Shown here one piece after another: positions 1 to 64,000 of a stretch of DNA of 64,000 bases. The translations under genes and the position numbers were made by a program. The first letter of the stretch is position 1. The number at the start of each line of letters is the position of its first letter. The notes beneath the pieces are model-generated. The model searched no databases. It was not told where the DNA came from and saw nothing but the letters and a program-made list of their open reading frames with translations. This DNA comes from Lysobacter niastensis (GTDB lineage Bacteria > Pseudomonadota > Gammaproteobacteria > Xanthomonadales > Xanthomonadaceae), in NCBI RefSeq assembly GCF_015453285.1, contig NZ_JADLZT010000004.1, positions 124,001 to 188,000 on the forward strand. Reading direction: 5' to 3'.

Positions 1-444
1 CGACTCCTGGGCGCGGGCCTGGCGATGCAGGGTGCGGTGCGTCGCCGCGACGATGTCGAGAAGGCGATGCAGGAGGGCATCATGGAAGTCGTGCCGCGCC
101 TCGAGAAGCGCACGCACTACCTGGGCACCTTCGCGAACCTGGCGACCCTGGTCGGCCTGCTCGGCACCGTGTCCGGCCTCATCGGCGCGTTCAGCGCGGT
201 GGCGACGGCCAACCCGGCGGAGAAGGCCAACTTGCTGTCGGCCAGCATCTCCGAGGCGATGAACTGTACGGCGTTCGGCCTCGGCACCGCGGTGCCGCTG
301 CTGTTCATGCACGCGTTCCTGACGTCGCGCACGCAGCACCTGGTCGAAAGCCTGGAAATGGCTGCGATCAAGTACCTCAACGTCCTGTCGCTGCGTACGA
401 GCCGCATGGCGCAGGGTGCCGTGCAGAACATCCGGGCCGCCTGA
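1..444 (+). CDS. MotA/TolQ/ExbB-family proton channel protein, 3' part
   Basis: This is the C-terminal part of an ExbB/TolQ-like inner-membrane channel subunit. The reading frame is open from the first base of the window, so the true start lies upstream. The visible part has the soluble stretch before the last two membrane helices, then a glycine-rich helix (GLLGTVSGLIGAF) and a second helix (FGLGTAVPLLFMHAF), the usual proton-channel pair. Family knowledge: five ExbB subunits around an ExbD dimer use the proton motive force to drive an envelope transducer. Two ExbD-like genes and a TonB-like gene follow directly, which supports the call. ExbB, TolQ and the Agm-type paralogue cannot be separated from this fragment. 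Confidence 0.9.
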   Translation, partial: RLLGAGLAMQGAVRRRDDVEKAMQEGIMEVVPRLEKRTHYLGTFANLATLVGLLGTVSGLIGAFSAVATANPAEKANLLSASISEAMNCTAFGLGTAVPLLFMHAFLTSRTQHLVESLEMAAIKYLNVLSLRTSRMAQGAVQNIRAA

Positions 445-466
445 GTCAGGGCACAGGAGATACGCC

Positions 467-973
467 ATGGCCCTGATGCCACGTCGCAAGCCGCCGGCCA
501 AACCGGTCGAGCTGATGCTCGTACCGATGATCGACATCTTCAGCGTGATGATCACGTTCCTGCTGATGACGGCAGTGTTCTCGCGCATCTCGATCATCCA
601 GCTCGACCTGCCCAGCGCGGCCGCCGGTGAGGCCGTCGAGCCGACCTTCCGCCTCGAAGTGATGGTGCGCAAGGAAGGCCTGGAGCTGACCAACGGGCGC
701 GACTCGATTGCCGTGTTGCCCGTGGAGAACGGGGCCTATCCGCTCAAGCAACTGACGCAGCTGGCCGCCTACCTCAAGGGCCAGCACGTCGAGGTCGACA
801 CGGCCTCGGTGCTGATGGCTCCTGACGTGCAGTACGACCACCTGGTGCAGGTGATGGATGCCATCCGCAGCACGGACCTGCCGACGGCCGAAAGCAACGG
901 CTTCACCGGTACCCCCGATGCGCATGGCCGCATCTCGATGTTCCCGAAGATCGCCGTGGGAGACGCACCATGA
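467..973 (+). CDS. ExbD/TolR-family biopolymer transport protein (first copy)
   Basis: This is a 168-residue single-pass inner-membrane protein of the ExbD/TolR family. A short basic cytoplasmic N-terminus is followed by a helix containing the family signature LVPMIDIFSVMITFLLM, whose aspartate is the expected proton-carrying residue. A periplasmic domain of about 120 residues follows. The ATG is preceded by CAGGAGA at good spacing and lies 22 bp after the ExbB stop. The gene overlaps the next ExbD by ATGA. Two consecutive ExbD genes behind one ExbB is typical of Agm/Tol-like gliding or transport motors rather than of a simple TonB system. Confidence 0.93.
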   Translation: MALMPRRKPPAKPVELMLVPMIDIFSVMITFLLMTAVFSRISIIQLDLPSAAAGEAVEPTFRLEVMVRKEGLELTNGRDSIAVLPVENGAYPLKQLTQLAAYLKGQHVEVDTASVLMAPDVQYDHLVQVMDAIRSTDLPTAESNGFTGTPDAHGRISMFPKIAVGDAP

Positions 974-1455
974 GGATGTCACTGAACCCGTTCCGCGGCG
1001 CGCGCAAGAAGCACGAGGATGCGGAGCTCAACCTGATCCCGATGATCGACATCATGTCGGTGATGGTGGCGTTCCTGCTGATCTACTCGACCGAAGTCGA
1101 GGTGGTGCAGAACGCCAAGAACGTGCAGATCCCGATTTCCACGGCCGAGGCCAAGCCTGCGGAGACCGTGGTGGTGACGATCACCAAGGACATGCTGCTG
1201 GTGCAGGGCGATGTGATCGCGACGATGGACCAGATCCGCGATCCGAATACGGCGTTGATCGAGCCATTGCGCGAATACCTGTCGCGTCCGTTGACCGCCA
1301 GGAGCGGCGCTGCGCAGCAGGCCGCGCTCGCCCATCGCGAGATCACCGTGCTGGCCGACCGCGGATTGCCCTACGAGGTGATCCGCAAGGTCATGACGAC
1401 GTGCACGGCGGCCGCCTACGACAAGTTGTCACTCGCCGTGCTCGAGCAGGGCTGA
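970..1455 (+). CDS. ExbD/TolR-family biopolymer transport protein (second copy)
   Basis: This second ExbD/TolR-like protein has 161 residues. It has a basic N-terminus and one membrane helix with the motif LNLIPMIDIMSVMVAFLLI, including the conserved aspartate, and then a periplasmic domain. Its start codon overlaps the stop of the first ExbD (ATGA), so the two are translationally coupled. The sequence is clearly diverged from the first copy, so an ExbD heterodimer in one motor is plausible; that is inference. The next gene starts 10 bp downstream. Confidence 0.93.
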   Translation: MRMSLNPFRGARKKHEDAELNLIPMIDIMSVMVAFLLIYSTEVEVVQNAKNVQIPISTAEAKPAETVVVTITKDMLLVQGDVIATMDQIRDPNTALIEPLREYLSRPLTARSGAAQQAALAHREITVLADRGLPYEVIRKVMTTCTAAAYDKLSLAVLEQG

Positions 1456-1465
1456 GGCAGAACAC

Positions 1466-2863
1466 GTGACTGATAACAACGCCATGGAACCCGAAACCAC
1501 CCCGGCCGCCCATGACCAGGCGGCGCTCGACGAGCGGACCGCGCAGGCACGCGCGCGGCTCGACGAGCTTGCGCGCGATCTCGCGGCCGTCGATGAAGAG
1601 CTCGAAGCCCTCGCCGGGGAACGCGTACGCCACCGGTTGCTCGAGCAGGCGTGCCACACGCTGGAGGAGTTGAACCGGGCGGGCGGCTCGGGCCTGTTCT
1701 GGAATGGTCTTGCAGAGAAGGACGATGGGGCCGGACACCTCGCGCGTGCGCGCGGCCGCATCGAATCCATGCACGCACGCGTCGAAGCCATCGAGACGCG
1801 CCGCAGCGACCTGATCGGAAGAATCGGCGAGCAGAACGAGGAACTGTTCCTGCTCGAGGACGAGGCCTTCGAGCACCAGGAGGCACTGGAGCGCCAGCGC
1901 AACGAATGGATCGTCGATCGCGAGCTCGAAGCGGGCCGCGTCCGCCCGCACCTCATGTTGTGGATGCGCGGCGAAGAAGACCGGCGCTCGCGCAAGGCGC
2001 TGGCCATCGCGCTGTGCGTCTGGCTGGTCATCGCGATCGTGTTCCCGTTCATCAGGATTCCGGAGCGGCCGGCGCTCGTGTCCGAGACATTGCCGGAGCG
2101 CGTGGTCACCGTGATCCCGGAGGCGAAGAAGCTGGAAAAGGCACCGCCGCCGCCGCCGGAACTCACGCGGCCGGTGGAAAAGAAGGTCGAACGCAAGCCG
2201 ACGCCGGCCCGGCCCACCGCCAAGGTCGAGCCGCGGCCCGTGCCGACGCCGCAACCGGCGAGCAAGCCGCAGGGCGTGCTGGCGTTCAAGGACGCCCTTG
2301 CAGCCGTGGATGACCTGCCCGCCGTGGCCGAGCTCGGCAAGTCAGCCAGGCTCAGTACCGATACGGGCGCGTCGCGTCCGGAACGCGCCATGCTGGCCAG
2401 CAACGCGCCGGGAAGCAGCAGTGGCATCAACCTCGCCCCGCAGAGTCGCGGCTTCGGCAATGGCCCCGGTGAGCGCGGCGCGCTCAAGGGTGTTGCACTC
2501 ACCAAGGCGACCAGCGGAATCGATGCGATCGCCGCCAAGGACTCGGCTTCCAGCGGAAGTGCGCGTCGCGGCGGACGTTCCGATGAAGAGATCCAGATCG
2601 TCTTCGATCGCCACAAGTCCGCGCTGTACCGCCTCTATCAGCGCGAGTTGCGCAATGACGCGACGTTGCAGGGCAAGGTCATCCTGCGCCTGACCATCGA
2701 GCCGGACGGCAGCGTGTCGATGGTGCAGGTGAAGTCCTCGGAGATGGATGCGCCTGGCCTGACGTCGGACATCGTGGCGCGCGTGAAGGGCTTCAACTTC
2801 GGCGCGAAGGACGTACCGGCGGTGACGATCGTGTATCCGATGAACTTCCTGCCGGCTGGCTGA
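1466..2863 (+). CDS. TonB-like energy transducer with AgmX/PglI-type C-terminal domain
   Basis: This 465-residue transducer probably links the ExbB/ExbD motor to the outer envelope. It has a charged, probably coiled-coil cytoplasmic N-terminus (residues about 15-170). One membrane helix follows (about 179-197, LAIALCVWLVIAIVF), then a Pro/Lys/Glu-rich periplasmic linker (about 220-280) like that of TonB, and a C-terminal domain (about 375-465) with the TonB/AgmX pattern VILRLTIEPDGSVSMVQV. The start is GTG 1466, with GAGGCAG upstream; an in-frame ATG at 1484 lacks a ribosome site. The reverse topology, with a large cytoplasmic N-domain, is unlike classical TonB and resembles AgmX-type proteins of gliding bacteria. 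Confidence 0.85.
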   Translation: MTDNNAMEPETTPAAHDQAALDERTAQARARLDELARDLAAVDEELEALAGERVRHRLLEQACHTLEELNRAGGSGLFWNGLAEKDDGAGHLARARGRIESMHARVEAIETRRSDLIGRIGEQNEELFLLEDEAFEHQEALERQRNEWIVDRELEAGRVRPHLMLWMRGEEDRRSRKALAIALCVWLVIAIVFPFIRIPERPALVSETLPERVVTVIPEAKKLEKAPPPPPELTRPVEKKVERKPTPARPTAKVEPRPVPTPQPASKPQGVLAFKDALAAVDDLPAVAELGKSARLSTDTGASRPERAMLASNAPGSSSGINLAPQSRGFGNGPGERGALKGVALTKATSGIDAIAAKDSASSGSARRGGRSDEEIQIVFDRHKSALYRLYQRELRNDATLQGKVILRLTIEPDGSVSMVQVKSSEMDAPGLTSDIVARVKGFNFGAKDVPAVTIVYPMNFLPAG

Positions 2864-2925
2864 CGTCCGGCAGCGGCGCAGTACAGCGCTTCAAGGCAAC
2901 ACGCTCAACGCAGCAAGAAACAAAA

Positions 2926-3011
2926 CGACAAAGGCAAAACCACCGAAAGGTGGCGACGCAAAGTCACCGGCCTGTCGGGCGCATCGCGCCCCATGGTAGC
3001 GGGACCGCCGG
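2926..3011 (+). ncRNA. c-di-GMP-I (GEMM) riboswitch aptamer
   Basis: The 5' leader of the giant DUF11 gene contains the conserved GEMM-I core in the correct order. First comes AAAGGCAAAACC, then a P2 stem CCACC-GAAA-GGTGG with its GNRA tetraloop. The joining strand GACGCAAAGTCACCGGCC follows, then a P3 arm (GGGCGCATCGCGCCC) and the 3' strand ATGGTAGCGGGACCG. These are the elements that bind one cyclic di-GMP and form the tetraloop contact in known class I aptamers. The aptamer ends about 78 bp before the gene start and is followed at once by a hairpin, so control by transcription termination or readthrough is likely. Whether c-di-GMP turns it on or off cannot be read from the sequence. Confidence 0.93.
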
Positions 3012-3017
3012 AATCAA

Positions 3018-3043
3018 CGCCCCGCGTGAGCGGGGCGTCTCCT
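3018..3043 (+). terminator. Hairpin expression platform after the riboswitch
   Basis: A perfect GC-rich hairpin, CGCCCCGC-gtga-GCGGGGCG, starts about 6 bp after the aptamer. It is followed by TCTCCTC, a poor but pyrimidine-rich tail. It sits where the terminator of a GEMM switch normally lies and ends about 45 bp before the start codon. The lack of a clean T-run makes termination efficiency uncertain. Confidence 0.65.
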
Positions 3044-3088
3044 CGGTCCATGCGTGGCTTTCGTCGTACCACGAATGGAGTGAGGTGT

Positions 3089-6000
3089 ATGGGTCTGGGC
3101 TTCGCACGCAAAACCGGGGCAGGAAAGAGCTGGATACGCATCCAGCTGTGCGCCTTCCTGGTGCTGTTCGGCATGGCGTTCGGCGCCTATGCCGAGGACT
3201 GCGTTGCGGACTTCGGCGGCGTGGTCGATGGCAACGTCGTCAACCCCGCGCCCAGCCAGCTGACCATCGATGGCAACTGCATCATCAGGAACTTCCAGCA
3301 GCCGAATCCGCTCGACACCAACATCAGTTTCTTCACCCAGCCCGGCCAGACGGACCAGCGATGGCTGGTGGTGTTCGACAACGTCGACTTCACCCAAGGC
3401 AACATCGCGTGCGATGCCACCCACGAACACAGGATCTGGTTCGTCAACGGATCGCTGCACCGGGTCAGGCCGAACTGCCAGAACTTCCTGGTGCCGGTCG
3501 AGTCGATCAACAAGCGCGGTCCAAGCTATGCCGCCGTGGGAGTGCCGTTCACCTACAGGCTGATGATTCCGGTCCTGATCGATCCGTCCACCGGCACCGT
3601 CGTGCTCGATGGCGCATCGCAGAATGACCTGCACGGGATCACGCTGTACGACAACCTCGGCGCCAACCCGGCGACGGTGTACGTCAACGGGCTCGATGAC
3701 AACGATCCGAGCACGCCGCCGGTACAACTGCCCGTCGAGATTCCCGGCACGGGCGTCGACCTCAGCCTGGTAGGAACCCCCAGCGTCCGCTGGTGCGTCG
3801 ACCTATCCTGCAACACGTTGGGCGCGGCGGTTAACCCGAACATCGTCGCCAGCCCGAACGGGCTGATCAAGTTCGAGTTCGATCCCAACTTCATCCTCCC
3901 CCAAGGCGGAAAGATCGCGATCGACGTCACGGTCGTCCTCGACGACAACTCGTCGTCGAACACGCTGGGCAAGTCCTTCGTCAACACGGCGATCTGGCAG
4001 TTCGGGCGCCTGATCAAGGGCACCTTCTACAACCCGCTGCCAGGCGAGAACGGCATTTCCAATCCAACCGTGATCGCGGGCCCGAACCTGGTCGTCAACA
4101 AGACTGGCACGGCGGTGCTCGGTGGGCCGACGCTGAACCTCGGCGAGTGGGGCGATTTCAAGGTCGACGCGGTGAACACCGGGCAGTTCGACGCGTGGAA
4201 CGTCACGCTGCTGGACCGCCTGCCGGACGGTCCCAACGGCGGCATGTGCGACATGACGCCGCAGGTGACGAGCGTCCAGCTCGGCGGCACCGCATTGACT
4301 CAGGGCGTGCATTACACGCTGTCCTACACGGGCGCGCCCACCTGCGAGCTGAGCCTCACGCTGCTCGACGCCGCGGGTCCGGTGGCGCCGGGCCAGCACC
4401 TGGTGCTCGACTACCGCACCAAGCTCGATGCCGACACCCAGAACGGCACGGCAATGACCAACGTCGCCGGCGCGACGCGCTGGTTCAACGACGACAGCGG
4501 CAACCCCGCGCGCGTCGAAGTGACACGGGTACTCACCGACGGCACAGTCGGTACGGACGACCATGAGGACGCGCATTCGCTCGCGGTGCTGCTGTCGGGC
4601 TACTTCTACGAGAAGACCGTCCGCAACGTCACCAGCGGCGATAACCCGGCGATCACCGCCGCGCCCGGTGACGTGCTGCATTACACGCTGCGGCTGCAGG
4701 CGACGGACGCCGCTTTTGCCGACGTCATGTTCCGCGACCAGCTGCCACCGGACTTCGTGCCCGGCTCGCTGGTGTTCACTTCGCTTCCGGGCGGTGCGGT
4801 CAACAACAGCAATCCGGCCACCGGCCTGATCGACATCCGCGGTCTCGACGTGCCGGTGGGCGGCGAGGTGCGCGTCGAGTTCAACGTGACGCTGCTTTCG
4901 ACGCTGACGAACGGTCACATGGTCATCAACCAGGCGCAGCTGCTCGGCAGCGCCGAGGAGTTCCTCGCGGACAGCGACGACCCGAACGTCAACGGCCAGG
5001 CCGATCCCGACCCCACGGTGGACGACGAGGACCCCACCCGCGTACGCATCGGCGCACCGCCCAGCCCGCCCACCAAGGCGCTGATCTCGCCGGCGACGGG
5101 CGAGGCAACGATCGGCGAGGAACTGGTCTATCGCATCGCCGTACCCGGTCAGCCGCGCAGCTCGCCGATGCATGACGTGCAGGTCACGGACGTGCTGAAC
5201 GCGAACCTCGAGTACGTAAGCGCCACGGTGACCGTCGGCGGCGTCGTCAACGGACCGGGCGTCGTGAACTCGAGCACCGCCTCGCAGCTGGATGTCGCGA
5301 TCGACCAGGTACCGACCGGCCAGCAGGCATTTGTCGACGTACGCGTTCGCGTTCGCAACGTGCTCGGCGCCCAGCAGGGTGTCGACGTGGGCAACACGGC
5401 GTCCTTCACTTACTCGGAAACCGACGGTGGCGCCCGGGAACCGGCGCTCACGACGAACCAGGTGTTCTTCAACATCGTCGAGCCGACGGTGACGATCGCG
5501 AAGGTGGCGGACCGCGCCACCGCAGCGGCCAACGACATCATCCGTTACACCGTCACGCTCAACGCAGCCAGCGGCACTGACGCCTCCGGCGTGTTCGATG
5601 TGTCGGTGACCGACACGCTCGGCGCGGGCCTGCAATACGCCGGCAATCCGGTCGTCACCGGTGCCGGCAACACGATCGGCGTGCCGGTCGTCACGGGCGA
5701 TGGCAGCGCCGGCGCACCGCAGACGCTGGTGTGGAGTCTCGCGGACGGCAACGCCGACATCGACATCGCCGAAGGCGCATCGATCCAGGTGTCCTACGAC
5801 GTGCGCGTACTCGGCTCGGTGCTGGCCGACCAGGACCTGACCAACACCGCGGTTGCACGCTGGACCGGCATCGACGGCGCCAATGCCGCAGAGCGCACCG
5901 GCGCAGACGGCCTCGGGCAACTCAACGACTACGTGACCGCTCCGGTCTCGACCACGGTGACCACGCCCGGCGCACGCCCGTCGAAGCAACTGGCCTCCCC

Positions 6001-9000
6001 CACGACGGGCACTGCGACGATCGGCCAGGACGTGACCTACACGATCATGGTGCCCAGCGCGCCGAGCAGCATCGCGCTCTTCGACGTGGCGGTGATCGAC
6101 GCGCTCGACGCCAATCTCGAACTGGTGGGCGTGACGGTGACCGGTGTCGCCGGTGCCACGACCGGAACCAGTACGGCCTCGCAGATGAATGTGTCGATCC
6201 CCCAGATTCCCGCGGGACAGCAGGCGACCATCGAGCTGCGAGCGCGCGTGCGCAACGTCCTGTCCGCCCAGCAGGGCGTGCAGGTCAGCAACACGGTGTC
6301 TTACGCCTACGCGACCAGCCCGGGCGGCACGACCGTGACGCCACTGGTCAGTCCCCCGGCGATGTTCACGATCGTCGAGCCGAATGTTGCCGTGGCCAAG
6401 ACCGGCGACAGGACCGGCGTCCGCGGCGGCGACGTCGTGCGATACACCGTGACCCTCACCGCGGCCGCTGATGCAACCGCTTCCGATGCGTTCGAGCTGC
6501 GGCTGGTCGATAGGCTTGCATCCGGCCTCGAATACGTTGGCAACCCGACGGTGACCGGAACCGGCAACAGCATCGCCGCGCCGCTGGTCACCGGTGACGG
6601 CAGTGCAGGGAATCCGTACGTGCTGACCTGGGGTGCCGCCGCCGGCAACGCCACCATCAACGTGGCGAAGGGCGCTTCGGTGCAGGTCAGTTACGACGTG
6701 CGCGTCAGGAATGGCGTCCCGGCGTTGACGACGCTCGCCAACAGCGTCTACGCCGACTGGACCAGCCTCGCCGGCAGCAGCGCCTTCGAGCGCAACGGCG
6801 CCGGCTGTCCGGCGGTGACGGCTCCGAACGATTACTGCGCGGGTCCCGCGAGCCACGCGGTGCTCACCGATCCGCCCAGGCTCAACTTCTCCAAGACCGT
6901 GGTCAGCGCGACGCCCGCGCATCCGGGCGACGTGGTGCGTTACCGCCTGCAGCTGACCAGCCTCAGCGACGTCAGCGCCGCCGGGATCTCGCTGGTCGAC
7001 GAACTCGATGCGCTGAACGATCCGGCGAAGTTCGTCCCGGGCACGCTGGCGATCGTCAGCGCACTGCCTGCCGGCGCGGTCAACAACAGCAATGCCAGCG
7101 GCGGTGCGAAGGGCACCGGCCGCATCGACATCGGCAACCTCACGATCGGCGCCGCAGGTTCCGGCTCCGAGACCGTGGTGGTCGAGTACACCGTGCAGCT
7201 GGTGCCGGTGATCGCCAACGGCACCGTGGTCCTGAACCAGGCTCGTGCGCAGTTCGGCAGCACGCTGCTGGCGCTCAGCGACGACCCGACCGTCAACGGC
7301 CAGGCCAACCCGGACGTCTCCGGCGATGAGGATCCGACGCGGCTGCCGATCGAGTCGGCCCCAAAACTGGTGGTCGAGAAGGTGTCGACGTACCTGGGCG
7401 CGGACCCGAACGTGCTGATGGCCGGCGACACGCTGCGCTACACGATCACGGTGCGCAACATCGGCAACGACCACGCGCACGGCGTGACGCTGCGCGACCT
7501 GGTGCCAGCCAACACCACCTACGTGGCCGGCAGCACCACGCTCAATGGCGCGCCCGTGGCCGATGGCACCAACGGCTCGCCGCTGATCAACGGCATCTCG
7601 ATCAAGTCGCCGGCCGAGCCGACCGCGGGCGTGGTGCGCGCGGACATCCCGGCCGACGCCGCGGCCAACGTCGCCACGATCACCTTCAACGTTACTGTCG
7701 GCACGAACGTGGCGGACGGCACCGTCATCGCCAACCAGGGCTTCGTGACGGGCAACAGCGAAGTGCCGTCCGACGATCCGCGCACGCCGGTCGTCAACGA
7801 CCCGACCCGCGACGTGGTGGGCAATGCGCCGTTGCTGTATGCCGAGAAGGCGGTGGTGCTGCGCATCGACGGCGGCTCGCCGGGCGTGGTCGATCCGCTC
7901 GACACGCTGCGCTACACGATCCTCATCCACAACACAGGCAAGGCGCCCGCCACGCAGGTGGTACTGCGCGACAACGTGCCCCAGCACACGAGCTGGGTCG
8001 CCAACTCGCTCACCTTGAACGGCCAGCCCGTCGGCCAGCCCGATGGCGGCGTTTCGCCGCTGATCGCCGGTATCGACGTCGGCACCCTCAATCCCGGCCA
8101 GGTGGCCGTGGTGCAGTTCGAGGTGCAGGTCAATGCCGGCACCGCCGGCGGCACGCTGATCTCGAACCAGGCAACGGCGACGAGCGCCGGACTGCCGCCG
8201 CTGCTGACCGATGGCGACGGCAATCCTTCCACCGGCCCGGAACCGACCGTGGTGGTCGTCGGCGCGGCACAGATGCTGACCATCAACAAGCAGGTCGCGG
8301 CGGTGGGCGGTGGCGCCGCGCTCCCGGGCGCCGAACTCGAGTACGTGGTCATCGTGCGCAACATCTCGACGGTGCCAGCCACGCTCGTGCGGATCGTGGA
8401 CGACCTTGCGGCGTCCGCATCTGGCCAGCTGGCCTACGTCAACGGCTCGGCCACGTTGAATGGCAGCAGCGCCGGCATCACCGTGACGGGCGCGACGATC
8501 GTCGCCGACTACTCCGCCAGTCACGGCGACCTCGCACCGGGCGCATCGGCAACGCTGCGCTTCCGCGCCACGCTTGCCTCGGGCCTCGCGTCCGGAACGC
8601 GCGTGACCAACACCGGCGTGGTGAGCTGGAACGATCCGGCGAACACCGCGAGCGCCAGCGTCGCCTTTGATGTCGGCGGCATGATCGGTGTCGGCGTGCT
8701 CAGCGGCCGCGCCTGGCATGACGCCAACTTCAACCATGCGGCAGATGCGGGCGAGCGCGTGCTCGCAGGCTGGAGCGTCCAGCTGTATCGCAACGGCCAG
8801 CTGGAGCGCACCACCACCACGGACGCCAATGGCGATTGGCAGATCGCGGGCGTGGCACCGAACAGCGCCTCGTCCGACGCGCTGGAGATGCGCTTCACCG
8901 CGCCCGGTGCGACCGCAAGCACGGCCAAGCTCGGCTATGCGCACTCGGTCTTCGGCAACGACCTGCAGCGCATCCATGCCATCGCCGTGCAGCCGGGCAG

Positions 9001-10555
9001 CAACCTGCTGAACCTGAACCTGCCGATCGAGCCGAACGGCCTGATCTACGAGGCGATGAACCGCACGGTCATCACCGGTGCGCGTCTGCGTCTGCTCGAT
9101 GCGGGCGGTGTTGCGGCTCTGCCTGCGAGCTGCTTCGCCGATCCGGCGCAGCAGGGCCAGGTCACGCAGCAGGGCGGTTACTACCGCTTCGATCTCAACT
9201 TCGCCGACGCGGCGTGTCCGTCCGGCGGCAGCTATGTGATCGAGGTGGTTCCGCCGTCGGCGGACTATCTGGCCGGAGCGTCGGGCCTGATTCCGCCGGC
9301 CACGAACACGAACACCGCGGCGTTCTCCGTGCCTGGCTGCCCGGCCAGTGCAAGCGATGCCGTGCCGGGCACGACCGAGCGCTGCGAGGTGCAGGTGTCG
9401 GAGCTTGCACCGCCGACCTCGGTGCCGGCGCGCTCGACCGGCACCACGTACTACCTGCACCTGCGCGTCGACGACACGTCCATGCCCGGCAGCAGCCAGG
9501 TTTTCAACAACCACATCCCGCTCGACCTCGATCTCGGCGAAGCGCTGGCCATCAGCAAGACCACGCCGATGAAGAACGTCGTGCGCGGCCAGCTGGTGCC
9601 CTACACGATCACGGTGCGCAACCTCTCGGGCTTGCCGCTGCGCGATGTGCGTGCCGTCGACTCCTACCCGGCGGGCTTCCGCTACGTGCCGGGTTCGGCG
9701 CGCATCGACAACGTGGCCGCGGAGCCAGAGCAGAACGGCCGCCAGCTCACTTGGAACGGCCTCGAGTTCGGCACCACCGACCAGCACGTGATCACGCTGC
9801 TGCTCGCCGTCGGTGCAGGCGTGGGCGAGGGCGAGTTCGTGAACCGCGCACGCGTCTGGAACGGGCTCTCCGATCGCCCGCTGTCTGGCGAAGCCACTGC
9901 CACCGTGCGCGTGGTGCCGGATCCGACCTTCGACTGCACCGACATCATCGGCAAGGTGTTCGATGACGCCAACCGCAACGGCCACCAGGACCAGGGCGAA
10001 GGCGGCATCGGCGGCGTGCGCCTGGTGAGTGCGCGTGGTCTCGCGGCGACGACCGACGCGAACGGCCGCTACCACCTGACGTGCGCCGTGGTGCCGAACG
10101 AAGACCGCGGCAGCAACTTCGTGCTGAAGCTGGACGACCGGACGCTGCCCAGCGGCTACCGTCCGTCCACCAAGCAGACGGTGATCGCGCGCGCCACGCG
10201 CGGCAAGGCGCTGAGCATCAACTTCGGTGCTTCGGTGTTCCGCGTGGTCAGCCTCGATCTCAGCGACGAGGTGTTCGAGCGTGGCGGCACCGGGCTGCGC
10301 CGCCACTGGCAGCCGCGCATGCAGACGCTGCTCGATGAACTGGTGAAGGAGCCGGCGGTACTGCGCCTGTCCTACCTGGCGGACCTCGAGGATCCGCAGC
10401 TGGTCGAAGCGCGCCTGGAAGCGATCAAGCAGCAGGTCACGCAGGCCTGGCCGTCGGCCGGCGCCAGCTATCCGCTCACCGTGGAGCAACAAACCTTCTG
10501 GCGACGCGGCGCGCCAGTGCAACGCCCTGCGGGCAACGAGGGGGCGAGCAAGTGA
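3089..10555 (+). CDS. Giant secreted DUF11-repeat surface protein with SdrD B-like domains
   Basis: This protein of about 2,488 residues starts at ATG 3089, behind GGAGTGAGG. A Sec signal peptide with a likely cut after AYA (residue 35) fits export. A unique N-terminal region (about 36-330) is followed by about eleven DUF11/isopeptide-type Ig modules (starts near 334, 504, 659, 797, 962, 1096, 1260, 1424, 1579, 1727 and 2152). Two SdrD B-like modules are near 1867 and 2286, with the Asp/Asn-rich pattern DANFNHAADAGE or DANRNGHQDQGE that suggests calcium binding. The last 150 residues are charged and alpha/beta-like. Modules 659-961 and 962-1259 look like a tandem duplication. There is no LPXTG or autotransporter barrel. 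The next gene overlaps its stop (GTGA), and that OmpA/barrel protein may anchor it. An adhesive surface fibre is the best guess. Confidence 0.88.
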   Translation: MGLGFARKTGAGKSWIRIQLCAFLVLFGMAFGAYAEDCVADFGGVVDGNVVNPAPSQLTIDGNCIIRNFQQPNPLDTNISFFTQPGQTDQRWLVVFDNVDFTQGNIACDATHEHRIWFVNGSLHRVRPNCQNFLVPVESINKRGPSYAAVGVPFTYRLMIPVLIDPSTGTVVLDGASQNDLHGITLYDNLGANPATVYVNGLDDNDPSTPPVQLPVEIPGTGVDLSLVGTPSVRWCVDLSCNTLGAAVNPNIVASPNGLIKFEFDPNFILPQGGKIAIDVTVVLDDNSSSNTLGKSFVNTAIWQFGRLIKGTFYNPLPGENGISNPTVIAGPNLVVNKTGTAVLGGPTLNLGEWGDFKVDAVNTGQFDAWNVTLLDRLPDGPNGGMCDMTPQVTSVQLGGTALTQGVHYTLSYTGAPTCELSLTLLDAAGPVAPGQHLVLDYRTKLDADTQNGTAMTNVAGATRWFNDDSGNPARVEVTRVLTDGTVGTDDHEDAHSLAVLLSGYFYEKTVRNVTSGDNPAITAAPGDVLHYTLRLQATDAAFADVMFRDQLPPDFVPGSLVFTSLPGGAVNNSNPATGLIDIRGLDVPVGGEVRVEFNVTLLSTLTNGHMVINQAQLLGSAEEFLADSDDPNVNGQADPDPTVDDEDPTRVRIGAPPSPPTKALISPATGEATIGEELVYRIAVPGQPRSSPMHDVQVTDVLNANLEYVSATVTVGGVVNGPGVVNSSTASQLDVAIDQVPTGQQAFVDVRVRVRNVLGAQQGVDVGNTASFTYSETDGGAREPALTTNQVFFNIVEPTVTIAKVADRATAAANDIIRYTVTLNAASGTDASGVFDVSVTDTLGAGLQYAGNPVVTGAGNTIGVPVVTGDGSAGAPQTLVWSLADGNADIDIAEGASIQVSYDVRVLGSVLADQDLTNTAVARWTGIDGANAAERTGADGLGQLNDYVTAPVSTTVTTPGARPSKQLASPTTGTATIGQDVTYTIMVPSAPSSIALFDVAVIDALDANLELVGVTVTGVAGATTGTSTASQMNVSIPQIPAGQQATIELRARVRNVLSAQQGVQVSNTVSYAYATSPGGTTVTPLVSPPAMFTIVEPNVAVAKTGDRTGVRGGDVVRYTVTLTAAADATASDAFELRLVDRLASGLEYVGNPTVTGTGNSIAAPLVTGDGSAGNPYVLTWGAAAGNATINVAKGASVQVSYDVRVRNGVPALTTLANSVYADWTSLAGSSAFERNGAGCPAVTAPNDYCAGPASHAVLTDPPRLNFSKTVVSATPAHPGDVVRYRLQLTSLSDVSAAGISLVDELDALNDPAKFVPGTLAIVSALPAGAVNNSNASGGAKGTGRIDIGNLTIGAAGSGSETVVVEYTVQLVPVIANGTVVLNQARAQFGSTLLALSDDPTVNGQANPDVSGDEDPTRLPIESAPKLVVEKVSTYLGADPNVLMAGDTLRYTITVRNIGNDHAHGVTLRDLVPANTTYVAGSTTLNGAPVADGTNGSPLINGISIKSPAEPTAGVVRADIPADAAANVATITFNVTVGTNVADGTVIANQGFVTGNSEVPSDDPRTPVVNDPTRDVVGNAPLLYAEKAVVLRIDGGSPGVVDPLDTLRYTILIHNTGKAPATQVVLRDNVPQHTSWVANSLTLNGQPVGQPDGGVSPLIAGIDVGTLNPGQVAVVQFEVQVNAGTAGGTLISNQATATSAGLPPLLTDGDGNPSTGPEPTVVVVGAAQMLTINKQVAAVGGGAALPGAELEYVVIVRNISTVPATLVRIVDDLAASASGQLAYVNGSATLNGSSAGITVTGATIVADYSASHGDLAPGASATLRFRATLASGLASGTRVTNTGVVSWNDPANTASASVAFDVGGMIGVGVLSGRAWHDANFNHAADAGERVLAGWSVQLYRNGQLERTTTTDANGDWQIAGVAPNSASSDALEMRFTAPGATASTAKLGYAHSVFGNDLQRIHAIAVQPGSNLLNLNLPIEPNGLIYEAMNRTVITGARLRLLDAGGVAALPASCFADPAQQGQVTQQGGYYRFDLNFADAACPSGGSYVIEVVPPSADYLAGASGLIPPATNTNTAAFSVPGCPASASDAVPGTTERCEVQVSELAPPTSVPARSTGTTYYLHLRVDDTSMPGSSQVFNNHIPLDLDLGEALAISKTTPMKNVVRGQLVPYTITVRNLSGLPLRDVRAVDSYPAGFRYVPGSARIDNVAAEPEQNGRQLTWNGLEFGTTDQHVITLLLAVGAGVGEGEFVNRARVWNGLSDRPLSGEATATVRVVPDPTFDCTDIIGKVFDDANRNGHQDQGEGGIGGVRLVSARGLAATTDANGRYHLTCAVVPNEDRGSNFVLKLDDRTLPSGYRPSTKQTVIARATRGKALSINFGASVFRVVSLDLSDEVFERGGTGLRRHWQPRMQTLLDELVKEPAVLRLSYLADLEDPQLVEARLEAIKQQVTQAWPSAGASYPLTVEQQTFWRRGAPVQRPAGNEGASK

Positions 10556-13500
10556 AGACCAGGCCGAAGAAAACCATGTCGACGAAAAGCATTCGACTGC
10601 CGCTGCTGGCCCTGGGCCTGATGACCGCGACGGCGCTGGCACAGACGGCCAGCGAGCCGGTCGCGAATGTCCAGGGTACGAACGACCTCGCCACCAAGGA
10701 CGTGCCGATGGGCGCGTCCGTCGAGCGCCACCTGCCCGGTGACCAGGAGTTCCATCCGCTCGCGCGCGATCCGAGCGTGCTGCAGAACGTGGGTGGCGAC
10801 CGCGTGGAGAAGCAGCAGGTCGACGGGCAGGTAATGGAGACCGTCAAGCTGAGCGGCATCATCGCGCCGCTGCATTTCGATTCGGGTGCGATCAGGATCC
10901 GAGACGAGGACATCGAGAAGATCCGGCGCGCGATGGAGTCGGTGCGCGGCAAGGCCAACGTGCGCCTGCACCTGATCGGCCATGCCGACAACCAGCGCCT
11001 GTCGCCCGAACTGACCGCGCGCTATGGCGACAACCAGGGCCTGTCGCGCGAACGTGCCGGCGAAGTGGCGGAACTGCTGCAGCGGGCGCTGACACTGCCG
11101 CCGGAGGCGATCGCCTACGAGGGCATGGGCGATACCCGGCCGGTGGCGACGAATGCGACCGATGCAGGCCGCGGACGTAACCGTCGCGTGGAAGTGGAAG
11201 TCTGGTACGACGAACCCCGTGCCGCCACGACCGAGAAGGATGTACTGGTCAAGGAAGAGCTTCGGCAGATCAAGGTCTGCCGCGTGCAGGAGCTCTGCCT
11301 GATGCAGTTCAAGGAAGGCAATGCCCGCCGCACCCGGGTGAACAACCTGGTGTCCGCACTGCACTACGGCGAGGAAGGCGTGGAGGTCACGCCGGCGTTC
11401 GTCGAGCAGGTGCGCAAGGCGTTCGCCAACCTGGAAGGCAAGCAGAACGTGACCGCCCGATTCGTCGGCTACGCCGATGACATGGCCTTGTCGGATCGCA
11501 ACGCGCGCATCTACGGTGATGCGGTCGCTTTGTCGAAGGCGCGCGCGCATCGCGCTGCCCTCGCGGTACAGGAGGCACTGCGCTTGCCTGCCGCTGCCGT
11601 GCAGAGCGACGGCCGCGGCGCCACGACGTTCCTCGCACCTAACGACACGGCGCAGGGGCGCGCGCTCAACCGCCGCATCGAAGTGCAGTTCTGGTACGAC
11701 GACCGGCTGCAGGAACTGCCCGAAGGGCCGCAGATGTGCCCGGCCGACGAGGGCAAGGAGATCGTCACCCGCATCCACCAGCCGTCGGGAGGCCCGATTC
11801 CGATGCTGATGCTCGAGAAGGGCGAGGCCATCGTCCCCGATGGCTTCACCGACCGCCTGCGCAGTGCACTGGACGAAGTCAAGGATCGCGACAACGCGCG
11901 TCTGCGCTTCATCGGCTACACCGGCAACGAGCGCCTCGACCGCCGCACCACCGCCGTGTACGAGGACGACATCGGACTGTCCGCGGCGCGTGCCGGCCGC
12001 GCGATGGCATCCATCCGCAGCCAGATGCAGCTCGCTTCGGAGCAGGTCGAGCACGAGGGCCGCGGTTTCGTGCAGTCCGCCGACCTGCCGAACGAGGGCT
12101 TCACTCAGGGCACGGATTCCTACATCGAAGTGCAGGTGGTGTACGACGAGGCCGTGGTGCGCGACGACCTGGAGGGCGTGGACATCACGCGGCTCACCCG
12201 CGAGCTGGCGCCGGCCAACGCTTTCGGCCTCAACTCCATGCACATCTCGGTGGACGGCCAGCCCCTCGATGATCCGGGCCGCAGCTCCGCCGACGTGCAG
12301 CGATGCACCGACGTGGCACTGGACCAGGCCGGTATCCGCTTCCAGTTCGACGGTTTGACCGCCGAGCCGCGCCTGTCGGTGTCGGCCTCGCCGCAGGTGG
12401 CGGTGGCAGGCGAGCCGGTGCGCTTCCGGATGTACTCGAACTACACCGGCTTCATCCAGCGCGCCGAGGTGCGCATCCACGAGAAGGATCAGTCCACGCA
12501 GGCCACTCCGCTGGCCATCGTGGCGCTGGACGCCAACGGCGAGGGCGAGGGCGAGTGGCAGCCTGGCATCGGCGACATTCCGGCCGCCGGCCGCGAACTG
12601 AAGTACGTGCTGCGCGCCTACGACGAACAGGGCCGGTTCGACGAGACCAACCTGCGTCCGTTGTGGCTGGTCAACGCCAACGGCGATGGCAGCGCCGCGG
12701 AAATTCCGGCGACTGCACCTGACCAGGGCGCACCGCCGCTGGCCGGCTATGGCGAGAGCAGCATCGCGCGCCGCAACATCCGCATCGGTGCCAATACCGT
12801 CGCGGTGCGTGGCGGCGGCATTCCGGACGGACACACCGTGTGGGTGGCGGGCCGGCCGGTGCCAGTCGACGCCAACGGCGACTTCATCTCCGAGGAGATC
12901 CTTCCCGACGGCCTGCACACCGTGGAGGTGGCGGTGCTCGACGCGGAGGGCAACGGCCAGCTTTACCTGCGCGACCTGGAACTCCGTCAGCGTGACCGCT
13001 TCTTCGTCGGCATCGCCGACGTGACCGCGGTCGACGATCGCACCACCGGCCCGGCCGACATGCTGGAAGGCGAGAACACGGCCTTCGAACGCAGCTCGTC
13101 GTTCTATGGCCGCCTGGCGTTCTTCGGCACCGAGAAGTTCGGCAATGGCTGGCGACTGACCGCCAGTGCCGACACGCGCGAGGGTCCGGTGGAGGACATC
13201 TTCGGCAACCTTCTCGACAAGGCCCCGGACGCGCTGTTCCGCCGCATCGACCCCGACTACCACTATCCGACCTTCGGCGATGACGGCATCGTCGAGGAGA
13301 TGGCGCCGACGCTGGGCAAGTTCTACGTGCGTGCCGAGCGTGGCGACGACTACGCGATGTGGGGCAACTTCCTCACCGACTATGCGGACAACGAACTGGC
13401 CCAGGTCGACCGCGGGCTTTACGGTGCCAACGCGGAGTGGAAGGCCGATGCGACCACGGCGTTCGGCGAACGCCGCGCCAGCGTCGGTGCCTTCGCCGCC

Positions 13501-15690
13501 GAGCCCGGCACGATCGCGGGCCGCGACGAGTTCCGTGGCACCGGTGGTTCGCTGTTCTACCTGCGCAACCAGGACATTCTCAGCGGCTCCGAGCGCCTGC
13601 GCATCGAAATGCGCGACAAGGACTCGCAACTGGTCACCGGTACCGTGGACCTGCGCCCGGGCCTGGATTACGACGTCGACTACCTGCAGGGCCGCATCCT
13701 GCTTTCCGAGCCGCTGTCGTCCACCGGCAGCGACAACATGCTGGTGCGCAGCGGCGGACTCTCCGGAGACGAGGCCTGGCTGGTCGCGCGCTACGAGTAC
13801 GCGCCGGGATTCGATGAGATCGACACGCTGACGTCCGGCGGCCAGGCCCATGTCTGGATCAACGACCATGTCGGCCTCGGTCTTACCGGCAGCCACAGCA
13901 GCGGTGATGTCGAGGACAACAGCATGCTCGGCGCGGACCTCACGCTCCGCAAGAGCGCCGACACCTGGCTGAAGCTGCAGAGCGGCCGCACCAAGGGTCT
14001 CGCGTCGCATTCGCTGTTCTCGAACGACGGCGGTTTCGAGTTCACCGGTACCGACCCGACGGGATTCAACGACGCGGAGGCCAGCGGCTATCGCGCCGAC
14101 CTCAGCGCGGGCATCGGCGACCTCCTCAAGAACGGCAAGGGCCGCGTCACCCTGTATACGCAGGCACAGGATGCCGGTTACTCGGCGCCTGGCCTGGCGA
14201 CGCTGACCGACCGCACGTACTACGGCGGCACGCTGGACCTGCCGATCGGCGACAAGTTCAGCGTCATCGGCAAGGCGGACCATCGGGAGCAGAGTGCAGG
14301 CCTCACGCTCGAAGCGGCGGAGGTGAACGTCAAGTACCAGATGAACGATCGCTGGAACGTGGCTACCGGCGTGCGCAGCGACAAGCGCGACGACCAGCGC
14401 GCGGTGGTGCCGCTGACCCAGGAGCAGGGCGAGCGCACGGATGCGGTCGTGCACGTCGGTTACGACTCCACGAAGAAATGGAATGCGTGGGGCTTCGCCC
14501 AGCAGACCCTGTCGAAGAACGGCGATCGCCAGGACAACGGCAGGCTCGGCGCAGGTGCGGCGATGCGCATCGGCGAGAAGCTGCGCGTGGAGGCGGAGGC
14601 CTCGGCCGGCGACCTCGGCCCGGGCGGACGGCTGGGAACCAGCTACCTGGTATCGGACAAGACGAGCCTCTACCTGAACTACGCACTGGAGAACGAACGC
14701 GGCGACATCCTCGACGGCACCAACCTGAGCGGCACGCGCGGCAGCCTGGTCGGTGGCGTGAAGCGTCGCCTGTCGGACAGCAGCAGCGTCTATGCCGAAG
14801 AGCGCTACCAGGACGTCAATGAGGCCAGAGGCCTGACTCATGCCGCGGGCATGTCGCTGAACCTTGGCGACCGCTGGACGCTGGGCGCGAATGCCGAACT
14901 GGGCACCTTGCAGGACAGCGAGACCGCTGCCGAGACCGAACGTCGCGCGGGCGGCGTGCGCGTAGCCTACACCTTCGGTCCGACGCGGATCTCGAGCGGC
15001 ATCGAATACCGTGCCGATGACGCCGAGCGTCCCGACGCCACGCTCGTGGAACGCACGACCTGGCTGTTCCGCAACAACTTCAAATACCAGATGTCGGACG
15101 ACTGGCGTCTGGTCGGCAAGCTCGACCACTCGCTGAGCGAGAGTTCGCAGGGCCAGTTCTACGACGGTGAGTTCACCGAGGGCGTGGTGGGCTTCGGCTA
15201 CCGCCCGGTCCTCGACAATCGCCTGAACGCACTGGCCAAGTACACCTACTTCTACAACGTGCCCACCACCGACCAGGTGACGCTCACCGGTACGGCGGCG
15301 CAGTTCATCCAGAAGAGCCATATCGCCTCGCTGGATGCCACCTACGAACTGACCCCGTCGTGGTCGGTGGGTGGCAAGTACGCATACCGCCTGGGTTCGG
15401 TGAGCCTGGATCGCGAGACGCCCGAGTTCTTCGACAACCGCGCGCAGCTGGTGATCCTTCGTACCGACCTGCGCCTGTTTGAGAAATGGGAAGGGCTGCT
15501 GGAGGCTCGCAGGCTGCACCTGCCGGATCTGGATGAGTCCCGCAGCGGCATGCTGCTCGGCGTGTACCGCTACTTCGGCGACAACGTGAAGGCCGGCGTG
15601 GGCTACAACTTCACCGATTTCTCGGAGAACCTGACCGACCTGAGCTACCGCCATCGCGGCGTGTTCGTGAACGTCGTCGGCGCGATGTAG
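10552..15690 (+). CDS. Large outer-membrane protein: three OmpA-like domains plus beta-barrel
   Basis: This is 1,712 residues from GTG 10552, which overlaps the previous stop and has a strong GAGGGGGCGAG site; ATG 10576 is an alternative. The signal peptide ends near ATALA-QT. Three OmpA-C-like domains follow at about 95-225, 245-385 and 400-535, each with the pattern IGHAD or VGYADD/IGYTGN and a closing RRxEVxxWYDD-like strand. An Ig-like, extracellular-type region (about 600-830) comes next. From about 840 to the end the sequence alternates as in outer-membrane beta-strands, with many aromatic girdle residues. Family knowledge: OmpA-C domains bind peptidoglycan. The presumed role is to anchor or export the giant DUF11 protein and possibly to contact the AgmX-like transducer. 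Confidence 0.85.
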   Translation: MKTRPKKTMSTKSIRLPLLALGLMTATALAQTASEPVANVQGTNDLATKDVPMGASVERHLPGDQEFHPLARDPSVLQNVGGDRVEKQQVDGQVMETVKLSGIIAPLHFDSGAIRIRDEDIEKIRRAMESVRGKANVRLHLIGHADNQRLSPELTARYGDNQGLSRERAGEVAELLQRALTLPPEAIAYEGMGDTRPVATNATDAGRGRNRRVEVEVWYDEPRAATTEKDVLVKEELRQIKVCRVQELCLMQFKEGNARRTRVNNLVSALHYGEEGVEVTPAFVEQVRKAFANLEGKQNVTARFVGYADDMALSDRNARIYGDAVALSKARAHRAALAVQEALRLPAAAVQSDGRGATTFLAPNDTAQGRALNRRIEVQFWYDDRLQELPEGPQMCPADEGKEIVTRIHQPSGGPIPMLMLEKGEAIVPDGFTDRLRSALDEVKDRDNARLRFIGYTGNERLDRRTTAVYEDDIGLSAARAGRAMASIRSQMQLASEQVEHEGRGFVQSADLPNEGFTQGTDSYIEVQVVYDEAVVRDDLEGVDITRLTRELAPANAFGLNSMHISVDGQPLDDPGRSSADVQRCTDVALDQAGIRFQFDGLTAEPRLSVSASPQVAVAGEPVRFRMYSNYTGFIQRAEVRIHEKDQSTQATPLAIVALDANGEGEGEWQPGIGDIPAAGRELKYVLRAYDEQGRFDETNLRPLWLVNANGDGSAAEIPATAPDQGAPPLAGYGESSIARRNIRIGANTVAVRGGGIPDGHTVWVAGRPVPVDANGDFISEEILPDGLHTVEVAVLDAEGNGQLYLRDLELRQRDRFFVGIADVTAVDDRTTGPADMLEGENTAFERSSSFYGRLAFFGTEKFGNGWRLTASADTREGPVEDIFGNLLDKAPDALFRRIDPDYHYPTFGDDGIVEEMAPTLGKFYVRAERGDDYAMWGNFLTDYADNELAQVDRGLYGANAEWKADATTAFGERRASVGAFAAEPGTIAGRDEFRGTGGSLFYLRNQDILSGSERLRIEMRDKDSQLVTGTVDLRPGLDYDVDYLQGRILLSEPLSSTGSDNMLVRSGGLSGDEAWLVARYEYAPGFDEIDTLTSGGQAHVWINDHVGLGLTGSHSSGDVEDNSMLGADLTLRKSADTWLKLQSGRTKGLASHSLFSNDGGFEFTGTDPTGFNDAEASGYRADLSAGIGDLLKNGKGRVTLYTQAQDAGYSAPGLATLTDRTYYGGTLDLPIGDKFSVIGKADHREQSAGLTLEAAEVNVKYQMNDRWNVATGVRSDKRDDQRAVVPLTQEQGERTDAVVHVGYDSTKKWNAWGFAQQTLSKNGDRQDNGRLGAGAAMRIGEKLRVEAEASAGDLGPGGRLGTSYLVSDKTSLYLNYALENERGDILDGTNLSGTRGSLVGGVKRRLSDSSSVYAEERYQDVNEARGLTHAAGMSLNLGDRWTLGANAELGTLQDSETAAETERRAGGVRVAYTFGPTRISSGIEYRADDAERPDATLVERTTWLFRNNFKYQMSDDWRLVGKLDHSLSESSQGQFYDGEFTEGVVGFGYRPVLDNRLNALAKYTYFYNVPTTDQVTLTGTAAQFIQKSHIASLDATYELTPSWSVGGKYAYRLGSVSLDRETPEFFDNRAQLVILRTDLRLFEKWEGLLEARRLHLPDLDESRSGMLLGVYRYFGDNVKAGVGYNFTDFSENLTDLSYRHRGVFVNVVGAM

Positions 15691-16171
15691 CGCCGACGAG
15701 CCGGGGCGTCGAGTGAAGACCACGGTTCCGTTTCACGCCTGCACTTGGGCGCCTGACGGGTGGGGCCGATCGCTATCGCGCCGGATTGCCTGCAGGAGGC
15801 AACCCGGAATCTGCTCGCATCGGAAGCAGAACGCGATGGTCAGTCGGCGGGCTTCGCCTGTTTGACCCATCGCCTGGTCGCCGTCAGCCAGATGAGTGTG
15901 AACGATCTTGCCAAGCGTTCCCACGCGGACGGCTCCTGGGCCTTGGGCGGGAACTCCACGACATCTTCGAACAACGACGCTTCGCGCTTCTTCATGTCCA
16001 CACCCCGGTGGGTGGCCCCCCCCCGCACTTTGAACAACGCCGAACGCCCCGGACAGCGGCAACGGCGCTGGAGGGCTGCCACCCCGGTCGAACCTGGGCG
16101 CACTGCCGCTTTGGCCGGAGGGGTTCGCCGGTGATAACTGGGGAAATACGAGGCGTCTTTCGCGCCGAACT
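15691..16171. other. Intergenic region between convergent genes
   Basis: This is 481 bp between the OmpA-type gene and the minus-strand flavoprotein. Apart from the putative 51-residue frame listed separately I see no gene, no clear T-tailed terminator and no repeat. A weak CGACG/CGTCG inverted repeat lies just after the OmpA stop. Confidence 0.5.
15840..15995 (-). CDS. Putative small protein, 51 residues
   Basis: A short minus-strand frame has ATG at 15995 and TGA at 15840, with a G-rich stretch (GGGGTGTGG) just upstream. The product begins MKKREASLFEDVVEF and has a Trp/Arg-rich tail with one amphipathic or weakly hydrophobic stretch. It is the only plausible gene in the 480 bp between the OmpA gene and the oxidase. 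I do not recognise it; codon use is acceptable, but the evidence is thin. Confidence 0.35.
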   Translation of the reverse strand: MKKREASLFEDVVEFPPKAQEPSAWERLARSFTLIWLTATRRWVKQAKPAD

Positions 16172-17323
16172 TCAGTGAACCTCGCGCTTCTGCACGTCCT
16201 GCTTCGTGGCCAGGCTGAAGCGTGGCTCGGGCGGCGCATCCTCGAGCATGCGCTCGACCAGATGCGCCCCTACCGCTGGTCCGTGCTTGAAGCCGTGGCC
16301 GGAGCCTCCGCCGGCGATCCAGACGTTGTCGAACGCCGGATGGCGGTCGATGACGAAGTCGCCATTCCATGTGTTCTCGTATTGGCAGACCTCGGCAGCG
16401 ACCAGCGGTGCCGCAGCCAACGCGGGAAAGCGCCGGGCCAGGAACTCGCGAGCGTGCTCAATCCGGGCCGGGCTGGGCAGACGCTCGAGCGTGTCGGGAT
16501 CGACGGCTTCGCCGTGCGCATCGTGGGCGAGCTTGAAGCCACGACCGTCGACATCGGGAATTCCGTAGTAGTCGAACTTGAAATCGAGCCAGGTCGGCAG
16601 CGTGGGCGAGGAGAAGCGGCGGTCGCCCGGAGCGGTACCGAAATAGAGCACTTCCTGGCGCGTGGGAAAGATGCGCCCGCCGAGCACGTCTGGCAGAACG
16701 CGGCCCAGCCACGGACCGCATGCAAACACGAAGCGGTCGGCGCGGATCGCTTCGCCCGCATGGGTCCTGATTTCCGCAAGATGCGTGTCGCCGAGCGGAG
16801 CATCGACCGCGGCGATGCAAAGCTCGGCCCCGGCTCGCAGGTTGTCCTCCACGACGGCCTGCACGGCGCGACGCGCGAACAGTGCGCCGCTATCTGGCTC
16901 GAAGATGGCCGAGTAGTACGGCGGAACCACGATCTGCGGATAGCGCTGCGCGAGTTCGTAGTGATCGAGCACCTGGTGCCGGATGCCGTTCCTGGCCAGC
17001 ACTTCGACCGATTTCGCGGCTGACACGTCTTCGGCGGTGGCCAGCCACAGCACACCGGTTTCCCGGAACAGCCCGGGCTCCGCGATCCGTGCGAAAAAGT
17101 CCTTCCAGCCGAGCAACGACTGCTGCGACATACGGGTATAGATCTCGTCCGGCCCGTAAGCCATGCGGATCACCCGCGTTTCTCCACCGGAACTGGCGCG
17201 TGCGCTCGCCGGCCCATACTGGTCGACCATCAGCACCCGCTGACCGGCACGCAACAGATGCCAGGCGGTCCATGCGCCGAACACGCCAGCGCCAACCACC
17301 ACGGCGTCGTAGGTTTTGCTCAT
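16172..17323 (-). CDS. Monomeric sarcosine oxidase-like FAD-dependent oxidoreductase
   Basis: This is a 383-residue flavoprotein of the DAO/MSOX family. The N-terminal dinucleotide fold carries GAGVFGAW (residues 11-18) and the acidic end of beta-2. The region around Cys313 (EVCQYENT) matches the place where monomeric sarcosine oxidase and N-methyltryptophan oxidase bind FAD covalently. The C-terminal GGGSGHGFKHGPAVG contains the His-Gly-Phe-Lys signature of the active site. Length matches the family (about 385). The expected reaction is oxidative demethylation of an N-methyl amino acid with release of H2O2; sarcosine and N-methyltryptophan cannot be told apart. It stands alone, with the adjoining genes on the opposite strand. 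Confidence 0.88.
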   Translation of the reverse strand: MSKTYDAVVVGAGVFGAWTAWHLLRAGQRVLMVDQYGPASARASSGGETRVIRMAYGPDEIYTRMSQQSLLGWKDFFARIAEPGLFRETGVLWLATAEDVSAAKSVEVLARNGIRHQVLDHYELAQRYPQIVVPPYYSAIFEPDSGALFARRAVQAVVEDNLRAGAELCIAAVDAPLGDTHLAEIRTHAGEAIRADRFVFACGPWLGRVLPDVLGGRIFPTRQEVLYFGTAPGDRRFSSPTLPTWLDFKFDYYGIPDVDGRGFKLAHDAHGEAVDPDTLERLPSPARIEHAREFLARRFPALAAAPLVAAEVCQYENTWNGDFVIDRHPAFDNVWIAGGGSGHGFKHGPAVGAHLVERMLEDAPPEPRFSLATKQDVQKREVH

Positions 17324-17597
17324 GGAGCTGACGCCTCCCGGCAGGAACGGCTGAGGTCACGATAGCAGCGAAACCGCAAACTCTCAGGGGCACCTGCATG
17401 TGGTGAGCCGCGTGCCTCCGGAGTCGGAAGGAGGCAGAAGCTGTTCACTGGCGGCTTTCGACCCACAGTGGACATCCATCCGGCGCCTGACCCGGTGAGT
17501 CCGGATATACGTCGGCTTGTTAGCCGGACTCGGGTTCCGTAGCCTCACGTCAAATCAACGGATCAGACCCCATTCGGCGGGTGTTGCGCCGGATGCA
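17324..17597. other. Intergenic left flank of the cassette array
   Basis: This stretch lies between the divergent oxidase and the first cassette. It contains one copy of the dispersed palindrome (17451-17475) and no open frame I would defend. An integron integrase gene, which would be expected on this side of the array, is absent. Confidence 0.6.
17451..17475. repeat. Dispersed palindrome, copy 1 (degenerate)
   Basis: GGCTTTCGACCCACAGTGGACAT resembles the other copies (arms TGTCCGCT and AGCGGACA around a CGACCCAA or TGGCCGA centre), with two changes in the arms. It lies between genes. Confidence 0.6.
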
Positions 17598-17629
17598 ATT
17601 CGCGGCTCCCCTTAATTCAGGCGTTAGGC
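17598..17629 (+). repeat. Truncated attC site (right half), left end of the array
   Basis: The right arm and core (GCGGCTCCCCTTAATTCAGG followed by CGTTAGGC) match the complete attC sites downstream, including a consensus GTTAGGC core. The left arm is missing and replaced by unrelated sequence, which suggests a deletion or junction at the left border of the array. Confidence 0.75.
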
Positions 17630-17642
17630 CGCAGAGGGAAGA

Positions 17643-17846
17643 ATGTTCAAGTTCATCTATTTTGCGATGTGCGTCATCGGCATTCTGTACGGCGCCAACG
17701 CGATCTATACCCGAAGTATTCGCGTAACCTTTCGTCCAGCCATCGAGCCTGGGCGCCCGTTTACCGTCACGGGAACTCCGGCTGTTGTGCTTGGCGCAGC
17801 GGCAATTGCCATGTCCTTGTATGCAATCAAGGAGCATGTGCTGTGA
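17643..17846 (+). CDS. Small membrane protein in integron cassette 1
   Basis: This 67-residue protein has two hydrophobic helices (about residues 2-20 and 45-63) around a short basic/polar loop. ATG 17643 is preceded by AGAGGGA. It lies wholly between the truncated attC and the first full attC, in the orientation standard for cassettes. I do not recognise the family. Confidence 0.7.
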   Translation: MFKFIYFAMCVIGILYGANAIYTRSIRVTFRPAIEPGRPFTVTGTPAVVLGAAAIAMSLYAIKEHVL

Positions 17847-17858
17847 GTAGCTGGCTGC

Positions 17859-17920
17859 GGCCAAACAATTCATTCAAGCCGAACCCGCTTCGCGGCTCGG
17901 CTTAACTTCATGCGTTAGGC
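17859..17920 (+). repeat. attC recombination site 1 (62 bp)
   Basis: This is an imperfect palindrome. The left end reads CCAAACAATTCATTCAAGCC, the central stem is GAACCCGC-ttc-GCGGCTCGG, and the right end has the consensus core GTTAGGC. It separates cassettes 1 and 2. Confidence 0.9.
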
Positions 17921-17935
17921 TGCAGGAACTTGAGC

Positions 17936-18208
17936 ATGCTCAAACTGATCTTGAACATCTGCCTGTCAATGTTCTTCGTGACGGGGATGACCTGCGTCTA
18001 TCTCCAAGCCAAGCGCCGCGGACATTTGGCAGCGCTCCGGTATCTCACCGGCTTTACCTTGGCATCGTTGCCGCTTTGCCTTGGGTTCGCCTGGCTTACA
18101 CGGGATCGGGTAAATTTCAAATTCTGGATTGTAGTGGGGATGGCTTACTGGGCCTTCGGGCATTGGCTTTCCAGGCGGGGGGCAAAGCATGCGTTCCGAG
18201 CCGACTAA
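17936..18208 (+). CDS. Small integral membrane protein in cassette 2
   Basis: This is 90 residues from ATG 17936 (AGGA 8 bp upstream; an in-frame TTG two codons earlier is less likely). There are three predicted helices (about 2-20, 35-53 and 60-78) with a basic loop QAKRRGH between the first two. It is bounded by attC sites 1 and 2. No homologue is recognised; it is typical of the unknown membrane proteins found in integron cassettes. Confidence 0.7.
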   Translation: MLKLILNICLSMFFVTGMTCVYLQAKRRGHLAALRYLTGFTLASLPLCLGFAWLTRDRVNFKFWIVVGMAYWAFGHWLSRRGAKHAFRAD

Positions 18209-18214
18209 CCTTCA

Positions 18215-18274
18215 GCCTAACAATTCATTCAAGCCGAAGCCGCTTAGCGGCTCCCCTTAGTTCAGGCGCTAGGG
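18215..18274 (+). repeat. attC recombination site 2 (60 bp)
   Basis: The left end has the exact inverse core GCCTAAC (RYYYAAC rule), followed by AATTCATTCAAGCCGAAGCC and the complementary GGCTCCCCTTAG. The right core is the variant GCTAGGG. One unpaired A in the left arm is the kind of extrahelical base that sets strand choice in known attC sites. Confidence 0.9.
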
Positions 18275-18278
18275 CCTC

Positions 18279-18692
18279 ATGGCACTTTCATTCATAGCCA
18301 ACCTTTTCGGCCGCCGCCTTCGTGTTGGCGATCGTGTGCGGCTAGAAGGTGGCTACGACATGGAGCCAAGATGGCTCAACGGGCAGAGCGCCTACTTCGG
18401 CCTGTGCGTTGATTTCATTCCAGGCGATGCCGGCCGACCCGCCGCTGTAGTCCAACTGGAAAAGGCGATAACGTTTGACGGGGCGCAAGGCAATTTTCTG
18501 GTTCTGCGTCTTCGGTACGTAGGTGCTCGCTGGGCCAAGCGAGAGGTGGTGCATCTGGAGCTTTTCTCTTCTCCGCCCAACTCGCTGCAAGATCCCTCAA
18601 CTCGCGGCCTGTGGATCGAATCGCATGCCAGCTACCGGGTAGAGGGACCAAACAACTCATTCAAGCCGAAGCCGCTTCGCGGCTCCCCTTAA
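18279..18692 (+). CDS. Hypothetical cassette protein with attC-encoded tail (cassette 3)
   Basis: This 137-residue soluble protein starts at ATG 18279. The nearest purine-rich stretch is the attC-2 core itself (AGGG), so the recombination site supplies the ribosome site. The beta-rich body (GDRVRLEGGYDMEPRW, FLVLRLRYVG) suggests a small barrel such as SH3/KOW, but I cannot name a family. The frame runs into attC 3, so the last 14 residues (PNNSFKPKPLRGSP) are encoded by the site. Confidence 0.75.
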   Translation: MALSFIANLFGRRLRVGDRVRLEGGYDMEPRWLNGQSAYFGLCVDFIPGDAGRPAAVVQLEKAITFDGAQGNFLVLRLRYVGARWAKREVVHLELFSSPPNSLQDPSTRGLWIESHASYRVEGPNNSFKPKPLRGSP

Positions 18693-18706
18693 GTCAGGCG
18701 CTATGC
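18647..18706 (+). repeat. attC recombination site 3 (60 bp)
   Basis: It has the shared CATTCAAGCCGAAGCCGC left arm and GCGGCTCCCCTTAAG right arm, and ends in the variant core GCTATGC. It overlaps two genes: it codes the tail of the cassette-3 protein and its core contains the start codon of the cassette-4 gene. Confidence 0.88.
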
Positions 18707-19026
18707 GGCATCCCATCTCCCTCGCAATCCTGTTGCTGGTTTCCTCAGCTTGCGCCGGATGCATCAGCGTGGAACGAGCTGCTTACCTTTCCCAGCCGCA
18801 AAAGATTGAGGAATTGCAGCAGCTCGGCTGGCAGTTCGAGTCGCCTGTGCCGGCGGCGCAAACTGAGCCTGGACCAGCCTATGCGACGCACCGACCTTGG
18901 GTAAGGTTCAAGAGCCGTATCAAGCCAGGCGATGAGCTGCGCGCCTTTACCAACAAATCTGCTCAGGGTTACGCCGTCTTTCGGGACGGAGTTCTAGTAG
19001 ACCTGTACCCAACAGTCATCTTCTAG
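18703..19026 (+). CDS. Small lipoprotein in cassette 4
   Basis: This is 107 residues. The N-terminal signal ends in a lipobox (SSACAGC, Cys at about residue 20), so the protein is expected to be lipid-anchored in the envelope. The mature part is small and polar. ATG 18703 lies inside the attC-3 core, so the start codon is made by the recombination junction. No family is recognised. Confidence 0.75.
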   Translation: MRHPISLAILLLVSSACAGCISVERAAYLSQPQKIEELQQLGWQFESPVPAAQTEPGPAYATHRPWVRFKSRIKPGDELRAFTNKSAQGYAVFRDGVLVDLYPTVIF

Positions 19027-19028
19027 AC

Positions 19029-19087
19029 GCGTAACCATGCATTCAAGAGAATCCGCTTCGCGGCTCGGCTTGATTCAGGCGTTATCC
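19029..19087 (+). repeat. attC recombination site 4 (diverged)
   Basis: It has the same layout: GCGTAAC at the left, CATTCAAGAGAATCCGC arm, GCGGCTCGGCTTGATTCAGG right arm and a variant core GTTATCC. It shows more mismatches than its neighbours, so it may be older or less active. Confidence 0.8.
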
Positions 19088-19108
19088 CCCCTTTGAAAGG
19101 AATCAGAC

Positions 19109-19933
19109 ATGACTCGACTTCTGCTGATGGCACTTCTCGCAGTGTCTTCAAGCGCCAGCGCTATCGTGATCCGGCATGACCTTGATGATTCAAAGTATCG
19201 GGTTCCGACATCGGAGTTTCCTGCTCTGGTCGATATGCCTGGTGAGGGGCACGGCGTACTGATCGCGCCCCAATGGGTGGTTACAGCTGCCCATGCGGTC
19301 ACATGGCAAACTGAGATCGAGGAAGTGCTTATCAACGGGGTCCCCCGGGATGTGGAGCGCCTCGTAGTACATCCTGGATACAGGAAGCCACCGCAAGAGC
19401 TGATCAACCAGGCGCTAGCCACTGGGGACGCGACTCTGATAAGGGTTTTGCTCGCCTCGTCGGACGACATTGCGCTTCTCAAGCTGTCGCAGCCCGTAAC
19501 CGACGTTTCTCCTGCGGCACTCTACAAAGGCGATGACGAGCTAAGTCAGATTGCAAAGATCATAGGAAAGGGCGCCACAGGTACCGGAGCTACTGGGTAC
19601 GGAAACCATGACTCCCACCGCACCGAGCTTCGTCGCGCCTTCAACAAGATCACCAGCGCTCATGACCGCTGGTTCTGCTATGTGTTCGACAATGCGCCAT
19701 CGGCATTACCCCTTGAGGGAATGACCGGTAACGGAGACAGCGGCGGCGCTGCACTCATTCAAGTCAACGGCCAATGGTTGCTGGCCGGTCTTCCTTCCTG
19801 GACGGTCGCCCAAGGTGATGTCAGGACGTTGCGCCAGGGGCTGTATGGTCAGACTAGCTGCAACGTCCGGATCAGCCACTACATGGGCTGGATCGAAAGC
19901 AACATGTCCTCGCAAGCGCAAGCCGGGGGCTGA
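19109..19933 (+). CDS. Secreted trypsin-like (S1) serine protease in cassette 5
   Basis: This is 274 residues with a clear Sec signal (cut near residue 18, SASA). The S1 catalytic triad is visible: His62 in VVTAAHAV, Asp120 in DDIALLKL and Ser211 in GNGDSGGAAL. It is expected to act in the periplasm or outside the cell. GAAAGG precedes ATG 19109. A cassette carrying an 825-bp exported protease is larger and more defined in function than its neighbours. Specificity is not evident: the residues that would form the S1 pocket do not clearly match trypsin. Confidence 0.88.
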   Translation: MTRLLLMALLAVSSSASAIVIRHDLDDSKYRVPTSEFPALVDMPGEGHGVLIAPQWVVTAAHAVTWQTEIEEVLINGVPRDVERLVVHPGYRKPPQELINQALATGDATLIRVLLASSDDIALLKLSQPVTDVSPAALYKGDDELSQIAKIIGKGATGTGATGYGNHDSHRTELRRAFNKITSAHDRWFCYVFDNAPSALPLEGMTGNGDSGGAALIQVNGQWLLAGLPSWTVAQGDVRTLRQGLYGQTSCNVRISHYMGWIESNMSSQAQAGG

Positions 19934-19987
19934 CAGTTCGTTCAAGCCGAAGCCGCTTCGCGGCTCGGCATAATCTGGGCGTCAGGC
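19929..19987 (+). repeat. attC recombination site 5
   Basis: It begins at the stop codon of the protease (GCTGACAG, variant inverse core), has GTTCAAGCCGAAGCCGC and GCGGCTCGGCATAATC arms, and ends in core GTCAGGC. Confidence 0.85.
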
Positions 19988-20004
19988 CCGTTTCGGAGAT
20001 GGCT

Positions 20005-20358
20005 ATGGGCTGGCTTATCACCAAGTACCTGCTCACCGCTGCCGTGGTGGTGATCGTTTCGGAGGCGGCGAAGCGCAGCGACAAGCTGGGAGGATTCATC
20101 GCGGCCCTTCCGTTGGTCACGTTCCTGGCACTCATCTGGCTCTACGTCGAAAAGCAGCCTCAAGCCAAAATATCCAACCATGCCTGGTACACGTTCTGGT
20201 ACGTACTGCCTACGTTGCCCATGTTCCTGGCATTCCCGGTGCTGCTGCCCCGCCTCGGGTTCTGGCTGACCATGCTGGCCAGCATCGGAATCACGGTCCT
20301 GTGCTTTGGTTTGTTTGCGCTTGTGGTCCGTCAGTTCGGCATCCAACTGCTGCCGTGA
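20005..20358 (+). CDS. DUF3147 family membrane protein (cassette 6)
   Basis: This is 117 residues from ATG 20005. GGAG lies 6 bp upstream of this ATG but directly against the alternative ATG 19999, so the second is preferred. Four hydrophobic helices and the family landmarks KYLLTAAVVVIVSEAAKR and NHAWYTFWYVLPTLPMF identify DUF3147, a widespread membrane protein of unknown function. It is flanked by attC 5 and 6. Confidence 0.85.
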   Translation: MGWLITKYLLTAAVVVIVSEAAKRSDKLGGFIAALPLVTFLALIWLYVEKQPQAKISNHAWYTFWYVLPTLPMFLAFPVLLPRLGFWLTMLASIGITVLCFGLFALVVRQFGIQLLP

Positions 20359-20365
20359 ACCGGCC

Positions 20366-20422
20366 TGATAACTCATTCATTGGGAAGCCGCTTCACGGGT
20401 CGGCTCAATTCAGGCGTTAGAC
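20366..20422 (+). repeat. attC recombination site 6
   Basis: The left end is TGATAACTCATTCATTG, a shortened GGAAGCCGC stem pairs with GGGTCGGCTC, and the right end is TTCAGGCGTTAGAC with a consensus GTTAGAC core. It is diverged in the centre. Confidence 0.85.
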
Positions 20423-20432
20423 GCGAGGGAGC

Positions 20433-20885
20433 ATGCCCCAGAGTCCCGAACTACTGCGACGATTGCTGCGTGCCAAAGATCGGATGGATGGAGCGTCCCA
20501 TGAGGACTGGCCCATCCGCCGACTGGCGCAGGTGAGCGCGGTTTCGGAGGCGCACTTCGCGCGCTCGTTCAAGGACGCGTTCGGCGCCCCTCCGCACCGC
20601 TACCTGCTTACTCGCCGTATCGAGCGGGCCGTTGCGCTGCTCCGCGACACCGATCTTTCCATTACGGAGGTCGCGTTCCAGACCGGCTGGAAGAGCCTTG
20701 GCACCTTTGGCCGCGTCTTTCACGACATCACTGGCGAGAGTCCCGGGAATCTCCGGGCACGCGAGCGATCCGCGCCGCACGGGCGAGAGCATGTGCCGGA
20801 GTGCATGGTGCGCGCCGCCCACCGTCCGGACCTCAAGATCGCAGTTTCGGAGAAGCGACGGGCGAAGGCAGTTGAGAAGATCTAG
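20433..20885 (+). CDS. AraC-family DNA-binding protein (no sensor domain)
   Basis: This is 150 residues consisting of the AraC double helix-turn-helix (about residues 5-105; motif pieces VSEAHFARSFK and ITEVAFQTGWKSLGTFGRVF) with a short basic tail and no N-terminal effector domain. ATG 20433 follows GAGGGAGC. It is followed after 20 bp by a VOC protein and then by an overlapping membrane protein, so it probably controls this trio. It is the first gene after attC 6 and would form a multi-gene cassette or mark the right edge of the array. Confidence 0.88.
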   Translation: MPQSPELLRRLLRAKDRMDGASHEDWPIRRLAQVSAVSEAHFARSFKDAFGAPPHRYLLTRRIERAVALLRDTDLSITEVAFQTGWKSLGTFGRVFHDITGESPGNLRARERSAPHGREHVPECMVRAAHRPDLKIAVSEKRRAKAVEKI

Positions 20886-20905
20886 CCTCAACCAACGGAG
20901 GCTAT

Positions 20906-21331
20906 ATGACTCAAGGTGTGGATGTGGTGGGTCTGTACGTTCGGGACCAGGACGAAGCGCTTGCGTTCTACGTCGAGAAGCTGGGTTTTCGTGTCCACAC
21001 GGACGTTCGCAATGGCAACTATCGCTGGCTGACAGTCCAGCACCCGGAGCAACCCTCATTCCAGCTCGGCTTGTTCAAGCCGGGGCCGCCGGTACATGAC
21101 GCGGCGACCGCACAGGCCCTGAATGAGGTCGTCGCCAAGGGTGCCATGCCACCGCTGGTGCTGGTGGTGGACAACTGCCGTGCCGCCCACGAACGGCTGA
21201 GCGCACGTGGTGTGGAGTTCACGCAGGAGCCCGTGGATCGCTACGGTGCGGTGGATGCAGGCTTTCGCGATCCGTCTGGAAATGGATGGAAGATGATCGA
21301 AGCGCGCACAAAGCCGCGGGGGGCGCAATGA
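20906..21331 (+). CDS. VOC (glyoxalase/bleomycin-resistance) family protein
   Basis: This is 141 residues with the paired beta-alpha-beta-beta-beta halves of the VOC fold (YVRDQDEALAFYVEKLGF at the start; FRDPSGNGWKMIE near the end, with the usual metal-ligand Glu). CAACGGAGGC precedes the ATG. It overlaps the next gene by ATGA. Substrate unknown; members of this fold include glyoxalase I, dioxygenases and drug-binding proteins. The AraC-VOC pairing suggests an inducible detoxification unit, by inference. Confidence 0.88.
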   Translation: MTQGVDVVGLYVRDQDEALAFYVEKLGFRVHTDVRNGNYRWLTVQHPEQPSFQLGLFKPGPPVHDAATAQALNEVVAKGAMPPLVLVVDNCRAAHERLSARGVEFTQEPVDRYGAVDAGFRDPSGNGWKMIEARTKPRGAQ

Positions 21332-21549
21332 GCGTGAGCTTTTGGACTCGGGAGAGTCATCGCTGGGTGTCCATCGTTTTCACGCTGGCCGTAGTCGCCA
21401 ACTTCGTTTTCAGGGCGGTGGCGTCGGGCGAACCTCCGGCGTGGCTGACTTACTCGCCGCTACCGCCGCTCTTCCTGCAGTTGCTCACCGGTCTTTACCT
21501 GTTTGCGCTGCCGTACACCGCCAAGCGGCGGAGCCGGCCTCCTACCTGA
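21328..21549 (+). CDS. Small two-helix membrane protein
   Basis: This is 73 residues with two hydrophobic segments (about 14-32 and 48-63) and a basic C-terminus. Its ATG overlaps the VOC stop (ATGA), so it is translated with it. Family not recognised. It ends at the start of an attC-like palindrome. Confidence 0.75.
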   Translation: MSVSFWTRESHRWVSIVFTLAVVANFVFRAVASGEPPAWLTYSPLPPLFLQLLTGLYLFALPYTAKRRSRPPT

Positions 21550-21602
21550 CAAGTCAATGCAGCGGTCGCCTACGGGCGCCGCTGATTTCGCGAACGTTGG
21601 CG
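21547..21602 (+). repeat. Possible diverged attC or other palindrome
   Basis: After TGACAAGTCAATG comes the stem CAGCGGTCGCC-tac-GGGCGCCGCTG and then ATTTCGCGAACGTTGG. The size, position right after a gene, and long imperfect stem recall attC, but neither end fits the array's core (GTTAGGC). It could equally be an unrelated repeat. Confidence 0.35.
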
Positions 21603-21627
21603 AGTGTCCGCTTCTGGCCGGAAGCGG
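21602..21627. repeat. Dispersed palindrome, copy 2
   Basis: AGTGTCCGCTTCTGGCCGG followed by AAGCGGA. It matches the family centre TGGCCGA in this orientation. Between genes. Confidence 0.75.
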
Positions 21628-21872
21628 AAGCTCGAACTCTGGTGGCATGGACGGGCAGGTGAGGGGGCGGTGACCCTCCCGGCCGCGGGTCTTTGCGCCC
21701 CGCCGATCCGATACCTGCACTGGATGTGACGGATTAGTGACTGCCGCCACAAAGAGTCGAAGCCGGCTGTGCCTAAGCTGATGGCGTGGGGTTGTGGCCT
21801 GAGTGGCGACACGTCCCACGGAAGGCGGTCAAGGACGAACCTACACACGCGAAGGTTTGTTTAGGGGGCGAC

Positions 21873-22172
21873 ATGCTGAGCTTTGCTGCGGGAACCGGAT
21901 TGGCAGGCCCTCGGCCTGGTGCAGTCACGAGTTCGGTCGGAGCGCTTTCGGATCTGGAAACGAGAGTGTCGCGCGGGGCGATGCGCCTGCATGACCTCGA
22001 TCTCTCCCCGATCGAACGCGCCGCGCTATACACGCTTTTGAAGCGTCGACCGGTTTTCAAATGGGAGAGGGAAGCCTTGACCGACGGAACCGCGCGCAGC
22101 CTGGAAGAGAAGGGTCTGATTGCTCGCGACGGCGAGCATTGGCAGGTCACCGAGAAGGTGCTCGCCAGTTGA
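21873..22172 (+). CDS. Hypothetical protein, possible winged-helix
   Basis: This is 99 residues from ATG 21873, chosen because AGGGGGCG lies just upstream; the open frame extends further back without a ribosome site. The C-terminal 55 residues (LSPIERAALYTLLKRRP, SLEEKGLIARDG, WQVTEKVLA) read like a winged-helix DNA-binding fold. The N-terminus is low-complexity. No named family. The 323 bp upstream hold only the palindromes listed separately. Confidence 0.55.
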   Translation: MLSFAAGTGLAGPRPGAVTSSVGALSDLETRVSRGAMRLHDLDLSPIERAALYTLLKRRPVFKWEREALTDGTARSLEEKGLIARDGEHWQVTEKVLAS

Positions 22173-22238
22173 CGCCCCTCTTCGCCAGGTAGGGCGTCAC
22201 TCCCTAGACTCAGGGTGTGAACTGCCAGTGCCTCGAGC

Positions 22239-22820
22239 TCATTCGCCAAGCCCGATCTGCTTCATGAACTCACCGTTATCCCAGAACAGAAACTCCTCGA
22301 ACATGATGCCGTCCTTGTTCCAATGGCCGATGGTTGCCATCGGAATCCGGTAAGCCTTGCCGGTGGGCTGGATGGTTTTGCCGTCAGGGAGAACCATCGG
22401 TTTGGTGAAGGTGCCCTCAAGCCAACCCGTTACCGCAGTCCATTCGGCGTCCTGGGTTCCGAACCGGACCGGGTGTTCCTGGATCCGGTTGTCGGGGGCG
22501 AACGTCCACATGTACTTGAGGTCCTCGATGTGCTTTTCGATGCCCTTCGTCGTGTGGCCGTCCGGCCAATGCACGATCACGTCCTTGGTGTGCGACTTAT
22601 GCAAGTCCTGCCATTGCTGATTCGTGTAAACGCGGAAGTCGAGGTCGTCGAAGTTCGCCAGATTCTTCGCTAGTTCGGGCGGCATGCCACTGACTTTGGG
22701 TGCTGGTTGGCCAGTCTTGGTGCTGGGCCACTTGCTGGAGACGGGCGGCGATTCTTGCGCACTGGCGGCGAGCGCTGTGATGGCGACCGCCAGCAGAACC
22801 GGCACACGTTCGCGCTTCAT
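22239..22820 (-). CDS. Secreted SnoaL-like/NTF2-fold protein
   Basis: This is 193 residues from ATG 22820, which has AGGGAGA at proper spacing; ATG 22826 abuts that site. A signal peptide ends near ASAQE. The mature domain looks like an NTF2/SnoaL cone fold of the polyketide-cyclase or ester-cyclase kind (VHWPDGHTTKGIEKHIEDLK, GKAYRIPMATIGHWNKDG). The substrate and reaction are unknown. A second NTF2-like secreted protein lies 0.6 kb away on the other strand. Confidence 0.75.
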   Translation of the reverse strand: MKRERVPVLLAVAITALAASAQESPPVSSKWPSTKTGQPAPKVSGMPPELAKNLANFDDLDFRVYTNQQWQDLHKSHTKDVIVHWPDGHTTKGIEKHIEDLKYMWTFAPDNRIQEHPVRFGTQDAEWTAVTGWLEGTFTKPMVLPDGKTIQPTGKAYRIPMATIGHWNKDGIMFEEFLFWDNGEFMKQIGLGE

Positions 22821-23093
22821 GTTCATTCTCCCTGTGGAGAGTGGGGCGTCAGGATTGGCGCGAACCCGTTAAAGCCGCGTTAGCGCATCCGCGCCTCCGT
22901 CGCGCATGGGGGGCGCCACTGGCCGATGGCCGTACCGGTGCCCGCTTCGAGCGGCCCTGCGTCCCCCGGCCATCGTCACAATCCCGGTTCCGTCGGCCCA
23001 TTCCGCGATTCGTCGCATGACGGTTGCGCGCCGGCGCCGGGCGATCGCAGCCTGACCTCTGCCGGATGTCCGGCATCGTCCTGCGAGTCACTC

Positions 23094-23312
23094 GTGAAAA
23101 CCCTCATCGCCCTGCTGGCCTGGTGCCTGCTGCTGGTGCTGTGCTGGCCGCTAGCGCTGCTGGCATTGGTCCTGTGGCCGCTGGTGTGGCTGGTTTCCCT
23201 GCCTTTGCGGCTGGTCGGCATCACGTTCTCCGCGATGTTCGCTTTGCTGCATGCGCTGCTGACGCTGCCGGCCCGTCTTCTGGGCTGGCGTCCACAGCCG
23301 GTGCCCGCGTAG
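23094..23312 (+). CDS. Small very hydrophobic membrane protein
   Basis: This is 72 residues from GTG 23094 (an upstream ATG frame adds a low-quality leader). It is almost entirely Leu/Trp/Val: two or three closely spaced helices at residues 3-50 and a basic end. No family recognised. It is 73 bp upstream of the NTF2-like gene in the same direction. Confidence 0.5.
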   Translation: MKTLIALLAWCLLLVLCWPLALLALVLWPLVWLVSLPLRLVGITFSAMFALLHALLTLPARLLGWRPQPVPA

Positions 23313-23385
23313 GCCCCGGGCCCGATGTGCGCAAATCGCAGGCAGGACACCACCCAAGATCGACCGAATACAGGGATACGTAAGC

Positions 23386-23889
23386 ATGAAGACGTTGATG
23401 TCAGTGATGGCTGCCACCCTGGTGGCCATGGCCATGTCGGGTGCAGCCGCGGCGGGAAGCAGTGACGATCAACCTGCCATGCAGCCGGCCGGTTCCTTGC
23501 GGGACACCGTCGCTGCACTCGATGCCGCGGTGTTCGACGCGTTCAACCTCTGCAGCACCCCCGCGCAACTGGACCGGCATGCCGGTTACTTCGCATCGGA
23601 CGTCGAGTTCTATCACGACACCGGCGGCGTCACCTGGTCGCGGACGAAAATGCTCCAGAACACCGCGAAGCATGTGTGCGGAAAGTTCCGCCGCGAGCTC
23701 GTTCCGGGAACCTTGAAGGTGTTCCCGATCAAGGACTACGGCGCCGTGGCGCAGGGGGCACATCGCTTCTGCCAATTCAACAGTGGCAAGTGCGAAGGAA
23801 TGGCCGATTTCGTCATCGTCTGGCACAACCAGAACGGACGCTGGAAGATCACCCGCGTCCTGAGCTACGGGCATCGTCCAAACGACTAG
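23386..23889 (+). CDS. Secreted NTF2-like (DUF4440-type) protein
   Basis: This is 167 residues. The signal peptide ends near GAAAAG. The body fits DUF4440/SnoaL-like NTF2 proteins: AALDAAVFDAFN, the strand FASDVEFYHDTGG, and the final strands FVIVWHNQNGRWKITRVLSYGH. Such proteins are small-molecule binders or enzymes of varied role. Three cysteines in the mature part could form a disulfide. Function unknown. Confidence 0.8.
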   Translation: MKTLMSVMAATLVAMAMSGAAAAGSSDDQPAMQPAGSLRDTVAALDAAVFDAFNLCSTPAQLDRHAGYFASDVEFYHDTGGVTWSRTKMLQNTAKHVCGKFRRELVPGTLKVFPIKDYGAVAQGAHRFCQFNSGKCEGMADFVIVWHNQNGRWKITRVLSYGHRPND

Positions 23890-24304
23890 CCTGCACGTAG
23901 TGCGCAAGGCGCAATGGCGGTTGCGCGCCACCACCACCAGCCCAACGGTCGCATGACCGGGTCATCGCGCGAGTCGATCGCTTCGAAGTGACTGCTTCCG
24001 ACCCAAAGCGGACTTGCGCCGATTCGCGAATGCCCACAGATCGGACTGAACAGGTGGTGTCGGGGGCCGGCTACGGTCCGGACCCAAGACCACTCAACCT
24101 CGCCAGCCTTCCCGGGCCTTCGCCCCGCCTCACTCGGACCATCGGGAGGGGGCCGCTCGTGGCCTCGAGCGGCGGCGGCCCATTCAGGCCGCTGGCTGCG
24201 TTCTAGTTCTTAATCCCCCAAGTAGCATCGGGATGACCGACACCCACCGTGGCGCCTGCTTCGGGAGCGGGGGCGCGTTGCCCGAATGAGCCATCGCCAC
24301 GGCC
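23890..24304. other. Intergenic region upstream of the FlgO/TPR gene
   Basis: This is 415 bp with no convincing gene. It holds palindrome copy 3 and a C-rich stretch around 24090-24140. Promoter elements for the next gene presumably lie here, but I cannot point to a clear -35/-10 pair. Confidence 0.5.
23989..24015. repeat. Dispersed palindrome, copy 3
   Basis: TGACTGCTTCCGACCC followed by AAAGCGGACTT. This is the other orientation of the family (CGACCCAA centre). Confidence 0.7.
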
Positions 24305-26056
24305 ATGTTGACCATCCGCCAGCTGCGCAAACGCAAAGTCGCACAATGGGTGCTCGGCTACACGGCGGTCGCGTGGGCCCTGTTGCAGGGCGTCGGCCTG
24401 TTGTCCGACACCTACGGCTGGTCACCCACCGTAATGCGCGTTGGCGTGGCGCTTTCGGTGCTCGGGTTCTTGCTCACGCTGGTCATCGCATGGTTCCAGG
24501 GCGAGCGCGGGCAACAGAAGGTCACGCGCCTGGAGGTCGCATTGATCGCGATCGTCGTGGTCGTGGGCGGCGCATGGTTGTGGCAGACGATGCGCTCGAC
24601 GTCCGAGTCGGCGGTCGCCTCCGGGACGGCGGTGGACACCGACATCCCGACGATCGAAAAGGACCCCTCGATCGCGGTGCTGCCGCTGGAGAACATGAGC
24701 ACCGACAAGGAACAGCAGTACTTCTCCGACGGTATTTCCGAGGAGCTGCTCAACGTGTTGAATAAAGTGCCGGAGTTGCGCGTGATCGCGCGAACGTCGA
24801 GCTTCGCGTTCAAGGGCCAGGACCTCGCCGTGCCGGAGATTGCGCGCCGCCTCCACGTGGCGTCGATCCTGCAGGGCAGCGTGCGCAAGTCGGGCAATCG
24901 CGTCCGAATCTCGGTGCAACTGGTACGCGCCACCGACGGCGCGCAGCTATGGGTGGAGACCTACGACCGCAACCTCGACGACATCTTCAAGGTGCAGGAC
25001 GAGATCGCCGCGTCCGTGGTGGACCAACTGAAGATCAAGCTTCTGAAGGGGCCCACTGTCACGCCCGTGGATCCCAGGGTTTACGCACTGGTGCTGCAGG
25101 CGCAGGCCCTGCTCGACCAGCAGAGCAAGGAGGGACGCGCGCAGGCGCTGCTCGTGTTCAAGCAGGCACTGTCCATCGCACCGAACGAAGCGCGCGCGTG
25201 GGCGGGCCTTGGACGCGTTTATGTCAATCAGTCCATCTACAGCGAGCTGCCGCCGGCGGAAGCGGCGAAGCTGGCGCGCGAGGCGCTGAACAAGGCGCTG
25301 CGCATCGATCCGAAAAACGTCATCGCCATCACCGGCCTGGCTCGCCTGGCCGCGGACTTCGACTTCGACGCGCAGGCGGCTGCCGATTTCAACCGGCGCG
25401 CATTGCAGATCGAACCGAACAACCTCGTCGCCATCAATACCCTCGGCATCCTGCTCAGCAACGTGGGTCGCTTCGACGAGGCCCTGCCGCTGTACGACTA
25501 TCGCGTCGCGCACGATCCCGCGAATCCGACGGCCTACAACAATCGCGGCATCACCCGTTACTACGCGCGGCAATGGGATGCGGCAATCGAGGACTTCCGC
25601 TCCGCGCTGCGCCTCAGCCCCGCCTTTGTTGGCGCGCACACCGGCATCGCATCGTCGCTGCTGTTGGGCAAGCGGGACGCGCGGAGCGCATTGCGTGAAA
25701 TCGAAGCGGAGCCGGACGAAGCTTCGAAACTCCAACTGCGGGCACTCGCCTTCCATGCGCTCGGTCGCGCGCGCGAATCCGAGGCGGCAACGCAGGAGCT
25801 GATCCGCGCCTATGGCAAAGAGCAACCGGCGCTGGTCGGGCTGGTGTACAGCTATCGCGGCGATCGCGACGCCGCATTCATGTGGCTGGAAGAAGCCGCA
25901 AGCATCCGCGACCCCGCCGTTACGTCGGTGGCCTTCGACGTTCTGAGCGACCCGCTGCGCGACGATCCGCGCTGGCTGCCCTTCCTGCGCAAGATCGGAT
26001 ACGCCCCGGAGCAGCTCGCGGCCATCCGGATCGAGGTGCCGAAGCCGGAGACCTGA
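24305..26056 (+). CDS. Membrane-anchored FlgO/TolB-like domain TPR protein
   Basis: This is 583 residues. Two or three N-terminal membrane helices (about 15-33, 42-62 and 76-94) precede a FlgO-like domain (about 118-245: PSIAVLPLENMS, YFSDGISEELLN, RVIARTSSFAF, ILQGSVRKSGNRVRI). TPR repeats fill most of the rest (about 270-470). This layout is common in Xanthomonadaceae and Sphingomonads, often in place of a DNA-binding or cyclase N-domain. Here there is no winged helix or catalytic domain. A scaffolding or signalling role at the membrane is inferred. Confidence 0.82.
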   Translation: MLTIRQLRKRKVAQWVLGYTAVAWALLQGVGLLSDTYGWSPTVMRVGVALSVLGFLLTLVIAWFQGERGQQKVTRLEVALIAIVVVVGGAWLWQTMRSTSESAVASGTAVDTDIPTIEKDPSIAVLPLENMSTDKEQQYFSDGISEELLNVLNKVPELRVIARTSSFAFKGQDLAVPEIARRLHVASILQGSVRKSGNRVRISVQLVRATDGAQLWVETYDRNLDDIFKVQDEIAASVVDQLKIKLLKGPTVTPVDPRVYALVLQAQALLDQQSKEGRAQALLVFKQALSIAPNEARAWAGLGRVYVNQSIYSELPPAEAAKLAREALNKALRIDPKNVIAITGLARLAADFDFDAQAAADFNRRALQIEPNNLVAINTLGILLSNVGRFDEALPLYDYRVAHDPANPTAYNNRGITRYYARQWDAAIEDFRSALRLSPAFVGAHTGIASSLLLGKRDARSALREIEAEPDEASKLQLRALAFHALGRARESEAATQELIRAYGKEQPALVGLVYSYRGDRDAAFMWLEEAASIRDPAVTSVAFDVLSDPLRDDPRWLPFLRKIGYAPEQLAAIRIEVPKPET

Positions 26057-26160
26057 CGCAGCGGGTCAGCCTCACCCGGCTGGGGGATTCGCAACGGCGA
26101 GATTTCAGCGTTTTCTCTCGGGACTGCGTGCCGACCCCATCCGGCGCTGCGGAGGGCAAC

Positions 26161-26658
26161 ATGCAGATCAAAAGTTCGCATTTGCTGCTCGGCCTGGCCT
26201 TGGCCCTGGCCCTGACCACGACAGCAGCCCTCGCCACCCTTGGCGTTCGGTTCCTGCGCGCCCCCAGCGCCCAGCTCGGCTCGCCCAAGGTCATCGTGAG
26301 CTGGATCGAAGTCGGCCTCGGCAACCCCGACGGCACCGTCGACTACGTCGCGAGCGCAACGGCCGCAGCCCGCTACCAGTGCGTCAACCGCGGCAACAAT
26401 TGCCCGGCCGCCTCGAACAAGGAAGACGTGCTGGCCAATGTCTCCGTGGGCGGCACCTTCGGTATCGACAAGAACGGAAGGATCTCCGACTTCCTGGTCA
26501 TCCTTCCACCGCCGGGCACCCTACGTTGCCCGGGCAACCAGCGCGTGGGCGTGGTCTCCGTCGACTTCACCGACATCAGGTTGACGGATGTGACCAACGG
26601 CATTTCGTCGGCGACCAACCCGTCGGCACTGTCGTACGATGGACCCGAGTGCCCGTGA
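26161..26658 (+). CDS. Secreted protein of unknown function
   Basis: This is 165 residues with a signal peptide (hydrophobic 8-25, cut near ALA). The mature part is beta-rich and has four cysteines (YQCVNRGNNCP, LRCPGNQ, PECP), likely two disulfides. GCGGAGGGC precedes ATG 26161. It lies 104 bp after the FlgO/TPR gene and is followed by a strong terminator. Confidence 0.7.
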   Translation: MQIKSSHLLLGLALALALTTTAALATLGVRFLRAPSAQLGSPKVIVSWIEVGLGNPDGTVDYVASATAAARYQCVNRGNNCPAASNKEDVLANVSVGGTFGIDKNGRISDFLVILPPPGTLRCPGNQRVGVVSVDFTDIRLTDVTNGISSATNPSALSYDGPECP

Positions 26659-26676
26659 CACGGCAATGCGTTACGC

Positions 26677-26710
26677 AAAGAAGCCCGCACTTGTTGCGGG
26701 CTTCTTGTTT
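26677..26710 (+). terminator. Rho-independent terminator
   Basis: A hairpin AAGAAGCCCGCA-cttg-TTGCGGGCTTCTT is followed by GTTT. Because the left arm starts with AAAG it could also work on the minus strand, serving the converging MocR gene. Confidence 0.85.
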
Positions 26711-26752
26711 CCGCAGCTCCGTGTGATTCGCCCGCACGGGCGAATCCCCCAG

Positions 26753-26782
26753 AATGTCTGCTTATGGCCGATAGCGGTCACT
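26753..26782. repeat. Dispersed palindrome, copy 4
   Basis: AATGTCTGCTTATGGCCG followed by ATAGCGGTCACT. One arm carries TCTGCT instead of TCCGCT and the other GGTCA instead of GGACA, a partly compensating pair of changes. Confidence 0.7.
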
Positions 26783-26822
26783 GGCAGAAGCCCCGCGAAG
26801 CCGGCTCTAAAGGAAGCACGTT

Positions 26823-28274
26823 CTAGAGAATGACCATCCGCGAGCTTTCCGCGCGACGCGAAGTCCGGGCCGGCGCTCTTGACCAGACATCCGCGATGCG
26901 CCGGACGGCCTCGATCAACTCCTCTTCCGGCCGTACGTAGGGGATGCGCAGCCACTGATCGTTTCCGCCTTCGACACTGAACATCGGGCCGGGTGGGACG
27001 TGGACGCCAACGGTCTCCAGGTTCGCCGCCAGTTGCGTAGCGCTGCCACCCGGCAACTGCAGCCACAGTGTCATTCCGCCTTCGGGCAGGCGGAAACGCC
27101 AGTCCGGCAGTCGTTCGCCGATAGCGTGGGCCAGGACATTGCGGCGTTGGCGAAGTTGCGCGCGACGCATCGCGATGACATCGCTGTCGTCCAGCAGTTC
27201 GGTGACCACCAACTGGTCGAAAACCGCCGTGCCCAGGTCGAGCTGCAATCGGGCCTTGATGAGCCGATCGATCAGGTCGTGCGGTGCGCGGATCCATCCG
27301 ACGCGCAATCCGCTCCACAGCAACTTCGACACGCTGCCGATCGTGATGGCGCCTGGTGCGTGTGCGGCGAAGGGGAGGGGCATGCCGACGTCCGTCAGTG
27401 CGATGGCCTGCAGCGATTCGTCGACGACCGGGGTCGTGCGCGTGGCATGCAGCGCGGCGGCGTAGCGTGCGCGCTGGTCATCGCGCATCAGGAAGCCGGT
27501 GGGATTCTGGAAGTCGGGGATCAGGTAGGCCAGGTGCGGCCGCGTCTGCCGCAGCGTGGCCTCGATGCCGTCCAGGTCCCAGCCTTCCTCGCCCAGCGCA
27601 TCGCCCATCGGCGACGCGACCAGGCGCGCGCCGCCCAGGCGCAGTGCTTCGATGACGTTGGGGTATACCGGCGATTCGATCATCACCCGGTCGCCGGGTC
27701 GCGACAGTGCGCGTGCGACGACGGCCGTGCCCGCCAGCGCGCCGGAGGTGACCATGATCTGTTCGGGGTCGGTCGGCAATCCACGCCGCGCGTACATCTG
27801 CGCGATCAGGGCGCGCAGGGTCGGCAGGCCGGTGGGACGGTGGCCGTCGCTCCCCAGGTAGCTGGGAAGCCTTTCGAGAGCGCGTTCGTAAGCCGAGGCG
27901 ATGCCCGGAATGGCGGCCGTAGCGGCGCAGTTAAGGTCGATGGCGCCTTCGGGCGCGTGCCCGCTGGCGAGCGAGCGCAGCGAGTGTTCGTGCGCGCGCC
28001 GATGCTCCTCAGGAACGGCGGCAAACGTGCCCGCACCCTGGCGCGCGGTCGCAAAACCCGCGGCGACCAGGTCCGCATAGGCGCGGGTCACCGTATTGCG
28101 CGAGACGGCGAGCGCCTGCGACACCGCCCGTTCGCTGGGCAAGCGAGTGCCGAGGGGAATACGGCCGTCTCCGATCAGTTCCTGCAGGGCTTGGCGGAGC
28201 CCACGGTAGGCCGGCTTGCGCGGGAACTGGACGATCAAAGTGGCCAAGTGTTCTGGCGTCAGGGATCGGTTCAT
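26823..28274 (-). CDS. MocR-type regulator (GntR winged helix + aminotransferase domain)
   Basis: This is 483 residues. The N-terminal GntR-type winged helix (about 20-90: LRQALQELIGDGRIPLGTRL, PSERAVSQALAVSRNTVTRA) is joined by a linker to a fold-type I aminotransferase domain (about 115-465). PLP-site features are visible: SVSKLLWSGLRVGW carries the Schiff-base lysine, and PDFQNPTGF is the usual Asn-Pro loop. MocR proteins use PLP or a PLP adduct as effector. The gene is divergent from a YczE-like membrane protein 61 bp away, a pairing seen in many bacteria, and is probably its regulator. Confidence 0.92.
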   Translation of the reverse strand: MNRSLTPEHLATLIVQFPRKPAYRGLRQALQELIGDGRIPLGTRLPSERAVSQALAVSRNTVTRAYADLVAAGFATARQGAGTFAAVPEEHRRAHEHSLRSLASGHAPEGAIDLNCAATAAIPGIASAYERALERLPSYLGSDGHRPTGLPTLRALIAQMYARRGLPTDPEQIMVTSGALAGTAVVARALSRPGDRVMIESPVYPNVIEALRLGGARLVASPMGDALGEEGWDLDGIEATLRQTRPHLAYLIPDFQNPTGFLMRDDQRARYAAALHATRTTPVVDESLQAIALTDVGMPLPFAAHAPGAITIGSVSKLLWSGLRVGWIRAPHDLIDRLIKARLQLDLGTAVFDQLVVTELLDDSDVIAMRRAQLRQRRNVLAHAIGERLPDWRFRLPEGGMTLWLQLPGGSATQLAANLETVGVHVPPGPMFSVEGGNDQWLRIPYVRPEEELIEAVRRIADVWSRAPARTSRRAESSRMVIL

Positions 28275-28335
28275 GAGGCCACTATGGCCCAATTGGATCT
28301 ACGTGGAAGTGCCAATCGTCCAGATACTGGCGCCC
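28275..28335. promoter_or_regulatory. Divergent promoter/operator between mocR-like and yczE-like genes
   Basis: This 61-bp gap must hold the promoters of both genes. It contains the self-complementary CCAATTGG (in GGCCCAATTGGATC) and a related CCAATCGTCCAG about 20 bp away, which could be the direct or inverted half-sites MocR proteins bind. The assignment is tentative. Confidence 0.5.
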
Positions 28336-28998
28336 ATGAACCCCAATACCTCCCCCCTTGGACTGGCCAATCTCGGCCCCCTCGACCAACTCCGGGCCGG
28401 CCGCCTGCCCGAACGTGTCGTGCGTCTGCTGGCTGGCCTGTGGCTCTACGGCGTGTCCAACGCGCTGTTGATGGAAAGCGCGCTCGGCGGCTCGCCGTGG
28501 GTTGTGTTCCACCAAGGCGCGACGCTGCATCTTCCGCTGTCACTCGGCGTGGTCATGGTCCTGGTCGCCGTGGCGGTGTTGCTGCTCTGGATCCCACTGC
28601 GGCAGATGCCCGGGCTCGGCACCGTCGCCAACACGCTGCTGCTGGGGCCTTTCACTGACTTCAATCTTCGGATGCTGGATGCGCCCGAGTCATTGCCGTT
28701 ACGTTGCGCCTACCTGGCAGGTGGAGTGGTGGTCTGTGCGCTGGCCACTGCGCTCTACGTGGGCGCGCAACTCGGTCCCGGGCCGCGCGATGGTCTGATG
28801 ACCGGCTTCGCGCGCCGCACGGGTTGGTCGATCCAGCGGGTGCGCACCTGCATCGAGATCGTGGTGCTCGCGATGGGAGTGGTGCTCGGCGGCACCGTCG
28901 GCATGGGCACTGTCGTGTTCGCGCTATGCGTGGGGCCGATCACGCAGTTCTTCATGCGTTATCTGGTGCTGCGCCTGGAGGCGCCGGCCGAGGCATGA
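28336..28998 (+). CDS. YczE-like integral membrane protein
   Basis: This is 220 residues with five or six membrane helices. Features of the YczE/YyaS family include LYGVSNALLMESALGGSPW near the start and GPRDGLMTGFARRTG after helix 4. ATG 28336 is chosen because upstream codons overlap the regulatory gap. The family usually sits divergent to a MocR regulator and is thought to be a transporter, with substrate unknown. Confidence 0.88.
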   Translation: MNPNTSPLGLANLGPLDQLRAGRLPERVVRLLAGLWLYGVSNALLMESALGGSPWVVFHQGATLHLPLSLGVVMVLVAVAVLLLWIPLRQMPGLGTVANTLLLGPFTDFNLRMLDAPESLPLRCAYLAGGVVVCALATALYVGAQLGPGPRDGLMTGFARRTGWSIQRVRTCIEIVVLAMGVVLGGTVGMGTVVFALCVGPITQFFMRYLVLRLEAPAEA

Positions 28999-29007
28999 GA
29001 GACCCTC

Positions 29008-29037
29008 GAATGTCCGCTCCTGGCCGGTAGCGGACAT
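29008..29037. repeat. Dispersed palindrome, copy 5
   Basis: GAATGTCCGCTCCTGGCC followed by GGTAGCGGACAT. The arms TGTCCGCT and AGCGGACA are perfect inverses. It begins 9 bp after the yczE-like stop. Confidence 0.85.
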
Positions 29038-29202
29038 GGAACAGGGACGGTGGGCCGGTGAATGCAGTTGCGGTCGCGTCTTGGCTTCTGAGACGGGACA
29101 ATGATCCAGTCAACAGTCACGGGACGTCGCGGCTGCGTCGGCATGGCACAGCACGCAGCAGCCTGCGACCCGACCGAGCCCTCCATGCGATCCGCCATGA
29201 CC

Positions 29203-29837
29203 ATGTCCTACGTCGATCAGAAGCTCGTTTTTGCCTGGCAAGCGGCGCATTCCATCGCTCGCGGCTCCCCGCCTCCTGTCCACGATCGCGGGGGATTCCG
29301 AGTGGATACCCGCTCGGAAAAGGAAGTGAAACGCTGGGTATTCCCACAGCTATGCGACGGCTTGCGGGAAATCGCACGTGACGTCGTGGCACCAAGGCAC
29401 ACTTGAAGCTGTGCGGCACGGACGAGGAACTGCGAAGTTCGCTGCCAGCTCGCTGGGAAGTTCAGCCCGCGAACCATTTCATGATTGCGACAGAGGCAGC
29501 CCTCGATACGAAGCCTGTGCCGGAAGGCTACAGGATGGAGCTTCACCAGGACGGGCCTGTCACCAGAGCTTTCGTCATCGCATCGAATGGCGATCTGGCC
29601 GCAAGCGGATGCGCCGCAGAAACTGCGGATGTCTTCATTTACGATCGAATCGAAACTGCGCAGGAGCACAGGCGGAAGGGATTGGGCGTCGCGGTGATGG
29701 CCGCTCTTCGATCTGCGAGGAAATCCCCGGAAAGTCCGCAACTCCTGGTCGCGACAGAAGATGGCCGCAACCTCTATGCGAACCTGGGTTGGACGGTGCT
29801 TGCGCCCTTCGCTGCTGCGGTAATTCCGGAAAGTTGA
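29203..29837 (+). pseudogene. GNAT acetyltransferase split by a frameshift
   Basis: Two adjoining frames fit as one acetyltransferase. The first (from ATG 29203; 29185 and 29197 are alternatives) gives FAWQAAHSIARG and VKRWVFPQLCDGLREIAR and ends at TGA 29404-29406. The second frame continues LKLCGTDEELRSSLPARWEV and carries the acetyl-CoA site HRRKGLGVAVM and YANLGWTV. In full-length relatives, as I recall them, the segment ...PRHFLKLCG is continuous; here CAC-AC-TTG lacks one base near 29400. So it is a one-base deletion, either a true pseudogene or a sequencing error. Alternatively the second part could start at TTG 29403, but that would lack the N-domain. Confidence 0.75.
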
Positions 29838-29942
29838 ATCTGCGCGCGGGCCGATTCCGGTTCGGCCGCGGGCCGCGGCGAGAAGGGAGCACCGTGACGG
29901 CGCGCCGAAGCGTGCGGTGCGAGTGAGGCCGTTACATCAGTG

Positions 29943-29971
29943 ACCGTCCGCTTTCGACCCTAAGCGGACAT
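29943..29971. repeat. Dispersed palindrome, copy 6
   Basis: ACCGTCCGCTTTCGACCC followed by TAAGCGGACAT; one mismatch in the left arm. It lies between the acetyltransferase remnant and the patatin gene. Confidence 0.8.
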
Positions 29972-30012
29972 CGCTCAGCTATAGGCGGGCCTGCTGGTCG
30001 GGCCCAGGTGGA

Positions 30013-31212
30013 TCACATTCCGGGCGGGCGTTTCACCCACGGATAACCCTTCGATGCCTGCTCGTAGCCAACGTCGAACAACGCACGCATGTACGCCGTG
30101 TCGAACTCCTCCTTGTGCGGCGCGTTGAAGCTCTCGGGAATGTAAGCAAGGTTGAAGTCCACCTCGTCCCGCTGTGAAATGGCGTAGATGCGGTAAAGAT
30201 CACCGATGCCCTGCGTCTGGATGAGCGATGCGATCGCGCGCCCGATGATCGGGAGCGTCTTGCGTTCGACTTGCGACCAGTCCGGCATCACCTTTGAGTT
30301 GCGGATGATGTACAGCGTGCGGCCGCGATCGGCGCCCGCCTCGATGCCTACCTTCTTCAGTTCGAGCGCGGCGGGATATACAAACACTTGCGAGAACGCG
30401 CCGCCGTCAACGTGCATCTCCTGATACGGCTGACCGTCAACCTCCACATCGAACATGGTCGGCGGGAACGCACCCGGAATCGCCGCCGACGCGACCAGGA
30501 TTTCCTGGAACAGCTCCAGGCTGTCCGGGTGGCCGCTCGCGGCGATCTTGGTCATGTTCCAGACGACCGGACGGCGGGCGTCTATGTTGGTCGTTGCCAC
30601 AAACAGGACACGGCCCTTGGCGTGCTCGCTCGCAATCTCCTTGAGCATCTCCGCAGTGACGACCTTGCGGACGAGCCGCTTCAGTGGCGCGTTGTCGGCT
30701 AGTCCGTCTTGGAACAGGACAGACAACTTGTTGCGTTCCTCGAGGATGTCGTCTGACGTAATGCTCGTGTAGAACTTGCGCAACACGTCGTCGTATCTGG
30801 GCCCCAGGAAGGCGAACGGCGCGATCAGCGCGCCGGTGCTGATCCCGGTCACCAGCTTGAACTCCGGGCGGGTGCCCGCCGCGGTCCACCCATTCAGCAG
30901 TCCCGCGCCGTAGGCACCGTTGTCACCGCCACCCGACACGGCGAGAAAGCTGACGGGTGGCAGCGGTCCCGTCGCCCCGGTGTCAGCGCGGGCTTTCAGC
31001 TCGGCGGCGAGAGCTTCCTGTGCGTCCCTGAAAACCGCGGGCATATCCTCCGGCATTACATATCGCACGCCAGGCATGCCCGGAATTTCGGCCTTGAAGG
31101 TAGCTTCTGCAGGCACCGCCTTCTGTCGACCAGGCGATGCGCACCCCTGGAGGAACAGCGCTGCGCACGCTGCGGTCACTGCGAAGAGGATCGATAGTGC
31201 GCTGCGCCTCAT
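30013..31212 (-). CDS. Patatin-like phospholipase lipoprotein
   Basis: This is 399 residues. The signal ends in a lipobox LFLQGC (Cys at about 24), so it is lipid-anchored. The patatin domain (about 88-330) has the oxyanion glycine run SGGGDNGAYGAG, the nucleophile elbow GISTG and the Asp of the dyad in VDGGAF. It is expected to hydrolyse acyl esters of lipids in the envelope. It stands alone on its strand with no obvious partner gene. Confidence 0.9.
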   Translation of the reverse strand: MRRSALSILFAVTAACAALFLQGCASPGRQKAVPAEATFKAEIPGMPGVRYVMPEDMPAVFRDAQEALAAELKARADTGATGPLPPVSFLAVSGGGDNGAYGAGLLNGWTAAGTRPEFKLVTGISTGALIAPFAFLGPRYDDVLRKFYTSITSDDILEERNKLSVLFQDGLADNAPLKRLVRKVVTAEMLKEIASEHAKGRVLFVATTNIDARRPVVWNMTKIAASGHPDSLELFQEILVASAAIPGAFPPTMFDVEVDGQPYQEMHVDGGAFSQVFVYPAALELKKVGIEAGADRGRTLYIIRNSKVMPDWSQVERKTLPIIGRAIASLIQTQGIGDLYRIYAISQRDEVDFNLAYIPESFNAPHKEEFDTAYMRALFDVGYEQASKGYPWVKRPPGM

Positions 31213-31856
31213 GGCCTGGCCTCCAACAGGGGCAATTCAAATTCCCGCCGGACTGCACTACCCATGTGCCGCACCACCGCTCCCAGCGGCGACGCCACCA
31301 ACGTCGGCTGAGCAGGGCCGAGCCGCGCTGTCAGCGGACACCAACTCTATTCACCGGCCACCCTGGCTTACTTCAAGAACAAAACCATTCGCACTCAACG
31401 CTTGCAGGCGTTATGCGCCAGTGATGGTGGCCTGGCGCTTGGTTGTCACGGCTAACCGGGCGCACTCGAACTGATCTCGCTCTCGGGAGACTTCACGGAC
31501 CTCCGATTCAGTCCTGCGCGTGCCGCTCCTCGGCCGCTTGTCACCGCCGATTTGGGTGCAGAGCACCGCATGGGCGCACCGCAGCGCGACATTGTTTGAC
31601 AGACGATCGCCAGCAGTCGCGCCGGTGATGCTCAGTCCATCAGAAGGGTGACGTCCATCAAAAGGGTGACGTCGATCTGGAAGCGTGGCAAATGGCCGAA
31701 AATACGATCGCCTGCGTTGAACATTGCAGGCTAAGGAATTGCCTTGCCGTGAGGCATGTTCGTTCCGGGAAGTCGGGGCTTGCCAGCCCCCTGGCGATCG
31801 AAGCGGTGAACGAAATGTTCACGGAATATCCCTTCTGCGGCCAGCGGAGAGCAGCC
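31213..31856. other. Long intergenic region
   Basis: These 644 bp lie between divergent genes (patatin lipoprotein and DUF3604 lipoprotein). I see no supported gene. The only structure is an 18-bp tandem repeat near the right end (listed separately). Promoters for both genes must lie here. Confidence 0.55.
31636..31671. repeat. 18-bp tandem direct repeat (2 copies)
   Basis: TCCATCAGAAGGGTGACG is followed immediately by TCCATCAAAAGGGTGACG, with one difference. It lies about 190 bp upstream of the DUF3604 gene. It could be a regulator site or a chance duplication. Confidence 0.6.
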
Positions 31857-33779
31857 ATGCAACGTGCGCAACTCGAAACCACCGTGCTGGTTGGAATGAT
31901 GTCTGTCGTCTTGCTGGCGGGATGCAGCCGCAAGCAACCGGAACAGGCCGCCGCGCCTGCGGCTCCAGAGGCGGCCGCGCCAGCGGCAGTGGCCACTGCG
32001 GATTATCCGACGCGCGTGTTCTTCGGTGATACCCACCTGCACACCGGCATGTCCCTGGATGCAGGTGCTGCAGGCGCACTGCTCCTGCCAGCGGATGCCT
32101 ATCGCTTCGCCAAGGGCGAGGAGGTCACCGGCGCCAGCGGGCAGAAGGCCCGGCTGTCCCGCCCCCTCGACTTTCTGGTTGTGTCCGACCACTCCGACCA
32201 GATGGGGTTGATCTCAGATCTCAAGGCGGGAAAGCCCGAGTTGCTGGCCAATCCCATGGCCAAGAGCTGGTACGACATGATGCAGGCGGGAAAGGGCATG
32301 GAAGCGGCGCTTGCCATCATCCAGAGTTTTTCGAAGGGTACGTTCCCGAAGGAAGTCCAGTACAACCCCGGAACGCCTGGCTATCGCTCCGCGTGGGAAG
32401 CCACAATCAAGGCAGCCGAAGAGGCCAATCAGCCGGGCAAGTTCACTGCCTTCATCGGCTACGAATGGACATCGATCGTCAAGGGCAACAACCTGCACCG
32501 CAACGTAGTCTTCCGCGATGCCGGCGACAGGGCCCGCCAGGTGGAACCGTTCACCACCTACCCGCCGCTGGGCAGCCCCAATCCAAGGGACTTGTGGAAA
32601 TGGATGGCCGCCTATGAGGCCAAGACCGGTGGCCAGGTATTGGCGATACCGCACAACGGCAACCTCAGCAACGGAACGATGTTCGCCCTGGTCGATGATT
32701 TCGACGGCAACAAGCCCTTCGATGTCGAGTACGCGAAAACGCGCGCCGGCAGGGAGCGAATCTACGAGGTCACCCAGATGAAGGGTGATGGCGAGTCCCA
32801 TCCATTCCTTTCCCCGAACGACGAGTTCGCGAACTTCGAACGCTGGGACAAGGGCAATCTCGACATGTCGGCAGCCAAGACGAAATCGATGCTCGAGTTC
32901 GAGTACGCGCGCTCGGCGCTTAAGAACGGGCTGATGATCGAAAGCAAGCTGGGCGCCAATCCTTACAAGTTCGGGCTGGTCGGCAGCACCGATGCGCACA
33001 CCGCCCTATCCACCGCCGACGACAACAATTTCTGGGGAAAGACCGCCACGAACGAACCCGGCCCGGAGCGCTGGAAGCATCCGTTCATGAAGACGGACAA
33101 GGGCGTGATCCTGGGCTGGGAACAGACCGCCTCCGGGTACGCGGCGGTGTGGGCGAAGGAGAACACCCGCGAATCGCTGTTCGACGCCATGCAACGCAAG
33201 GAGGTTTACGCCACCACCGGGCCACGCATGACCGTGCGCTTCTTCGGCGGCTGGGACTATGCAGAGGCCGACGCGAAGGGCGATGTCGCGGCAATCGGTT
33301 ACGCCAAGGGCGTGCCAATGGGCGGCGACCTCAAGGCGGCAGCAGCCGGAGAATCGCCGACGTTCCTCGTCGCGGCGATGAAGGACCCGGAAGGCGGCAA
33401 CCTCGATCGCGTCCAGGTCGTCAAGGGCTGGATGGATGCCAAGGGTGCCCTGCAGGAGAAGGTCTACGACGTGGCGTGGTCAGGCGACCGCAAGCCCGGC
33501 GCCGACGGCAAGCTGCCGCCGGTGGGCAACACGGTCGACCTCGCCAATGCCACATGGACCAACACCATCGGCTCGCCCGAACTCATGCGGATGTGGCAGG
33601 ACCCGGACTTCGATCCCACGCTGAGGGCGTTCTACTACGTTCGCGTGATCGAGATTCCGACGCCTCGCTGGACGGCGTACGACACCAAGCGCTTCAACGC
33701 GAAGATGGACAAGAAAGTGCCGATGACGACGCAGGAGCGCGCGTACACGTCTCCCATCTGGTACACGCCTGCGAAATGA
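31857..33779 (+). CDS. DUF3604 family lipoprotein (predicted metal-dependent hydrolase)
   Basis: This is 640 residues from ATG 31857, with GGAGA upstream; the open frame extends back without a site. Lipobox VVLLAGC (Cys at about 23). The DUF3604 domain fills the rest: FFGDTHLHTGMSLDA near residue 60, VVSDHSDQMGL, GYEWTS, IPHNGN and GSTDAHTALS. The His/Asp-rich motifs resemble PHP-type metal sites. Function is unproven. It begins a tight operon with a PpiC-like protein (12 bp later) and a HupE-like protein (overlapping), a trio also seen together elsewhere by my recollection. Confidence 0.88.
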   Translation: MQRAQLETTVLVGMMSVVLLAGCSRKQPEQAAAPAAPEAAAPAAVATADYPTRVFFGDTHLHTGMSLDAGAAGALLLPADAYRFAKGEEVTGASGQKARLSRPLDFLVVSDHSDQMGLISDLKAGKPELLANPMAKSWYDMMQAGKGMEAALAIIQSFSKGTFPKEVQYNPGTPGYRSAWEATIKAAEEANQPGKFTAFIGYEWTSIVKGNNLHRNVVFRDAGDRARQVEPFTTYPPLGSPNPRDLWKWMAAYEAKTGGQVLAIPHNGNLSNGTMFALVDDFDGNKPFDVEYAKTRAGRERIYEVTQMKGDGESHPFLSPNDEFANFERWDKGNLDMSAAKTKSMLEFEYARSALKNGLMIESKLGANPYKFGLVGSTDAHTALSTADDNNFWGKTATNEPGPERWKHPFMKTDKGVILGWEQTASGYAAVWAKENTRESLFDAMQRKEVYATTGPRMTVRFFGGWDYAEADAKGDVAAIGYAKGVPMGGDLKAAAAGESPTFLVAAMKDPEGGNLDRVQVVKGWMDAKGALQEKVYDVAWSGDRKPGADGKLPPVGNTVDLANATWTNTIGSPELMRMWQDPDFDPTLRAFYYVRVIEIPTPRWTAYDTKRFNAKMDKKVPMTTQERAYTSPIWYTPAK

Positions 33780-33791
33780 CGCAGAGGCCGC

Positions 33792-34670
33792 ATGCACAAG
33801 CTGTTACGCGAGCCGTTACTGCACTTCCTGCTGCTGGGAGCCGGCCTGTTCGTGCTTTACGGCTGGGTGGGCTCCCGGGGCGGCGGCGCCGACGGCCAGG
33901 TCCGGATTACAGGAGGTCGGGTTGCCCATCTTGTGGCCGGCTTCGAGGGGATCCACCAGCGACCACCCGAGGCGCACGAACTCGAGGGTCTGATCGAAGA
34001 AGCGATCCGTGAGGAAATCTTCTACCGCGAAGCCAAGGCGCTGGGGCTGGACCAGGACGACACCATCGTCCGGCGGCGGCTGATGCAGAAGCTGGAGTTC
34101 GTGTCCGAGGACGTGGTCCAAGTGCCCGAGCCGAGCGATGCGCAATTGCTGGAATACCTGCAGGCGAATCCCGACAGATTCCGGGCCGAAACCCGTTACA
34201 GCCTTCAACAGGTCTACTTCAATCCGCAGCGGCATGGCCCGCGTCTCGCGGACGATATCGCAAGCGTGCTGAGCGAGCTGCAACAGGCTGGCGCAATGGC
34301 CGATGCTAGCGGGATCGGTGACCCCATGCTGCTGGAGCATCGCTTGGGAGATGTCACGGCCAGCGAGGTCGTACGCCTGTTTGGCGCCCGCTTCGAAGCC
34401 GCGTTGCGCACGATGCCGACCCAGGCGTGGCAGGGGCCGGTGTCGTCGGGTTACGGCGTGCATCTGGTTCGAATCGATCGTCGCGACGACGGCAGGGCAG
34501 CGGCTCTGCGGGACGTGCGCAGCGAGGTTCGTCGTGAATGGATCTACGATCAGCGCAAGCAGTTGAACGAACGCTTCTATGCGGAACTGCGCAAGCGGTA
34601 CGAAGTGACGGTCGAACGTCCGGCCCGGGGTGGCGGCGCGTCCGGTCGGGTTGCGGGGATACGGCAATGA
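33792..34670 (+). CDS. Membrane-anchored parvulin-like peptidyl-prolyl isomerase
   Basis: This is 292 residues with one N-terminal membrane anchor (LLHFLLLGAGLFVLYGWV), a helical SurA-like segment (about 45-115) and a C-terminal PpiC/parvulin-like domain (about 120-250: YSLQQVYFN, VVRLFGARFEAALRTM, VSSGYGVHLVRID). The active-site residues are not all obvious, so it may be mainly a chaperone. It sits between DUF3604 and HupE-like genes and overlaps the latter by ATGA, so it probably helps fold or assemble them. Confidence 0.85.
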   Translation: MHKLLREPLLHFLLLGAGLFVLYGWVGSRGGGADGQVRITGGRVAHLVAGFEGIHQRPPEAHELEGLIEEAIREEIFYREAKALGLDQDDTIVRRRLMQKLEFVSEDVVQVPEPSDAQLLEYLQANPDRFRAETRYSLQQVYFNPQRHGPRLADDIASVLSELQQAGAMADASGIGDPMLLEHRLGDVTASEVVRLFGARFEAALRTMPTQAWQGPVSSGYGVHLVRIDRRDDGRAAALRDVRSEVRREWIYDQRKQLNERFYAELRKRYEVTVERPARGGGASGRVAGIRQ

Positions 34671-35677
34671 AAGGCCGCGGCGGCGGGCGGGTGCTGCAGG
34701 ATCTTCTGCTGACCATCCTGCTGGTGCTGTTGGTTGTGCCGGCGCTCGCGCACGAAGCGCGCCCAGCCTACCTGCAGTTGCGCCAGACCGATGCAGAAAC
34801 CTACGACGTGCTGTGGAAGGTGCCGGGTTTGGGCGAGGACAAGCGACTCGCACTGGATGTCGAGTTCGCACCTGGCACGACCACGGTCGACCCGCAGCGC
34901 ATGTCGTTCGTCAGCAACGCCTTTGTCCAGAGGTGGCGCGTGCGCCGCGCCGGCGGGCTCGATGGCACTTCCGTTCGGATCGCCGGACTTCAGGCGACCC
35001 TCACCGACGTGCTGGTGCGTCTGGAGAGGCTGGACGGCACAACCCAGCACATCCGCGTGGTGCCGGCATCGCCCGAGTTCGTGATCGAGGCAGCGCCCGG
35101 GCGCTGGGACGTTGCGCGGACCTACCTGGGGCTTGGCGTCGAGCACATCCTGCTTGGCATCGACCATCTGCTGTTCGTGCTGGCGTTGGTCATCCTGGTC
35201 AACGGCGCGCGTCGCCTGTTCTGGACCATCACCGCGTTCACTGCGGCACACAGCCTGACACTCGCGGCCGCCACGCTCGGATGGGTGCATGTGCCGCCGC
35301 CTCCGGTGGAGGCCAGTATCGCGCTCAGTATCGTGTTCCTGGCCACCGAGATCATTCATGCACGCGCCGGTCGTCCGGGTCTGACTTATCGGCAGCCGTG
35401 GATCGTGGCGTTCCTGTTTGGCTTGTTGCACGGCTTGGGGTTTGCCGGTGCACTGAGCGAAGTCGGGCTGCCGATCAATGCGATTCCGGTTGCGCTGCTG
35501 TTCTTCAATGTTGGCGTAGAGGTCGGGCAACTGTTGTTCATCTCAGCCGTGCTGGCGGTGATGACAGGCGCGCGGCGCATCCGATTGCCGCGTAATGATT
35601 GGAGCTGGAAGGTGCCGGTGTATGCAATCGGCAGTGTTGCCGCTTATTGGACGATCGACCGGATTTCCGGATTCTGA
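34667..35677 (+). CDS. HupE/UreJ family membrane protein
   Basis: This is 336 residues from ATG 34667 (ATGA overlap with the isomerase gene). A signal peptide ends near PALAHEARP. An extracytoplasmic beta-rich domain (about 30-145) is followed by six membrane helices. HupE_UreJ_2 landmarks are GVEHILLGIDHLLFVLAL and FLFGLLHGLGFAGAL, whose His/Asp residues suggest metal (nickel or cobalt) handling. No hydrogenase or urease genes are nearby, so a role with the DUF3604 hydrolase is more likely than classical nickel supply. Confidence 0.88.
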   Translation: MKGRGGGRVLQDLLLTILLVLLVVPALAHEARPAYLQLRQTDAETYDVLWKVPGLGEDKRLALDVEFAPGTTTVDPQRMSFVSNAFVQRWRVRRAGGLDGTSVRIAGLQATLTDVLVRLERLDGTTQHIRVVPASPEFVIEAAPGRWDVARTYLGLGVEHILLGIDHLLFVLALVILVNGARRLFWTITAFTAAHSLTLAAATLGWVHVPPPPVEASIALSIVFLATEIIHARAGRPGLTYRQPWIVAFLFGLLHGLGFAGALSEVGLPINAIPVALLFFNVGVEVGQLLFISAVLAVMTGARRIRLPRNDWSWKVPVYAIGSVAAYWTIDRISGF

Positions 35678-35970
35678 ACATAGGACCGGACTCATCCTGG
35701 CCCTTGCCTTCGGGATCGTTACGGAGCGCTACGACGCCAGACAAGCGCTGGTCCGCGTCGATGCGAACGCGATCGGGACCACATACCTTCGAGTCAACTT
35801 CCTGCCGGAGCTCCACTTTAAATGGGTCTTTCGAGGGTCTCGGCTTGAACTGAAATTTCGGTGTGATGGCCCCCGGGTTTTGTTCGATCGTTAGCCCAGA
35901 AGTAGGCCAAGCCGGTCGCGTTGGCTACAACCCATCGTGGCCATCATCATTCGTGCAATCGAGAACTGCC
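35678..35970. other. Intergenic region
   Basis: This is 293 bp between the HupE-like and YSC84-like genes. It has no supported gene and no clear terminator hairpin. Confidence 0.45.
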
Positions 35971-36552
35971 ATGAACAAGCCATGTTTTGCAACCAGACTC
36001 CTGAAGCCGATTGTTCTGATACTGCTGGCGTCGGCTTTTTCCATGGCCGTCGCGAGTGACTCCAGGGAACAGGAACGCGCGGACGTGAGGGCCATGGCAC
36101 GGAACGCACTCGAGCGCCTCTATCGCGAACAACCTGACGCCAAGGGTGTTATCGAGAAGGCGGCAGGCTACGCGGTGTTCAACAACCGCGGCGTAAAGAT
36201 TCTTGTGGCGGGGGGCGGAAAGGGCGATGGGATCGCTGTGGCCAACCGTACAAGGAAGGAAGTTTTCATGAAGATGGTCGAAGCCCAGGCAGGGCTGGGC
36301 GTAGGCATCAAGAAGTTCTATCTGATCTGGGTATTCGAGACCCCCGGCACCTTGGACAACTTCATCAACCAGGGTTTGGAGTTCGGTGGCCAGGCCGGTT
36401 TCACTGCTCGCGCTGCGGGTGTGGGTGGCGGCTTCGCCGGGGCGGCTTCAGTGAAGCCCGGCGTCTGGCTCTACCAGCTCACCGATGACGGACTCGCCGC
36501 CGAGATAACAGTGAAAGGCAGCAAGTACTACAAGGATGACGAACTGAACTGA
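35971..36552 (+). CDS. YSC84-related secreted protein
   Basis: This is 193 residues. The signal peptide ends near SMAVAS. The YSC84/Ysc84-like domain follows (AGYAVFNNRGVKILVAGGGKGDGIAV, broken here by the usual Gly-rich strand, and later KKFYLIWVFETPGTLDNFINQ). Eukaryotic members bind lipids and actin; bacterial ones are periplasmic lipid-binding proteins of unclear role. The next gene, a lipoprotein, starts 30 bp downstream. Confidence 0.85.
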   Translation: MNKPCFATRLLKPIVLILLASAFSMAVASDSREQERADVRAMARNALERLYREQPDAKGVIEKAAGYAVFNNRGVKILVAGGGKGDGIAVANRTRKEVFMKMVEAQAGLGVGIKKFYLIWVFETPGTLDNFINQGLEFGGQAGFTARAAGVGGGFAGAASVKPGVWLYQLTDDGLAAEITVKGSKYYKDDELN

Positions 36553-36582
36553 AGACTTTGCAGGTTGAAGGAGGAGTTCACC

Positions 36583-37668
36583 GTGACATACCCCGCCGAC
36601 GGCATCCCGCTTGCGCCGCGGCGGCAACGCTGGCCGTCGGGCGTTCTTGCGCTGCTGGCGGTGGCTGGTTGCGCGAGCGTGCCTCCCGAGCGGATCACCA
36701 CGGACCGGATGGACTATGGACAGGTGATCGCGGAATCCTGGAAGCGCCAGACGTTGTTGAACGTGGTGCGCCTGCGTTATGCCGACGCGCCGGTATTCCT
36801 GGACGTCGCTTCCGTCATCAACAGCTACTCCGTCGGGGGGAGGATGGGCGCGCAGGCGACGCTTCCGAGCCGAACGGACCCGAATGTTCTCGGACTGGAC
36901 GCCGAGGGCACGTGGTCCAACACGCCGACGGTGACGTACCAGCCGGTGCAGGGCGACCGCTTCACCAAGTCCATGCTCCAGCCGGTTCCGCCGGTGGCTG
37001 TCTTCCAACTGCTGCAGGGTGGTTGGCCGGCGGACCTCGTGCTGCCGACCGTGGTCCGCTCGCTCAACGGACTGCGCAATGACTCTGCCGGAGTTGGCGC
37101 GGACGCCGGCTTTCGGCAGTTGGTCGAGGCGTTCTCCCGTATTCAGCGTGCGGGCGGCCTCGGCATCCGAATCGATACCCGCAAGGACGGCAGCACTGTC
37201 GTGATCGTGCTGCGGCAGGGAAACGCCGACACGGGGCCGAGCGACGACGTACGGCGCGTAAGGGAATTGCTGGGACTGGAGGAAGGCATCAGCGAAATAG
37301 AGGTCACTTACGGCTTGGTCCCGCGCAACCGTCGCGAGGTGGCCATGCACAGCCGTTCGATGCTGGAGCTGATGCTGGAGGTGGGTTTCGGCGTCGAGTT
37401 GCCGGCCCCGCATATGGCGGACGGGCGGGCATTGTCCGGGCAACGGCAAGCGGGCGATGCGCAGGCGTCCGCGCTTGCGCGCATTCGTTCGGGTACGGAG
37501 CCGCCGGCGGATGCCTACGCCGCGGTGCCATACAAGGGTTATTGGTACTGGATCGATGACACCGATATCGCGAGCAAGCGCGTCTTCACGTTCCTGCTGA
37601 TCCTGTTCTCGCTGGCTGAAACCGGCCAGAGTTCGGCCGCGCCGGTGGTGACGGTGCCGGCGCGATGA
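36583..37668 (+). CDS. Lipoprotein of unknown function
   Basis: This is 361 residues from GTG 36583, chosen because AAGGAGG lies 8 bp upstream (a TTG six codons earlier is within the ribosome site). The lipobox is LLAVAGC. The body (about 35-290) starts ITTDRMDYGQVIAESWKRQ and is mixed alpha/beta; a hydrophobic stretch near the C-terminus (VFTFLLILFSLA) may be a helix or buried strand. I believe similar uncharacterised proteins occur in other proteobacteria. Probably in one operon with the YSC84 gene. Confidence 0.78.
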   Translation: MTYPADGIPLAPRRQRWPSGVLALLAVAGCASVPPERITTDRMDYGQVIAESWKRQTLLNVVRLRYADAPVFLDVASVINSYSVGGRMGAQATLPSRTDPNVLGLDAEGTWSNTPTVTYQPVQGDRFTKSMLQPVPPVAVFQLLQGGWPADLVLPTVVRSLNGLRNDSAGVGADAGFRQLVEAFSRIQRAGGLGIRIDTRKDGSTVVIVLRQGNADTGPSDDVRRVRELLGLEEGISEIEVTYGLVPRNRREVAMHSRSMLELMLEVGFGVELPAPHMADGRALSGQRQAGDAQASALARIRSGTEPPADAYAAVPYKGYWYWIDDTDIASKRVFTFLLILFSLAETGQSSAAPVVTVPAR

Positions 37669-37720
37669 TTTGCTGACGTTTGACGAGGCGGCTTACGAGC
37701 AGAAACAGCTCAGGCGCTCC

Positions 37721-37750
37721 GAATGTCCGCTACTGGCCGATCGCAGACAT
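37721..37750. repeat. Dispersed palindrome, copy 7
   Basis: GAATGTCCGCTACTGGCCG followed by ATCGCAGACAT. The left arm is perfect; the right arm has two changes. Confidence 0.75.
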
Positions 37751-37837
37751 GGAAGTGCGCGTGACTAGATCCTGATCGCTTACGTTCGGGGACCAGGCAC
37801 TGTCACAGCAGATGGGCGTCCATGCCCAGGCAGGCTG

Positions 37838-38392
37838 TCACGAGGCGCGCTGCGCGGTGATCACATGCACTTTGGGCTTTCCATCGATCTGTTCGAAACG
37901 GAATCGATAGACCAGGGTCACCGCCTCCGGAATGCCTTTGCCGCCGGTGCAGCTGGCGACGGCCCGCTTCTTGTCTTCCACGTTGCGAAAGACACAGCGC
38001 AGCGCGGGGTCGAATTTCCAGGTCTTGGCCGCCGTTTCGGACGCGGCCAGGAACTCGGGTTCCGTGCCCGCGGGACAGAACTCCGAGGTCGGCGCTTTGG
38101 CAACCGCGGTCACGGCGCCCTTCGCGTCGATGCCGACCCTCAGGCACACGGTGCGGGGCGGCAAGTTCAGGCCGAGCAGGTTCAACGGGTAGCTCGGGTG
38201 GGCATTCTTCATGTCGTCCAGCGGCATCAGGAACGACTCGTTATCCGCCAGCACCAGGCGATCGCCTTGAGTGGCGGTCCCGGCCACCGGCGTCGGCGTG
38301 GGCGCCGCGGCCGCCACGGCTTGCGCATGCGCCACTGCTACGTAGCCGCAGACCACGGCTGCGGCACATCCCAGTGTCATCCACTTGGTCAT
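37838..38392 (-). CDS. Secreted protein with TonB-like C-terminal fold
   Basis: This is 184 residues with a signal peptide ending near AHAQA and a Pro/Thr/Ala linker. The domain (PPRTVCLRVGIDAKGAVTAV and, at the end, VTLVYRFRFEQIDG) resembles the TonB C-terminal/energy-transducer fold without a membrane anchor. Four cysteines suggest disulfides. No ExbBD genes are next to it, so it may be a free periplasmic TonB-CTD-like protein. Confidence 0.65.
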   Translation of the reverse strand: MTKWMTLGCAAAVVCGYVAVAHAQAVAAAAPTPTPVAGTATQGDRLVLADNESFLMPLDDMKNAHPSYPLNLLGLNLPPRTVCLRVGIDAKGAVTAVAKAPTSEFCPAGTEPEFLAASETAAKTWKFDPALRCVFRNVEDKKRAVASCTGGKGIPEAVTLVYRFRFEQIDGKPKVHVITAQRAS

Positions 38393-38548
38393 CGTTCCTC
38401 TCCCGTTCGATAGCGTGGGGCTGGTTACGCCAACCCTGCGTGCTTCCAGGCTGCCACCCGTCTACAGCCGAACGTAACTACACCGTCCTATCCGGCCACG
38501 GCAGGGCACCGCCCCAGGAGAGGCGGCGCCCAGGCGAGGGACGCCGGC

Positions 38549-38583
38549 GCATTCAAGAGCGGCTTTCGGCCAGTAGCAGACAG
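38549..38583. repeat. Dispersed palindrome, copy 8
   Basis: GCATTCAAGAGCGGCTTTCGG followed by CCAGTAGCAGACAGT. It is a degenerate copy in inverse orientation (centre TTCGGCCA); the arms pair only in part. Confidence 0.55.
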
Positions 38584-38621
38584 TCGGCGCGCCGTTTCGA
38601 CGGTCAGGAGCGATCAGGCCT

Positions 38622-39059
38622 TCACCTGGGCTTCGAATGCCAAAGCGCGTTGACGATGATCCAGCGATCGCCGAACTTGCCCATATGGAAGAAATCCACG
38701 AACCATGGGGTTTCCGCGCGCACCACCGCGGCACTTCCGGCGACGTCCAACACGGTGCATGAGCGATTCCATTGCTCCTTCGGCGTCTTCAGCGCGCCCT
38801 GCCGCGTCAGTTCAACCAGTTCCTCCTTGCTCATGCGACGCAGGCCCAGGCGTTCGTCCGGGGTGTCGCCCAGCACGCGTCGCTTGGCGAGATCGGGATG
38901 CAGCGAGCGGGCGACACGCTCGGGATCGCCCTCCAGCTGACCGTCGACATAGTCGAAGCAAGTCGCTTCGAGTGCGGCGCGGGTGGCCGGGTCAATTGCG
39001 GCAGGCGACACGGTGCTCGTGGCCGCTGCAGCGGCAAGCACCAGACTCATCATGGACAC
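38622..39059 (-). CDS. Lumazine-binding/NTF2-like secreted protein
   Basis: This is 145 residues from GTG 39059 (AAGGAG six bases upstream; ATG 39053 is possible). A weak signal peptide is followed by an NTF2-like fold of the Lumazine_bd_2 type: ALEATCFDYVDGQLEGD, ARSLHPDLAKRRV and VDFFHMGKFGDRWIIVNALW. Reaction unknown; the family is often annotated only by fold. Confidence 0.8.
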   Translation of the reverse strand: MSMMSLVLAAAAATSTVSPAAIDPATRAALEATCFDYVDGQLEGDPERVARSLHPDLAKRRVLGDTPDERLGLRRMSKEELVELTRQGALKTPKEQWNRSCTVLDVAGSAAVVRAETPWFVDFFHMGKFGDRWIIVNALWHSKPR

Positions 39060-39127
39060 GGGCCACTCCTTGTGTGTGGGGACACGAAAGCAGGCGACAG
39101 CCTAATGCCGAACCCGGCTCCGGGTGA

Positions 39128-39156
39128 AGGACCGCTTCGGGCCCAGAGCGGTCATT
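39128..39156. repeat. Dispersed palindrome, copy 9
   Basis: AGGACCGCTTCGGGCCC followed by AGAGCGGTCATT; the two arms have matching substitutions (GACCGCT / AGCGGTC), so the stem is kept. Confidence 0.75.
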
Positions 39157-39222
39157 CGCTTCCACGGCACCATCCGATCCTCGGAAGGCGACGCCGCCGC
39201 ACTGCTAGAAAGCGCGCGGCGA

Positions 39223-40182
39223 TTACTGCGCCACCGCCATCAGCGGGGCGAGCGCGGTGCCGATGCGTTGCATCTGCGCCGGTGTAACCAGATCGCCCAG
39301 TATTCTCTGGAAGCGTGGTTCCTGCACACCGGACACGATGTATTGCCAGCGATACGCAGCCAGCGTCTCGGCCGCGAGCAACTCCCGCTCGGCGATCGTC
39401 ATGGACCGCGGGACGATCATGGAAAAGTAGTCGGCGTCGGCGCGCGCCTGTGCCTGCAGGATGCCGTCGACGGCGCCGACCAGGGTGATCAGGTCGTCCA
39501 CTGCCGCGTCGCGTTCTGCTGGCGGGAGTTGTGCGTCGATACGGCGCCATTCCAGCTCGTCGATGATGGTGTGCTGCGATTCCTCGCGCCAATGGAACAG
39601 GAACACGTCCTTGTACAGCGCCGACAGTGACGCGTCCGGCTCGATGCTCTGACGGTAATGCGCCTGGGTAAACAGCTCGATGTGGCAGGTCAGGCCCAGC
39701 ACCGCCCACGTGCTCTTGCCCAGCACGAACTGGGCAACGGCATTCGGATCGGCCGTGTTTCTGTAACCGGCGGGCATGGCGGCGGCGATCATCGTTTCGA
39801 TTCTGCGAAACAGCTCCTGGTGCTTGAGCTCCTCGTCGCTGAAACGAATCAGCGCCTCCAGCGCCACCTGGTCGCCCAGCCAGTGGTCCTGGCTCAACTC
39901 CAGTACCTTGGCATTGATGAAGCGCTCCACCAGGCCAAAGATACTGGCGTAGCTGCGGCCTTGGATCTGGCTCATCAAGCGGCGCTCGTCGCTGCTCTTC
40001 AGCATCGAACGGTCGAGCAGGCTCAAACCGTCAGGCAGGAACTTGTTGTCGAAATCGAACTGGCGATCGCGGATGACGTCGCGATCGATCTCCCAGCGGA
40101 CTCGCTTGGACACTTCGATGCACCTGGCGTAGCGGCTTGAATCGGCGATGTAGTCCGGGAAATCAATGGAAACGGCGTTCAC
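39223..40182 (-). CDS. Ferritin-like diiron protein (AurF-like?)
   Basis: This is 319 residues from GTG 40182 (AGGA eight bases upstream). The all-helical sequence contains two Glu-x-x-His pairs expected of a carboxylate-bridged diiron site: SDEELKHQELF and WREESQHTIIDELEW, plus HIELFTQAHY between them. This pattern recalls AurF-type N-oxygenases and other ferritin-like oxygenases; the substrate is unknown. An AraC-type regulator with cupin domain lies 188 bp upstream in the same orientation and may control it. Confidence 0.65.
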   Translation of the reverse strand: MNAVSIDFPDYIADSSRYARCIEVSKRVRWEIDRDVIRDRQFDFDNKFLPDGLSLLDRSMLKSSDERRLMSQIQGRSYASIFGLVERFINAKVLELSQDHWLGDQVALEALIRFSDEELKHQELFRRIETMIAAAMPAGYRNTADPNAVAQFVLGKSTWAVLGLTCHIELFTQAHYRQSIEPDASLSALYKDVFLFHWREESQHTIIDELEWRRIDAQLPPAERDAAVDDLITLVGAVDGILQAQARADADYFSMIVPRSMTIAERELLAAETLAAYRWQYIVSGVQEPRFQRILGDLVTPAQMQRIGTALAPLMAVAQ

Positions 40183-40370
40183 GTTGTCATTCCTGTGCGG
40201 GGGCGGGGAAGGGTGTCCATTGTTCGACGGTGCCTGCGACCCGCGCTCCACCCGTCGTCCTCCCCGCTCGCCCGAAAATCCGGCATCCGCTCGCTCTCGC
40301 CCATGCGGCGGGTCGGCGGAGCTCGCTCCATTGCGGATGGGTGGCGCCGCAGCGTCACCAGCTCGCTGAT

Positions 40371-41399
40371 TCAGGGCGCGGCCAACTGCCCTTGCTTGCG
40401 CCGCCACGCTGCGGGTGGCATGCCAACCAGGCGTTTGAAGGCGCGGCCGAAAGCAGCCTCGGATTCGTAGCCGGTCCTGAGGGCGATCGACAGTACGCTC
40501 GACTGGCTGTCGAGCAGCATTCGCGATGCCAGCTGCATGCGCCAACTCGTCAGGTATTGCATCGGCGGTTGGGCGATCAGTTCGACAAAACGCTCGTGCA
40601 GGGCCGAACGCGACAGGCCCACCTGGTTGCTGAGTTCGTCGATGCTCCACGCGGCGGTGGGATTCTCGTGCATCAGCGCCAGAGCCCGGCCGACGAATCG
40701 GTCGCGCAATCCCGCCAGCCAGCCGGTGGACTGCTCGGGCATGCTGTCGATGTGACGGCTCACCGCGTCGACGAACATCATTTCGCTCATGCGCTCAAGC
40801 AGTACCTCACTGCCCGGGCGTCGGCTGCCGGAGACAGTGGCTGCCAGTTGCGCGAACTGCGCGCCCCAGGCGCTGCCCGCGGCGGCCGGCAGGTGCAGCA
40901 ACCGCGGCAGGGTCGCGAGCAGGGGATTGAAAGGGCGCTTGTCGCAGCCGACGAAACCGCACACCAGCGATGTGTCCGTTTCATAGTCGGCGCCGGACGC
41001 GGGCCTGCATGCCTCGAAGGCCGGCGCTCCAGCCGCGCCGCCATCCCGGCCAAGCCGGAATGGCCGCTTGTGCAGTTTCATCTCTTCGTACCAGTTGACG
41101 TTCGGCTCCGGCCGAAGCCCGGGAGCACTCGACACGACATGCGGGTCGCCCTGCGGCAGGATGACGACGTCGCCGCGCTGCAGCCGCAGCGGCTGTTCGC
41201 CCTGGAGCGTGACCCAGCATTCACCGGCGGTGACCACGTGGTACGGGATCACCTGATCAACGTCGGACATCACCGCGCCGGCAATGTCACCGGAATCCGG
41301 TGCTTCGGCCAGCCATTTTCCCGCGCAGGAAAGATCGTAGAAGAGCGCGCTGCGCAATCGCACCGTACGCAATACGTCGGAAAGGGTGTCGTGGCCCAT
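40371..41399 (-). CDS. AraC-family regulator with N-terminal cupin domain
   Basis: This is 342 residues. The N-terminal cupin sensor (about 15-200; HVVTAGECWVTLQGEQP, LQRGDVVILPQGDPHVV) resembles the cupin_6 group. The C-terminal double helix-turn-helix (about 240-335) has SIDELSNQVGLSRSALHERF and LRTGYESEAAFGRAFKRL. It is divergent from a MAPEG gene (181 bp apart) and upstream of the diiron gene; either could be its target. Confidence 0.9.
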   Translation of the reverse strand: MGHDTLSDVLRTVRLRSALFYDLSCAGKWLAEAPDSGDIAGAVMSDVDQVIPYHVVTAGECWVTLQGEQPLRLQRGDVVILPQGDPHVVSSAPGLRPEPNVNWYEEMKLHKRPFRLGRDGGAAGAPAFEACRPASGADYETDTSLVCGFVGCDKRPFNPLLATLPRLLHLPAAAGSAWGAQFAQLAATVSGSRRPGSEVLLERMSEMMFVDAVSRHIDSMPEQSTGWLAGLRDRFVGRALALMHENPTAAWSIDELSNQVGLSRSALHERFVELIAQPPMQYLTSWRMQLASRMLLDSQSSVLSIALRTGYESEAAFGRAFKRLVGMPPAAWRRKQGQLAAP

Positions 41400-41580
41400 G
41401 GGGTTTGCCTGCCAGGATCGATCACGCCATCCCGATTCTGGCAGATGCGTGTTTCGCCGGGGTATGCCTGGAGTCGATTGCCGGATGCAGGGGCGAATCG
41501 CGGGGAGTTTTGGTCAAGCGGCAGGCGACGGCGCTGCAGACAATGATCGCGCTTCCACACATCAGCTCCCGGGAACTTCC

Positions 41581-42003
41581 ATGTCATTTCCACTCTGGAT
41601 GCTGCTTGGGTTCGCCATCTGGACCGCAGTGGTGTTGATCTGCACCATCGGCGTCTATCGCTTGAGCCGGGTCTTTACCGGGCGGGCCGGCATGGCGTCG
41701 TTCCCCGCCGATGCGCCCGAGGGCGCTGCGTGGTATGTGCGGGCAATGCGGGCCCATGCGAACTGCGTCGAGAACCTGCCGGTGTTCGCCGTCGTCGTCT
41801 TCGCCCTTTATGCGAGTGGCATCTCGACCCATGCCACCGACATCATGGCGGGTACGGTTCTCGCGGCACGAATGGTCCAATCCGTCGTGCATATCTCCAC
41901 CGTGCAGACGGACCGGATCGTTTCCATACGATTCACCTTTTTCCTTGCACAGCTGGTCTGCTTCCTTGGTATCGCGGTAGTCGTCATCGCGCATGCCCTG
42001 TGA
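41581..42003 (+). CDS. MAPEG family membrane protein
   Basis: This is 140 residues with four membrane helices. The MAPEG pattern is visible: RAMRAHANCVENLPVFAVVV after helix 1 and AARMVQSVVHI in helix 3. MAPEG proteins include glutathione transferases and eicosanoid-pathway enzymes; bacterial members are mostly unassigned. It is divergent from the AraC/cupin regulator, so it may be regulated by it. Confidence 0.9.
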   Translation: MSFPLWMLLGFAIWTAVVLICTIGVYRLSRVFTGRAGMASFPADAPEGAAWYVRAMRAHANCVENLPVFAVVVFALYASGISTHATDIMAGTVLAARMVQSVVHISTVQTDRIVSIRFTFFLAQLVCFLGIAVVVIAHAL

Positions 42004-42045
42004 TCGAAGCCGCTCGGAGTGCGCCGCCGCACTGGCGCACTGCCC

Positions 42046-42076
42046 GGATGTCTGTTCATGGCCCGGTAGCGGTCAT
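42046..42076. repeat. Dispersed palindrome, copy 10
   Basis: GGATGTCTGTTCATGGCCC followed by GGTAGCGGTCAT; partly degenerate. It is the rightmost copy seen. Confidence 0.65.
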
Positions 42077-42143
42077 CAAGACAATCGGGCGTACGCGAAT
42101 CGCGCCTAATGTCGTCCTGCCGAGCCGATGCCCGTCCCATGTG

Positions 42144-42764
42144 TCAATCAACCCGCACGTCAAGCCCCAGAGCTTCGGCAATTACTATTGTTTGATCGAT
42201 AGTGATGATCGCCCCTTTGAGATTGACCGTCTCCGGTTCAATAGCGCTCAGGTCACTCCCCCGAAGATCGGCGCCTGACAGATCGGCGCTGTGGAGCCAT
42301 GCACCGGAAAGATCCACGTCGCGTAGTGAGCTGCCTTGACATCTCGCACCGGTCAAGTCTGCCTCCCTCAGCCGCGTTCGAAGAAAGGCGGCCCGGCGAA
42401 GGTCAGCGCCAGGAAGGCCCACAAAAGCCCAGTCCCCATCGATGACCTGGATATGGTCGAACTGGCAACCATCGAACATGCTTCCAACAGCCTTGCATTC
42501 GGTGAAGCGGCTGTCGAAGAAATTGCACGAAACAAACGTGCAGTTCAGGAAGGCAGCGCTGTGATGAGTCGACGCATTGAAGCGCGTCCTTCGAAAGGTG
42601 CATTCGTTGAAGATCGCGCCGATGTTGTTACCCTCGGTAAAATCCAGGTCGACGAACAGCGTGCTTTGATACTGCTCGCGACTAAGTTTTCGCCCGTACC
42701 AGTCAGCGCCGGAAACGGTGTTGGTCGTCTTTGGTGCTGGTTCGCCGTACTTGCGATCTGCCAC
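42144..42764 (-). CDS. Qnr-like pentapeptide repeat protein
   Basis: This is 206 residues, close to the length of Qnr proteins (about 218). Pentapeptide A(D/N)LxX repeats form two blocks: about 30-110 (FVDLDFTEG, CTFRRTRFNAS, CTFVSCNFFDS) and about 115-185 (ADLRRAAFLRT, ADLTGARCQGS, ADLSGADLRGS), separated by a short irregular stretch. This two-coil layout resembles Qnr/McbG proteins, which protect DNA gyrase. Gyrase protection is inference; many pentapeptide proteins have other or unknown roles. Confidence 0.85.
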   Translation of the reverse strand: MADRKYGEPAPKTTNTVSGADWYGRKLSREQYQSTLFVDLDFTEGNNIGAIFNECTFRRTRFNASTHHSAAFLNCTFVSCNFFDSRFTECKAVGSMFDGCQFDHIQVIDGDWAFVGLPGADLRRAAFLRTRLREADLTGARCQGSSLRDVDLSGAWLHSADLSGADLRGSDLSAIEPETVNLKGAIITIDQTIVIAEALGLDVRVD

Positions 42765-42949
42765 GAGCTACATTCCGTTCAAGTGAACGGGCATTCTAGT
42801 CCCAGGGTCGCGTTTTGCTTGCCGCGTGGTGCGATCTTGAAATCCGGACCGCGACGCGGTTGGTTTGCGCGAGCGTTAGCACGTTCTGGCTTTCACGCCG
42901 ACGTCGACACGGCCGGGGTACGTTCATCCGCTGCACCGGGAGGCCGACC

Positions 42950-43435
42950 ATGACCGCGAAGCTCCAGCCCTGCCTTTGGTTCGACGGAAACGCCGAGGAG
43001 GCGTCCCGCTTCTACGCTGAAACATTCCCGGGAAGCCGTGTCGGTGCGGTCATGCGTGCACCCGCTGACTACCCCTCGGGAAAGAAAGGCAACGTCCTCA
43101 CTGTCGAGATGACGATCTTCGACATGCCGTTCCTGCTGCTGAACGGAGGACCGGAGTTCAAGTTCGACGAGGCGGTGAGCTTCCAGGTCGCGACGGACGA
43201 TCAGGCGGAAACCGATCGGTACTGGAAAGCCATCACGGAAAGCGGTGGCGAGGAGAGCATGTGTGGCTGGTGCAAGGATCGCTTCGGCTTGTCCTGGCAG
43301 ATCACTCCGAGGCGCCTCACCGAGCTGATCACGCAGGGAGGCGAAACCTCGGAGCGCGCATTCAAGGCGATGATGGAAATGAGGAAGATCGACATTGCGG
43401 CTCTCGACAAGGCGGTCGAGGGTGTAAAACCCTGA
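42950..43435 (+). CDS. PhnB-like VOC family protein
   Basis: This is 161 residues from ATG 42950 behind GGGAGG. PhnB/3-demethylubiquinone-methyltransferase-like VOC fold: QPCLWFDGNAEEASRFYAETF at the start is broken by no insertion; FLLLNGGPEFKF and CGWCKDRFGLSWQITP follow. Function of this group is unproven. It stands alone. Confidence 0.88.
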   Translation: MTAKLQPCLWFDGNAEEASRFYAETFPGSRVGAVMRAPADYPSGKKGNVLTVEMTIFDMPFLLLNGGPEFKFDEAVSFQVATDDQAETDRYWKAITESGGEESMCGWCKDRFGLSWQITPRRLTELITQGGETSERAFKAMMEMRKIDIAALDKAVEGVKP

Positions 43436-43556
43436 TCTTGCCGGCGCAAACGCCCATGGCGCGCCTACGTGCTGAAGAGTCGACCTCATGCTTCACGCGC
43501 CTTCTACACCCGCGGGCTGAACGTTCCATTTCTTGACGCCTGGTAGGGAGCGCGCC

Positions 43557-44924
43557 ATGAAATCGACCGTTCGAATCGTCATGGGGCTGGGTGTCGTCGG
43601 AATGGTCCTCGCCGGGTGCCAGAAGCCCGCAGAGCCGCCCGCGGACACACGCGCATCCGCTCCTGCTGCAGCCGCAAGCGCCACCGTGTCCGACCAGGAC
43701 GTCACCGAAGCCTACCTGTACCTGCTCGGGCGCCTGCTGGTGTTGCGCCAGGAGCAACTGGATTTCGGCAAGGAAGGCTTCAAGTGGAACGAAATCAGTC
43801 ACCGCGACGTCGGGGGCGTGGCCTGGGCCAATCCAAACCTGGACGTGGCCTATAGCGAAGCCTGGGTTGCGGTCGACGAGAACAGTTGCACCATCTTCAG
43901 CGTGCCGAAGATCGAAGGCCGCTACTACACCGTGCAGTTCCTCAACGGATGGGGCGAGACCATCGCCAACATCAATGAGCGAAGCTACGCCGACCGTCCT
44001 GCCGGCGACTTCTGGGTGTGCCTGAAGGGCGCCAATGTGCAGGTGCCGGCCGACGCGCGGCGCATCGACTTGCCCAGCAAGACCTCGCGCGTACTGGCGC
44101 GAGTCGAGTTGGGTGCCAACCCGAAACAGGCCACTGCGCTGCAACACCAGATCAAGGTTCGGGCCAGCGGAACCCCCGCCATCGCCACCATTCCCAAGAC
44201 GCCCGACTTCTCCAACGACAAGCTTCCCGGCGTGGAAGCCTTCGATGCGGCCACGGTGGAGGCGGCATTGGCCGAGCCGGACATCAATCCCGGTATGGAT
44301 GCACTGCAGGCCAAGGTGCGCGCGGTTGCGCAGGCCATCCAGGATCCTGCCGAGCGCGAGCGCGTGGACAAGGTCATCCACGAGCAGTCACAGCCGGCGA
44401 TGCAGAAGGCCTTTGAGAGTCTCGGCAAGATTCGTGACGGTTGGGCGCGCCCGGATGTGGCGGGCAACTACGGTAAGGACTACATGGCCCGAACCCTGGT
44501 CGACTACGGCGGCATCTGGGCCAACAACCAGAAGGAAGTGGTCTACTTCAAGACCAACACCGACGGCACCGGTACGCCGCTGGATGGCGGCAACACCTAC
44601 GCGCTGCATTTCACCAAGGGCGACCTGCCCGCGGACCACGTGAAGTACTTCTGGTCGGTGATCGCCGTGGATGGCGAGAAGTTCCAGGTCATCCCCAATC
44701 CGAAGAACCGCTTCCTGCTCAACAAGCAGTCGAAGCTGACCTATGGGCCGGACGGCTCGCTCACGTTGTACCTGGCGCCGGACAAGCCCAAGGACGCGCC
44801 GGACGGCAACTGGCTGCCGACACCCAAGGGCAAGAACTACCACCTCACCTTCCGCATGTATGGGCCGGATGAGGCGGTGCTGTCGGGCAAGTGGTTCCCC
44901 GCGCCCATTGCCAAACAAGGCTAG
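43557..44924 (+). CDS. DUF1254/DUF1214 domain lipoprotein
   Basis: This is 455 residues from ATG 43557 (TAGGGAG upstream). Lipobox MVLAGC. The DUF1254 domain (about 45-180: NEISHRDVGGVAWANPNLDV, YYTVQFLNGWGETIANI) is followed by DUF1214 (about 345-450: YALHFTKGDLPADHVKYFW, GSLTLYLAPDKP, NWLPTPKG). These two domains always occur together in secreted proteins of unknown function that are widespread in environmental bacteria. Confidence 0.92.
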   Translation: MKSTVRIVMGLGVVGMVLAGCQKPAEPPADTRASAPAAAASATVSDQDVTEAYLYLLGRLLVLRQEQLDFGKEGFKWNEISHRDVGGVAWANPNLDVAYSEAWVAVDENSCTIFSVPKIEGRYYTVQFLNGWGETIANINERSYADRPAGDFWVCLKGANVQVPADARRIDLPSKTSRVLARVELGANPKQATALQHQIKVRASGTPAIATIPKTPDFSNDKLPGVEAFDAATVEAALAEPDINPGMDALQAKVRAVAQAIQDPAERERVDKVIHEQSQPAMQKAFESLGKIRDGWARPDVAGNYGKDYMARTLVDYGGIWANNQKEVVYFKTNTDGTGTPLDGGNTYALHFTKGDLPADHVKYFWSVIAVDGEKFQVIPNPKNRFLLNKQSKLTYGPDGSLTLYLAPDKPKDAPDGNWLPTPKGKNYHLTFRMYGPDEAVLSGKWFPAPIAKQG

Positions 44925-44976
44925 TCGCCTGGCAGCGCGCCTTTGAGCGTCGTGATGCCGTTGCCGTGATCGACGT

Positions 44977-45000
44977 CGGGCCAGGAACGTGTCTGGCCCG
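44977..45000. terminator. Candidate bidirectional hairpin between convergent genes
   Basis: A perfect stem CGGGCCAG-gaacgtgt-CTGGCCCG lies between the converging DUF1254 and DUF2058 genes. No T-run follows on either strand, so a terminator role is only suggested by position. Confidence 0.4.
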
Positions 45001-45005
45001 CGCCA

Positions 45006-45560
45006 TCACCAGACCAGGTCGTCAGGCACCTGGAACTGCGCGTAGTACGCATCATCCTCGGAGCTTGCGGCGCTGGGCTCGGTGCCTGCTTCCTGGCCGT
45101 GATCGAGCACGATCATGCCGGCGTCGCGCTCCCGCACCTTGTCGGCGGCCACGCGCGGCAACAGCTCGTAGCGGTCGTCCAGACGGACGATCACCAGCAC
45201 GCCGGAGGACAACTTCTTCCGCAGGTCCTGGTTGACGAGCAGGGTGCGGATGGCGCCGTCTGCGGTGAAGCGGTACTCGCTTTCACCGGTGCGCGGAACC
45301 TTCCTGTCCTCGATGATCTGCCGCGCCTGGGCGCGAAGCTCGGTGATGCGTGCCTGAGCCTTGCGCTCAGCGGCGAGTGCGCGGTCACGCTCGGCCTTCT
45401 CGGCCCGTGCGCGTTCCGCTTCCAGCTGGATGTCGGTGGGCTCGGACGGCCCCTTGGCATGCCGGGCCTTGTTCTGCTCGCGCGCCACCTCGGCCACCTT
45501 GGACTTCTTGACCAGGCCCGCCTTGAGCAGCTGTTCCTGAAGCGGATTCCCCTTCGCCAT
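45006..45560 (-). CDS. DUF2058 family protein (YaiL-like)
   Basis: This is 184 residues from ATG 45560 (MAKGNPLQEQLLKAGLVKK, the usual DUF2058 beginning). A long charged helix (about 40-95) is followed by a small beta-domain (YRFTADGAIRTLLVNQDLRK, LVIVRLDDRYELLPRVAADK). Length is as in the family. The role is unknown; some members associate with ribosomes or nucleic acid by annotation only. It is divergent from ygjP-like 75 bp away. Confidence 0.9.
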   Translation of the reverse strand: MAKGNPLQEQLLKAGLVKKSKVAEVAREQNKARHAKGPSEPTDIQLEAERARAEKAERDRALAAERKAQARITELRAQARQIIEDRKVPRTGESEYRFTADGAIRTLLVNQDLRKKLSSGVLVIVRLDDRYELLPRVAADKVRERDAGMIVLDHGQEAGTEPSAASSEDDAYYAQFQVPDDLVW

Positions 45561-45635
45561 GTTGCAGTTTCTTGCTGTGGAGTTCAGGTCCATGATACCC
45601 GCCGTCCCTGTCTCCCGCCTTCACACCCCGCGCCG

Positions 45636-46133
45636 ATGGAAGCTTTGAAGTACCTTGCCGGCTACCCACCGCACCTGCAGGCGCGGGTGCGCGAGTTGAT
45701 CGGGCAGGGGCGGCTGGGCGCGATGCTGGCCGAGAAGTACGGCCAGCCCCATGCGGTGCGCAGCGACGGCCAGCTGTACGACTACGTCCAGGCGCTCAAG
45801 GACCGGCACATGCGGAAGGCAGTGCCGCTGGGCAAGGTGATCTACGACAGCAAGCTGCAGGTGATGAAGCATGCGCTCGGTACCCACACCGCCATCTCGC
45901 GGGTACACGGCGGCAGGCTCAAGGCCAGTCGCGAGATTCGCATCGCCACCGTCTTCCGCGATGCGCCCGCCGAGTTCCTGAGGATGATAGTGGTGCATGA
46001 ACTGGCGCACCTGAAGGAAGCCGAGCACAACAAGTCGTTCTACCAGCTGTGTACGCACATGGAGCCCGGCTACCACCAGCTGGAGTTCGATCTGCGCCTT
46101 TACCTGACGCATCTTGATATCGCGCAGCAGTAA
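45636..46133 (+). CDS. YgjP-like zinc metallopeptidase domain protein
   Basis: This is 165 residues from ATG 45636. The zinc motif is HELAHLKEAEHNKSF (HExxH plus a third His), diagnostic for the YgjP/DUF45 metallopeptidase-like group. RIATVFRDAPAEFLRMIVV precedes it. Cytoplasmic, no signal. The partner or substrate is unknown; YgjP-type proteins often accompany type I restriction genes, but none are here. Confidence 0.9.
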   Translation: MEALKYLAGYPPHLQARVRELIGQGRLGAMLAEKYGQPHAVRSDGQLYDYVQALKDRHMRKAVPLGKVIYDSKLQVMKHALGTHTAISRVHGGRLKASREIRIATVFRDAPAEFLRMIVVHELAHLKEAEHNKSFYQLCTHMEPGYHQLEFDLRLYLTHLDIAQQ

Positions 46134-46152
46134 CGCTTCCAGAGCAGTCTGG

Positions 46153-47709
46153 TCAGTCGCGAAGGATGCGCAGGACTTCCTCGACAGCAAGCGGATTCTC
46201 GTAGATCCCGTGCCCGGACTCGAGTACGAGGGATGATGCAGCGCCGGGAATCAGCGCACTGTCCAGCGGCACGGCGCCGTCCGTCTGGTCCCGGTGTCCC
46301 GGTTGCACGCCGGCTATCGTGTGATACGGGATTTCACGGGGCGGCAACAGCGACTCGGCTGCCCGCCGTACAGGGTGGTCCGACTGCAAAGTCGTGATGC
46401 TGTTGATCCAGCCTTGCTGGAAGACATCGAGCATTTCCGGCCGGATCGCGGTTGGATTGGACAGCGCGATGCGGCGCAATGCGTGCACTTCCATCGTGCG
46501 ACGGCCGACAAGATCACGGGCAAGGCGTCCCAGCAGCTTGGCGGCGCTGGGGATGCCGCGATGCGGCGCGGCGAGAAAGACGGCACGAGCCACGCCTGGA
46601 TAGGGATGGAAGGAGAAGATGCGCTTGACCACGTCCAGGTCTTCCACGCTGGCATCGAGCGAGTCGGGCGGAACCAGGAAGGCGGCGTTCCACAGCGCAT
46701 CGCCGCTTTCGACACACAGCAGGCGTGAAATCACGCCACCGAAACTGTGGCCCACCAGCACGGCACCGGCCCGGGCCTTGGCGTCGCCTCGCGGGTCGAG
46801 CAGACGCCAGGCATCGTCCAGATAGTCGTGTACATGCAAACGCGCCGCGAGCAGCGGGGTATCGGTCTGGTAGACCGCCTGCCAGATCTGGAATCGAGCG
46901 CGGAGGTCCTCCGCGCCCCATAACGCATTCGAGAGCTGTGCCCAGATGAGCGGATTGCTGCCCAGGCCGTGGATCATCACCAGCGGACGCTTATGCGGAT
47001 CGTAGTCTTCGAGCAGGTACAAACCAGCCCGACGTCCGATACCGGTTCCGCCCAGCAATCCCCACAGGCCCAGGCGCTCCAGCTTCGAGACTTGCATGGC
47101 CCAGGCATAGGCGGCAGAAGTATCGCTGGCGAGTTGGAAGCGATGGGAGCCGATGGCAACGGCATCAAGCTTCAGCGGGTCCGCCAATACCAGGCGAGGC
47201 GGCGCGTCCCACTGCCGGGCATCGGGCTCGATCCACGCAGTGAGATTGCGGAATATTCCGGAGTGGGGTTCCAGTCGCGACAGGGGTGATGCTTCATTGC
47301 GCGCCGACAGGGTTGCCAACGGCACGCCGAAGCCCGGGCGAGCGTGACGCTGGCCGTTGAAGGCCTCCATCGATACATCCTGGGCACGCCTGATGCGCAG
47401 CGGTGGCCGCAGCCAAGGCGACACCTGGCGAAACTCGATGTGCATTCGAACGTCGCCTGCCTGAAGGGGGCCCGGCATCCATCCTTCGCGATGTTCCTGC
47501 AGGAGGCGCGAGAGTGCTTCTGCGGTGGCCTGCGTCGCCATGGTCGCTGCAGCATCGGCGAGCATGCGGTCGTTCGTGGCCAGCGCGTGGTACGCGTCGA
47601 TTGCGCAGTGCACCCAGGCCTGCGACGAGTCATGCGCGGATTGTTCGGCTCGTATGGCCCAGACGCGCGCAGCCTCGAGGCGATCCGCAGGGGATGAGTG
47701 TGTCGACAC
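46153..47709 (-). CDS. Alpha/beta hydrolase (lipase-like) with long N-terminal extension
   Basis: This is 518 residues from GTG 47709. An N-terminal helical domain (about 1-230) is followed by an alpha/beta hydrolase: oxyanion-loop motif MIHGLGSNPLIW, nucleophile elbow VGHSFGGVISR, an acid in DQTDGAVPLDSA, and a terminal His in LESGHGIYENP. No signal peptide. The gene starts 5 bp after the phospholipase D-family gene and so is in its operon; both may act on lipids. Confidence 0.88.
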   Translation of the reverse strand: MSTHSSPADRLEAARVWAIRAEQSAHDSSQAWVHCAIDAYHALATNDRMLADAAATMATQATAEALSRLLQEHREGWMPGPLQAGDVRMHIEFRQVSPWLRPPLRIRRAQDVSMEAFNGQRHARPGFGVPLATLSARNEASPLSRLEPHSGIFRNLTAWIEPDARQWDAPPRLVLADPLKLDAVAIGSHRFQLASDTSAAYAWAMQVSKLERLGLWGLLGGTGIGRRAGLYLLEDYDPHKRPLVMIHGLGSNPLIWAQLSNALWGAEDLRARFQIWQAVYQTDTPLLAARLHVHDYLDDAWRLLDPRGDAKARAGAVLVGHSFGGVISRLLCVESGDALWNAAFLVPPDSLDASVEDLDVVKRIFSFHPYPGVARAVFLAAPHRGIPSAAKLLGRLARDLVGRRTMEVHALRRIALSNPTAIRPEMLDVFQQGWINSITTLQSDHPVRRAAESLLPPREIPYHTIAGVQPGHRDQTDGAVPLDSALIPGAASSLVLESGHGIYENPLAVEEVLRILRD

Positions 47710-47714
47710 GACTG

Positions 47715-49271
47715 CTACAGCTGCGACTCAATGGGCAACCAGCCCGAGAACCGCACGAAGGCGCGCCGCCAGAAGCCTGCGTCCGGTTCCTGATCAAGCA
47801 CGACGGGCGAGGGCGGTGTGCGATCGAGCCATCGCAGCTCTCCCTCCTTGTTCCGGTATACCCAATAACTCAAGGCCGGATGGCTCAGGCGCAGATACTC
47901 CTCGCGCAACTGCAAGGCCATGACCGGGTCGTCGAGCAGCACGCCCATCTCGGTGTTGAGGTTCTTCGAGCGCGGATCGACGTTGAACGATCCGACGAAG
48001 CCACGGGCGCCATCCACCACGAAGGCCTTGGTGTGAAGCGCGGCTCTCCTGCCGATGAAGACCGGTTCCTTGCGGTCGCGTGCATTCGTGCGGAGTTCGT
48101 AGAGGTTCACGCCTTCGCGCAACAGGCGATCCCGGTAATCCGCGTACCCGCTGTGCACGGCATACACGTCGTTGGCGGCCAATGAGTTCGTGACGATGCC
48201 CACGTGGATGCCACGCCCGGTCAGGGCCGTGAGCCTCGCCGTGCCGTCATCGCCTGGGACGAAGTACGGCGAGATCACCAGCGCTTCACTGGTCGCGCTG
48301 GAGATCATCGGGGTCAGTCGTTCCACCAGCCATTCGGCATGGTTGTCGCGGGTCCACTTCACCGGCGGATCGGCCACGACCTGGATGCCATCGCTCCAAT
48401 GAGGTTGCAGCGCGCTTCGGTAGTAGTCCCGCACGAGTTGTGAATCGGCCACGTGATCGAGGTAGCGCCGCGCGTCCGCGCCGCGCGCATCCCGATGGAC
48501 GTCGGCAAGCAGCGTGCGCAACGCCTCGGGATCCTTCGACCCGAGCATGGAGATCGGGACTGCGGCGGCGCTGTTCCAATAGGCATCGAAGATGGTGCTG
48601 GCCTGCTGCACGGCCGGCCCGAGCAGCAACAAGTCGAGGTCCCGGAAGTTCACCTCGGAATCGGCGCTGAAGTACTGCTCTCCGATATTGCGCCCGCCGA
48701 TGATCGCGACCTGGCCGTCGGCGATCCACGCCTTGTTGTGCATGCGATGGTTCATGCTGACCAGTCGCCGCATCAGTTCGAACGCGCGTCCGGCGCCTTC
48801 GCGGTTGCGGAACGGGTTGTAGAGACGCAGCTCGATGTTGGGATGCGCGTCCATCGCGAGCAGGTGCCCATCCAGGCCGTAGGCATTCATGTCATCGAGC
48901 AGGATGCGCACACGCACACCGCGCTCGGCAGCATCGAGGGCTTCGCTCGCCAGCAGGCGTCCGGTCAGGTCGTTGTGCCAGATGTAGTACTGCAGGTCGA
49001 GGCTACGGCCTGCCTTGCGCGCGGAGATCGCACGCGCGGCGAAGGCGTCGATGCCATCGGTCAGGAAGATTGCGCCCGTCTTGCCGGGATGGGCAGCGAG
49101 CAGGGGCGACAGTTCGCGGTCGATCCCGGTTTGATCCGGCTGCGAAGGCAAGGCGTGGCTCGGCGCGCCGGTGGCCGGGGGCGCGATGCGATTCACGACC
49201 AGCAGCCCACCGACAACGATGGCGAGCAGGACCAGCAGGACAATGGCAAGCCAGTGGAACACGCGATGCAC
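47715..49271 (-). CDS. Phospholipase D-family protein (cardiolipin synthase-like)
   Basis: This is 518 residues from GTG 49271. One N-terminal membrane helix (LAIVLLVLLAIVVGGLLVV) faces the catalytic part outward. Two HKD motifs are present: HNKAWIADGQVAIIGGRN (about residue 180) and HTKAFVVDGARGFVGSFN (about 415). The length and layout suit ClsC-type cardiolipin synthases or related periplasmic PLDs. It is 5 bp upstream of the alpha/beta hydrolase and 86 bp downstream of the MFS gene, on the same strand. Confidence 0.9.
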   Translation of the reverse strand: MHRVFHWLAIVLLVLLAIVVGGLLVVNRIAPPATGAPSHALPSQPDQTGIDRELSPLLAAHPGKTGAIFLTDGIDAFAARAISARKAGRSLDLQYYIWHNDLTGRLLASEALDAAERGVRVRILLDDMNAYGLDGHLLAMDAHPNIELRLYNPFRNREGAGRAFELMRRLVSMNHRMHNKAWIADGQVAIIGGRNIGEQYFSADSEVNFRDLDLLLLGPAVQQASTIFDAYWNSAAAVPISMLGSKDPEALRTLLADVHRDARGADARRYLDHVADSQLVRDYYRSALQPHWSDGIQVVADPPVKWTRDNHAEWLVERLTPMISSATSEALVISPYFVPGDDGTARLTALTGRGIHVGIVTNSLAANDVYAVHSGYADYRDRLLREGVNLYELRTNARDRKEPVFIGRRAALHTKAFVVDGARGFVGSFNVDPRSKNLNTEMGVLLDDPVMALQLREEYLRLSHPALSYWVYRNKEGELRWLDRTPPSPVVLDQEPDAGFWRRAFVRFSGWLPIESQL

Positions 49272-49357
49272 CGCATTTTCCCGAAGCCTTGGAAGTATGG
49301 GAGATGATGCACCGCGAATGGCGGCGCGCGCGCCATCCTTTCTGCGGCTGCTGCGGG

Positions 49358-50971
49358 CTACGCCGGTTTCTGCACCTGCTCGACGCGACGGGCGTGAACG
49401 CGCGAAAGGACAAGCTTGACGCCCACGAGCGCGGGGATGGCCGCGAAGAAGAACAGCGCGAGCGCCAGGAAGATCTCGTCGAAGGCGCGGGCGCCGGCCT
49501 GCTGACCGAGTTGGCGCGACAGCAATGCCGCGGCCGCTGCCGGCGCATCGGTCGCGGCCTGGCCGTGTTCCACCAGCAGGCCCGCCATCGAAGCCTGTGC
49601 GGATTCCAGTGCGGGACTGCCCGGCTGCAGGTATTGCGCGAGGACCGTGGCGTGGCCGGGCGCCCGCCATTCGAGCATGGTCGTGACGAAGGCCGTGCCG
49701 GCCAGGCCGCCCACCTGCCGGCCCAGGTTGAAGAGCGCGACGCCCTGTGCGAGCAGTCCAGCGGCAACTCGGCTGAGCGTGATCATCGTGAGCGACATGA
49801 AGAGGAAACCCATGCCCAGACCGCGAAGCCAGGTCGCCAGCCTGACCTGTGGTGCGCCGGTCTGGGCGCTCGACAACGAGAACAGCCACATGCCCGCCAT
49901 GAACAGGGCGATGCCGATCGGGATCGGTGCCGCAACGGGCATGCGGCCGGACTGCAGGAATCCGGCGACCAGCACCAGGCCGAGCGCGGCCGCGATCGAA
50001 CTCGACAATGCCAGTTCACCAACATGCTCAGGCCCGAGCCCCAGCACGACGCTGCCGAACAGCGGAATCGCCGCGCCGCTTCCGAAAAGCGCGAAGCCCG
50101 CGAACACACTCGCGCACAGGCCGAACAGGAAGTCGGGGTTCGCCGCTGAGGTCTGAACGAAGCGCCTGATCGAAGAGCCATGGCTCCAAAGCGCCGCGGC
50201 GAGAGCGCCCAGCGATGCGACGGTGACCAGGCGGATATGGCCGTCGTCGAACCAGTCGAACCTGGCGCCTTGGTGCAGCACGTACACGCTTCCGACGATG
50301 CCGGACGCGAGCAGGAGCGATGGTGCGAGTCCGGGCGAACGCAACGAATGCGGAAGAGGGGCCGCGCGACGCGCAAGCCTGAGCAGAGCGGTTGCGACCA
50401 ACGCGGCCAGCGAGGAGCCGACGAAGACCCAACGCCAGTCATGGCGGTCGGTGATCCATCCATGCAGCGCGGGCGCGAGCATGACCGGCACCACCACAAC
50501 CGCGAGCGCGAGCGCCGCCTGTAGCGGTGCTTGCCGGGCAGGGGCGTGGCTCTGGAACACCAGGGTCTGTCCGGCGACCAGCGCCATCGCGCCGCACACG
50601 CCCTGCGCGATACGGATGAGGACGGCCATCTCGAGGTTCGGCGCGAACGCCAGCGCACCCGTGCAGATCGCCAAACCGAAGCCGCCGGCCAGCAGGGCCC
50701 GTTGCGAGCCAAGTCGCCCGATGATCCATGGCGCCCACACGAACGCCAGCAGCTTGGCGGCGAGGTAGCCGATGCCGAGCCAGGACGCTTCATCGGGAGC
50801 GGCCGCGTAATGGCCCGTCACCTGGCCGCGGTTGACCACCAGCAACGTGCTGTTGATGCCGTCCACCGCCATCAGGACGACGATGGCCAGCAGGCCGACG
50901 ATGCGCGTGAACGAGTTCATGTCGTGCAGCTGGCTTGCCACGGGCCCGCGCTGCATCAGGGCGGGCTGCAT
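49358..50971 (-). CDS. EmrB-like MFS drug efflux transporter
   Basis: This is 537 residues and probably 14 membrane helices, as in the DHA2 group. ELs such as NSTLLVVNRGQVTGHY replace the usual antiporter start. Its start overlaps the stop of the EmrA-like gene by one base; ATG 50920 (MNSFTRIVG) is an alternative start that removes a polar leader. With the HlyD partner and a TonC-type outer-membrane channel encoded elsewhere it should form a tripartite pump. Confidence 0.9.
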   Translation of the reverse strand: MQPALMQRGPVASQLHDMNSFTRIVGLLAIVVLMAVDGINSTLLVVNRGQVTGHYAAAPDEASWLGIGYLAAKLLAFVWAPWIIGRLGSQRALLAGGFGLAICTGALAFAPNLEMAVLIRIAQGVCGAMALVAGQTLVFQSHAPARQAPLQAALALAVVVVPVMLAPALHGWITDRHDWRWVFVGSSLAALVATALLRLARRAAPLPHSLRSPGLAPSLLLASGIVGSVYVLHQGARFDWFDDGHIRLVTVASLGALAAALWSHGSSIRRFVQTSAANPDFLFGLCASVFAGFALFGSGAAIPLFGSVVLGLGPEHVGELALSSSIAAALGLVLVAGFLQSGRMPVAAPIPIGIALFMAGMWLFSLSSAQTGAPQVRLATWLRGLGMGFLFMSLTMITLSRVAAGLLAQGVALFNLGRQVGGLAGTAFVTTMLEWRAPGHATVLAQYLQPGSPALESAQASMAGLLVEHGQAATDAPAAAAALLSRQLGQQAGARAFDEIFLALALFFFAAIPALVGVKLVLSRVHARRVEQVQKPA

Positions 50972-52077
50972 CAGGGCATGGAGGCCGTGCGCGGTCCGCT
51001 GGCTGCGACCGGCCCGGCATTGCCGCGTTCGAGACTGATCGTCACCTTCGCCGACAGTCCGGCGTACAGCCGGCCGGCCAGCGGGTGCGCGGGATCGAGA
51101 ACGATCTTGACCGGCACGCGCTGGACGATCCTGGTGAAGTTTCCGGTGGCATTGTCGGGCGGCAACAACGCGAACTGGGCACCGCTTCCCGGTGCGATGC
51201 TGTCGACCGTGCCGGCGAGTTCGACGTCGGGATACATGTCGAACCTGACGCGCGCGCGATCACCGATCCGCACGTCGGTCAGCTGGGTTTCCTTGTAGTT
51301 GGCGACCACCCAGACACCGTCCAGCGGCACCAGCGACAGGGACGGCGCGCCCGGAGTTACGTAACGTCCCACGCGCACCTGGCGATTGGCTGCGACACCG
51401 TCGACCGGCGCGCGCACCAGCGTGTGTTCCAGCGCGATCGAAGCCAGCCGGCGCGCGGCCTGGGCCTGCAGAAGGACGGCCTCGACCTCCCGCTTCTGCG
51501 CACGCAGGACTTCGAGCTTGTCCGCTTCCGCCTTCCTGCGCGCCCGCGCCGCGTCCGTCGACGCGAGCGCCCTGCGATGCGTCGCGTCGGCCGTCTCGTG
51601 CATCTGCCGGCTGACGGCGCGCTCGTCCAACAGGGTTCGATACCGGCGCGAATCCAGGGCCGCGCGGTGCGCCTCGACTTCGACGGCACGGACGTCGGCA
51701 GCCGCCTGTTCGATCATCGAGCCCTGCAGGTTTATCTGCTTTTCCAGGCTGCCCAGCGCGGACTGCTGGCGCGCGACGTTTGCAAGCGCCTGGTCCAACT
51801 GGGCCCGGTAGTCGGCATCGTCGATGCGGAACAGGATCTGGCCGCGCTTGACCGGCTCGTTGTCATGGACCGCGACGTCCGAGACATAGCCGGCGACACG
51901 GGGCGCGATCAACGTGATCTCGCCACGCGTGTAGGCGTTGTCCGTGGACACCGAGGCGCCGGACCAGAGCCAGCCGTGCGTCGCCCACGCCAGGGCCGCG
52001 ACCACCGCACACCCGGTGCCGGCGATGAGGAAACGGGAGCGCCGGTGGCGCCCGTTCTTGGGGGAGGTGGTTTCCAT
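50971..52077 (-). CDS. EmrA-like HlyD family membrane fusion protein
   Basis: This is 368 residues. One N-terminal membrane helix (FLIAGTGCAVVAALAWA) is followed by a biotinyl-lipoyl half (SVSTDNAYTRGEITLIAPRV), a coiled-coil hairpin (about 95-215) and the second lipoyl/beta-barrel part (LEHTLVRAPVDGVAANRQV, GVWVVANYKETQL). These are EmrA signatures. First gene of the efflux operon, divergent from a TetR regulator. Confidence 0.92.
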   Translation of the reverse strand: METTSPKNGRHRRSRFLIAGTGCAVVAALAWATHGWLWSGASVSTDNAYTRGEITLIAPRVAGYVSDVAVHDNEPVKRGQILFRIDDADYRAQLDQALANVARQQSALGSLEKQINLQGSMIEQAAADVRAVEVEAHRAALDSRRYRTLLDERAVSRQMHETADATHRRALASTDAARARRKAEADKLEVLRAQKREVEAVLLQAQAARRLASIALEHTLVRAPVDGVAANRQVRVGRYVTPGAPSLSLVPLDGVWVVANYKETQLTDVRIGDRARVRFDMYPDVELAGTVDSIAPGSGAQFALLPPDNATGNFTRIVQRVPVKIVLDPAHPLAGRLYAGLSAKVTISLERGNAGPVAASGPRTASMP

Positions 52078-52110
52078 CTTCTGGCCTGTGCGGTGGTCGC
52101 GGCATTGCTA

Positions 52111-52154
52111 GGTACCGTGCGGTACCGTTGAGGCGAAAGGTAATGGCAGGTACC
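52111..52154. promoter_or_regulatory. TetR operator candidate: three GGTACC half-sites
   Basis: In the 105-bp gap between the emrA-like and tetR-like genes the inverted repeat GGTACC-gtgc-GGTACC stands at 52111-52126, and a third GGTACC lies at 52149. The position and spacing suit binding of a TetR dimer over both promoters. Confidence 0.6.
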
Positions 52155-52182
52155 CTATGTGTCAAGTTCAACGGAACCGGCC

Positions 52183-52827
52183 ATGGCCCTCCCAAGCGAC
52201 CCAGCACCCGCCAAGAGGACGCGACGCAGCCCGGATGCGCTGCGCACGCAGATCCTGGACGCCGCCAGCGAGCTGTTTCTGCGCGAGGGCTACGCCAACA
52301 CCAGCATCGACGCCGTCATCGAGCGGGTCGGAGGGTCCAAGCGGGCGATCTACAGCCATTTCGGCGGCAAGGAAGACCTGTTCGCGGCGATGGTGGCCGG
52401 TTTGTCGGAGCAGGCGCTCGAGGCGATCCCGGAAGCGAACGAGCGCGCCGAGGAAGATGTGCGCGCAAGCCTGGTCGATTTCGCCAGGGCGATCATGCGG
52501 ATCCTGATGGATCCGCGGACGATCGCCCTGTACCGGCTGGTAGTGTCGGAATCCGGCCGCATGCCCGGACTGGCTGAAAGCTTCCTCCGCTATGGCCCCG
52601 GTCGCGCGACGTCGGGCCTGACCCGCCTTCTGGAACGGTGGGCGAACAGTGGGCTGCTGGACGTGCACGATCCCAAGCAGGCCGCCGAGCATTTCATCGG
52701 CATGCTGCGCGACGATTCGCACCTGGAAGTGGTGCTGGGCGTGCGCAAGCCGCTCGGCGAACGCGCCCAGCGTTCACGGGTGGAGCGGGTCGTGCACATC
52801 TTCCTGGACGGAGTCGCCGTGAAGTGA
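52183..52827 (+). CDS. TetR/AcrR family transcriptional regulator
   Basis: This is 214 residues. The N-terminal helix-turn-helix (about 20-65) has the AcrR pattern QILDAASELFLREGYANTSI, then VGGSKRAIYSHFGGKEDLF. The C-terminal helical ligand domain matches the usual length (LFRDEP-type AefR_C-like: RTIALYRLVVSESGRMPGL). It is divergent from the EmrAB-like operon and very likely represses it. Confidence 0.92.
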   Translation: MALPSDPAPAKRTRRSPDALRTQILDAASELFLREGYANTSIDAVIERVGGSKRAIYSHFGGKEDLFAAMVAGLSEQALEAIPEANERAEEDVRASLVDFARAIMRILMDPRTIALYRLVVSESGRMPGLAESFLRYGPGRATSGLTRLLERWANSGLLDVHDPKQAAEHFIGMLRDDSHLEVVLGVRKPLGERAQRSRVERVVHIFLDGVAVK

Positions 52828-52920
52828 CCTGCGCGGCGCATGTCATGCACGCCACTTCGCATCAGGTCATCCAAGCCCGCAGGCTTCCGGCTGCTCACTG
52901 TCTTGTTAGCCCGAGCCGGC

Positions 52921-52992
52921 TTACATAAGCTCAAGCCGAATCAGCGCTGCACCCGTTCGCAAAAACCGGACCCACTGGTCCGTCTATTAGGC
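52921..52992 (+). repeat. Possible attC site, second cluster, left (degenerate)
   Basis: TTACATAAGCTCAAGCCGAA resembles the left arm of the array's attC sites, and TATTAGGC about 45 bp later resembles the GTTAGGC core. The central stem is mostly lost. It is supported mainly by the better site that follows the next gene. Confidence 0.4.
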
Positions 52993-53012
52993 ACTAGGAC
53001 CACGGAGAAGGT

Positions 53013-53423
53013 ATGCCCCGCTATCTGGCAGCGCTGCTCATCTTGATTGCCGGTCTTTCGCAGGCAAGCGAGCCCCCCATTCCAGAGAGTCAGAAATCTT
53101 CCATTGGTTATCAAACCGTCTCGGAAGCTCTGGCGGCCTTGAGGGCCGATGGAAGCATCTCGGAAAGTGAGCAAGGGGGCTGGCTCATATTCGCGGATAC
53201 AGCCCATAACACCCTCTGGTCGTTTACTCCATCAACTCATCCAGCTCACCCATCAGCCGTTCGTCGCGAGGCCGTCGAGAAGAATGGCTCCGTTTACATG
53301 GAGATGAGCGTGCTGTGCCAAGCTGATAAAGCACCATGCGACCAGCTCGTGCGTGACTTTCAGCAGCTCAACGAGCAAATGAGCCAGGCAATCAAGTCTC
53401 GCTCGGCGGGCCACGCGCGCTAG
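53013..53423 (+). CDS. Secreted hypothetical protein in a cassette
   Basis: This is 136 residues with a signal peptide (LAALLILIAGLSQA, cut near residue 18). The mature domain (YQTVSEALAALRADGSI, GGWLIFADTAHNTLWSF) is small with two cysteines. Family not recognised with confidence. GGAGAAGGT precedes ATG 53013. It lies between two attC-like sites in cassette orientation. Confidence 0.7.
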   Translation: MPRYLAALLILIAGLSQASEPPIPESQKSSIGYQTVSEALAALRADGSISESEQGGWLIFADTAHNTLWSFTPSTHPAHPSAVRREAVEKNGSVYMEMSVLCQADKAPCDQLVRDFQQLNEQMSQAIKSRSAGHAR

Positions 53424-53428
53424 CCGTG

Positions 53429-53484
53429 TCATAACAATTCACTCAAGCCGAAGCCGATTCACGCTCCTTTTTGAGGCGATAGGC
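53429..53484 (+). repeat. attC site in second cassette cluster
   Basis: CATAACAATTCACTCAAGCC plus GAAGCCGATTCACGCTCC and the end GAGGCGATAGGC: the left arm is nearly identical to the attC sites at 18-20 kb; the right arm is diverged and the core is GATAGGC. Confidence 0.75.
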
Positions 53485-53515
53485 GGCAAGGGTCTTGAGA
53501 TACCGGAGAAGTGGA

Positions 53516-53734
53516 ATGTCCAGTCCAGCTTTCTGCAGGGTTGCTGCTTCACTCTTTGGCATCGTCGCGTTGGCCCATGTCGCGCGATTAGCGCTCGCTG
53601 TTCCCATACAGATCGGCGCAGCGACTGTTCCCATGTGGGCTTCCTGGCTCGGTCTGTTCGTTGCTGCTGGGCTGAGTGTGTGGGGATTTCGCGCGGGACG
53701 TTTGGTGACTCAGGCGGCAGCAGGAAAAGTCTAA
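53516..53734 (+). CDS. Small two-helix membrane protein in cassette
   Basis: This is 72 residues from ATG 53516 with GGAGAAGTGG upstream. There are two hydrophobic helices (about 8-30 and 38-58). No family recognised. The next gene follows after 11 bp without an intervening attC, so both may share one cassette. Confidence 0.65.
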   Translation: MSSPAFCRVAASLFGIVALAHVARLALAVPIQIGAATVPMWASWLGLFVAAGLSVWGFRAGRLVTQAAAGKV

Positions 53735-53745
53735 GGCACGCCATC

Positions 53746-54357
53746 ATGTCTCCCAGTTCATTGAATCAACAACTCGCGTTCCTGCGCGAGATTGATCGAC
53801 TGAAGAATGTGATCCGACAGTCGCCGCTGCTTGACCGTAGCCGGAAGGAGAACAGCGCGGAGCATTCCTGGCACCTCGCCATGTATGCACTGCTCCTGCA
53901 TGAGTATGCCGTCGGGCCCATCAACCCTGAGCGTGTAATCCAGATGCTCCTGATACACGACATTGTCGAGGTGGACGTCGGAGACACGCCCATCCATCAG
54001 GTCGCTTCAGGTGCATCACAAGCCGAACTGGAAGCGAAGGCCGCGGTGCGTCTCTTCGGCATGGTCCCAGGCGAGCAGGGGAGTGACTTGCTGGCGCTCT
54101 GGCGCGAGTTCGAACTTGCGGAGTCGAATGACGCGAAGTTCGCCAAGGCCCTCGACAGGGTGCAACCCCTGCTCGTGAATGTAAGCACAGGCGGCGGCAC
54201 CTGGACGGAAAACGGCGTTACGCTCGAACAGGTCCTTCAGCGGTATGGCCCCGTCATCGAACGTGGTTCACCGACACTATGGGCGGCGTGCGAGGCGCTG
54301 GTGCGCGAGCACTTTGCGGCGGGCGTCGGCAAGCGGGAAATCGCACCCGATTCCTGA
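53746..54357 (+). CDS. HD-domain phosphohydrolase (YfbR-like)
   Basis: This is 203 residues from ATG 53746. The HD metal motif is complete: His in ENSAEHSWHLAMYALLL, His-Asp in LLIHDIVEVDVGDT, and a later Asp in FAKALDRVQPLL. The small all-helical form without other domains resembles the YfbR 5'-deoxynucleotidase and related HD hydrolases (HD_2/HD_3 type). A nucleotide or nucleoside phosphate is the expected substrate. Found here within the second cassette cluster. Confidence 0.85.
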   Translation: MSPSSLNQQLAFLREIDRLKNVIRQSPLLDRSRKENSAEHSWHLAMYALLLHEYAVGPINPERVIQMLLIHDIVEVDVGDTPIHQVASGASQAELEAKAAVRLFGMVPGEQGSDLLALWREFELAESNDAKFAKALDRVQPLLVNVSTGGGTWTENGVTLEQVLQRYGPVIERGSPTLWAACEALVREHFAAGVGKREIAPDS

Positions 54358-54400
54358 CACTTCGACGCCGCTTCACTGCACGGCTTGCCCCGGCGTTGCC
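54352..54400 (+). repeat. Possible degenerate attC after the HD gene
   Basis: CCTGACACTTCGACGCCGC is followed by TTCACTGCACGGCTTGCCCC and GGCGTTGCC. Its position right at the stop codon and its end GCGTTGCC recall attC, but pairing of the arms is poor. Confidence 0.3.
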
Positions 54401-54552
54401 GCACGACCACCTTGTAATTCAGCCTGAAGCGTCCCCCGCCCGGTGGCGACCCATCAGGATTTCTGCGCAGATCGTGCAAAGCCTGACCATTGGCACTCGT
54501 CAGCCCGTCCGCATGCGTTACCGTCGGCGAACGCACTGCCAAGGACAGACAC

Positions 54553-55917
54553 ATGCGAGCCAGAAAGGTATTGGTCGTTTCCCTGATCGCCGTCGCGGCT
54601 GCCGCTGCCATCGGTTACTGGTGGACACGCCCCGAGAAGGAAAAGCCCGTCGATCCCAGCATGGCCTGCCATGTCGCCGTGTACCGGCTCGACGACGGAC
54701 GTCTGATCGACATCGCCCCGGTCACCGGCGATGGCCTGCGCTGGCGCGCGATGGACGGCCGTACCGGCAAGCTGCAACAGGACAAGGCCGGCAAGTGGAG
54801 CGGCACCATCGGCTGGAGCGAGCGCCCGGATCCCACCGGCGTGCAACTGGGAACGTGCAGCCAGCCGGCGATGACGTTCGAAGGCCATCGCGGCGAGCCC
54901 CTGTCGTTCGCGACGACCGAAACGCGCTTCCAGGGCCATGGCGAAACCCTCGCCGGCAGACTGGTGATGCCGCCGGGCGACGGTCCCGTGCCGATCGCGG
55001 TGATGGTGCACGGCTCCGAGGCGACCTCCGCGCGCACTTACAACTACTTCCAGCGCCTGTTCCCGGCCAACGGCATCGGCGTGTTCGTCTACGACAAGCG
55101 CGGCACCGGCGGGAGCACCGGCAAGTACAGCCAGGACTTCCACCTGCTCGCCGATGACGCCGTCGCCGCATTGAAGGAAGCACGCCGACTGGCAGGAGCG
55201 CGCGCCGGGCGCGTGGGCTTCAGCGGTGGCAGCCAGGCCGGCTGGATCGAGCCGCTGGCCGCGACGAAGAGCGATGCCGACTTCGTTGCCGTCGCCTACG
55301 GCCTTGCGGACACGCCGATGGCCGAAGACCGCGACCAGGTGCGGCTCGACCTGGTGGCCGCCGGCCACGGCCCGGACGTGCTGGCCAAGGCGCGGGAAGT
55401 CACCGACGCCACGGGCGCGGTGATGGTCGCGCGCTTCAAGGGTGGCTACGAACGCCTTGACGCGGTGAAGGCCAAGTACGCCAGCGAGCCGTGGTGGAAG
55501 GACATGAAGGGCGAATACACCGGCGACCTCGTGCGCTACCCGCCGATCGCGCTGCGTCTGTTCGGACCCATGCACGACCAGGGCACGTCATGGGAGTACG
55601 AGCCGATGCCCGTGCTGCAGTCGGTCAAGCAGCCGTTGTTGTGGATCATCGCCGGCGCGGATCGCGAGGCGCCGCCGGAGGAGACGCGGCGCCGGCTGCT
55701 CGCCGTCGCCAAGGGCAAGCAGAACGTCACCGTCGTGGAATTCCCGGGCACGGATCACGGGATCATCAAGTTCGACGTCGAGCCTGATGGCGAACGCGTG
55801 GAGACGCGTGTGGCTGACGGCTACTTCCGGATGCTGGTCGACTGGATACGCGACGGGCGCGTAGCGGATTCCGCGTATGGGGATGCCACGGTGCTGGCGC
55901 GGCCGGACGGCGTATGA
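54553..55917 (+). CDS. Membrane-anchored alpha/beta hydrolase
   Basis: This is 454 residues from ATG 54553. An N-terminal signal or anchor (VLVVSLIAVAAAAAIGYWW) is followed by a beta-rich pre-domain (about 40-140) and an alpha/beta hydrolase: VMVHGSEATSARTYNY, FVYDKRGTGGSTGKY, nucleophile elbow GFSGGSQAGW, an acidic residue in IIAGADREAPPEE and His in PGTDHGI. Likely an exported esterase or peptidase-type hydrolase; substrate unknown. Confidence 0.88.
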   Translation: MRARKVLVVSLIAVAAAAAIGYWWTRPEKEKPVDPSMACHVAVYRLDDGRLIDIAPVTGDGLRWRAMDGRTGKLQQDKAGKWSGTIGWSERPDPTGVQLGTCSQPAMTFEGHRGEPLSFATTETRFQGHGETLAGRLVMPPGDGPVPIAVMVHGSEATSARTYNYFQRLFPANGIGVFVYDKRGTGGSTGKYSQDFHLLADDAVAALKEARRLAGARAGRVGFSGGSQAGWIEPLAATKSDADFVAVAYGLADTPMAEDRDQVRLDLVAAGHGPDVLAKAREVTDATGAVMVARFKGGYERLDAVKAKYASEPWWKDMKGEYTGDLVRYPPIALRLFGPMHDQGTSWEYEPMPVLQSVKQPLLWIIAGADREAPPEETRRRLLAVAKGKQNVTVVEFPGTDHGIIKFDVEPDGERVETRVADGYFRMLVDWIRDGRVADSAYGDATVLARPDGV

Positions 55918-55949
55918 CTTGCGCCGCCGCTCGCTAGAGGAGGCGCATC

Positions 55950-56342
55950 ATGGACCGGTTCACGGGTGGGTGCCTTTGCGGCAACGTTCGCATCGTGGCG
56001 TCGGGACGGCCATACCGGGTCGGCCTGTGTCACTGCCTCGATTGCCGCAAGCATCATGGGGCTCTTTTTCATGCCTCCGCGGTGTTCCCGCAGGAGGCGG
56101 TGACCATCGATGGCGAAACCCGCGACTACGCCGGGCGGCATTTCTGTCCACGCTGCGGTTCGTCCGTTTATGGGCGCAGCGCGGACGAGATCGAGGTGAA
56201 CCTGGGATGCCTGGACGCCCCTGGCCAGCTGACGCCGACCTACGAACTCTGGACCATCCGCCGCGAGTCGTGGTTGCCGCCGTTTCCGCTCACGAGACGA
56301 TACGAACGCGACCGTGACGCGTCGGGTCGCTTCGAGGAGTAG
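55950..56342 (+). CDS. GFA (CENP-V/glutathione-dependent formaldehyde-activating) family protein
   Basis: This is 130 residues with the zinc-binding cysteines of the family: GGCLCGNVR, CHCLDCRKHHGA and FCPRCGSSVYG. Family name comes from Gfa, which speeds up S-hydroxymethylglutathione formation; most members have no proven activity. AGAGGAGGC precedes ATG 55950. Confidence 0.92.
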   Translation: MDRFTGGCLCGNVRIVASGRPYRVGLCHCLDCRKHHGALFHASAVFPQEAVTIDGETRDYAGRHFCPRCGSSVYGRSADEIEVNLGCLDAPGQLTPTYELWTIRRESWLPPFPLTRRYERDRDASGRFEE

Positions 56343-56381
56343 TTGCGCGAACGCAACCTGACCTGGCGCAGGCGCACCATT

Positions 56382-57029
56382 TCACAACGCATTCGTCGAA
56401 GGAACCGAACGCGCGTCCTCACTGGCGATGTCGTGGTTGACGTCGCGATGGCCGGCCTCGTCCTGGCGCACGGCGATGACGACATCGCGCAGGCGGGCAT
56501 GCGGCGGCAGCTTCCAGTAGGCGATGGCGATCGGCGGGGCGGGAACATTGGCGATGCGCCCGGCATCGATCTCTTCGAGATAGCGCGTGTAACTCACCAC
56601 CGCCTCTTCCTCGAAGTAGCCGACCAGGCGGTGCGCGGTGCGCGATGACAGCAGGTACAGCAGCAGGTAGAAGGTGAAGAACAGCGCCTGCGCCACCAGC
56701 ACCATGAGTCGCTCGAACGCGCTCGGCCGGGCGATCTCCATGAACGTCATCAGGTGCATGCGTTCGTTGTCGGCCTCGTCCAGCAGGGCACGGATCCAGC
56801 CCCTGTCGTCGCGAAGCCAGCGCAGGCAGCGCAGGTGCAGCAGCGCGCCGCCGACCATGCCGGGCACGGCCGCGACCGTCTCCAGCACGATGGCGCGATT
56901 GCCGTAGCGCTTGGCGAACAGGGTGTCCGCGAAGAAGCGCAACGCGCGCGTGATGGTGTAGGCGACGCGGTCGGACAGGGTGCGCACCGGATGGTGCAGG
57001 TCGACCGGCAGCGGGGTGCCAGCGTTCAT
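56382..57029 (-). CDS. aox: Alternative oxidase (cyanide-resistant quinol oxidase)
   Basis: This is 215 residues from ATG 57029 (GGAGACG upstream). All alternative-oxidase diiron motifs are present: VLET (Glu50), DNERMHLMTF (Glu89, His92), FEEEAVVSYTRY (Glu140-142) and DEAGHRDVNHDI (Glu191, His194). A hydrophobic stretch (about 106-128) fits the membrane-facing helices. It would oxidise ubiquinol and reduce O2 to water without pumping protons. The protein is shorter at the N-terminus than plant AOX, which is normal for bacterial forms. No regulator of the NO-responsive type is next to it. Its neighbours do not form an obvious respiratory cluster. Confidence 0.93.
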   Translation of the reverse strand: MNAGTPLPVDLHHPVRTLSDRVAYTITRALRFFADTLFAKRYGNRAIVLETVAAVPGMVGGALLHLRCLRWLRDDRGWIRALLDEADNERMHLMTFMEIARPSAFERLMVLVAQALFFTFYLLLYLLSSRTAHRLVGYFEEEAVVSYTRYLEEIDAGRIANVPAPPIAIAYWKLPPHARLRDVVIAVRQDEAGHRDVNHDIASEDARSVPSTNAL

Positions 57030-57214
57030 TTCGTCTCCGGGCTGTGCGCCCGACGCACCGCGGCGAACGGCTGCGTTCTCGCAAGGAGGTCGGGCGGCTG
57101 CGATGGGTCGCCGGCAATCTAGGCGGATCGGTGCTGCGCCGGTAGGCCATTGGGCGGAACGGGGCTGTTGAGTGATCGACACCAATGGGGAGCTTCTTCC
57201 GTCGTCGCGCCTGC

Positions 57215-57241
57215 GGGCGACGGCTGAAAAATCCGTCGCCC
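57215..57241 (-). terminator. Strong hairpin after the epoxide hydrolase gene
   Basis: A perfect 9-bp stem GGGCGACGG / CCGTCGCCC with a 9-base A/T-rich loop lies 34 bp past the stop of the minus-strand epoxide hydrolase gene and upstream of the AOX gene. No T-run follows, so termination is probable but not certain. Confidence 0.5.
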
Positions 57242-57274
57242 GGGAGCGCATGCCTGAGGCATCGCTCTGCCGCA

Positions 57275-58594
57275 TCACCTCAACGTCTTGAAGCCCGCGC
57301 GTACTTCTTCGGAATAGAACTTCGGCTGTTCCCAGGCGGCGAAGTGCCCGCCTTTGGGGAGCTTGTTGTAGTGCACCAGCTTGGGATAGGCCTGCTCGGC
57401 CCAGCTCTTCGGTGCCTGGAAGAGTTCATCGGGGAACGCACTCACCGCGACGGGGATCTTGACGCCCTTCACGGAGAAGAACGGAGTCTTGTTCTCCCAG
57501 TACAGGCGTCCCGCGGAGATCGCGGTGTTGGTCAACCAGAACAGGGTGACATTGTCGAGCACGTCATCCGGACTCAGTCCTTCCGGTGTTCCGCTGATCG
57601 AGCGCGCGATCATCTCGTAGCTCGCCGGGTCGTGGTCGATCATGAAGGCCGCCAGTCCCACGGGCGAGTCCGTGAGGCCCGTCAGCGTCTGCGGCCGGTC
57701 GCCCATCAGGACGGCGTACCCGATGTGCCGGTAGAACTCGTGGAGCTGCTCAGCGGCGTGTTTCTCGTCGCCGGTCAGGTTCGTCGGAACCGGGTCGCCC
57801 TGGAAGAGGATCTTGTCGAGATCCGGCGGGATGACGTTCGCCATGTTCGTATGGATGCCGACCAGGCCGGGCGGAGTCTTCAGGGCCATCTGCTCGACCA
57901 CTATCGCACCCCAATCGCCGCCCGCGGCGCCCCACTTCGTGTATCCGAGGCGCTTCATCAACTCGTTGTAGGCATCGGCGATGCGCGGGGGATTCCATCC
58001 GGTCGTGGTGGGCCTGGCAGAGAAGCCGTATCCGGGCATCGACGGGATCACCAGGTGGAACGCATCCGCTTCGCCGCCGCCGTGGGCAGTTGGATCGGTG
58101 AGCGGTCCGATGATCTTCATCTGCTCGATGATCGAGCCGGGCCAGCCATGGGCCACGAGCAGTGGGAGGGCGTTCTCATGCTTGGAGCGTATGTGCATGA
58201 AATGGAAGTCCAGCCCATCGATGTTCATGATGAAGTTGGGGATGGCATTGATCCTGGACTCGACCTTTCGCCAGTCGTACTTCGTCGCCCAGTGCTGTGC
58301 GAGCTTCTGGATCGTCGCTAGTTGCACGCCTTGTTTCGAATCCTGGACTGTTTCGCGATCGGGCCATCGCGTCGCCTCTATGCGCCTGCGCAAGTCGGCG
58401 AGGTCGGCGTCGGATGCGTTGTACTTGAATGGGCGGACTGCCGCGTTGGCGCCACCGGTCTTCTGTGTGGTCTCATTCATGGAATTCTCCTTGCTGCTGA
58501 GCAGGCCGAACGGGGCAGCGACGAGGGGCGCTGCGGCGGCGGCAGTGCAGAGCCTTCGCCTCACCGGAGACTGGAGTTGATGATCGTCTGACAT
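57275..58594 (-). CDS. Exported epoxide hydrolase (microsomal EH type)
   Basis: This is 439 residues from ATG 58594, behind AAGGAGG. The N-terminus has twin arginines and a hydrophobic run (SPVRRRLCTAAAAAPLVAAP), suggesting Tat export. The EHN domain follows (VRPFKYNASDADLADLRRRI, then WPGSIIEQMKIIGPL). The alpha/beta hydrolase core has the HGWPG oxyanion motif, the nucleophile Asp in AAGGDWGAIV and the catalytic His in LPKGGHFAAWEQP. The expected reaction is opening of an epoxide to a diol. Standing alone between AOX and TldD genes. Confidence 0.92.
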   Translation of the reverse strand: MSDDHQLQSPVRRRLCTAAAAAPLVAAPFGLLSSKENSMNETTQKTGGANAAVRPFKYNASDADLADLRRRIEATRWPDRETVQDSKQGVQLATIQKLAQHWATKYDWRKVESRINAIPNFIMNIDGLDFHFMHIRSKHENALPLLVAHGWPGSIIEQMKIIGPLTDPTAHGGGEADAFHLVIPSMPGYGFSARPTTTGWNPPRIADAYNELMKRLGYTKWGAAGGDWGAIVVEQMALKTPPGLVGIHTNMANVIPPDLDKILFQGDPVPTNLTGDEKHAAEQLHEFYRHIGYAVLMGDRPQTLTGLTDSPVGLAAFMIDHDPASYEMIARSISGTPEGLSPDDVLDNVTLFWLTNTAISAGRLYWENKTPFFSVKGVKIPVAVSAFPDELFQAPKSWAEQAYPKLVHYNKLPKGGHFAAWEQPKFYSEEVRAGFKTLR

Positions 58595-59381
58595 ACGGCC
58601 TCCTTGGACGCGCAGACTGCTGTGGAGGAACAACAAAGGGATTTTTGACAGGCACGCATGAAGCAAAGAACGGCGTGCTGGTTTGGCTGATTCCGCAGCC
58701 AGCTGGGCTCGTTCCTTGAAGTGGCTTGGTTTTCGCGCAACACATGCGGGAAGCCCCGCGTGGCATGGCCCTTGCGTGCAACCCTTGCGGTTGCGAGGCC
58801 AATCCTGGTGTCCGCGAGGTGCTTTTCTACGCCGCGAACCATTACGGCCCCGTGGACGTCCGCTGCGGCAGCGCGAAGGGTCTGCGCACGCATCGTGCAA
58901 CGCTCATCCGCGAGCGCACCCGGGCGCCAACCATGTCGGCGGCATGGCGCGGGACTGGCCGTGCTCATACCGGCGGGGCGCGCCTACGATCCGGGCACGG
59001 GCAGGAACTGGGAAGGCACGGGCATCGTTCCCGACAGCGAGGTGCTCGTCGACCAGGCATTCGACAAGGCCCTGACGCTGGCCACGGCCGAATGACCGTT
59101 GCGGCGGCTTCCACCGGCGCGGGCCAGATCTGAATTCGAGGCGGCGTGCCGGGCAGTCGAAGACGGAACCGTCCGACCCGCCAGATCCGGCACAGCCGCC
59201 GCGACCCCGCCCGGACCGTCGCCACAAATCCGCGCGTCGCACGCCTGATTGTTTCCCGGCATGGCCCGAACGTCACTTGACGAGGCGTGATGACGCTCTT
59301 CACAGTCGGGACTCTTTGCGGTCTTCGCTTGCCCGGCGCGTCGGACGACGCGGGCGGGCCCATCTGGGGGGTACAACTAAA
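58595..59381. other. Intergenic region with a gene remnant
   Basis: These 787 bp lie between the epoxide hydrolase start and the first tldD. Apart from the S41 remnant (listed separately) I see no intact gene. The promoter of the TldD operon is expected in the last 280 bp; no clear elements were found. Confidence 0.5.
58895..59095 (+). pseudogene. Decayed C-terminal remnant of an S41 peptidase
   Basis: From about 58949 to 59095 one frame reads GLAVLIPAGRAYDPGTGRNW then EGTGIVPDSEV and DQAFDKALTLATAE, the typical end of an S41-family (tail-specific protease-like) peptidase. Just before it, a related stretch appears in other frames (LIRERTR; GANHVGGM), so there are indels and the N-terminal two thirds of the gene are absent. 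No start signal is seen. I read it as a gene fossil. Confidence 0.6.
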
Positions 59382-61010
59382 GTGGATAGACGCTCATTCC
59401 TGACGATGTCCGGCATCGGCGTGGCCGGGCTGATGATGCCGTTCGGCCGCGCCATCGCCGCCGAGGCGTTGCTGGTGCCGATCGACGTGGCCAAGAAGAA
59501 GCAGCTGGCCGACGCCGCCCTCGCCGCGGCGACCGCGGCCGGCGCCTCGTACTGCGACGTGCGCATCGGCCGCTACCTGCGCCAGTTCGTGATCACGCGC
59601 GAGGACAAGGTCCAGAACGTGGTCAATACCGAGTCCACCGGCGTCGGCATCCGCGTGCTGGTCAACGGTGCCTGGGGCTTCGCCGCGACCAACCAGATGG
59701 GCACGCAGGGCGTGGTCAAGGCCGCGCAGCAGGCTGTCGCCATCGCCAAGGCGAATGCGCGCATCCAGACCACACCGGTGCAGCTGGCCAAGGCGCCGGG
59801 CGTCGGCGAGGTGTCGTGGAAGACGCCGATCAAGAAGAACTCGATGGAAGTGCCGCTCAAGGACAAGGTCGATCTGCTGCTCGGCGTTAACGCCGCGGCG
59901 ATCAAGGCCGGCGGCGACTTCGTCAACTCGATGCTGTTCCTGGTCAACGAGCAGAAGTACTTCGCCTCGACCGACGGCAGCTACATCGACCAGGACGTGC
60001 ACCGCATCTGGGCACCGATGACGGTCACCGCCATCGACAAGGCCAGCGGCAAGTTCCGCACGCGCGACGGCCTGTCCTCGCCGATGGGCATGGGCTTCGA
60101 GTACCTCGACGGCGCCGCCTCGGGCAAGTTCGTCTCGCCCAACGGCGTGGTCAACTACGGCCTGTCGTACGACATGATGGAAGACGCGGTGGCCTCGGCC
60201 AAGCAGGCTCGCGCCAAGCTGACCGCGCCGTCGGTCAAGCCGGGCAAGTACGACCTCGTGCTCGACCCGTCGCACACCTGGCTGACCATTCACGAGTCGG
60301 TCGGCCATCCGCTCGAACTCGACCGCGTGCTCGGCTACGAGGCCAACTACGCCGGCACCAGCTTCGCCACGCTGGACAAGCGCGAGCAGCGCTTCCAGTA
60401 CGGCAGCGACTTGGTCAACATCTTCGCCGACAAGACCCAGACCGGCAGCCTCGGCGCGGTCGGCTTCGACGACGAAGGCGTCAAGACCAAGAAATGGGAC
60501 CTGATCAGCAACGGCAAGCTGGTGGACTACCAGACCATCCGCGACCAGGCCCACATCCTCGGCAAGACCGAGTCCGACGGCTGCTGCTACGCAGACTCGT
60601 GGTCGAGCGTGCAGTTCCAGCGCATGGCCAACGTGTCGCTGGCGGCGGGCAAGAACAAGCTCAGCGTCGCCGACATGATCAAGGACGTCGAGAACGGCAT
60701 CTACATCATCGGCGACGGCTCGTTCTCGATCGACCAGCAGCGCTACAACGCGCAGTTCGGCGGCCAGCTGTTCTACGAGATCAAGAACGGCAAGATCACC
60801 CAGCAGATCGAGGACGTGGCCTACCAGATCCGCACGCCGGAGTTCTGGAACGCCTGCGCCGCGGTCTGCGACGAAAGCGACTACCGCCTGGGCGGCAGCT
60901 TCTTCGACGGCAAGGGCCAGCCGGGCCAGGTCTCGGCGGTCTCGCACGGCTCGAGCACGGCGCGCTTCAACGGCATCAACGTCATCAACACCGCCCGCAA
61001 CCTCGGCTGA
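59382..61010 (+). CDS. Tat-exported TldD-family metallopeptidase (copy 1)
   Basis: This is 542 residues from GTG 59382 (GGGGGG upstream). The first residues are a twin-arginine signal (VDRRSFLTMSGIGVAGLMM, cut near AIAAE). The TldD domain follows, with its HExxxH zinc site at residues 304-309 (IHESVGHPLELDR). TldD forms a protease with TldE, as in microcin B17 maturation and CcdA removal in E. coli, where it is cytoplasmic and unsignalled. Export is therefore unusual for the family. A TldE-like gene follows after 20 bp. Confidence 0.93.
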   Translation: MDRRSFLTMSGIGVAGLMMPFGRAIAAEALLVPIDVAKKKQLADAALAAATAAGASYCDVRIGRYLRQFVITREDKVQNVVNTESTGVGIRVLVNGAWGFAATNQMGTQGVVKAAQQAVAIAKANARIQTTPVQLAKAPGVGEVSWKTPIKKNSMEVPLKDKVDLLLGVNAAAIKAGGDFVNSMLFLVNEQKYFASTDGSYIDQDVHRIWAPMTVTAIDKASGKFRTRDGLSSPMGMGFEYLDGAASGKFVSPNGVVNYGLSYDMMEDAVASAKQARAKLTAPSVKPGKYDLVLDPSHTWLTIHESVGHPLELDRVLGYEANYAGTSFATLDKREQRFQYGSDLVNIFADKTQTGSLGAVGFDDEGVKTKKWDLISNGKLVDYQTIRDQAHILGKTESDGCCYADSWSSVQFQRMANVSLAAGKNKLSVADMIKDVENGIYIIGDGSFSIDQQRYNAQFGGQLFYEIKNGKITQQIEDVAYQIRTPEFWNACAAVCDESDYRLGGSFFDGKGQPGQVSAVSHGSSTARFNGINVINTARNLG

Positions 61011-61030
61011 TCGGGACAGGAGACAGATAA

Positions 61031-62365
61031 ATGAGCATCTTCACCGAACAGGAAGCCAAGGCGATCCTGGACAAGGTCATCAAGCTGTCCAAGGCCGACC
61101 AGTGCACGGCGTCCTTGACCGGCTCGATCGACGGCAACATCCGTTTCGCGCTGAACAACATCTCCACCAGTGGCATCGTCGATAACACCGAGCTGGCCGT
61201 GGAAGTGGCGTTCGGCAACCGCGTCGGCACGGCCACCATCAACGAGTTCGATGACGCCGCGCTTGAGCGCGTGGTGCGCCGCGCCGAGGACCTGGCCCGC
61301 CTGGCACCGGAGAACCCGGAGTTCATGCCGGCGATCGAGAAGCAGACCTACCAGGCCAGCCCGACCTTCAGCGAATCGACGGCGGCCATCAACCCGGATC
61401 TGCGCGCGAAGATCGCGGCCGACTCGATCGGCCCGTGCAAGGCCGAGAAGCTGATCGCTGCCGGCTTCCTCGAGGACGGCCAGAGCTTCGTTGCCTTCGC
61501 CAACAGCAAGGGCAACTTCGGCTACCAGCGCGCCACCAACTTCAACTACACCTGCACGGTGCGCACCGAGGACGGCCGCGGTTCGGGCTGGGTCGGCCGC
61601 AACCTGAAGGACGCCTCCGACTTCAAGACCGACGCCGACATCCGCATCGCCATGCGCAAGGCCACCGAGTCGGCCGAGGCCAAGGCGCTGGAGCCAGGCA
61701 AGTACACGGTGATCCTGGAACCGGCCGCGGCCGCGGGCCTGATCTCGTTCATGATGAACTTCTTCGACGCGCGCCAGGCCGATGAAGGCCGCAGCTTCCT
61801 GTCGAAGAAGGGCGGTGGCAACAAGCTCGGCGAGCAGGTCTACGACCCGCGCGTGAACATCAGCTCCGACCCGTGGGATCCGCGTGCGCCGGTGATGCCG
61901 TGGGACTCCGAAGGCCTGCCGCGCGAGAAGACCGCGATCGTGAAGGACGGCAAGGTCGATTACCTGCAGTACTCGCGCTTCTGGGCGAAGAAGCAGGGCA
62001 AGCGCGCCGTCGGCGAGCCGGGCAACCTGCTGATGGCCGGTGGCGACAAGACCACGGCGCAGCTGGTGGCGGGCACGCAGAAGGGCATCCTGGTCACGCG
62101 CACCTGGTACATCCGCATGGTCGATCCGCAGACCGTGCTGCTGACGGGCCTGACCCGCGACGGCACGTTCTACATCGAGAACGGCCAGATCAAGCATCCG
62201 GTGAAGAACTTCCGCTTCAACGAGTCGCCGGTGATCATGCTCAACAACATCGAGGAGCTGGGCAAGCCGGTGCGCGTCTCCGGCGACGAGTCCTCGTTCG
62301 TGATGATGATCCCGCCGATGAAGCTGCGCGATTTCACCTTCACCTCGTTGTCTGACGCGGTGTGA
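61031..62365 (+). CDS. TldE/PmbA-family protein without signal peptide
   Basis: This is 444 residues. The TldE/PmbA fold is recognisable by ELAVEVAFGNRVGTATINEF in the N-part, YTVILEPAAAAGLISFMMNF in the middle, and a C-terminal domain with TRTWYIRMVDPQTVLLTGLT and GQIKHPVKNFRFNESP. It lacks the zinc motif, as TldE does. There is no Sec or Tat signal (MSIFTEQEAKAILDKV), in contrast to the two TldDs beside it. It may travel through Tat bound to TldD, or act in the cytoplasm. Confidence 0.92.
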   Translation: MSIFTEQEAKAILDKVIKLSKADQCTASLTGSIDGNIRFALNNISTSGIVDNTELAVEVAFGNRVGTATINEFDDAALERVVRRAEDLARLAPENPEFMPAIEKQTYQASPTFSESTAAINPDLRAKIAADSIGPCKAEKLIAAGFLEDGQSFVAFANSKGNFGYQRATNFNYTCTVRTEDGRGSGWVGRNLKDASDFKTDADIRIAMRKATESAEAKALEPGKYTVILEPAAAAGLISFMMNFFDARQADEGRSFLSKKGGGNKLGEQVYDPRVNISSDPWDPRAPVMPWDSEGLPREKTAIVKDGKVDYLQYSRFWAKKQGKRAVGEPGNLLMAGGDKTTAQLVAGTQKGILVTRTWYIRMVDPQTVLLTGLTRDGTFYIENGQIKHPVKNFRFNESPVIMLNNIEELGKPVRVSGDESSFVMMIPPMKLRDFTFTSLSDAV

Positions 62366-62384
62366 TCTGCAAGGGTGATCGATC

Positions 62385-64000
62385 GTGCAACGCCGTGATT
62401 TCCTGAGTTTTGCTGGTATCGGTCTCGCCGGCATGCTGCTGCCTCACGGCCGCAGCATCGCCGCCGAGGCGTTGCTGGAACCCGCCGACACCGCGCGGCG
62501 CCGGCTGCTGGCCGACGCCGCGCTGGCTTCGGCCCGCGCCGCCGGTGCTTCGTACTGCGACGTGCGCGTGGGCCGCTACCTGCGCCAGTTCGTCGTCACG
62601 CGCGAAGACCGCGTCGAGAACATCGTCAACAACGAGTCGACCGGTGTTGGCATCCGCGTGCTGTTCGACGGCGCGTGGGGCTTCGCCGCCACGCATCGCA
62701 TGACCACCGACGCGGTGGCCGAAGCGACCCGGCTGGCCGTCGCCATCGCCCGTGCCAACTCGCGCAGCCAGACCCGCAAGGTCGAGCTGGCGCCGGTGCG
62801 CGGCGTCGGCGAGGTGTCGTGGAAGACGCCCGTCAAGAAGAACGCGATGGCGGTGCCGGTGAAGGAGAAGGTCGACCTGCTGCTCGGCGTCAATGCCGCG
62901 GCGATGAAGGCCGGCGCCGACTTCTTCAACTCGACGCTGTTCCTCGTCAACGAGCATAAGTACTTCGCCTCGACCGACGGCAGCTACATCGACCAGGACG
63001 TGCACCGCATCTGGCTGCCGATCACCGCGACTGCGGTGGACAAGGCCAGCGGCAAGTTCCGCACCCGCAACGGCCTGTCCTCGCCGATGGGCATGGGCTA
63101 CGAGTTCCTCGATGCGGACCCGGCCGGCAAGTACACGCTGCCGGGTGGCGTCATCGGCTACGGCAGCAGCTACGACGTTATGGCGGATGCGGTCGCCAGT
63201 GCCCGCGATGCCCGCGCCAAGCTCAAGGCGCCGTCGGTCAAGCCGGGCAAGTACGACCTGGTGGTCGATCCGTCCAACCTGTTCCTGACGATCCACGAGA
63301 ACGTCGGCCATCCGTTGGAACTCGACCGCGTGCTTGGCTACGAGGCCAACTACGCCGGTACCAGCTTCGCCACGCTCGACAAGCGCGAGCAGGGCTATCG
63401 CTGGGGCAGCGGGATCGTCAACTTCGTCGCCGACAAGACTCGCCCGGGCAGCCTCGGTGCGGTTGGTTACGACGACGAAGGCGTCAAGACGCGGCAGTGG
63501 GACCTGGTGCGCGACGGCATTCTCGTCGACTACCAGGCCACGCGCGACGAGGCGCACATCCTCGGCCACACCGAGTCGCATGGCTGCAGCTATGCCGATT
63601 CGTGGTCCAGCGTGCAGTTCCAGCGCATGGCCAACGTCTCGCTGATGCCGGGCAAGCAGCCGCTCAGCGTCGCGGACATGGTCAAGGACGTGGAGAACGG
63701 CCTGTACGTGCACGGACGCGGTTCGTACTCGATCGACCAGCAGCGCTACAACGCGCAGTTCGGCGGCCAGCTGTTCTACGAGATCAAGAACGGCAAGGTC
63801 ACCGGCATGGTCGAGGACGCGGCCTACCAGATCCGCACGCCGGAGTTCTGGAACGCATGCGTGGCGATCTGCGACGAGCGCGACTTCCGCCTGGGCGGTT
63901 CGTTCTTCGACGGCAAGGGCCAGCCGAGCCAGGTCTCGGCGGTGTCGCACGGATCGAGCACCACGCGCTTCAACGGCATCAACATCATCAATACCGCGCG
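62385..64000 (+). CDS. Tat-exported TldD-family metallopeptidase (copy 2), cut by window end
   Basis: This is an open frame of 538 codons from GTG 62385 (AAGGGTGA upstream) with no stop before the window ends. It begins with a twin-arginine signal (VQRRDFLSFAGIGLAGMLL) and is about two thirds or more identical to copy 1 by eye. The zinc site is kept as HENVGHPLELDR. By comparison with copy 1 only about the last four residues are missing. The gene pair probably arose by duplication around the shared TldE gene. Confidence 0.92.
   Translation, partial: MQRRDFLSFAGIGLAGMLLPHGRSIAAEALLEPADTARRRLLADAALASARAAGASYCDVRVGRYLRQFVVTREDRVENIVNNESTGVGIRVLFDGAWGFAATHRMTTDAVAEATRLAVAIARANSRSQTRKVELAPVRGVGEVSWKTPVKKNAMAVPVKEKVDLLLGVNAAAMKAGADFFNSTLFLVNEHKYFASTDGSYIDQDVHRIWLPITATAVDKASGKFRTRNGLSSPMGMGYEFLDADPAGKYTLPGGVIGYGSSYDVMADAVASARDARAKLKAPSVKPGKYDLVVDPSNLFLTIHENVGHPLELDRVLGYEANYAGTSFATLDKREQGYRWGSGIVNFVADKTRPGSLGAVGYDDEGVKTRQWDLVRDGILVDYQATRDEAHILGHTESHGCSYADSWSSVQFQRMANVSLMPGKQPLSVADMVKDVENGLYVHGRGSYSIDQQRYNAQFGGQLFYEIKNGKVTGMVEDAAYQIRTPEFWNACVAICDERDFRLGGSFFDGKGQPSQVSAVSHGSSTTRFNGINIINTA

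Follow-up and report, generated by a model that had tools for sequence, protein, structure and literature searches.

The window (by which we mean the whole 64 kb stretch of DNA analysed here) opens with genes for a putative proton-driven motor, which a c-di-GMP riboswitch separates from the genes for a giant secreted protein and its outer-membrane partner (Table 1). The riboswitch begins 59 nt beyond the end of the AgmX/PglI gene, and its aptamer ends 76 nt before the ATG of the DUF11 gene.

Table 1. Features of the locus, with positions numbered from the first letter of the window
Feature	Positions	Strand	Basis or remark
ExbB/TolQ/AglR-like proton channel protein, C-terminal part	1..444	+	PF01618; gene starts outside window
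ExbD/TolR-like protein 1	461..973	+	PF02472, 59.1 bits
ExbD/TolR-like protein 2	970..1455	+	PF02472, 61.5 bits
AgmX/PglI C-terminal domain protein, GltG-like, P0003, 465 aa	1466..2863	+	NF033768
c-di-GMP-I (GEMM-I) aptamer	2923..3012	+	RF01051, 71.5 bits
Aptamer core and P3 5' strand	2954..2967	+	can pair with 3054-3066 (constrained fold)
G+C hairpin 3' of aptamer	3017..3038	+	sequence, scan, fold; without T-run
Hairpin over ribosome-binding region	3041..3085	+	minimum-energy fold
CGGUCC, complement of GGACCG 3002-3007 (P3 3' strand)	3044..3049	+	sequence, fold
Anti-aptamer strand GUGGCUUUCGUCG	3054..3066	+	constrained fold
Giant DUF11/isopeptide-type secreted protein P0001, 2,488 aa	3089..10555	+	ATG 3089, stop 10555; DUF11, TIGR01451, TIGR04226
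OmpA-like x3 and outer-membrane barrel protein P0002, 1,712 aa	10552..15690	+	PF00691, hhalign, model
Three tandem OmpA-like domains, P0002 residues 100-222, 258-386, 405-534	10849..12153	+	hhalign
Predicted large beta-barrel, P0002 residues 850-1710	13099..15681	+	moderate-confidence model

Architecture of the encoded proteins

Upstream of the riboswitch, one ExbB/TolQ gene (PF01618, 94.5 bits; the complete gene is present in locus L183) and two ExbD/TolR genes are clustered with the gene for a TonB-C (AgmX/PglI) protein, P0003 (NF033768, 64.6 bits, cut-off 40), the combination that marks Group B of the Agl/Glt systems; TPR proteins are encoded in the cluster too. The ExbB-ExbD-ExbD-AgmX/PglI cluster resembles the AglRQS/GltG motor core of Myxococcus. 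The GltG equivalog model scores 42.7 bits against P0003, below its cut-off of 650, and the GltE equivalog 35.2 bits, far below its cut-off of 225. The type IX secretion and SprB gliding machinery of Bacteroidetes also combines a proton-driven motor, a giant surface adhesin and a very large barrel, and here the likeness is one of outline only, an analogy: a TPR protein of the cluster matches the PorW/SprE equivalog weakly, at 46.3 bits, far below the cut-off of 250, and a family-level relation to the type IX systems was rejected on that score.

The downstream pair is much as the original prediction described it, a very large DUF11 protein whose stop overlaps (in GTGA) the start of an OmpA-type protein. 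P0001 matches Pfam DUF11 at 197.3 bits (cut-off 24.6), TIGR01451 at 252.1 bits (cut-off 24) and TIGR04226 (RrgB_K2N_iso_D2) at 150.1 bits (cut-off 30), and P0002 matches PF00691 (OmpA) at 70.8 bits (cut-off 27.2); their computed masses of 257.4 and 187.4 kDa add up to 445 kDa, near the predicted 460 kDa or so. With its DUF11, SdrD-B and RrgB-type isopeptide domains, P0001 is like the fibrillar adhesins and isopeptide pilins (SdrD, BcpA, RrgB, the CLIPPER-domain adhesin 9ifr), a likeness drawn from sequence and fold matches, and models of its DUF11/SdrD-B C-terminus resemble pilins and MSCRAMM adhesins. It differs from these proteins in being very long and Gram-negative, in its conserved tail and in its fixed OmpA/barrel partner. 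The C-terminal tail is modelled with a beta-alpha-beta-alpha-beta topology, but its Foldseek list is filled by Ig-like and other domains. A tail that is itself OmpA-like is a doubtful candidate, its profile matching the three OmpA-like domains of P0002 with probabilities of 0.4-4.5%.

Those three domains are clearly repeats of one another (hhalign, 100% for the first and second, 99.7% for the first and third and for the second and third). The peptidoglycan-binding motif of OmpA contains an Asp and an Arg; the first domain has GHAD and RERAG, the second GYADD and KARAH, and the third is without the motif Asp. The remainder of P0002 includes a predicted barrel with ~42 strands of at least 6 residues, counted by hand in a model of moderate confidence, and this count is indicative only because the fold matches (TonB-dependent receptors, ushers, LptD, porins and VDAC were listed in VIA, at a second look) are generic outer-membrane barrels with large rmsd; a barrel of a family outside that list, such as the SprA type, is possible. 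A search for the barrel family through sequences of solved structures returned a single match, not significant. Neither POTRA nor a ShlB/FhaC-type domain appeared among the 24 Pfam families listed in 38 barrel rows (E up to 1), nor among the Pfam matches of P0002 itself, and two-partner secretion (TpsB/ShlB) was set aside as a classification, as it calls for both.

The riboswitch and the folding of its leader

The GEMM-I aptamer of the original prediction is borne out by the covariance model, RF01051 matching over its full length (model 1-87) well above the gathering score of 35 (E 4.9e-12) and being the only Rfam match at or above that level across the 64 kb, with one overlapping, lower-scoring match of the same clan omitted by the tool. 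A G at the position of Vc2 G20 makes such aptamers prefer c-di-GMP over cAMP-GMP. The window aptamer has G at its selectivity position, which we take to be the equivalent of Vc2 G20, and so do 30 of 30 strong aptamers from 79 loci (two weak aptamers could not be placed). Ten strong copies in the Geobacterales loci L131, L139, L155, L164 and L172 likewise have G, and a cAMP-GMP (A20) reading of them was dropped; the term 'selectivity factor' occurs in PMC9262584. The window's own genome has 19 GGDEF matches, and the aptamers in all four modules of its family are closely alike. Going by its sequence, the window aptamer would be expected to bind c-di-GMP.

The hairpin predicted to follow the aptamer is present and rich in G+C, but it is not an intrinsic terminator: a T-run is absent and the scan of the + strand gave no match. 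Within 2601-3200 the only terminator-like sites are two on the - strand, and no sigma-70 promoter was found in a scan of the same interval. Of 200 shuffled versions, 198 fold less well than the leader itself (z -2.42). In constrained folds, the aptamer core and P3 5' strand can pair with the anti-aptamer strand in a duplex of 13 pairs with one bulge. A second hairpin has the anti-aptamer strands in its 5' arm and loop and extends over the ribosome-binding region, a purine-rich stretch at 3077-3085; this hairpin is a better candidate for the expression platform than the one directly after the aptamer.

Across 23 leaders of gamma-type (L177 omitted as a double of G016, several starts chosen by eye), complementarity to the core is enriched over shuffles, with a mean z of -1.42 against -0.13 for a control segment; lengthening the core gives -1.19 against -0.06. 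A paired change distinguishes L154 from L122. The window's own match is not significant taken alone (p 0.28; 0.077 with the longer core), and for the P3 3' strand the 23 leaders show no enrichment of complementarity (mean z -0.19, 2/23). In the same leaders the anti-aptamer state opens the ribosome site by 0.20, compared with 0.07 for shuffles (Wilcoxon p 0.007); the energy gap shows no overall difference from shuffles (p 0.58). For the window leader alone, the partner search began after the first 30 nt of the linker; in its free fold the ribosome site is already closed, at 0.14 unpaired, so that only a minor swing is predicted, from 0.12 to 0.28. As there is no terminator and the alternative pairing overlaps the ribosome-site hairpin, the best, tentative reading of these folds is that the window leader is a translational OFF switch. 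Such a switch would be like Vc2, an example of translational OFF control, in its full model match, its selectivity G and what appears to be a terminator-free translational platform; it differs from Vc2 in lying between cistrons, where it divides motor genes from fibre genes, and in leading the DUF11/OmpA-barrel pair.

The opposite direction, in which the module is the same and c-di-GMP increases fibre production as biofilm genes might lead one to expect, deserves to be kept in mind as a possible though less probable alternative. Published GEMM-I switches work in either direction, pilM being an ON example in the excerpt of PMC9262584, and the leaders of Geobacterales relatives permit an aptamer together with an antiterminator, although folding allows an anti-aptamer state there as well. 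Against this, forming the aptamer makes the ribosome site less accessible in 15 of the 23 gamma leaders, with the reverse in two and no difference in six, and the mean difference in accessibility exceeds that of shuffles. Folding thus favours repression by c-di-GMP.

Distribution of the module and its gene order

Among 148 relatives, AgmX is present in exactly the four that have a full-length OmpA/barrel gene (Fisher 5e-8). An AgmX relative was found in all of the 50 pair-bearing genomes scanned whole (L106, L114, L130, L147, L154, L162 and L179 were left out), in one full-length piece in 44, as two adjoining pieces in four, cut by a contig end in one and as a short form only in one. In an evenly drawn class sample of 369 genomes, full-length AgmX is accompanied by the OmpA/barrel gene in 13 of 14 cases, and the OmpA/barrel gene by full-length AgmX likewise in 13 of 14 (Fisher 6e-22). 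The motor and the DUF11/OmpA-barrel pair behave as one module, and their genes lie in a conserved cluster that is probably a single operon, presumably read from a shared transcript.

The riboswitch is a less constant member. From a scan of genome contigs the 80 best of 108 relatives were retained, at 79 distinct loci, with a bias towards loci like that of the window. Leaders could be evaluated at 40 loci; in 25 of these GEMM precedes the fibre gene, or in 26 once L119 is corrected, which was scored negative and has a GEMM 74 nt past AgmX in its genome; at the other 39 loci the gene runs beyond the end of the sequence or there is no upstream ORF. Starts may be misassigned in L106, L144, L148 and L149 and frames broken in L108 and L114, and model R1 is based on 18 aptamer loci out of 30. 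By hand count, at least 23 of the 50 genomes have a GEMM at the module, out of 268 GEMM matches in total there; in the class sample, also counted by hand, a GEMM clearly adjoins AgmX in only two of 13 modules, with one further ambiguous case, and c-di-GMP control is therefore not intrinsic to the module. GEMM at the module is frequent in some lineages and not universal, and its link to the fibre gene recurs in distant bacteria.

In Geobacterales the operon is permuted, with GEMMs and terminators followed by DUF11-barrel-TPRs-ExbB-ExbD-ExbD-AgmX. Computation shows the aptamer and the module, as well as the latter's conservation and permuted order. One and the same module carries either a single switch that looks translational or a stack of as many as four GEMMs, and the difference amounts to a natural experiment.

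Proposed mechanism and competing explanations

The original prediction placed the switch over a single fibre and its likely anchor and did not commit itself to a direction of control. The aptamer does lead the pair, there and in distant bacteria, yet the upstream motor cluster was missed, and the proposal is too narrow because that cluster co-occurs with the pair almost always; there seems to be a larger envelope machine, with the pair as its surface part. We favour, with a probability of about 0.58, a riboswitch set within a conserved cluster, where the motor works on the pair and, in gamma relatives as in the window itself, c-di-GMP switches the fibre gene OFF at translation. The TPR proteins, ExbB/TolQ, two ExbD/TolR and AgmX/PglI would form an envelope complex that is driven by protons and belongs to the type of the Agl/Glt core, and the downstream genes would supply a giant isopeptide/DUF11 surface fibre and its OmpA/barrel outer-membrane partner, most likely the part on which the motor works. 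We infer this action on the fibre. When c-di-GMP stabilises the aptamer, the freed linker would fold into the hairpin over the ribosome-binding region, lowering synthesis of the fibre and, through the GTGA overlap, of the barrel; with the ligand absent, the linker would invade the aptamer and the ribosome site would open.

Linked core genes of this kind have been noted before. In the excerpts of PMC3169522 and PMC3858216, the Group B core clusters TolQ, two TolR, a TonB-like AgmX/GltG-type protein and TPR proteins, as here, and the same cluster type occurs in gammaproteobacteria and Geobacter; what differs here is its link to a giant DUF11 fibre with an OmpA/barrel partner and, in many cases, to a riboswitch. 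Luciano 2011 (PMC3169522, excerpt) took the conserved linkage in gammaproteobacteria to suggest a functional complex of unknown function, and its text contains neither 'DUF11' nor 'riboswitch' and 'OmpA' only twice, meaning GltA; Wartel 2013 (PMC3858216, excerpt) regarded the core as standalone machinery and left its cargo open. A GEMM ahead of the DUF11/OmpA-barrel pair did not turn up in searches of open-licence PMC papers, and the excerpts of PMC3169522, PMC3858216, PMC9262584, PMC8835794, PMC10599522 and PMC11224092 tie no GEMM to the pair or to the motor. The parts are known; their combination, of riboswitch, motor and fibre/barrel pair, is new as far as those searches go.

For this motor family outside gliding bacteria, a c-di-GMP sensor between motor and fibre genes offers a testable role: the Agl/Glt-type core gains candidate surface partners, in near-constant co-occurrence, as well as a small-molecule signal, and its role can therefore be tested. 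It is tempting to go further and imagine, tentatively, an undescribed proteobacterial machine in which an Agl/Glt-type proton motor drives a giant, isopeptide-stiffened fibre through an oversized, OmpA-anchored barrel and the intercistronic riboswitch, setting the motor apart from its possible target, uncouples the supply of fibre. In such a machine the motor would stay in place as c-di-GMP switched the surface part on or off, the drive might consist in moving or exporting the fibre, and the stacked GEMM-terminator units of Geobacterales would gate the whole re-ordered operon.

A motor that works on the fibre by moving it has a rather unlikely competitor in a secretion system, in which the OmpA/barrel protein is an exporter, with the DUF11 protein as its cargo and the motor as its source of energy. 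The 3' partner is constant, with a very large predicted barrel, and the distance from AgmX to the barrel gene varies from 5.2 to 15.8 kb (in the eight class-sample genomes where a single contig carries both), so that the cargo gene varies between constant ends; the weak PorW/SprE-like match of the TPR protein points the same way. Export is harder to reconcile with the lack of POTRA or ShlB/FhaC-type domains in the searches described above, and three OmpA-like domains suit anchoring.

That the pair is a stand-alone adhesin and anchor under c-di-GMP, with the ExbB-ExbD-AgmX genes mere neighbours, we regard as improbable: the pilin- and MSCRAMM-like models of the P0001 C-terminus would fit it, as would the distant, OmpA-less relatives of the pair that occur without AgmX in the window's family, but AgmX and the full-length pair co-occur near-perfectly and their linkage survives permuted gene order.

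Very improbable, finally, is an aptamer that is a relic with no regulatory effect, for although the tree shows six changes in its presence (gains not distinguished from losses; 37 rows, drawn from the 40 evaluable loci without L108, L114, L154, L162 and L175, with the window and L092 added and L119 labelled as GEMM) and L167 (27.3 bits) and L114 (20.2 bits) have weak, degenerate-looking remnants in that position, the selectivity G is present in 30 of 30 strong copies and all four modules of the window's family have kept their closely similar aptamers.

Gene pair, leader and neighbouring motor genes

The locus is best read as joining a motor of the Agl/Glt type to an outer part that consists of a giant surface fibre and a large, OmpA-anchored barrel; in lineages that bear the c-di-GMP-I (GEMM) aptamer, this outer part would be under c-di-GMP riboswitch control. 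All of the parts are of known kinds; neither their assembly nor the place of the switch among them turned up in print in literature searches that lacked most subscription journals.

The original prediction had placed a GEMM-I aptamer in the leader of a 2,488-residue DUF11 protein whose stop overlaps the start of a 1,712-residue OmpA-type protein, and each of these elements held. Rfam RF01051 scores 71.5 bits (E 4.9e-12) against a gathering score of 35, and no other hit at gathering level was reported for the 64,000-nt window; the GTG of the barrel gene, taken with the end of the DUF11 gene, makes the overlap GTGA; and the Pfam matches to DUF11 (197.3 bits) and OmpA (70.8 bits) both exceed their cut-offs.

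Table. Features of the AgmX gene, the leader and the gene pair
Feature	Position	Strand	Remark
AgmX/PglI C-terminal domain protein (AgmX)	1466-2863	+	NF033768, 64.6 bits (cut-off 40)
GEMM aptamer (RF01051)	2923-3012	+	
CGGUCC	3044-3049	+	5' side of hairpin 3041-3085; complementary to P3 3' strand
GUGGCUUUCGUCG	3054-3066	+	5' side of hairpin 3041-3085; 13 possible pairs with aptamer core 2954-2967 (fold)
Purine-rich ribosome-binding region	3077-3085	+	within 3' arm of hairpin 3041-3085 (predicted fold)
DUF11 ORF	3089-10555	+	ATG start; 2,488 aa
OmpA/barrel ORF	10552-15690	+	GTG start; 1,712 aa

In the DUF11 protein (257.4 kDa, computed), NCBIfam models match nine stretches as TIGR01451 and four as RrgB-type isopeptide domains. 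Its C-terminus is modelled as Ig/isopeptide modules resembling pilins and MSCRAMMs, as well as the CLIPPER domain of a Gram-negative fibrillar adhesin (9ifr; TM 0.73 by target), and it has a conserved tail of predicted beta-alpha-beta-alpha-beta topology. The OmpA/barrel protein (187.4 kDa) has three OmpA-like domains, segments with weak Pfam matches to Ig-like and glucodextranase-B families, and a region for which a model of moderate confidence (pLDDT 68, pTM 0.56) shows ~42 strands at least six residues long. The folds nearest to this region are diverse outer-membrane barrels, and it was assigned to no family by Pfam at its cut-offs or by the sequences of solved structures.

The AgmX gene ends 59 nt before the aptamer, and the GltG and GltJ models match its product more weakly than NF033768 does, below their own cut-offs. 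Further 5' lie genes for two ExbD/TolR proteins, one ExbB/TolQ and TPR proteins, the first part of this cluster being read in a stretch outside the window (L183). The same make-up (one TolQ, two TolR, a TonB-like transducer and TPR proteins) characterizes the 'Group B core complex', which Luciano et al. (2011; PMC3169522) describe as aglRQS and gltC, D, E and G, clustered in non-Deltaproteobacteria and Geobacter, where its function is given as unknown. Wartel et al. (2013; PMC3858216) regard this core as a standalone, possibly basal transport machinery.

Co-occurrence of AgmX with the outer pair

That the motor acts on the fibre is suggested by their co-occurrence. Among 148 relatives, the same four genomes (the window's own, G000, with G008, G016 and G049) hold the full-length OmpA/barrel protein, the long DUF11 matches and AgmX, and in all four a GEMM lies directly 5' of the DUF11 gene; the module is patchily distributed, as only two of the 12 same-genus genomes listed (G000 to G011) carry it. 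Scanning species genomes yielded 79 loci with OmpA/barrel relatives (the best 80 of 108 relatives), and whole-genome searches of 50 of these (E up to 1e-8) detected an AgmX relative in every one: full length in one piece in 44, in two adjoining pieces in four, cut by a contig end in G195 and as the short paralogue alone in G155. Among 369 genomes sampled from the class, full-length AgmX occurred in 14, of which 13 have an OmpA/barrel gene (11 full length, two partial), the exception, G512, being 79% complete; in reverse, an OmpA-type gene, full or partial, is present in 14 genomes, 13 of which (all but G409) carry full-length AgmX (Fisher test, 6e-22). None of the six genomes matched by an OmpA-less barrel relative has full-length AgmX. 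AgmX end and barrel start lie 5.2 kb (G362) to 15.8 kb (G333) apart in the eight genomes with one-contig pairs: these two ends are constant and the intervening DNA, the fibre gene where read, varies in length.

The short AgmX paralogue (matched from about residues 150-230 to 464) is present without the full-length form in 48 of the 369 genomes. Many members of the family have, without AgmX, a distant relative of the pair (~33% identity; L035-L052, L184-L188), which matches the barrel part minus the OmpA-like domains plus the DUF11 C-terminus; no strong GEMM was found in the five stretches L184-L188. One metagenome-assembled genome (G150) has AgmX-GEMM-DUF11 with the barrel gene absent from the 20 kb read (C1:1724000-1743900; L196), and a DUF11-barrel pair (L108) nearly 1 Mb away.

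Distribution and placement of the aptamer

Lineages close to the window, and Geobacterales, are where the aptamer is frequent and clustered; some other lineages lack it, for example Alcanivorax (four of four genomes searched, among the matches listed). With a covariance model built from 18 aptamers, a strong GEMM was found in the DUF11-gene leader at 25 of 40 evaluable loci; AgmX stands immediately 5' in 26 of the 39 loci with at least 1 kb of upstream DNA. By hand count, a GEMM lies 42-249 nt past AgmX on the same strand in at least 18 of 50 genomes and leads the DUF11 gene in five of Geobacterales type, giving at least 23 with a GEMM at the module and 268 GEMM matches across the 50, for which a rough 1-in-3,500-genes model puts the binomial chance at ~3e-49. 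A tree of 37 barrel sequences requires six changes of the GEMM label as against 10.4 when shuffled (0/500 shuffles as low), a test that does not distinguish gain from loss. In the even class sample, a GEMM clearly adjoins AgmX in just two of 13 modules (G000, G362), with G531, whose genome is fragmented, as a possible third. This low count, the six tree changes and a remnant in L167 lead us to regard the GEMM as common in some lineages but not universal. The remnants seen 5' of the DUF11 gene, at L167:4889-4952 (27.3 bits) and L114:4635-4698 (20.2 bits), are weak and degenerate-looking, as if the switch were decaying.

In the gammaproteobacterial order the switch is positioned between motor and fibre. 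Geotalea, Geobacter, Citrifermentans and Malonomonas have a permuted order, in which one to several GEMMs and terminator(s) precede DUF11 and OmpA/barrel genes, followed by TPR proteins, ExbB, ExbD, ExbD and AgmX (downstream part read in L172, L193, L195 and L198). In Geomonas the GEMMs again come first and AgmX follows, on the same strand, after ~24 kb; Citrifermentans bremense places four GEMMs ahead of one operon. In such an arrangement the switch could gate the whole operon by termination. L164:1-1200 of C. bremense shows stacked GEMMs and then, by eye, terminator-like hairpins, the fourth GEMM lying beyond the locus; a small ORF (about 554-716) is found 5' of the last copy.

A putative translational switch

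From the predicted folds we infer that the window's switch is most likely translational and OFF, this direction being somewhat favoured. A scan of 2601-3200 found no + strand terminator or sigma-70 promoter. Across 23 gammaproteobacterial leaders, complementarity to the aptamer core exceeded that of shuffles (mean z -1.42, with 8/23 reaching p 0.05 or lower; -0.13 and 1/23 for a control segment), as it did for a longer core (-1.19, 5/23; reversed-core control -0.06, 2/23); complementarity to the P3 3' strand (-0.19, 2/23) was thus not enriched. Between L154 and L122 there is a paired change, GUUACC/GGUAAC versus GUCACC/GGUGAC. With the aptamer forced, as compared with anti-aptamer pairing, the ribosome site was predicted to be less open in 15 of the 23 leaders, more open in two and alike in six, and the mean difference in opening was 0.20 versus 0.07 shuffled (p 0.007), the p-values of these leader tests being optimistic because the leaders are related. 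The energy gap showed no overall difference from shuffles across leaders (p 0.58). In the window's own leader, for which the partner search behind these opening and energy comparisons omitted the first 30 nt of the linker, the predicted swing of the ribosome site is small (0.12 to 0.28) and the anti-aptamer match is not significant (p 0.28; 0.077). GEMM-I precedents in PMC9262584 run both ways: Vc2 is translational OFF, Cd1 OFF and pilM ON.

The window's genome has one more GEMM on another contig (58.4 bits; G000:C2:18560-18639; L002, L097), adjoining a candidate antisense thiS-like gene and preceding a candidate GDSL/autotransporter-like gene, both named by reading translations. In the relatives' loci L014, L017, L018 and L019, GEMMs with A at the selectivity position (the Vc2 G20 equivalent) lie, by eye, within apparent inverted repeats.
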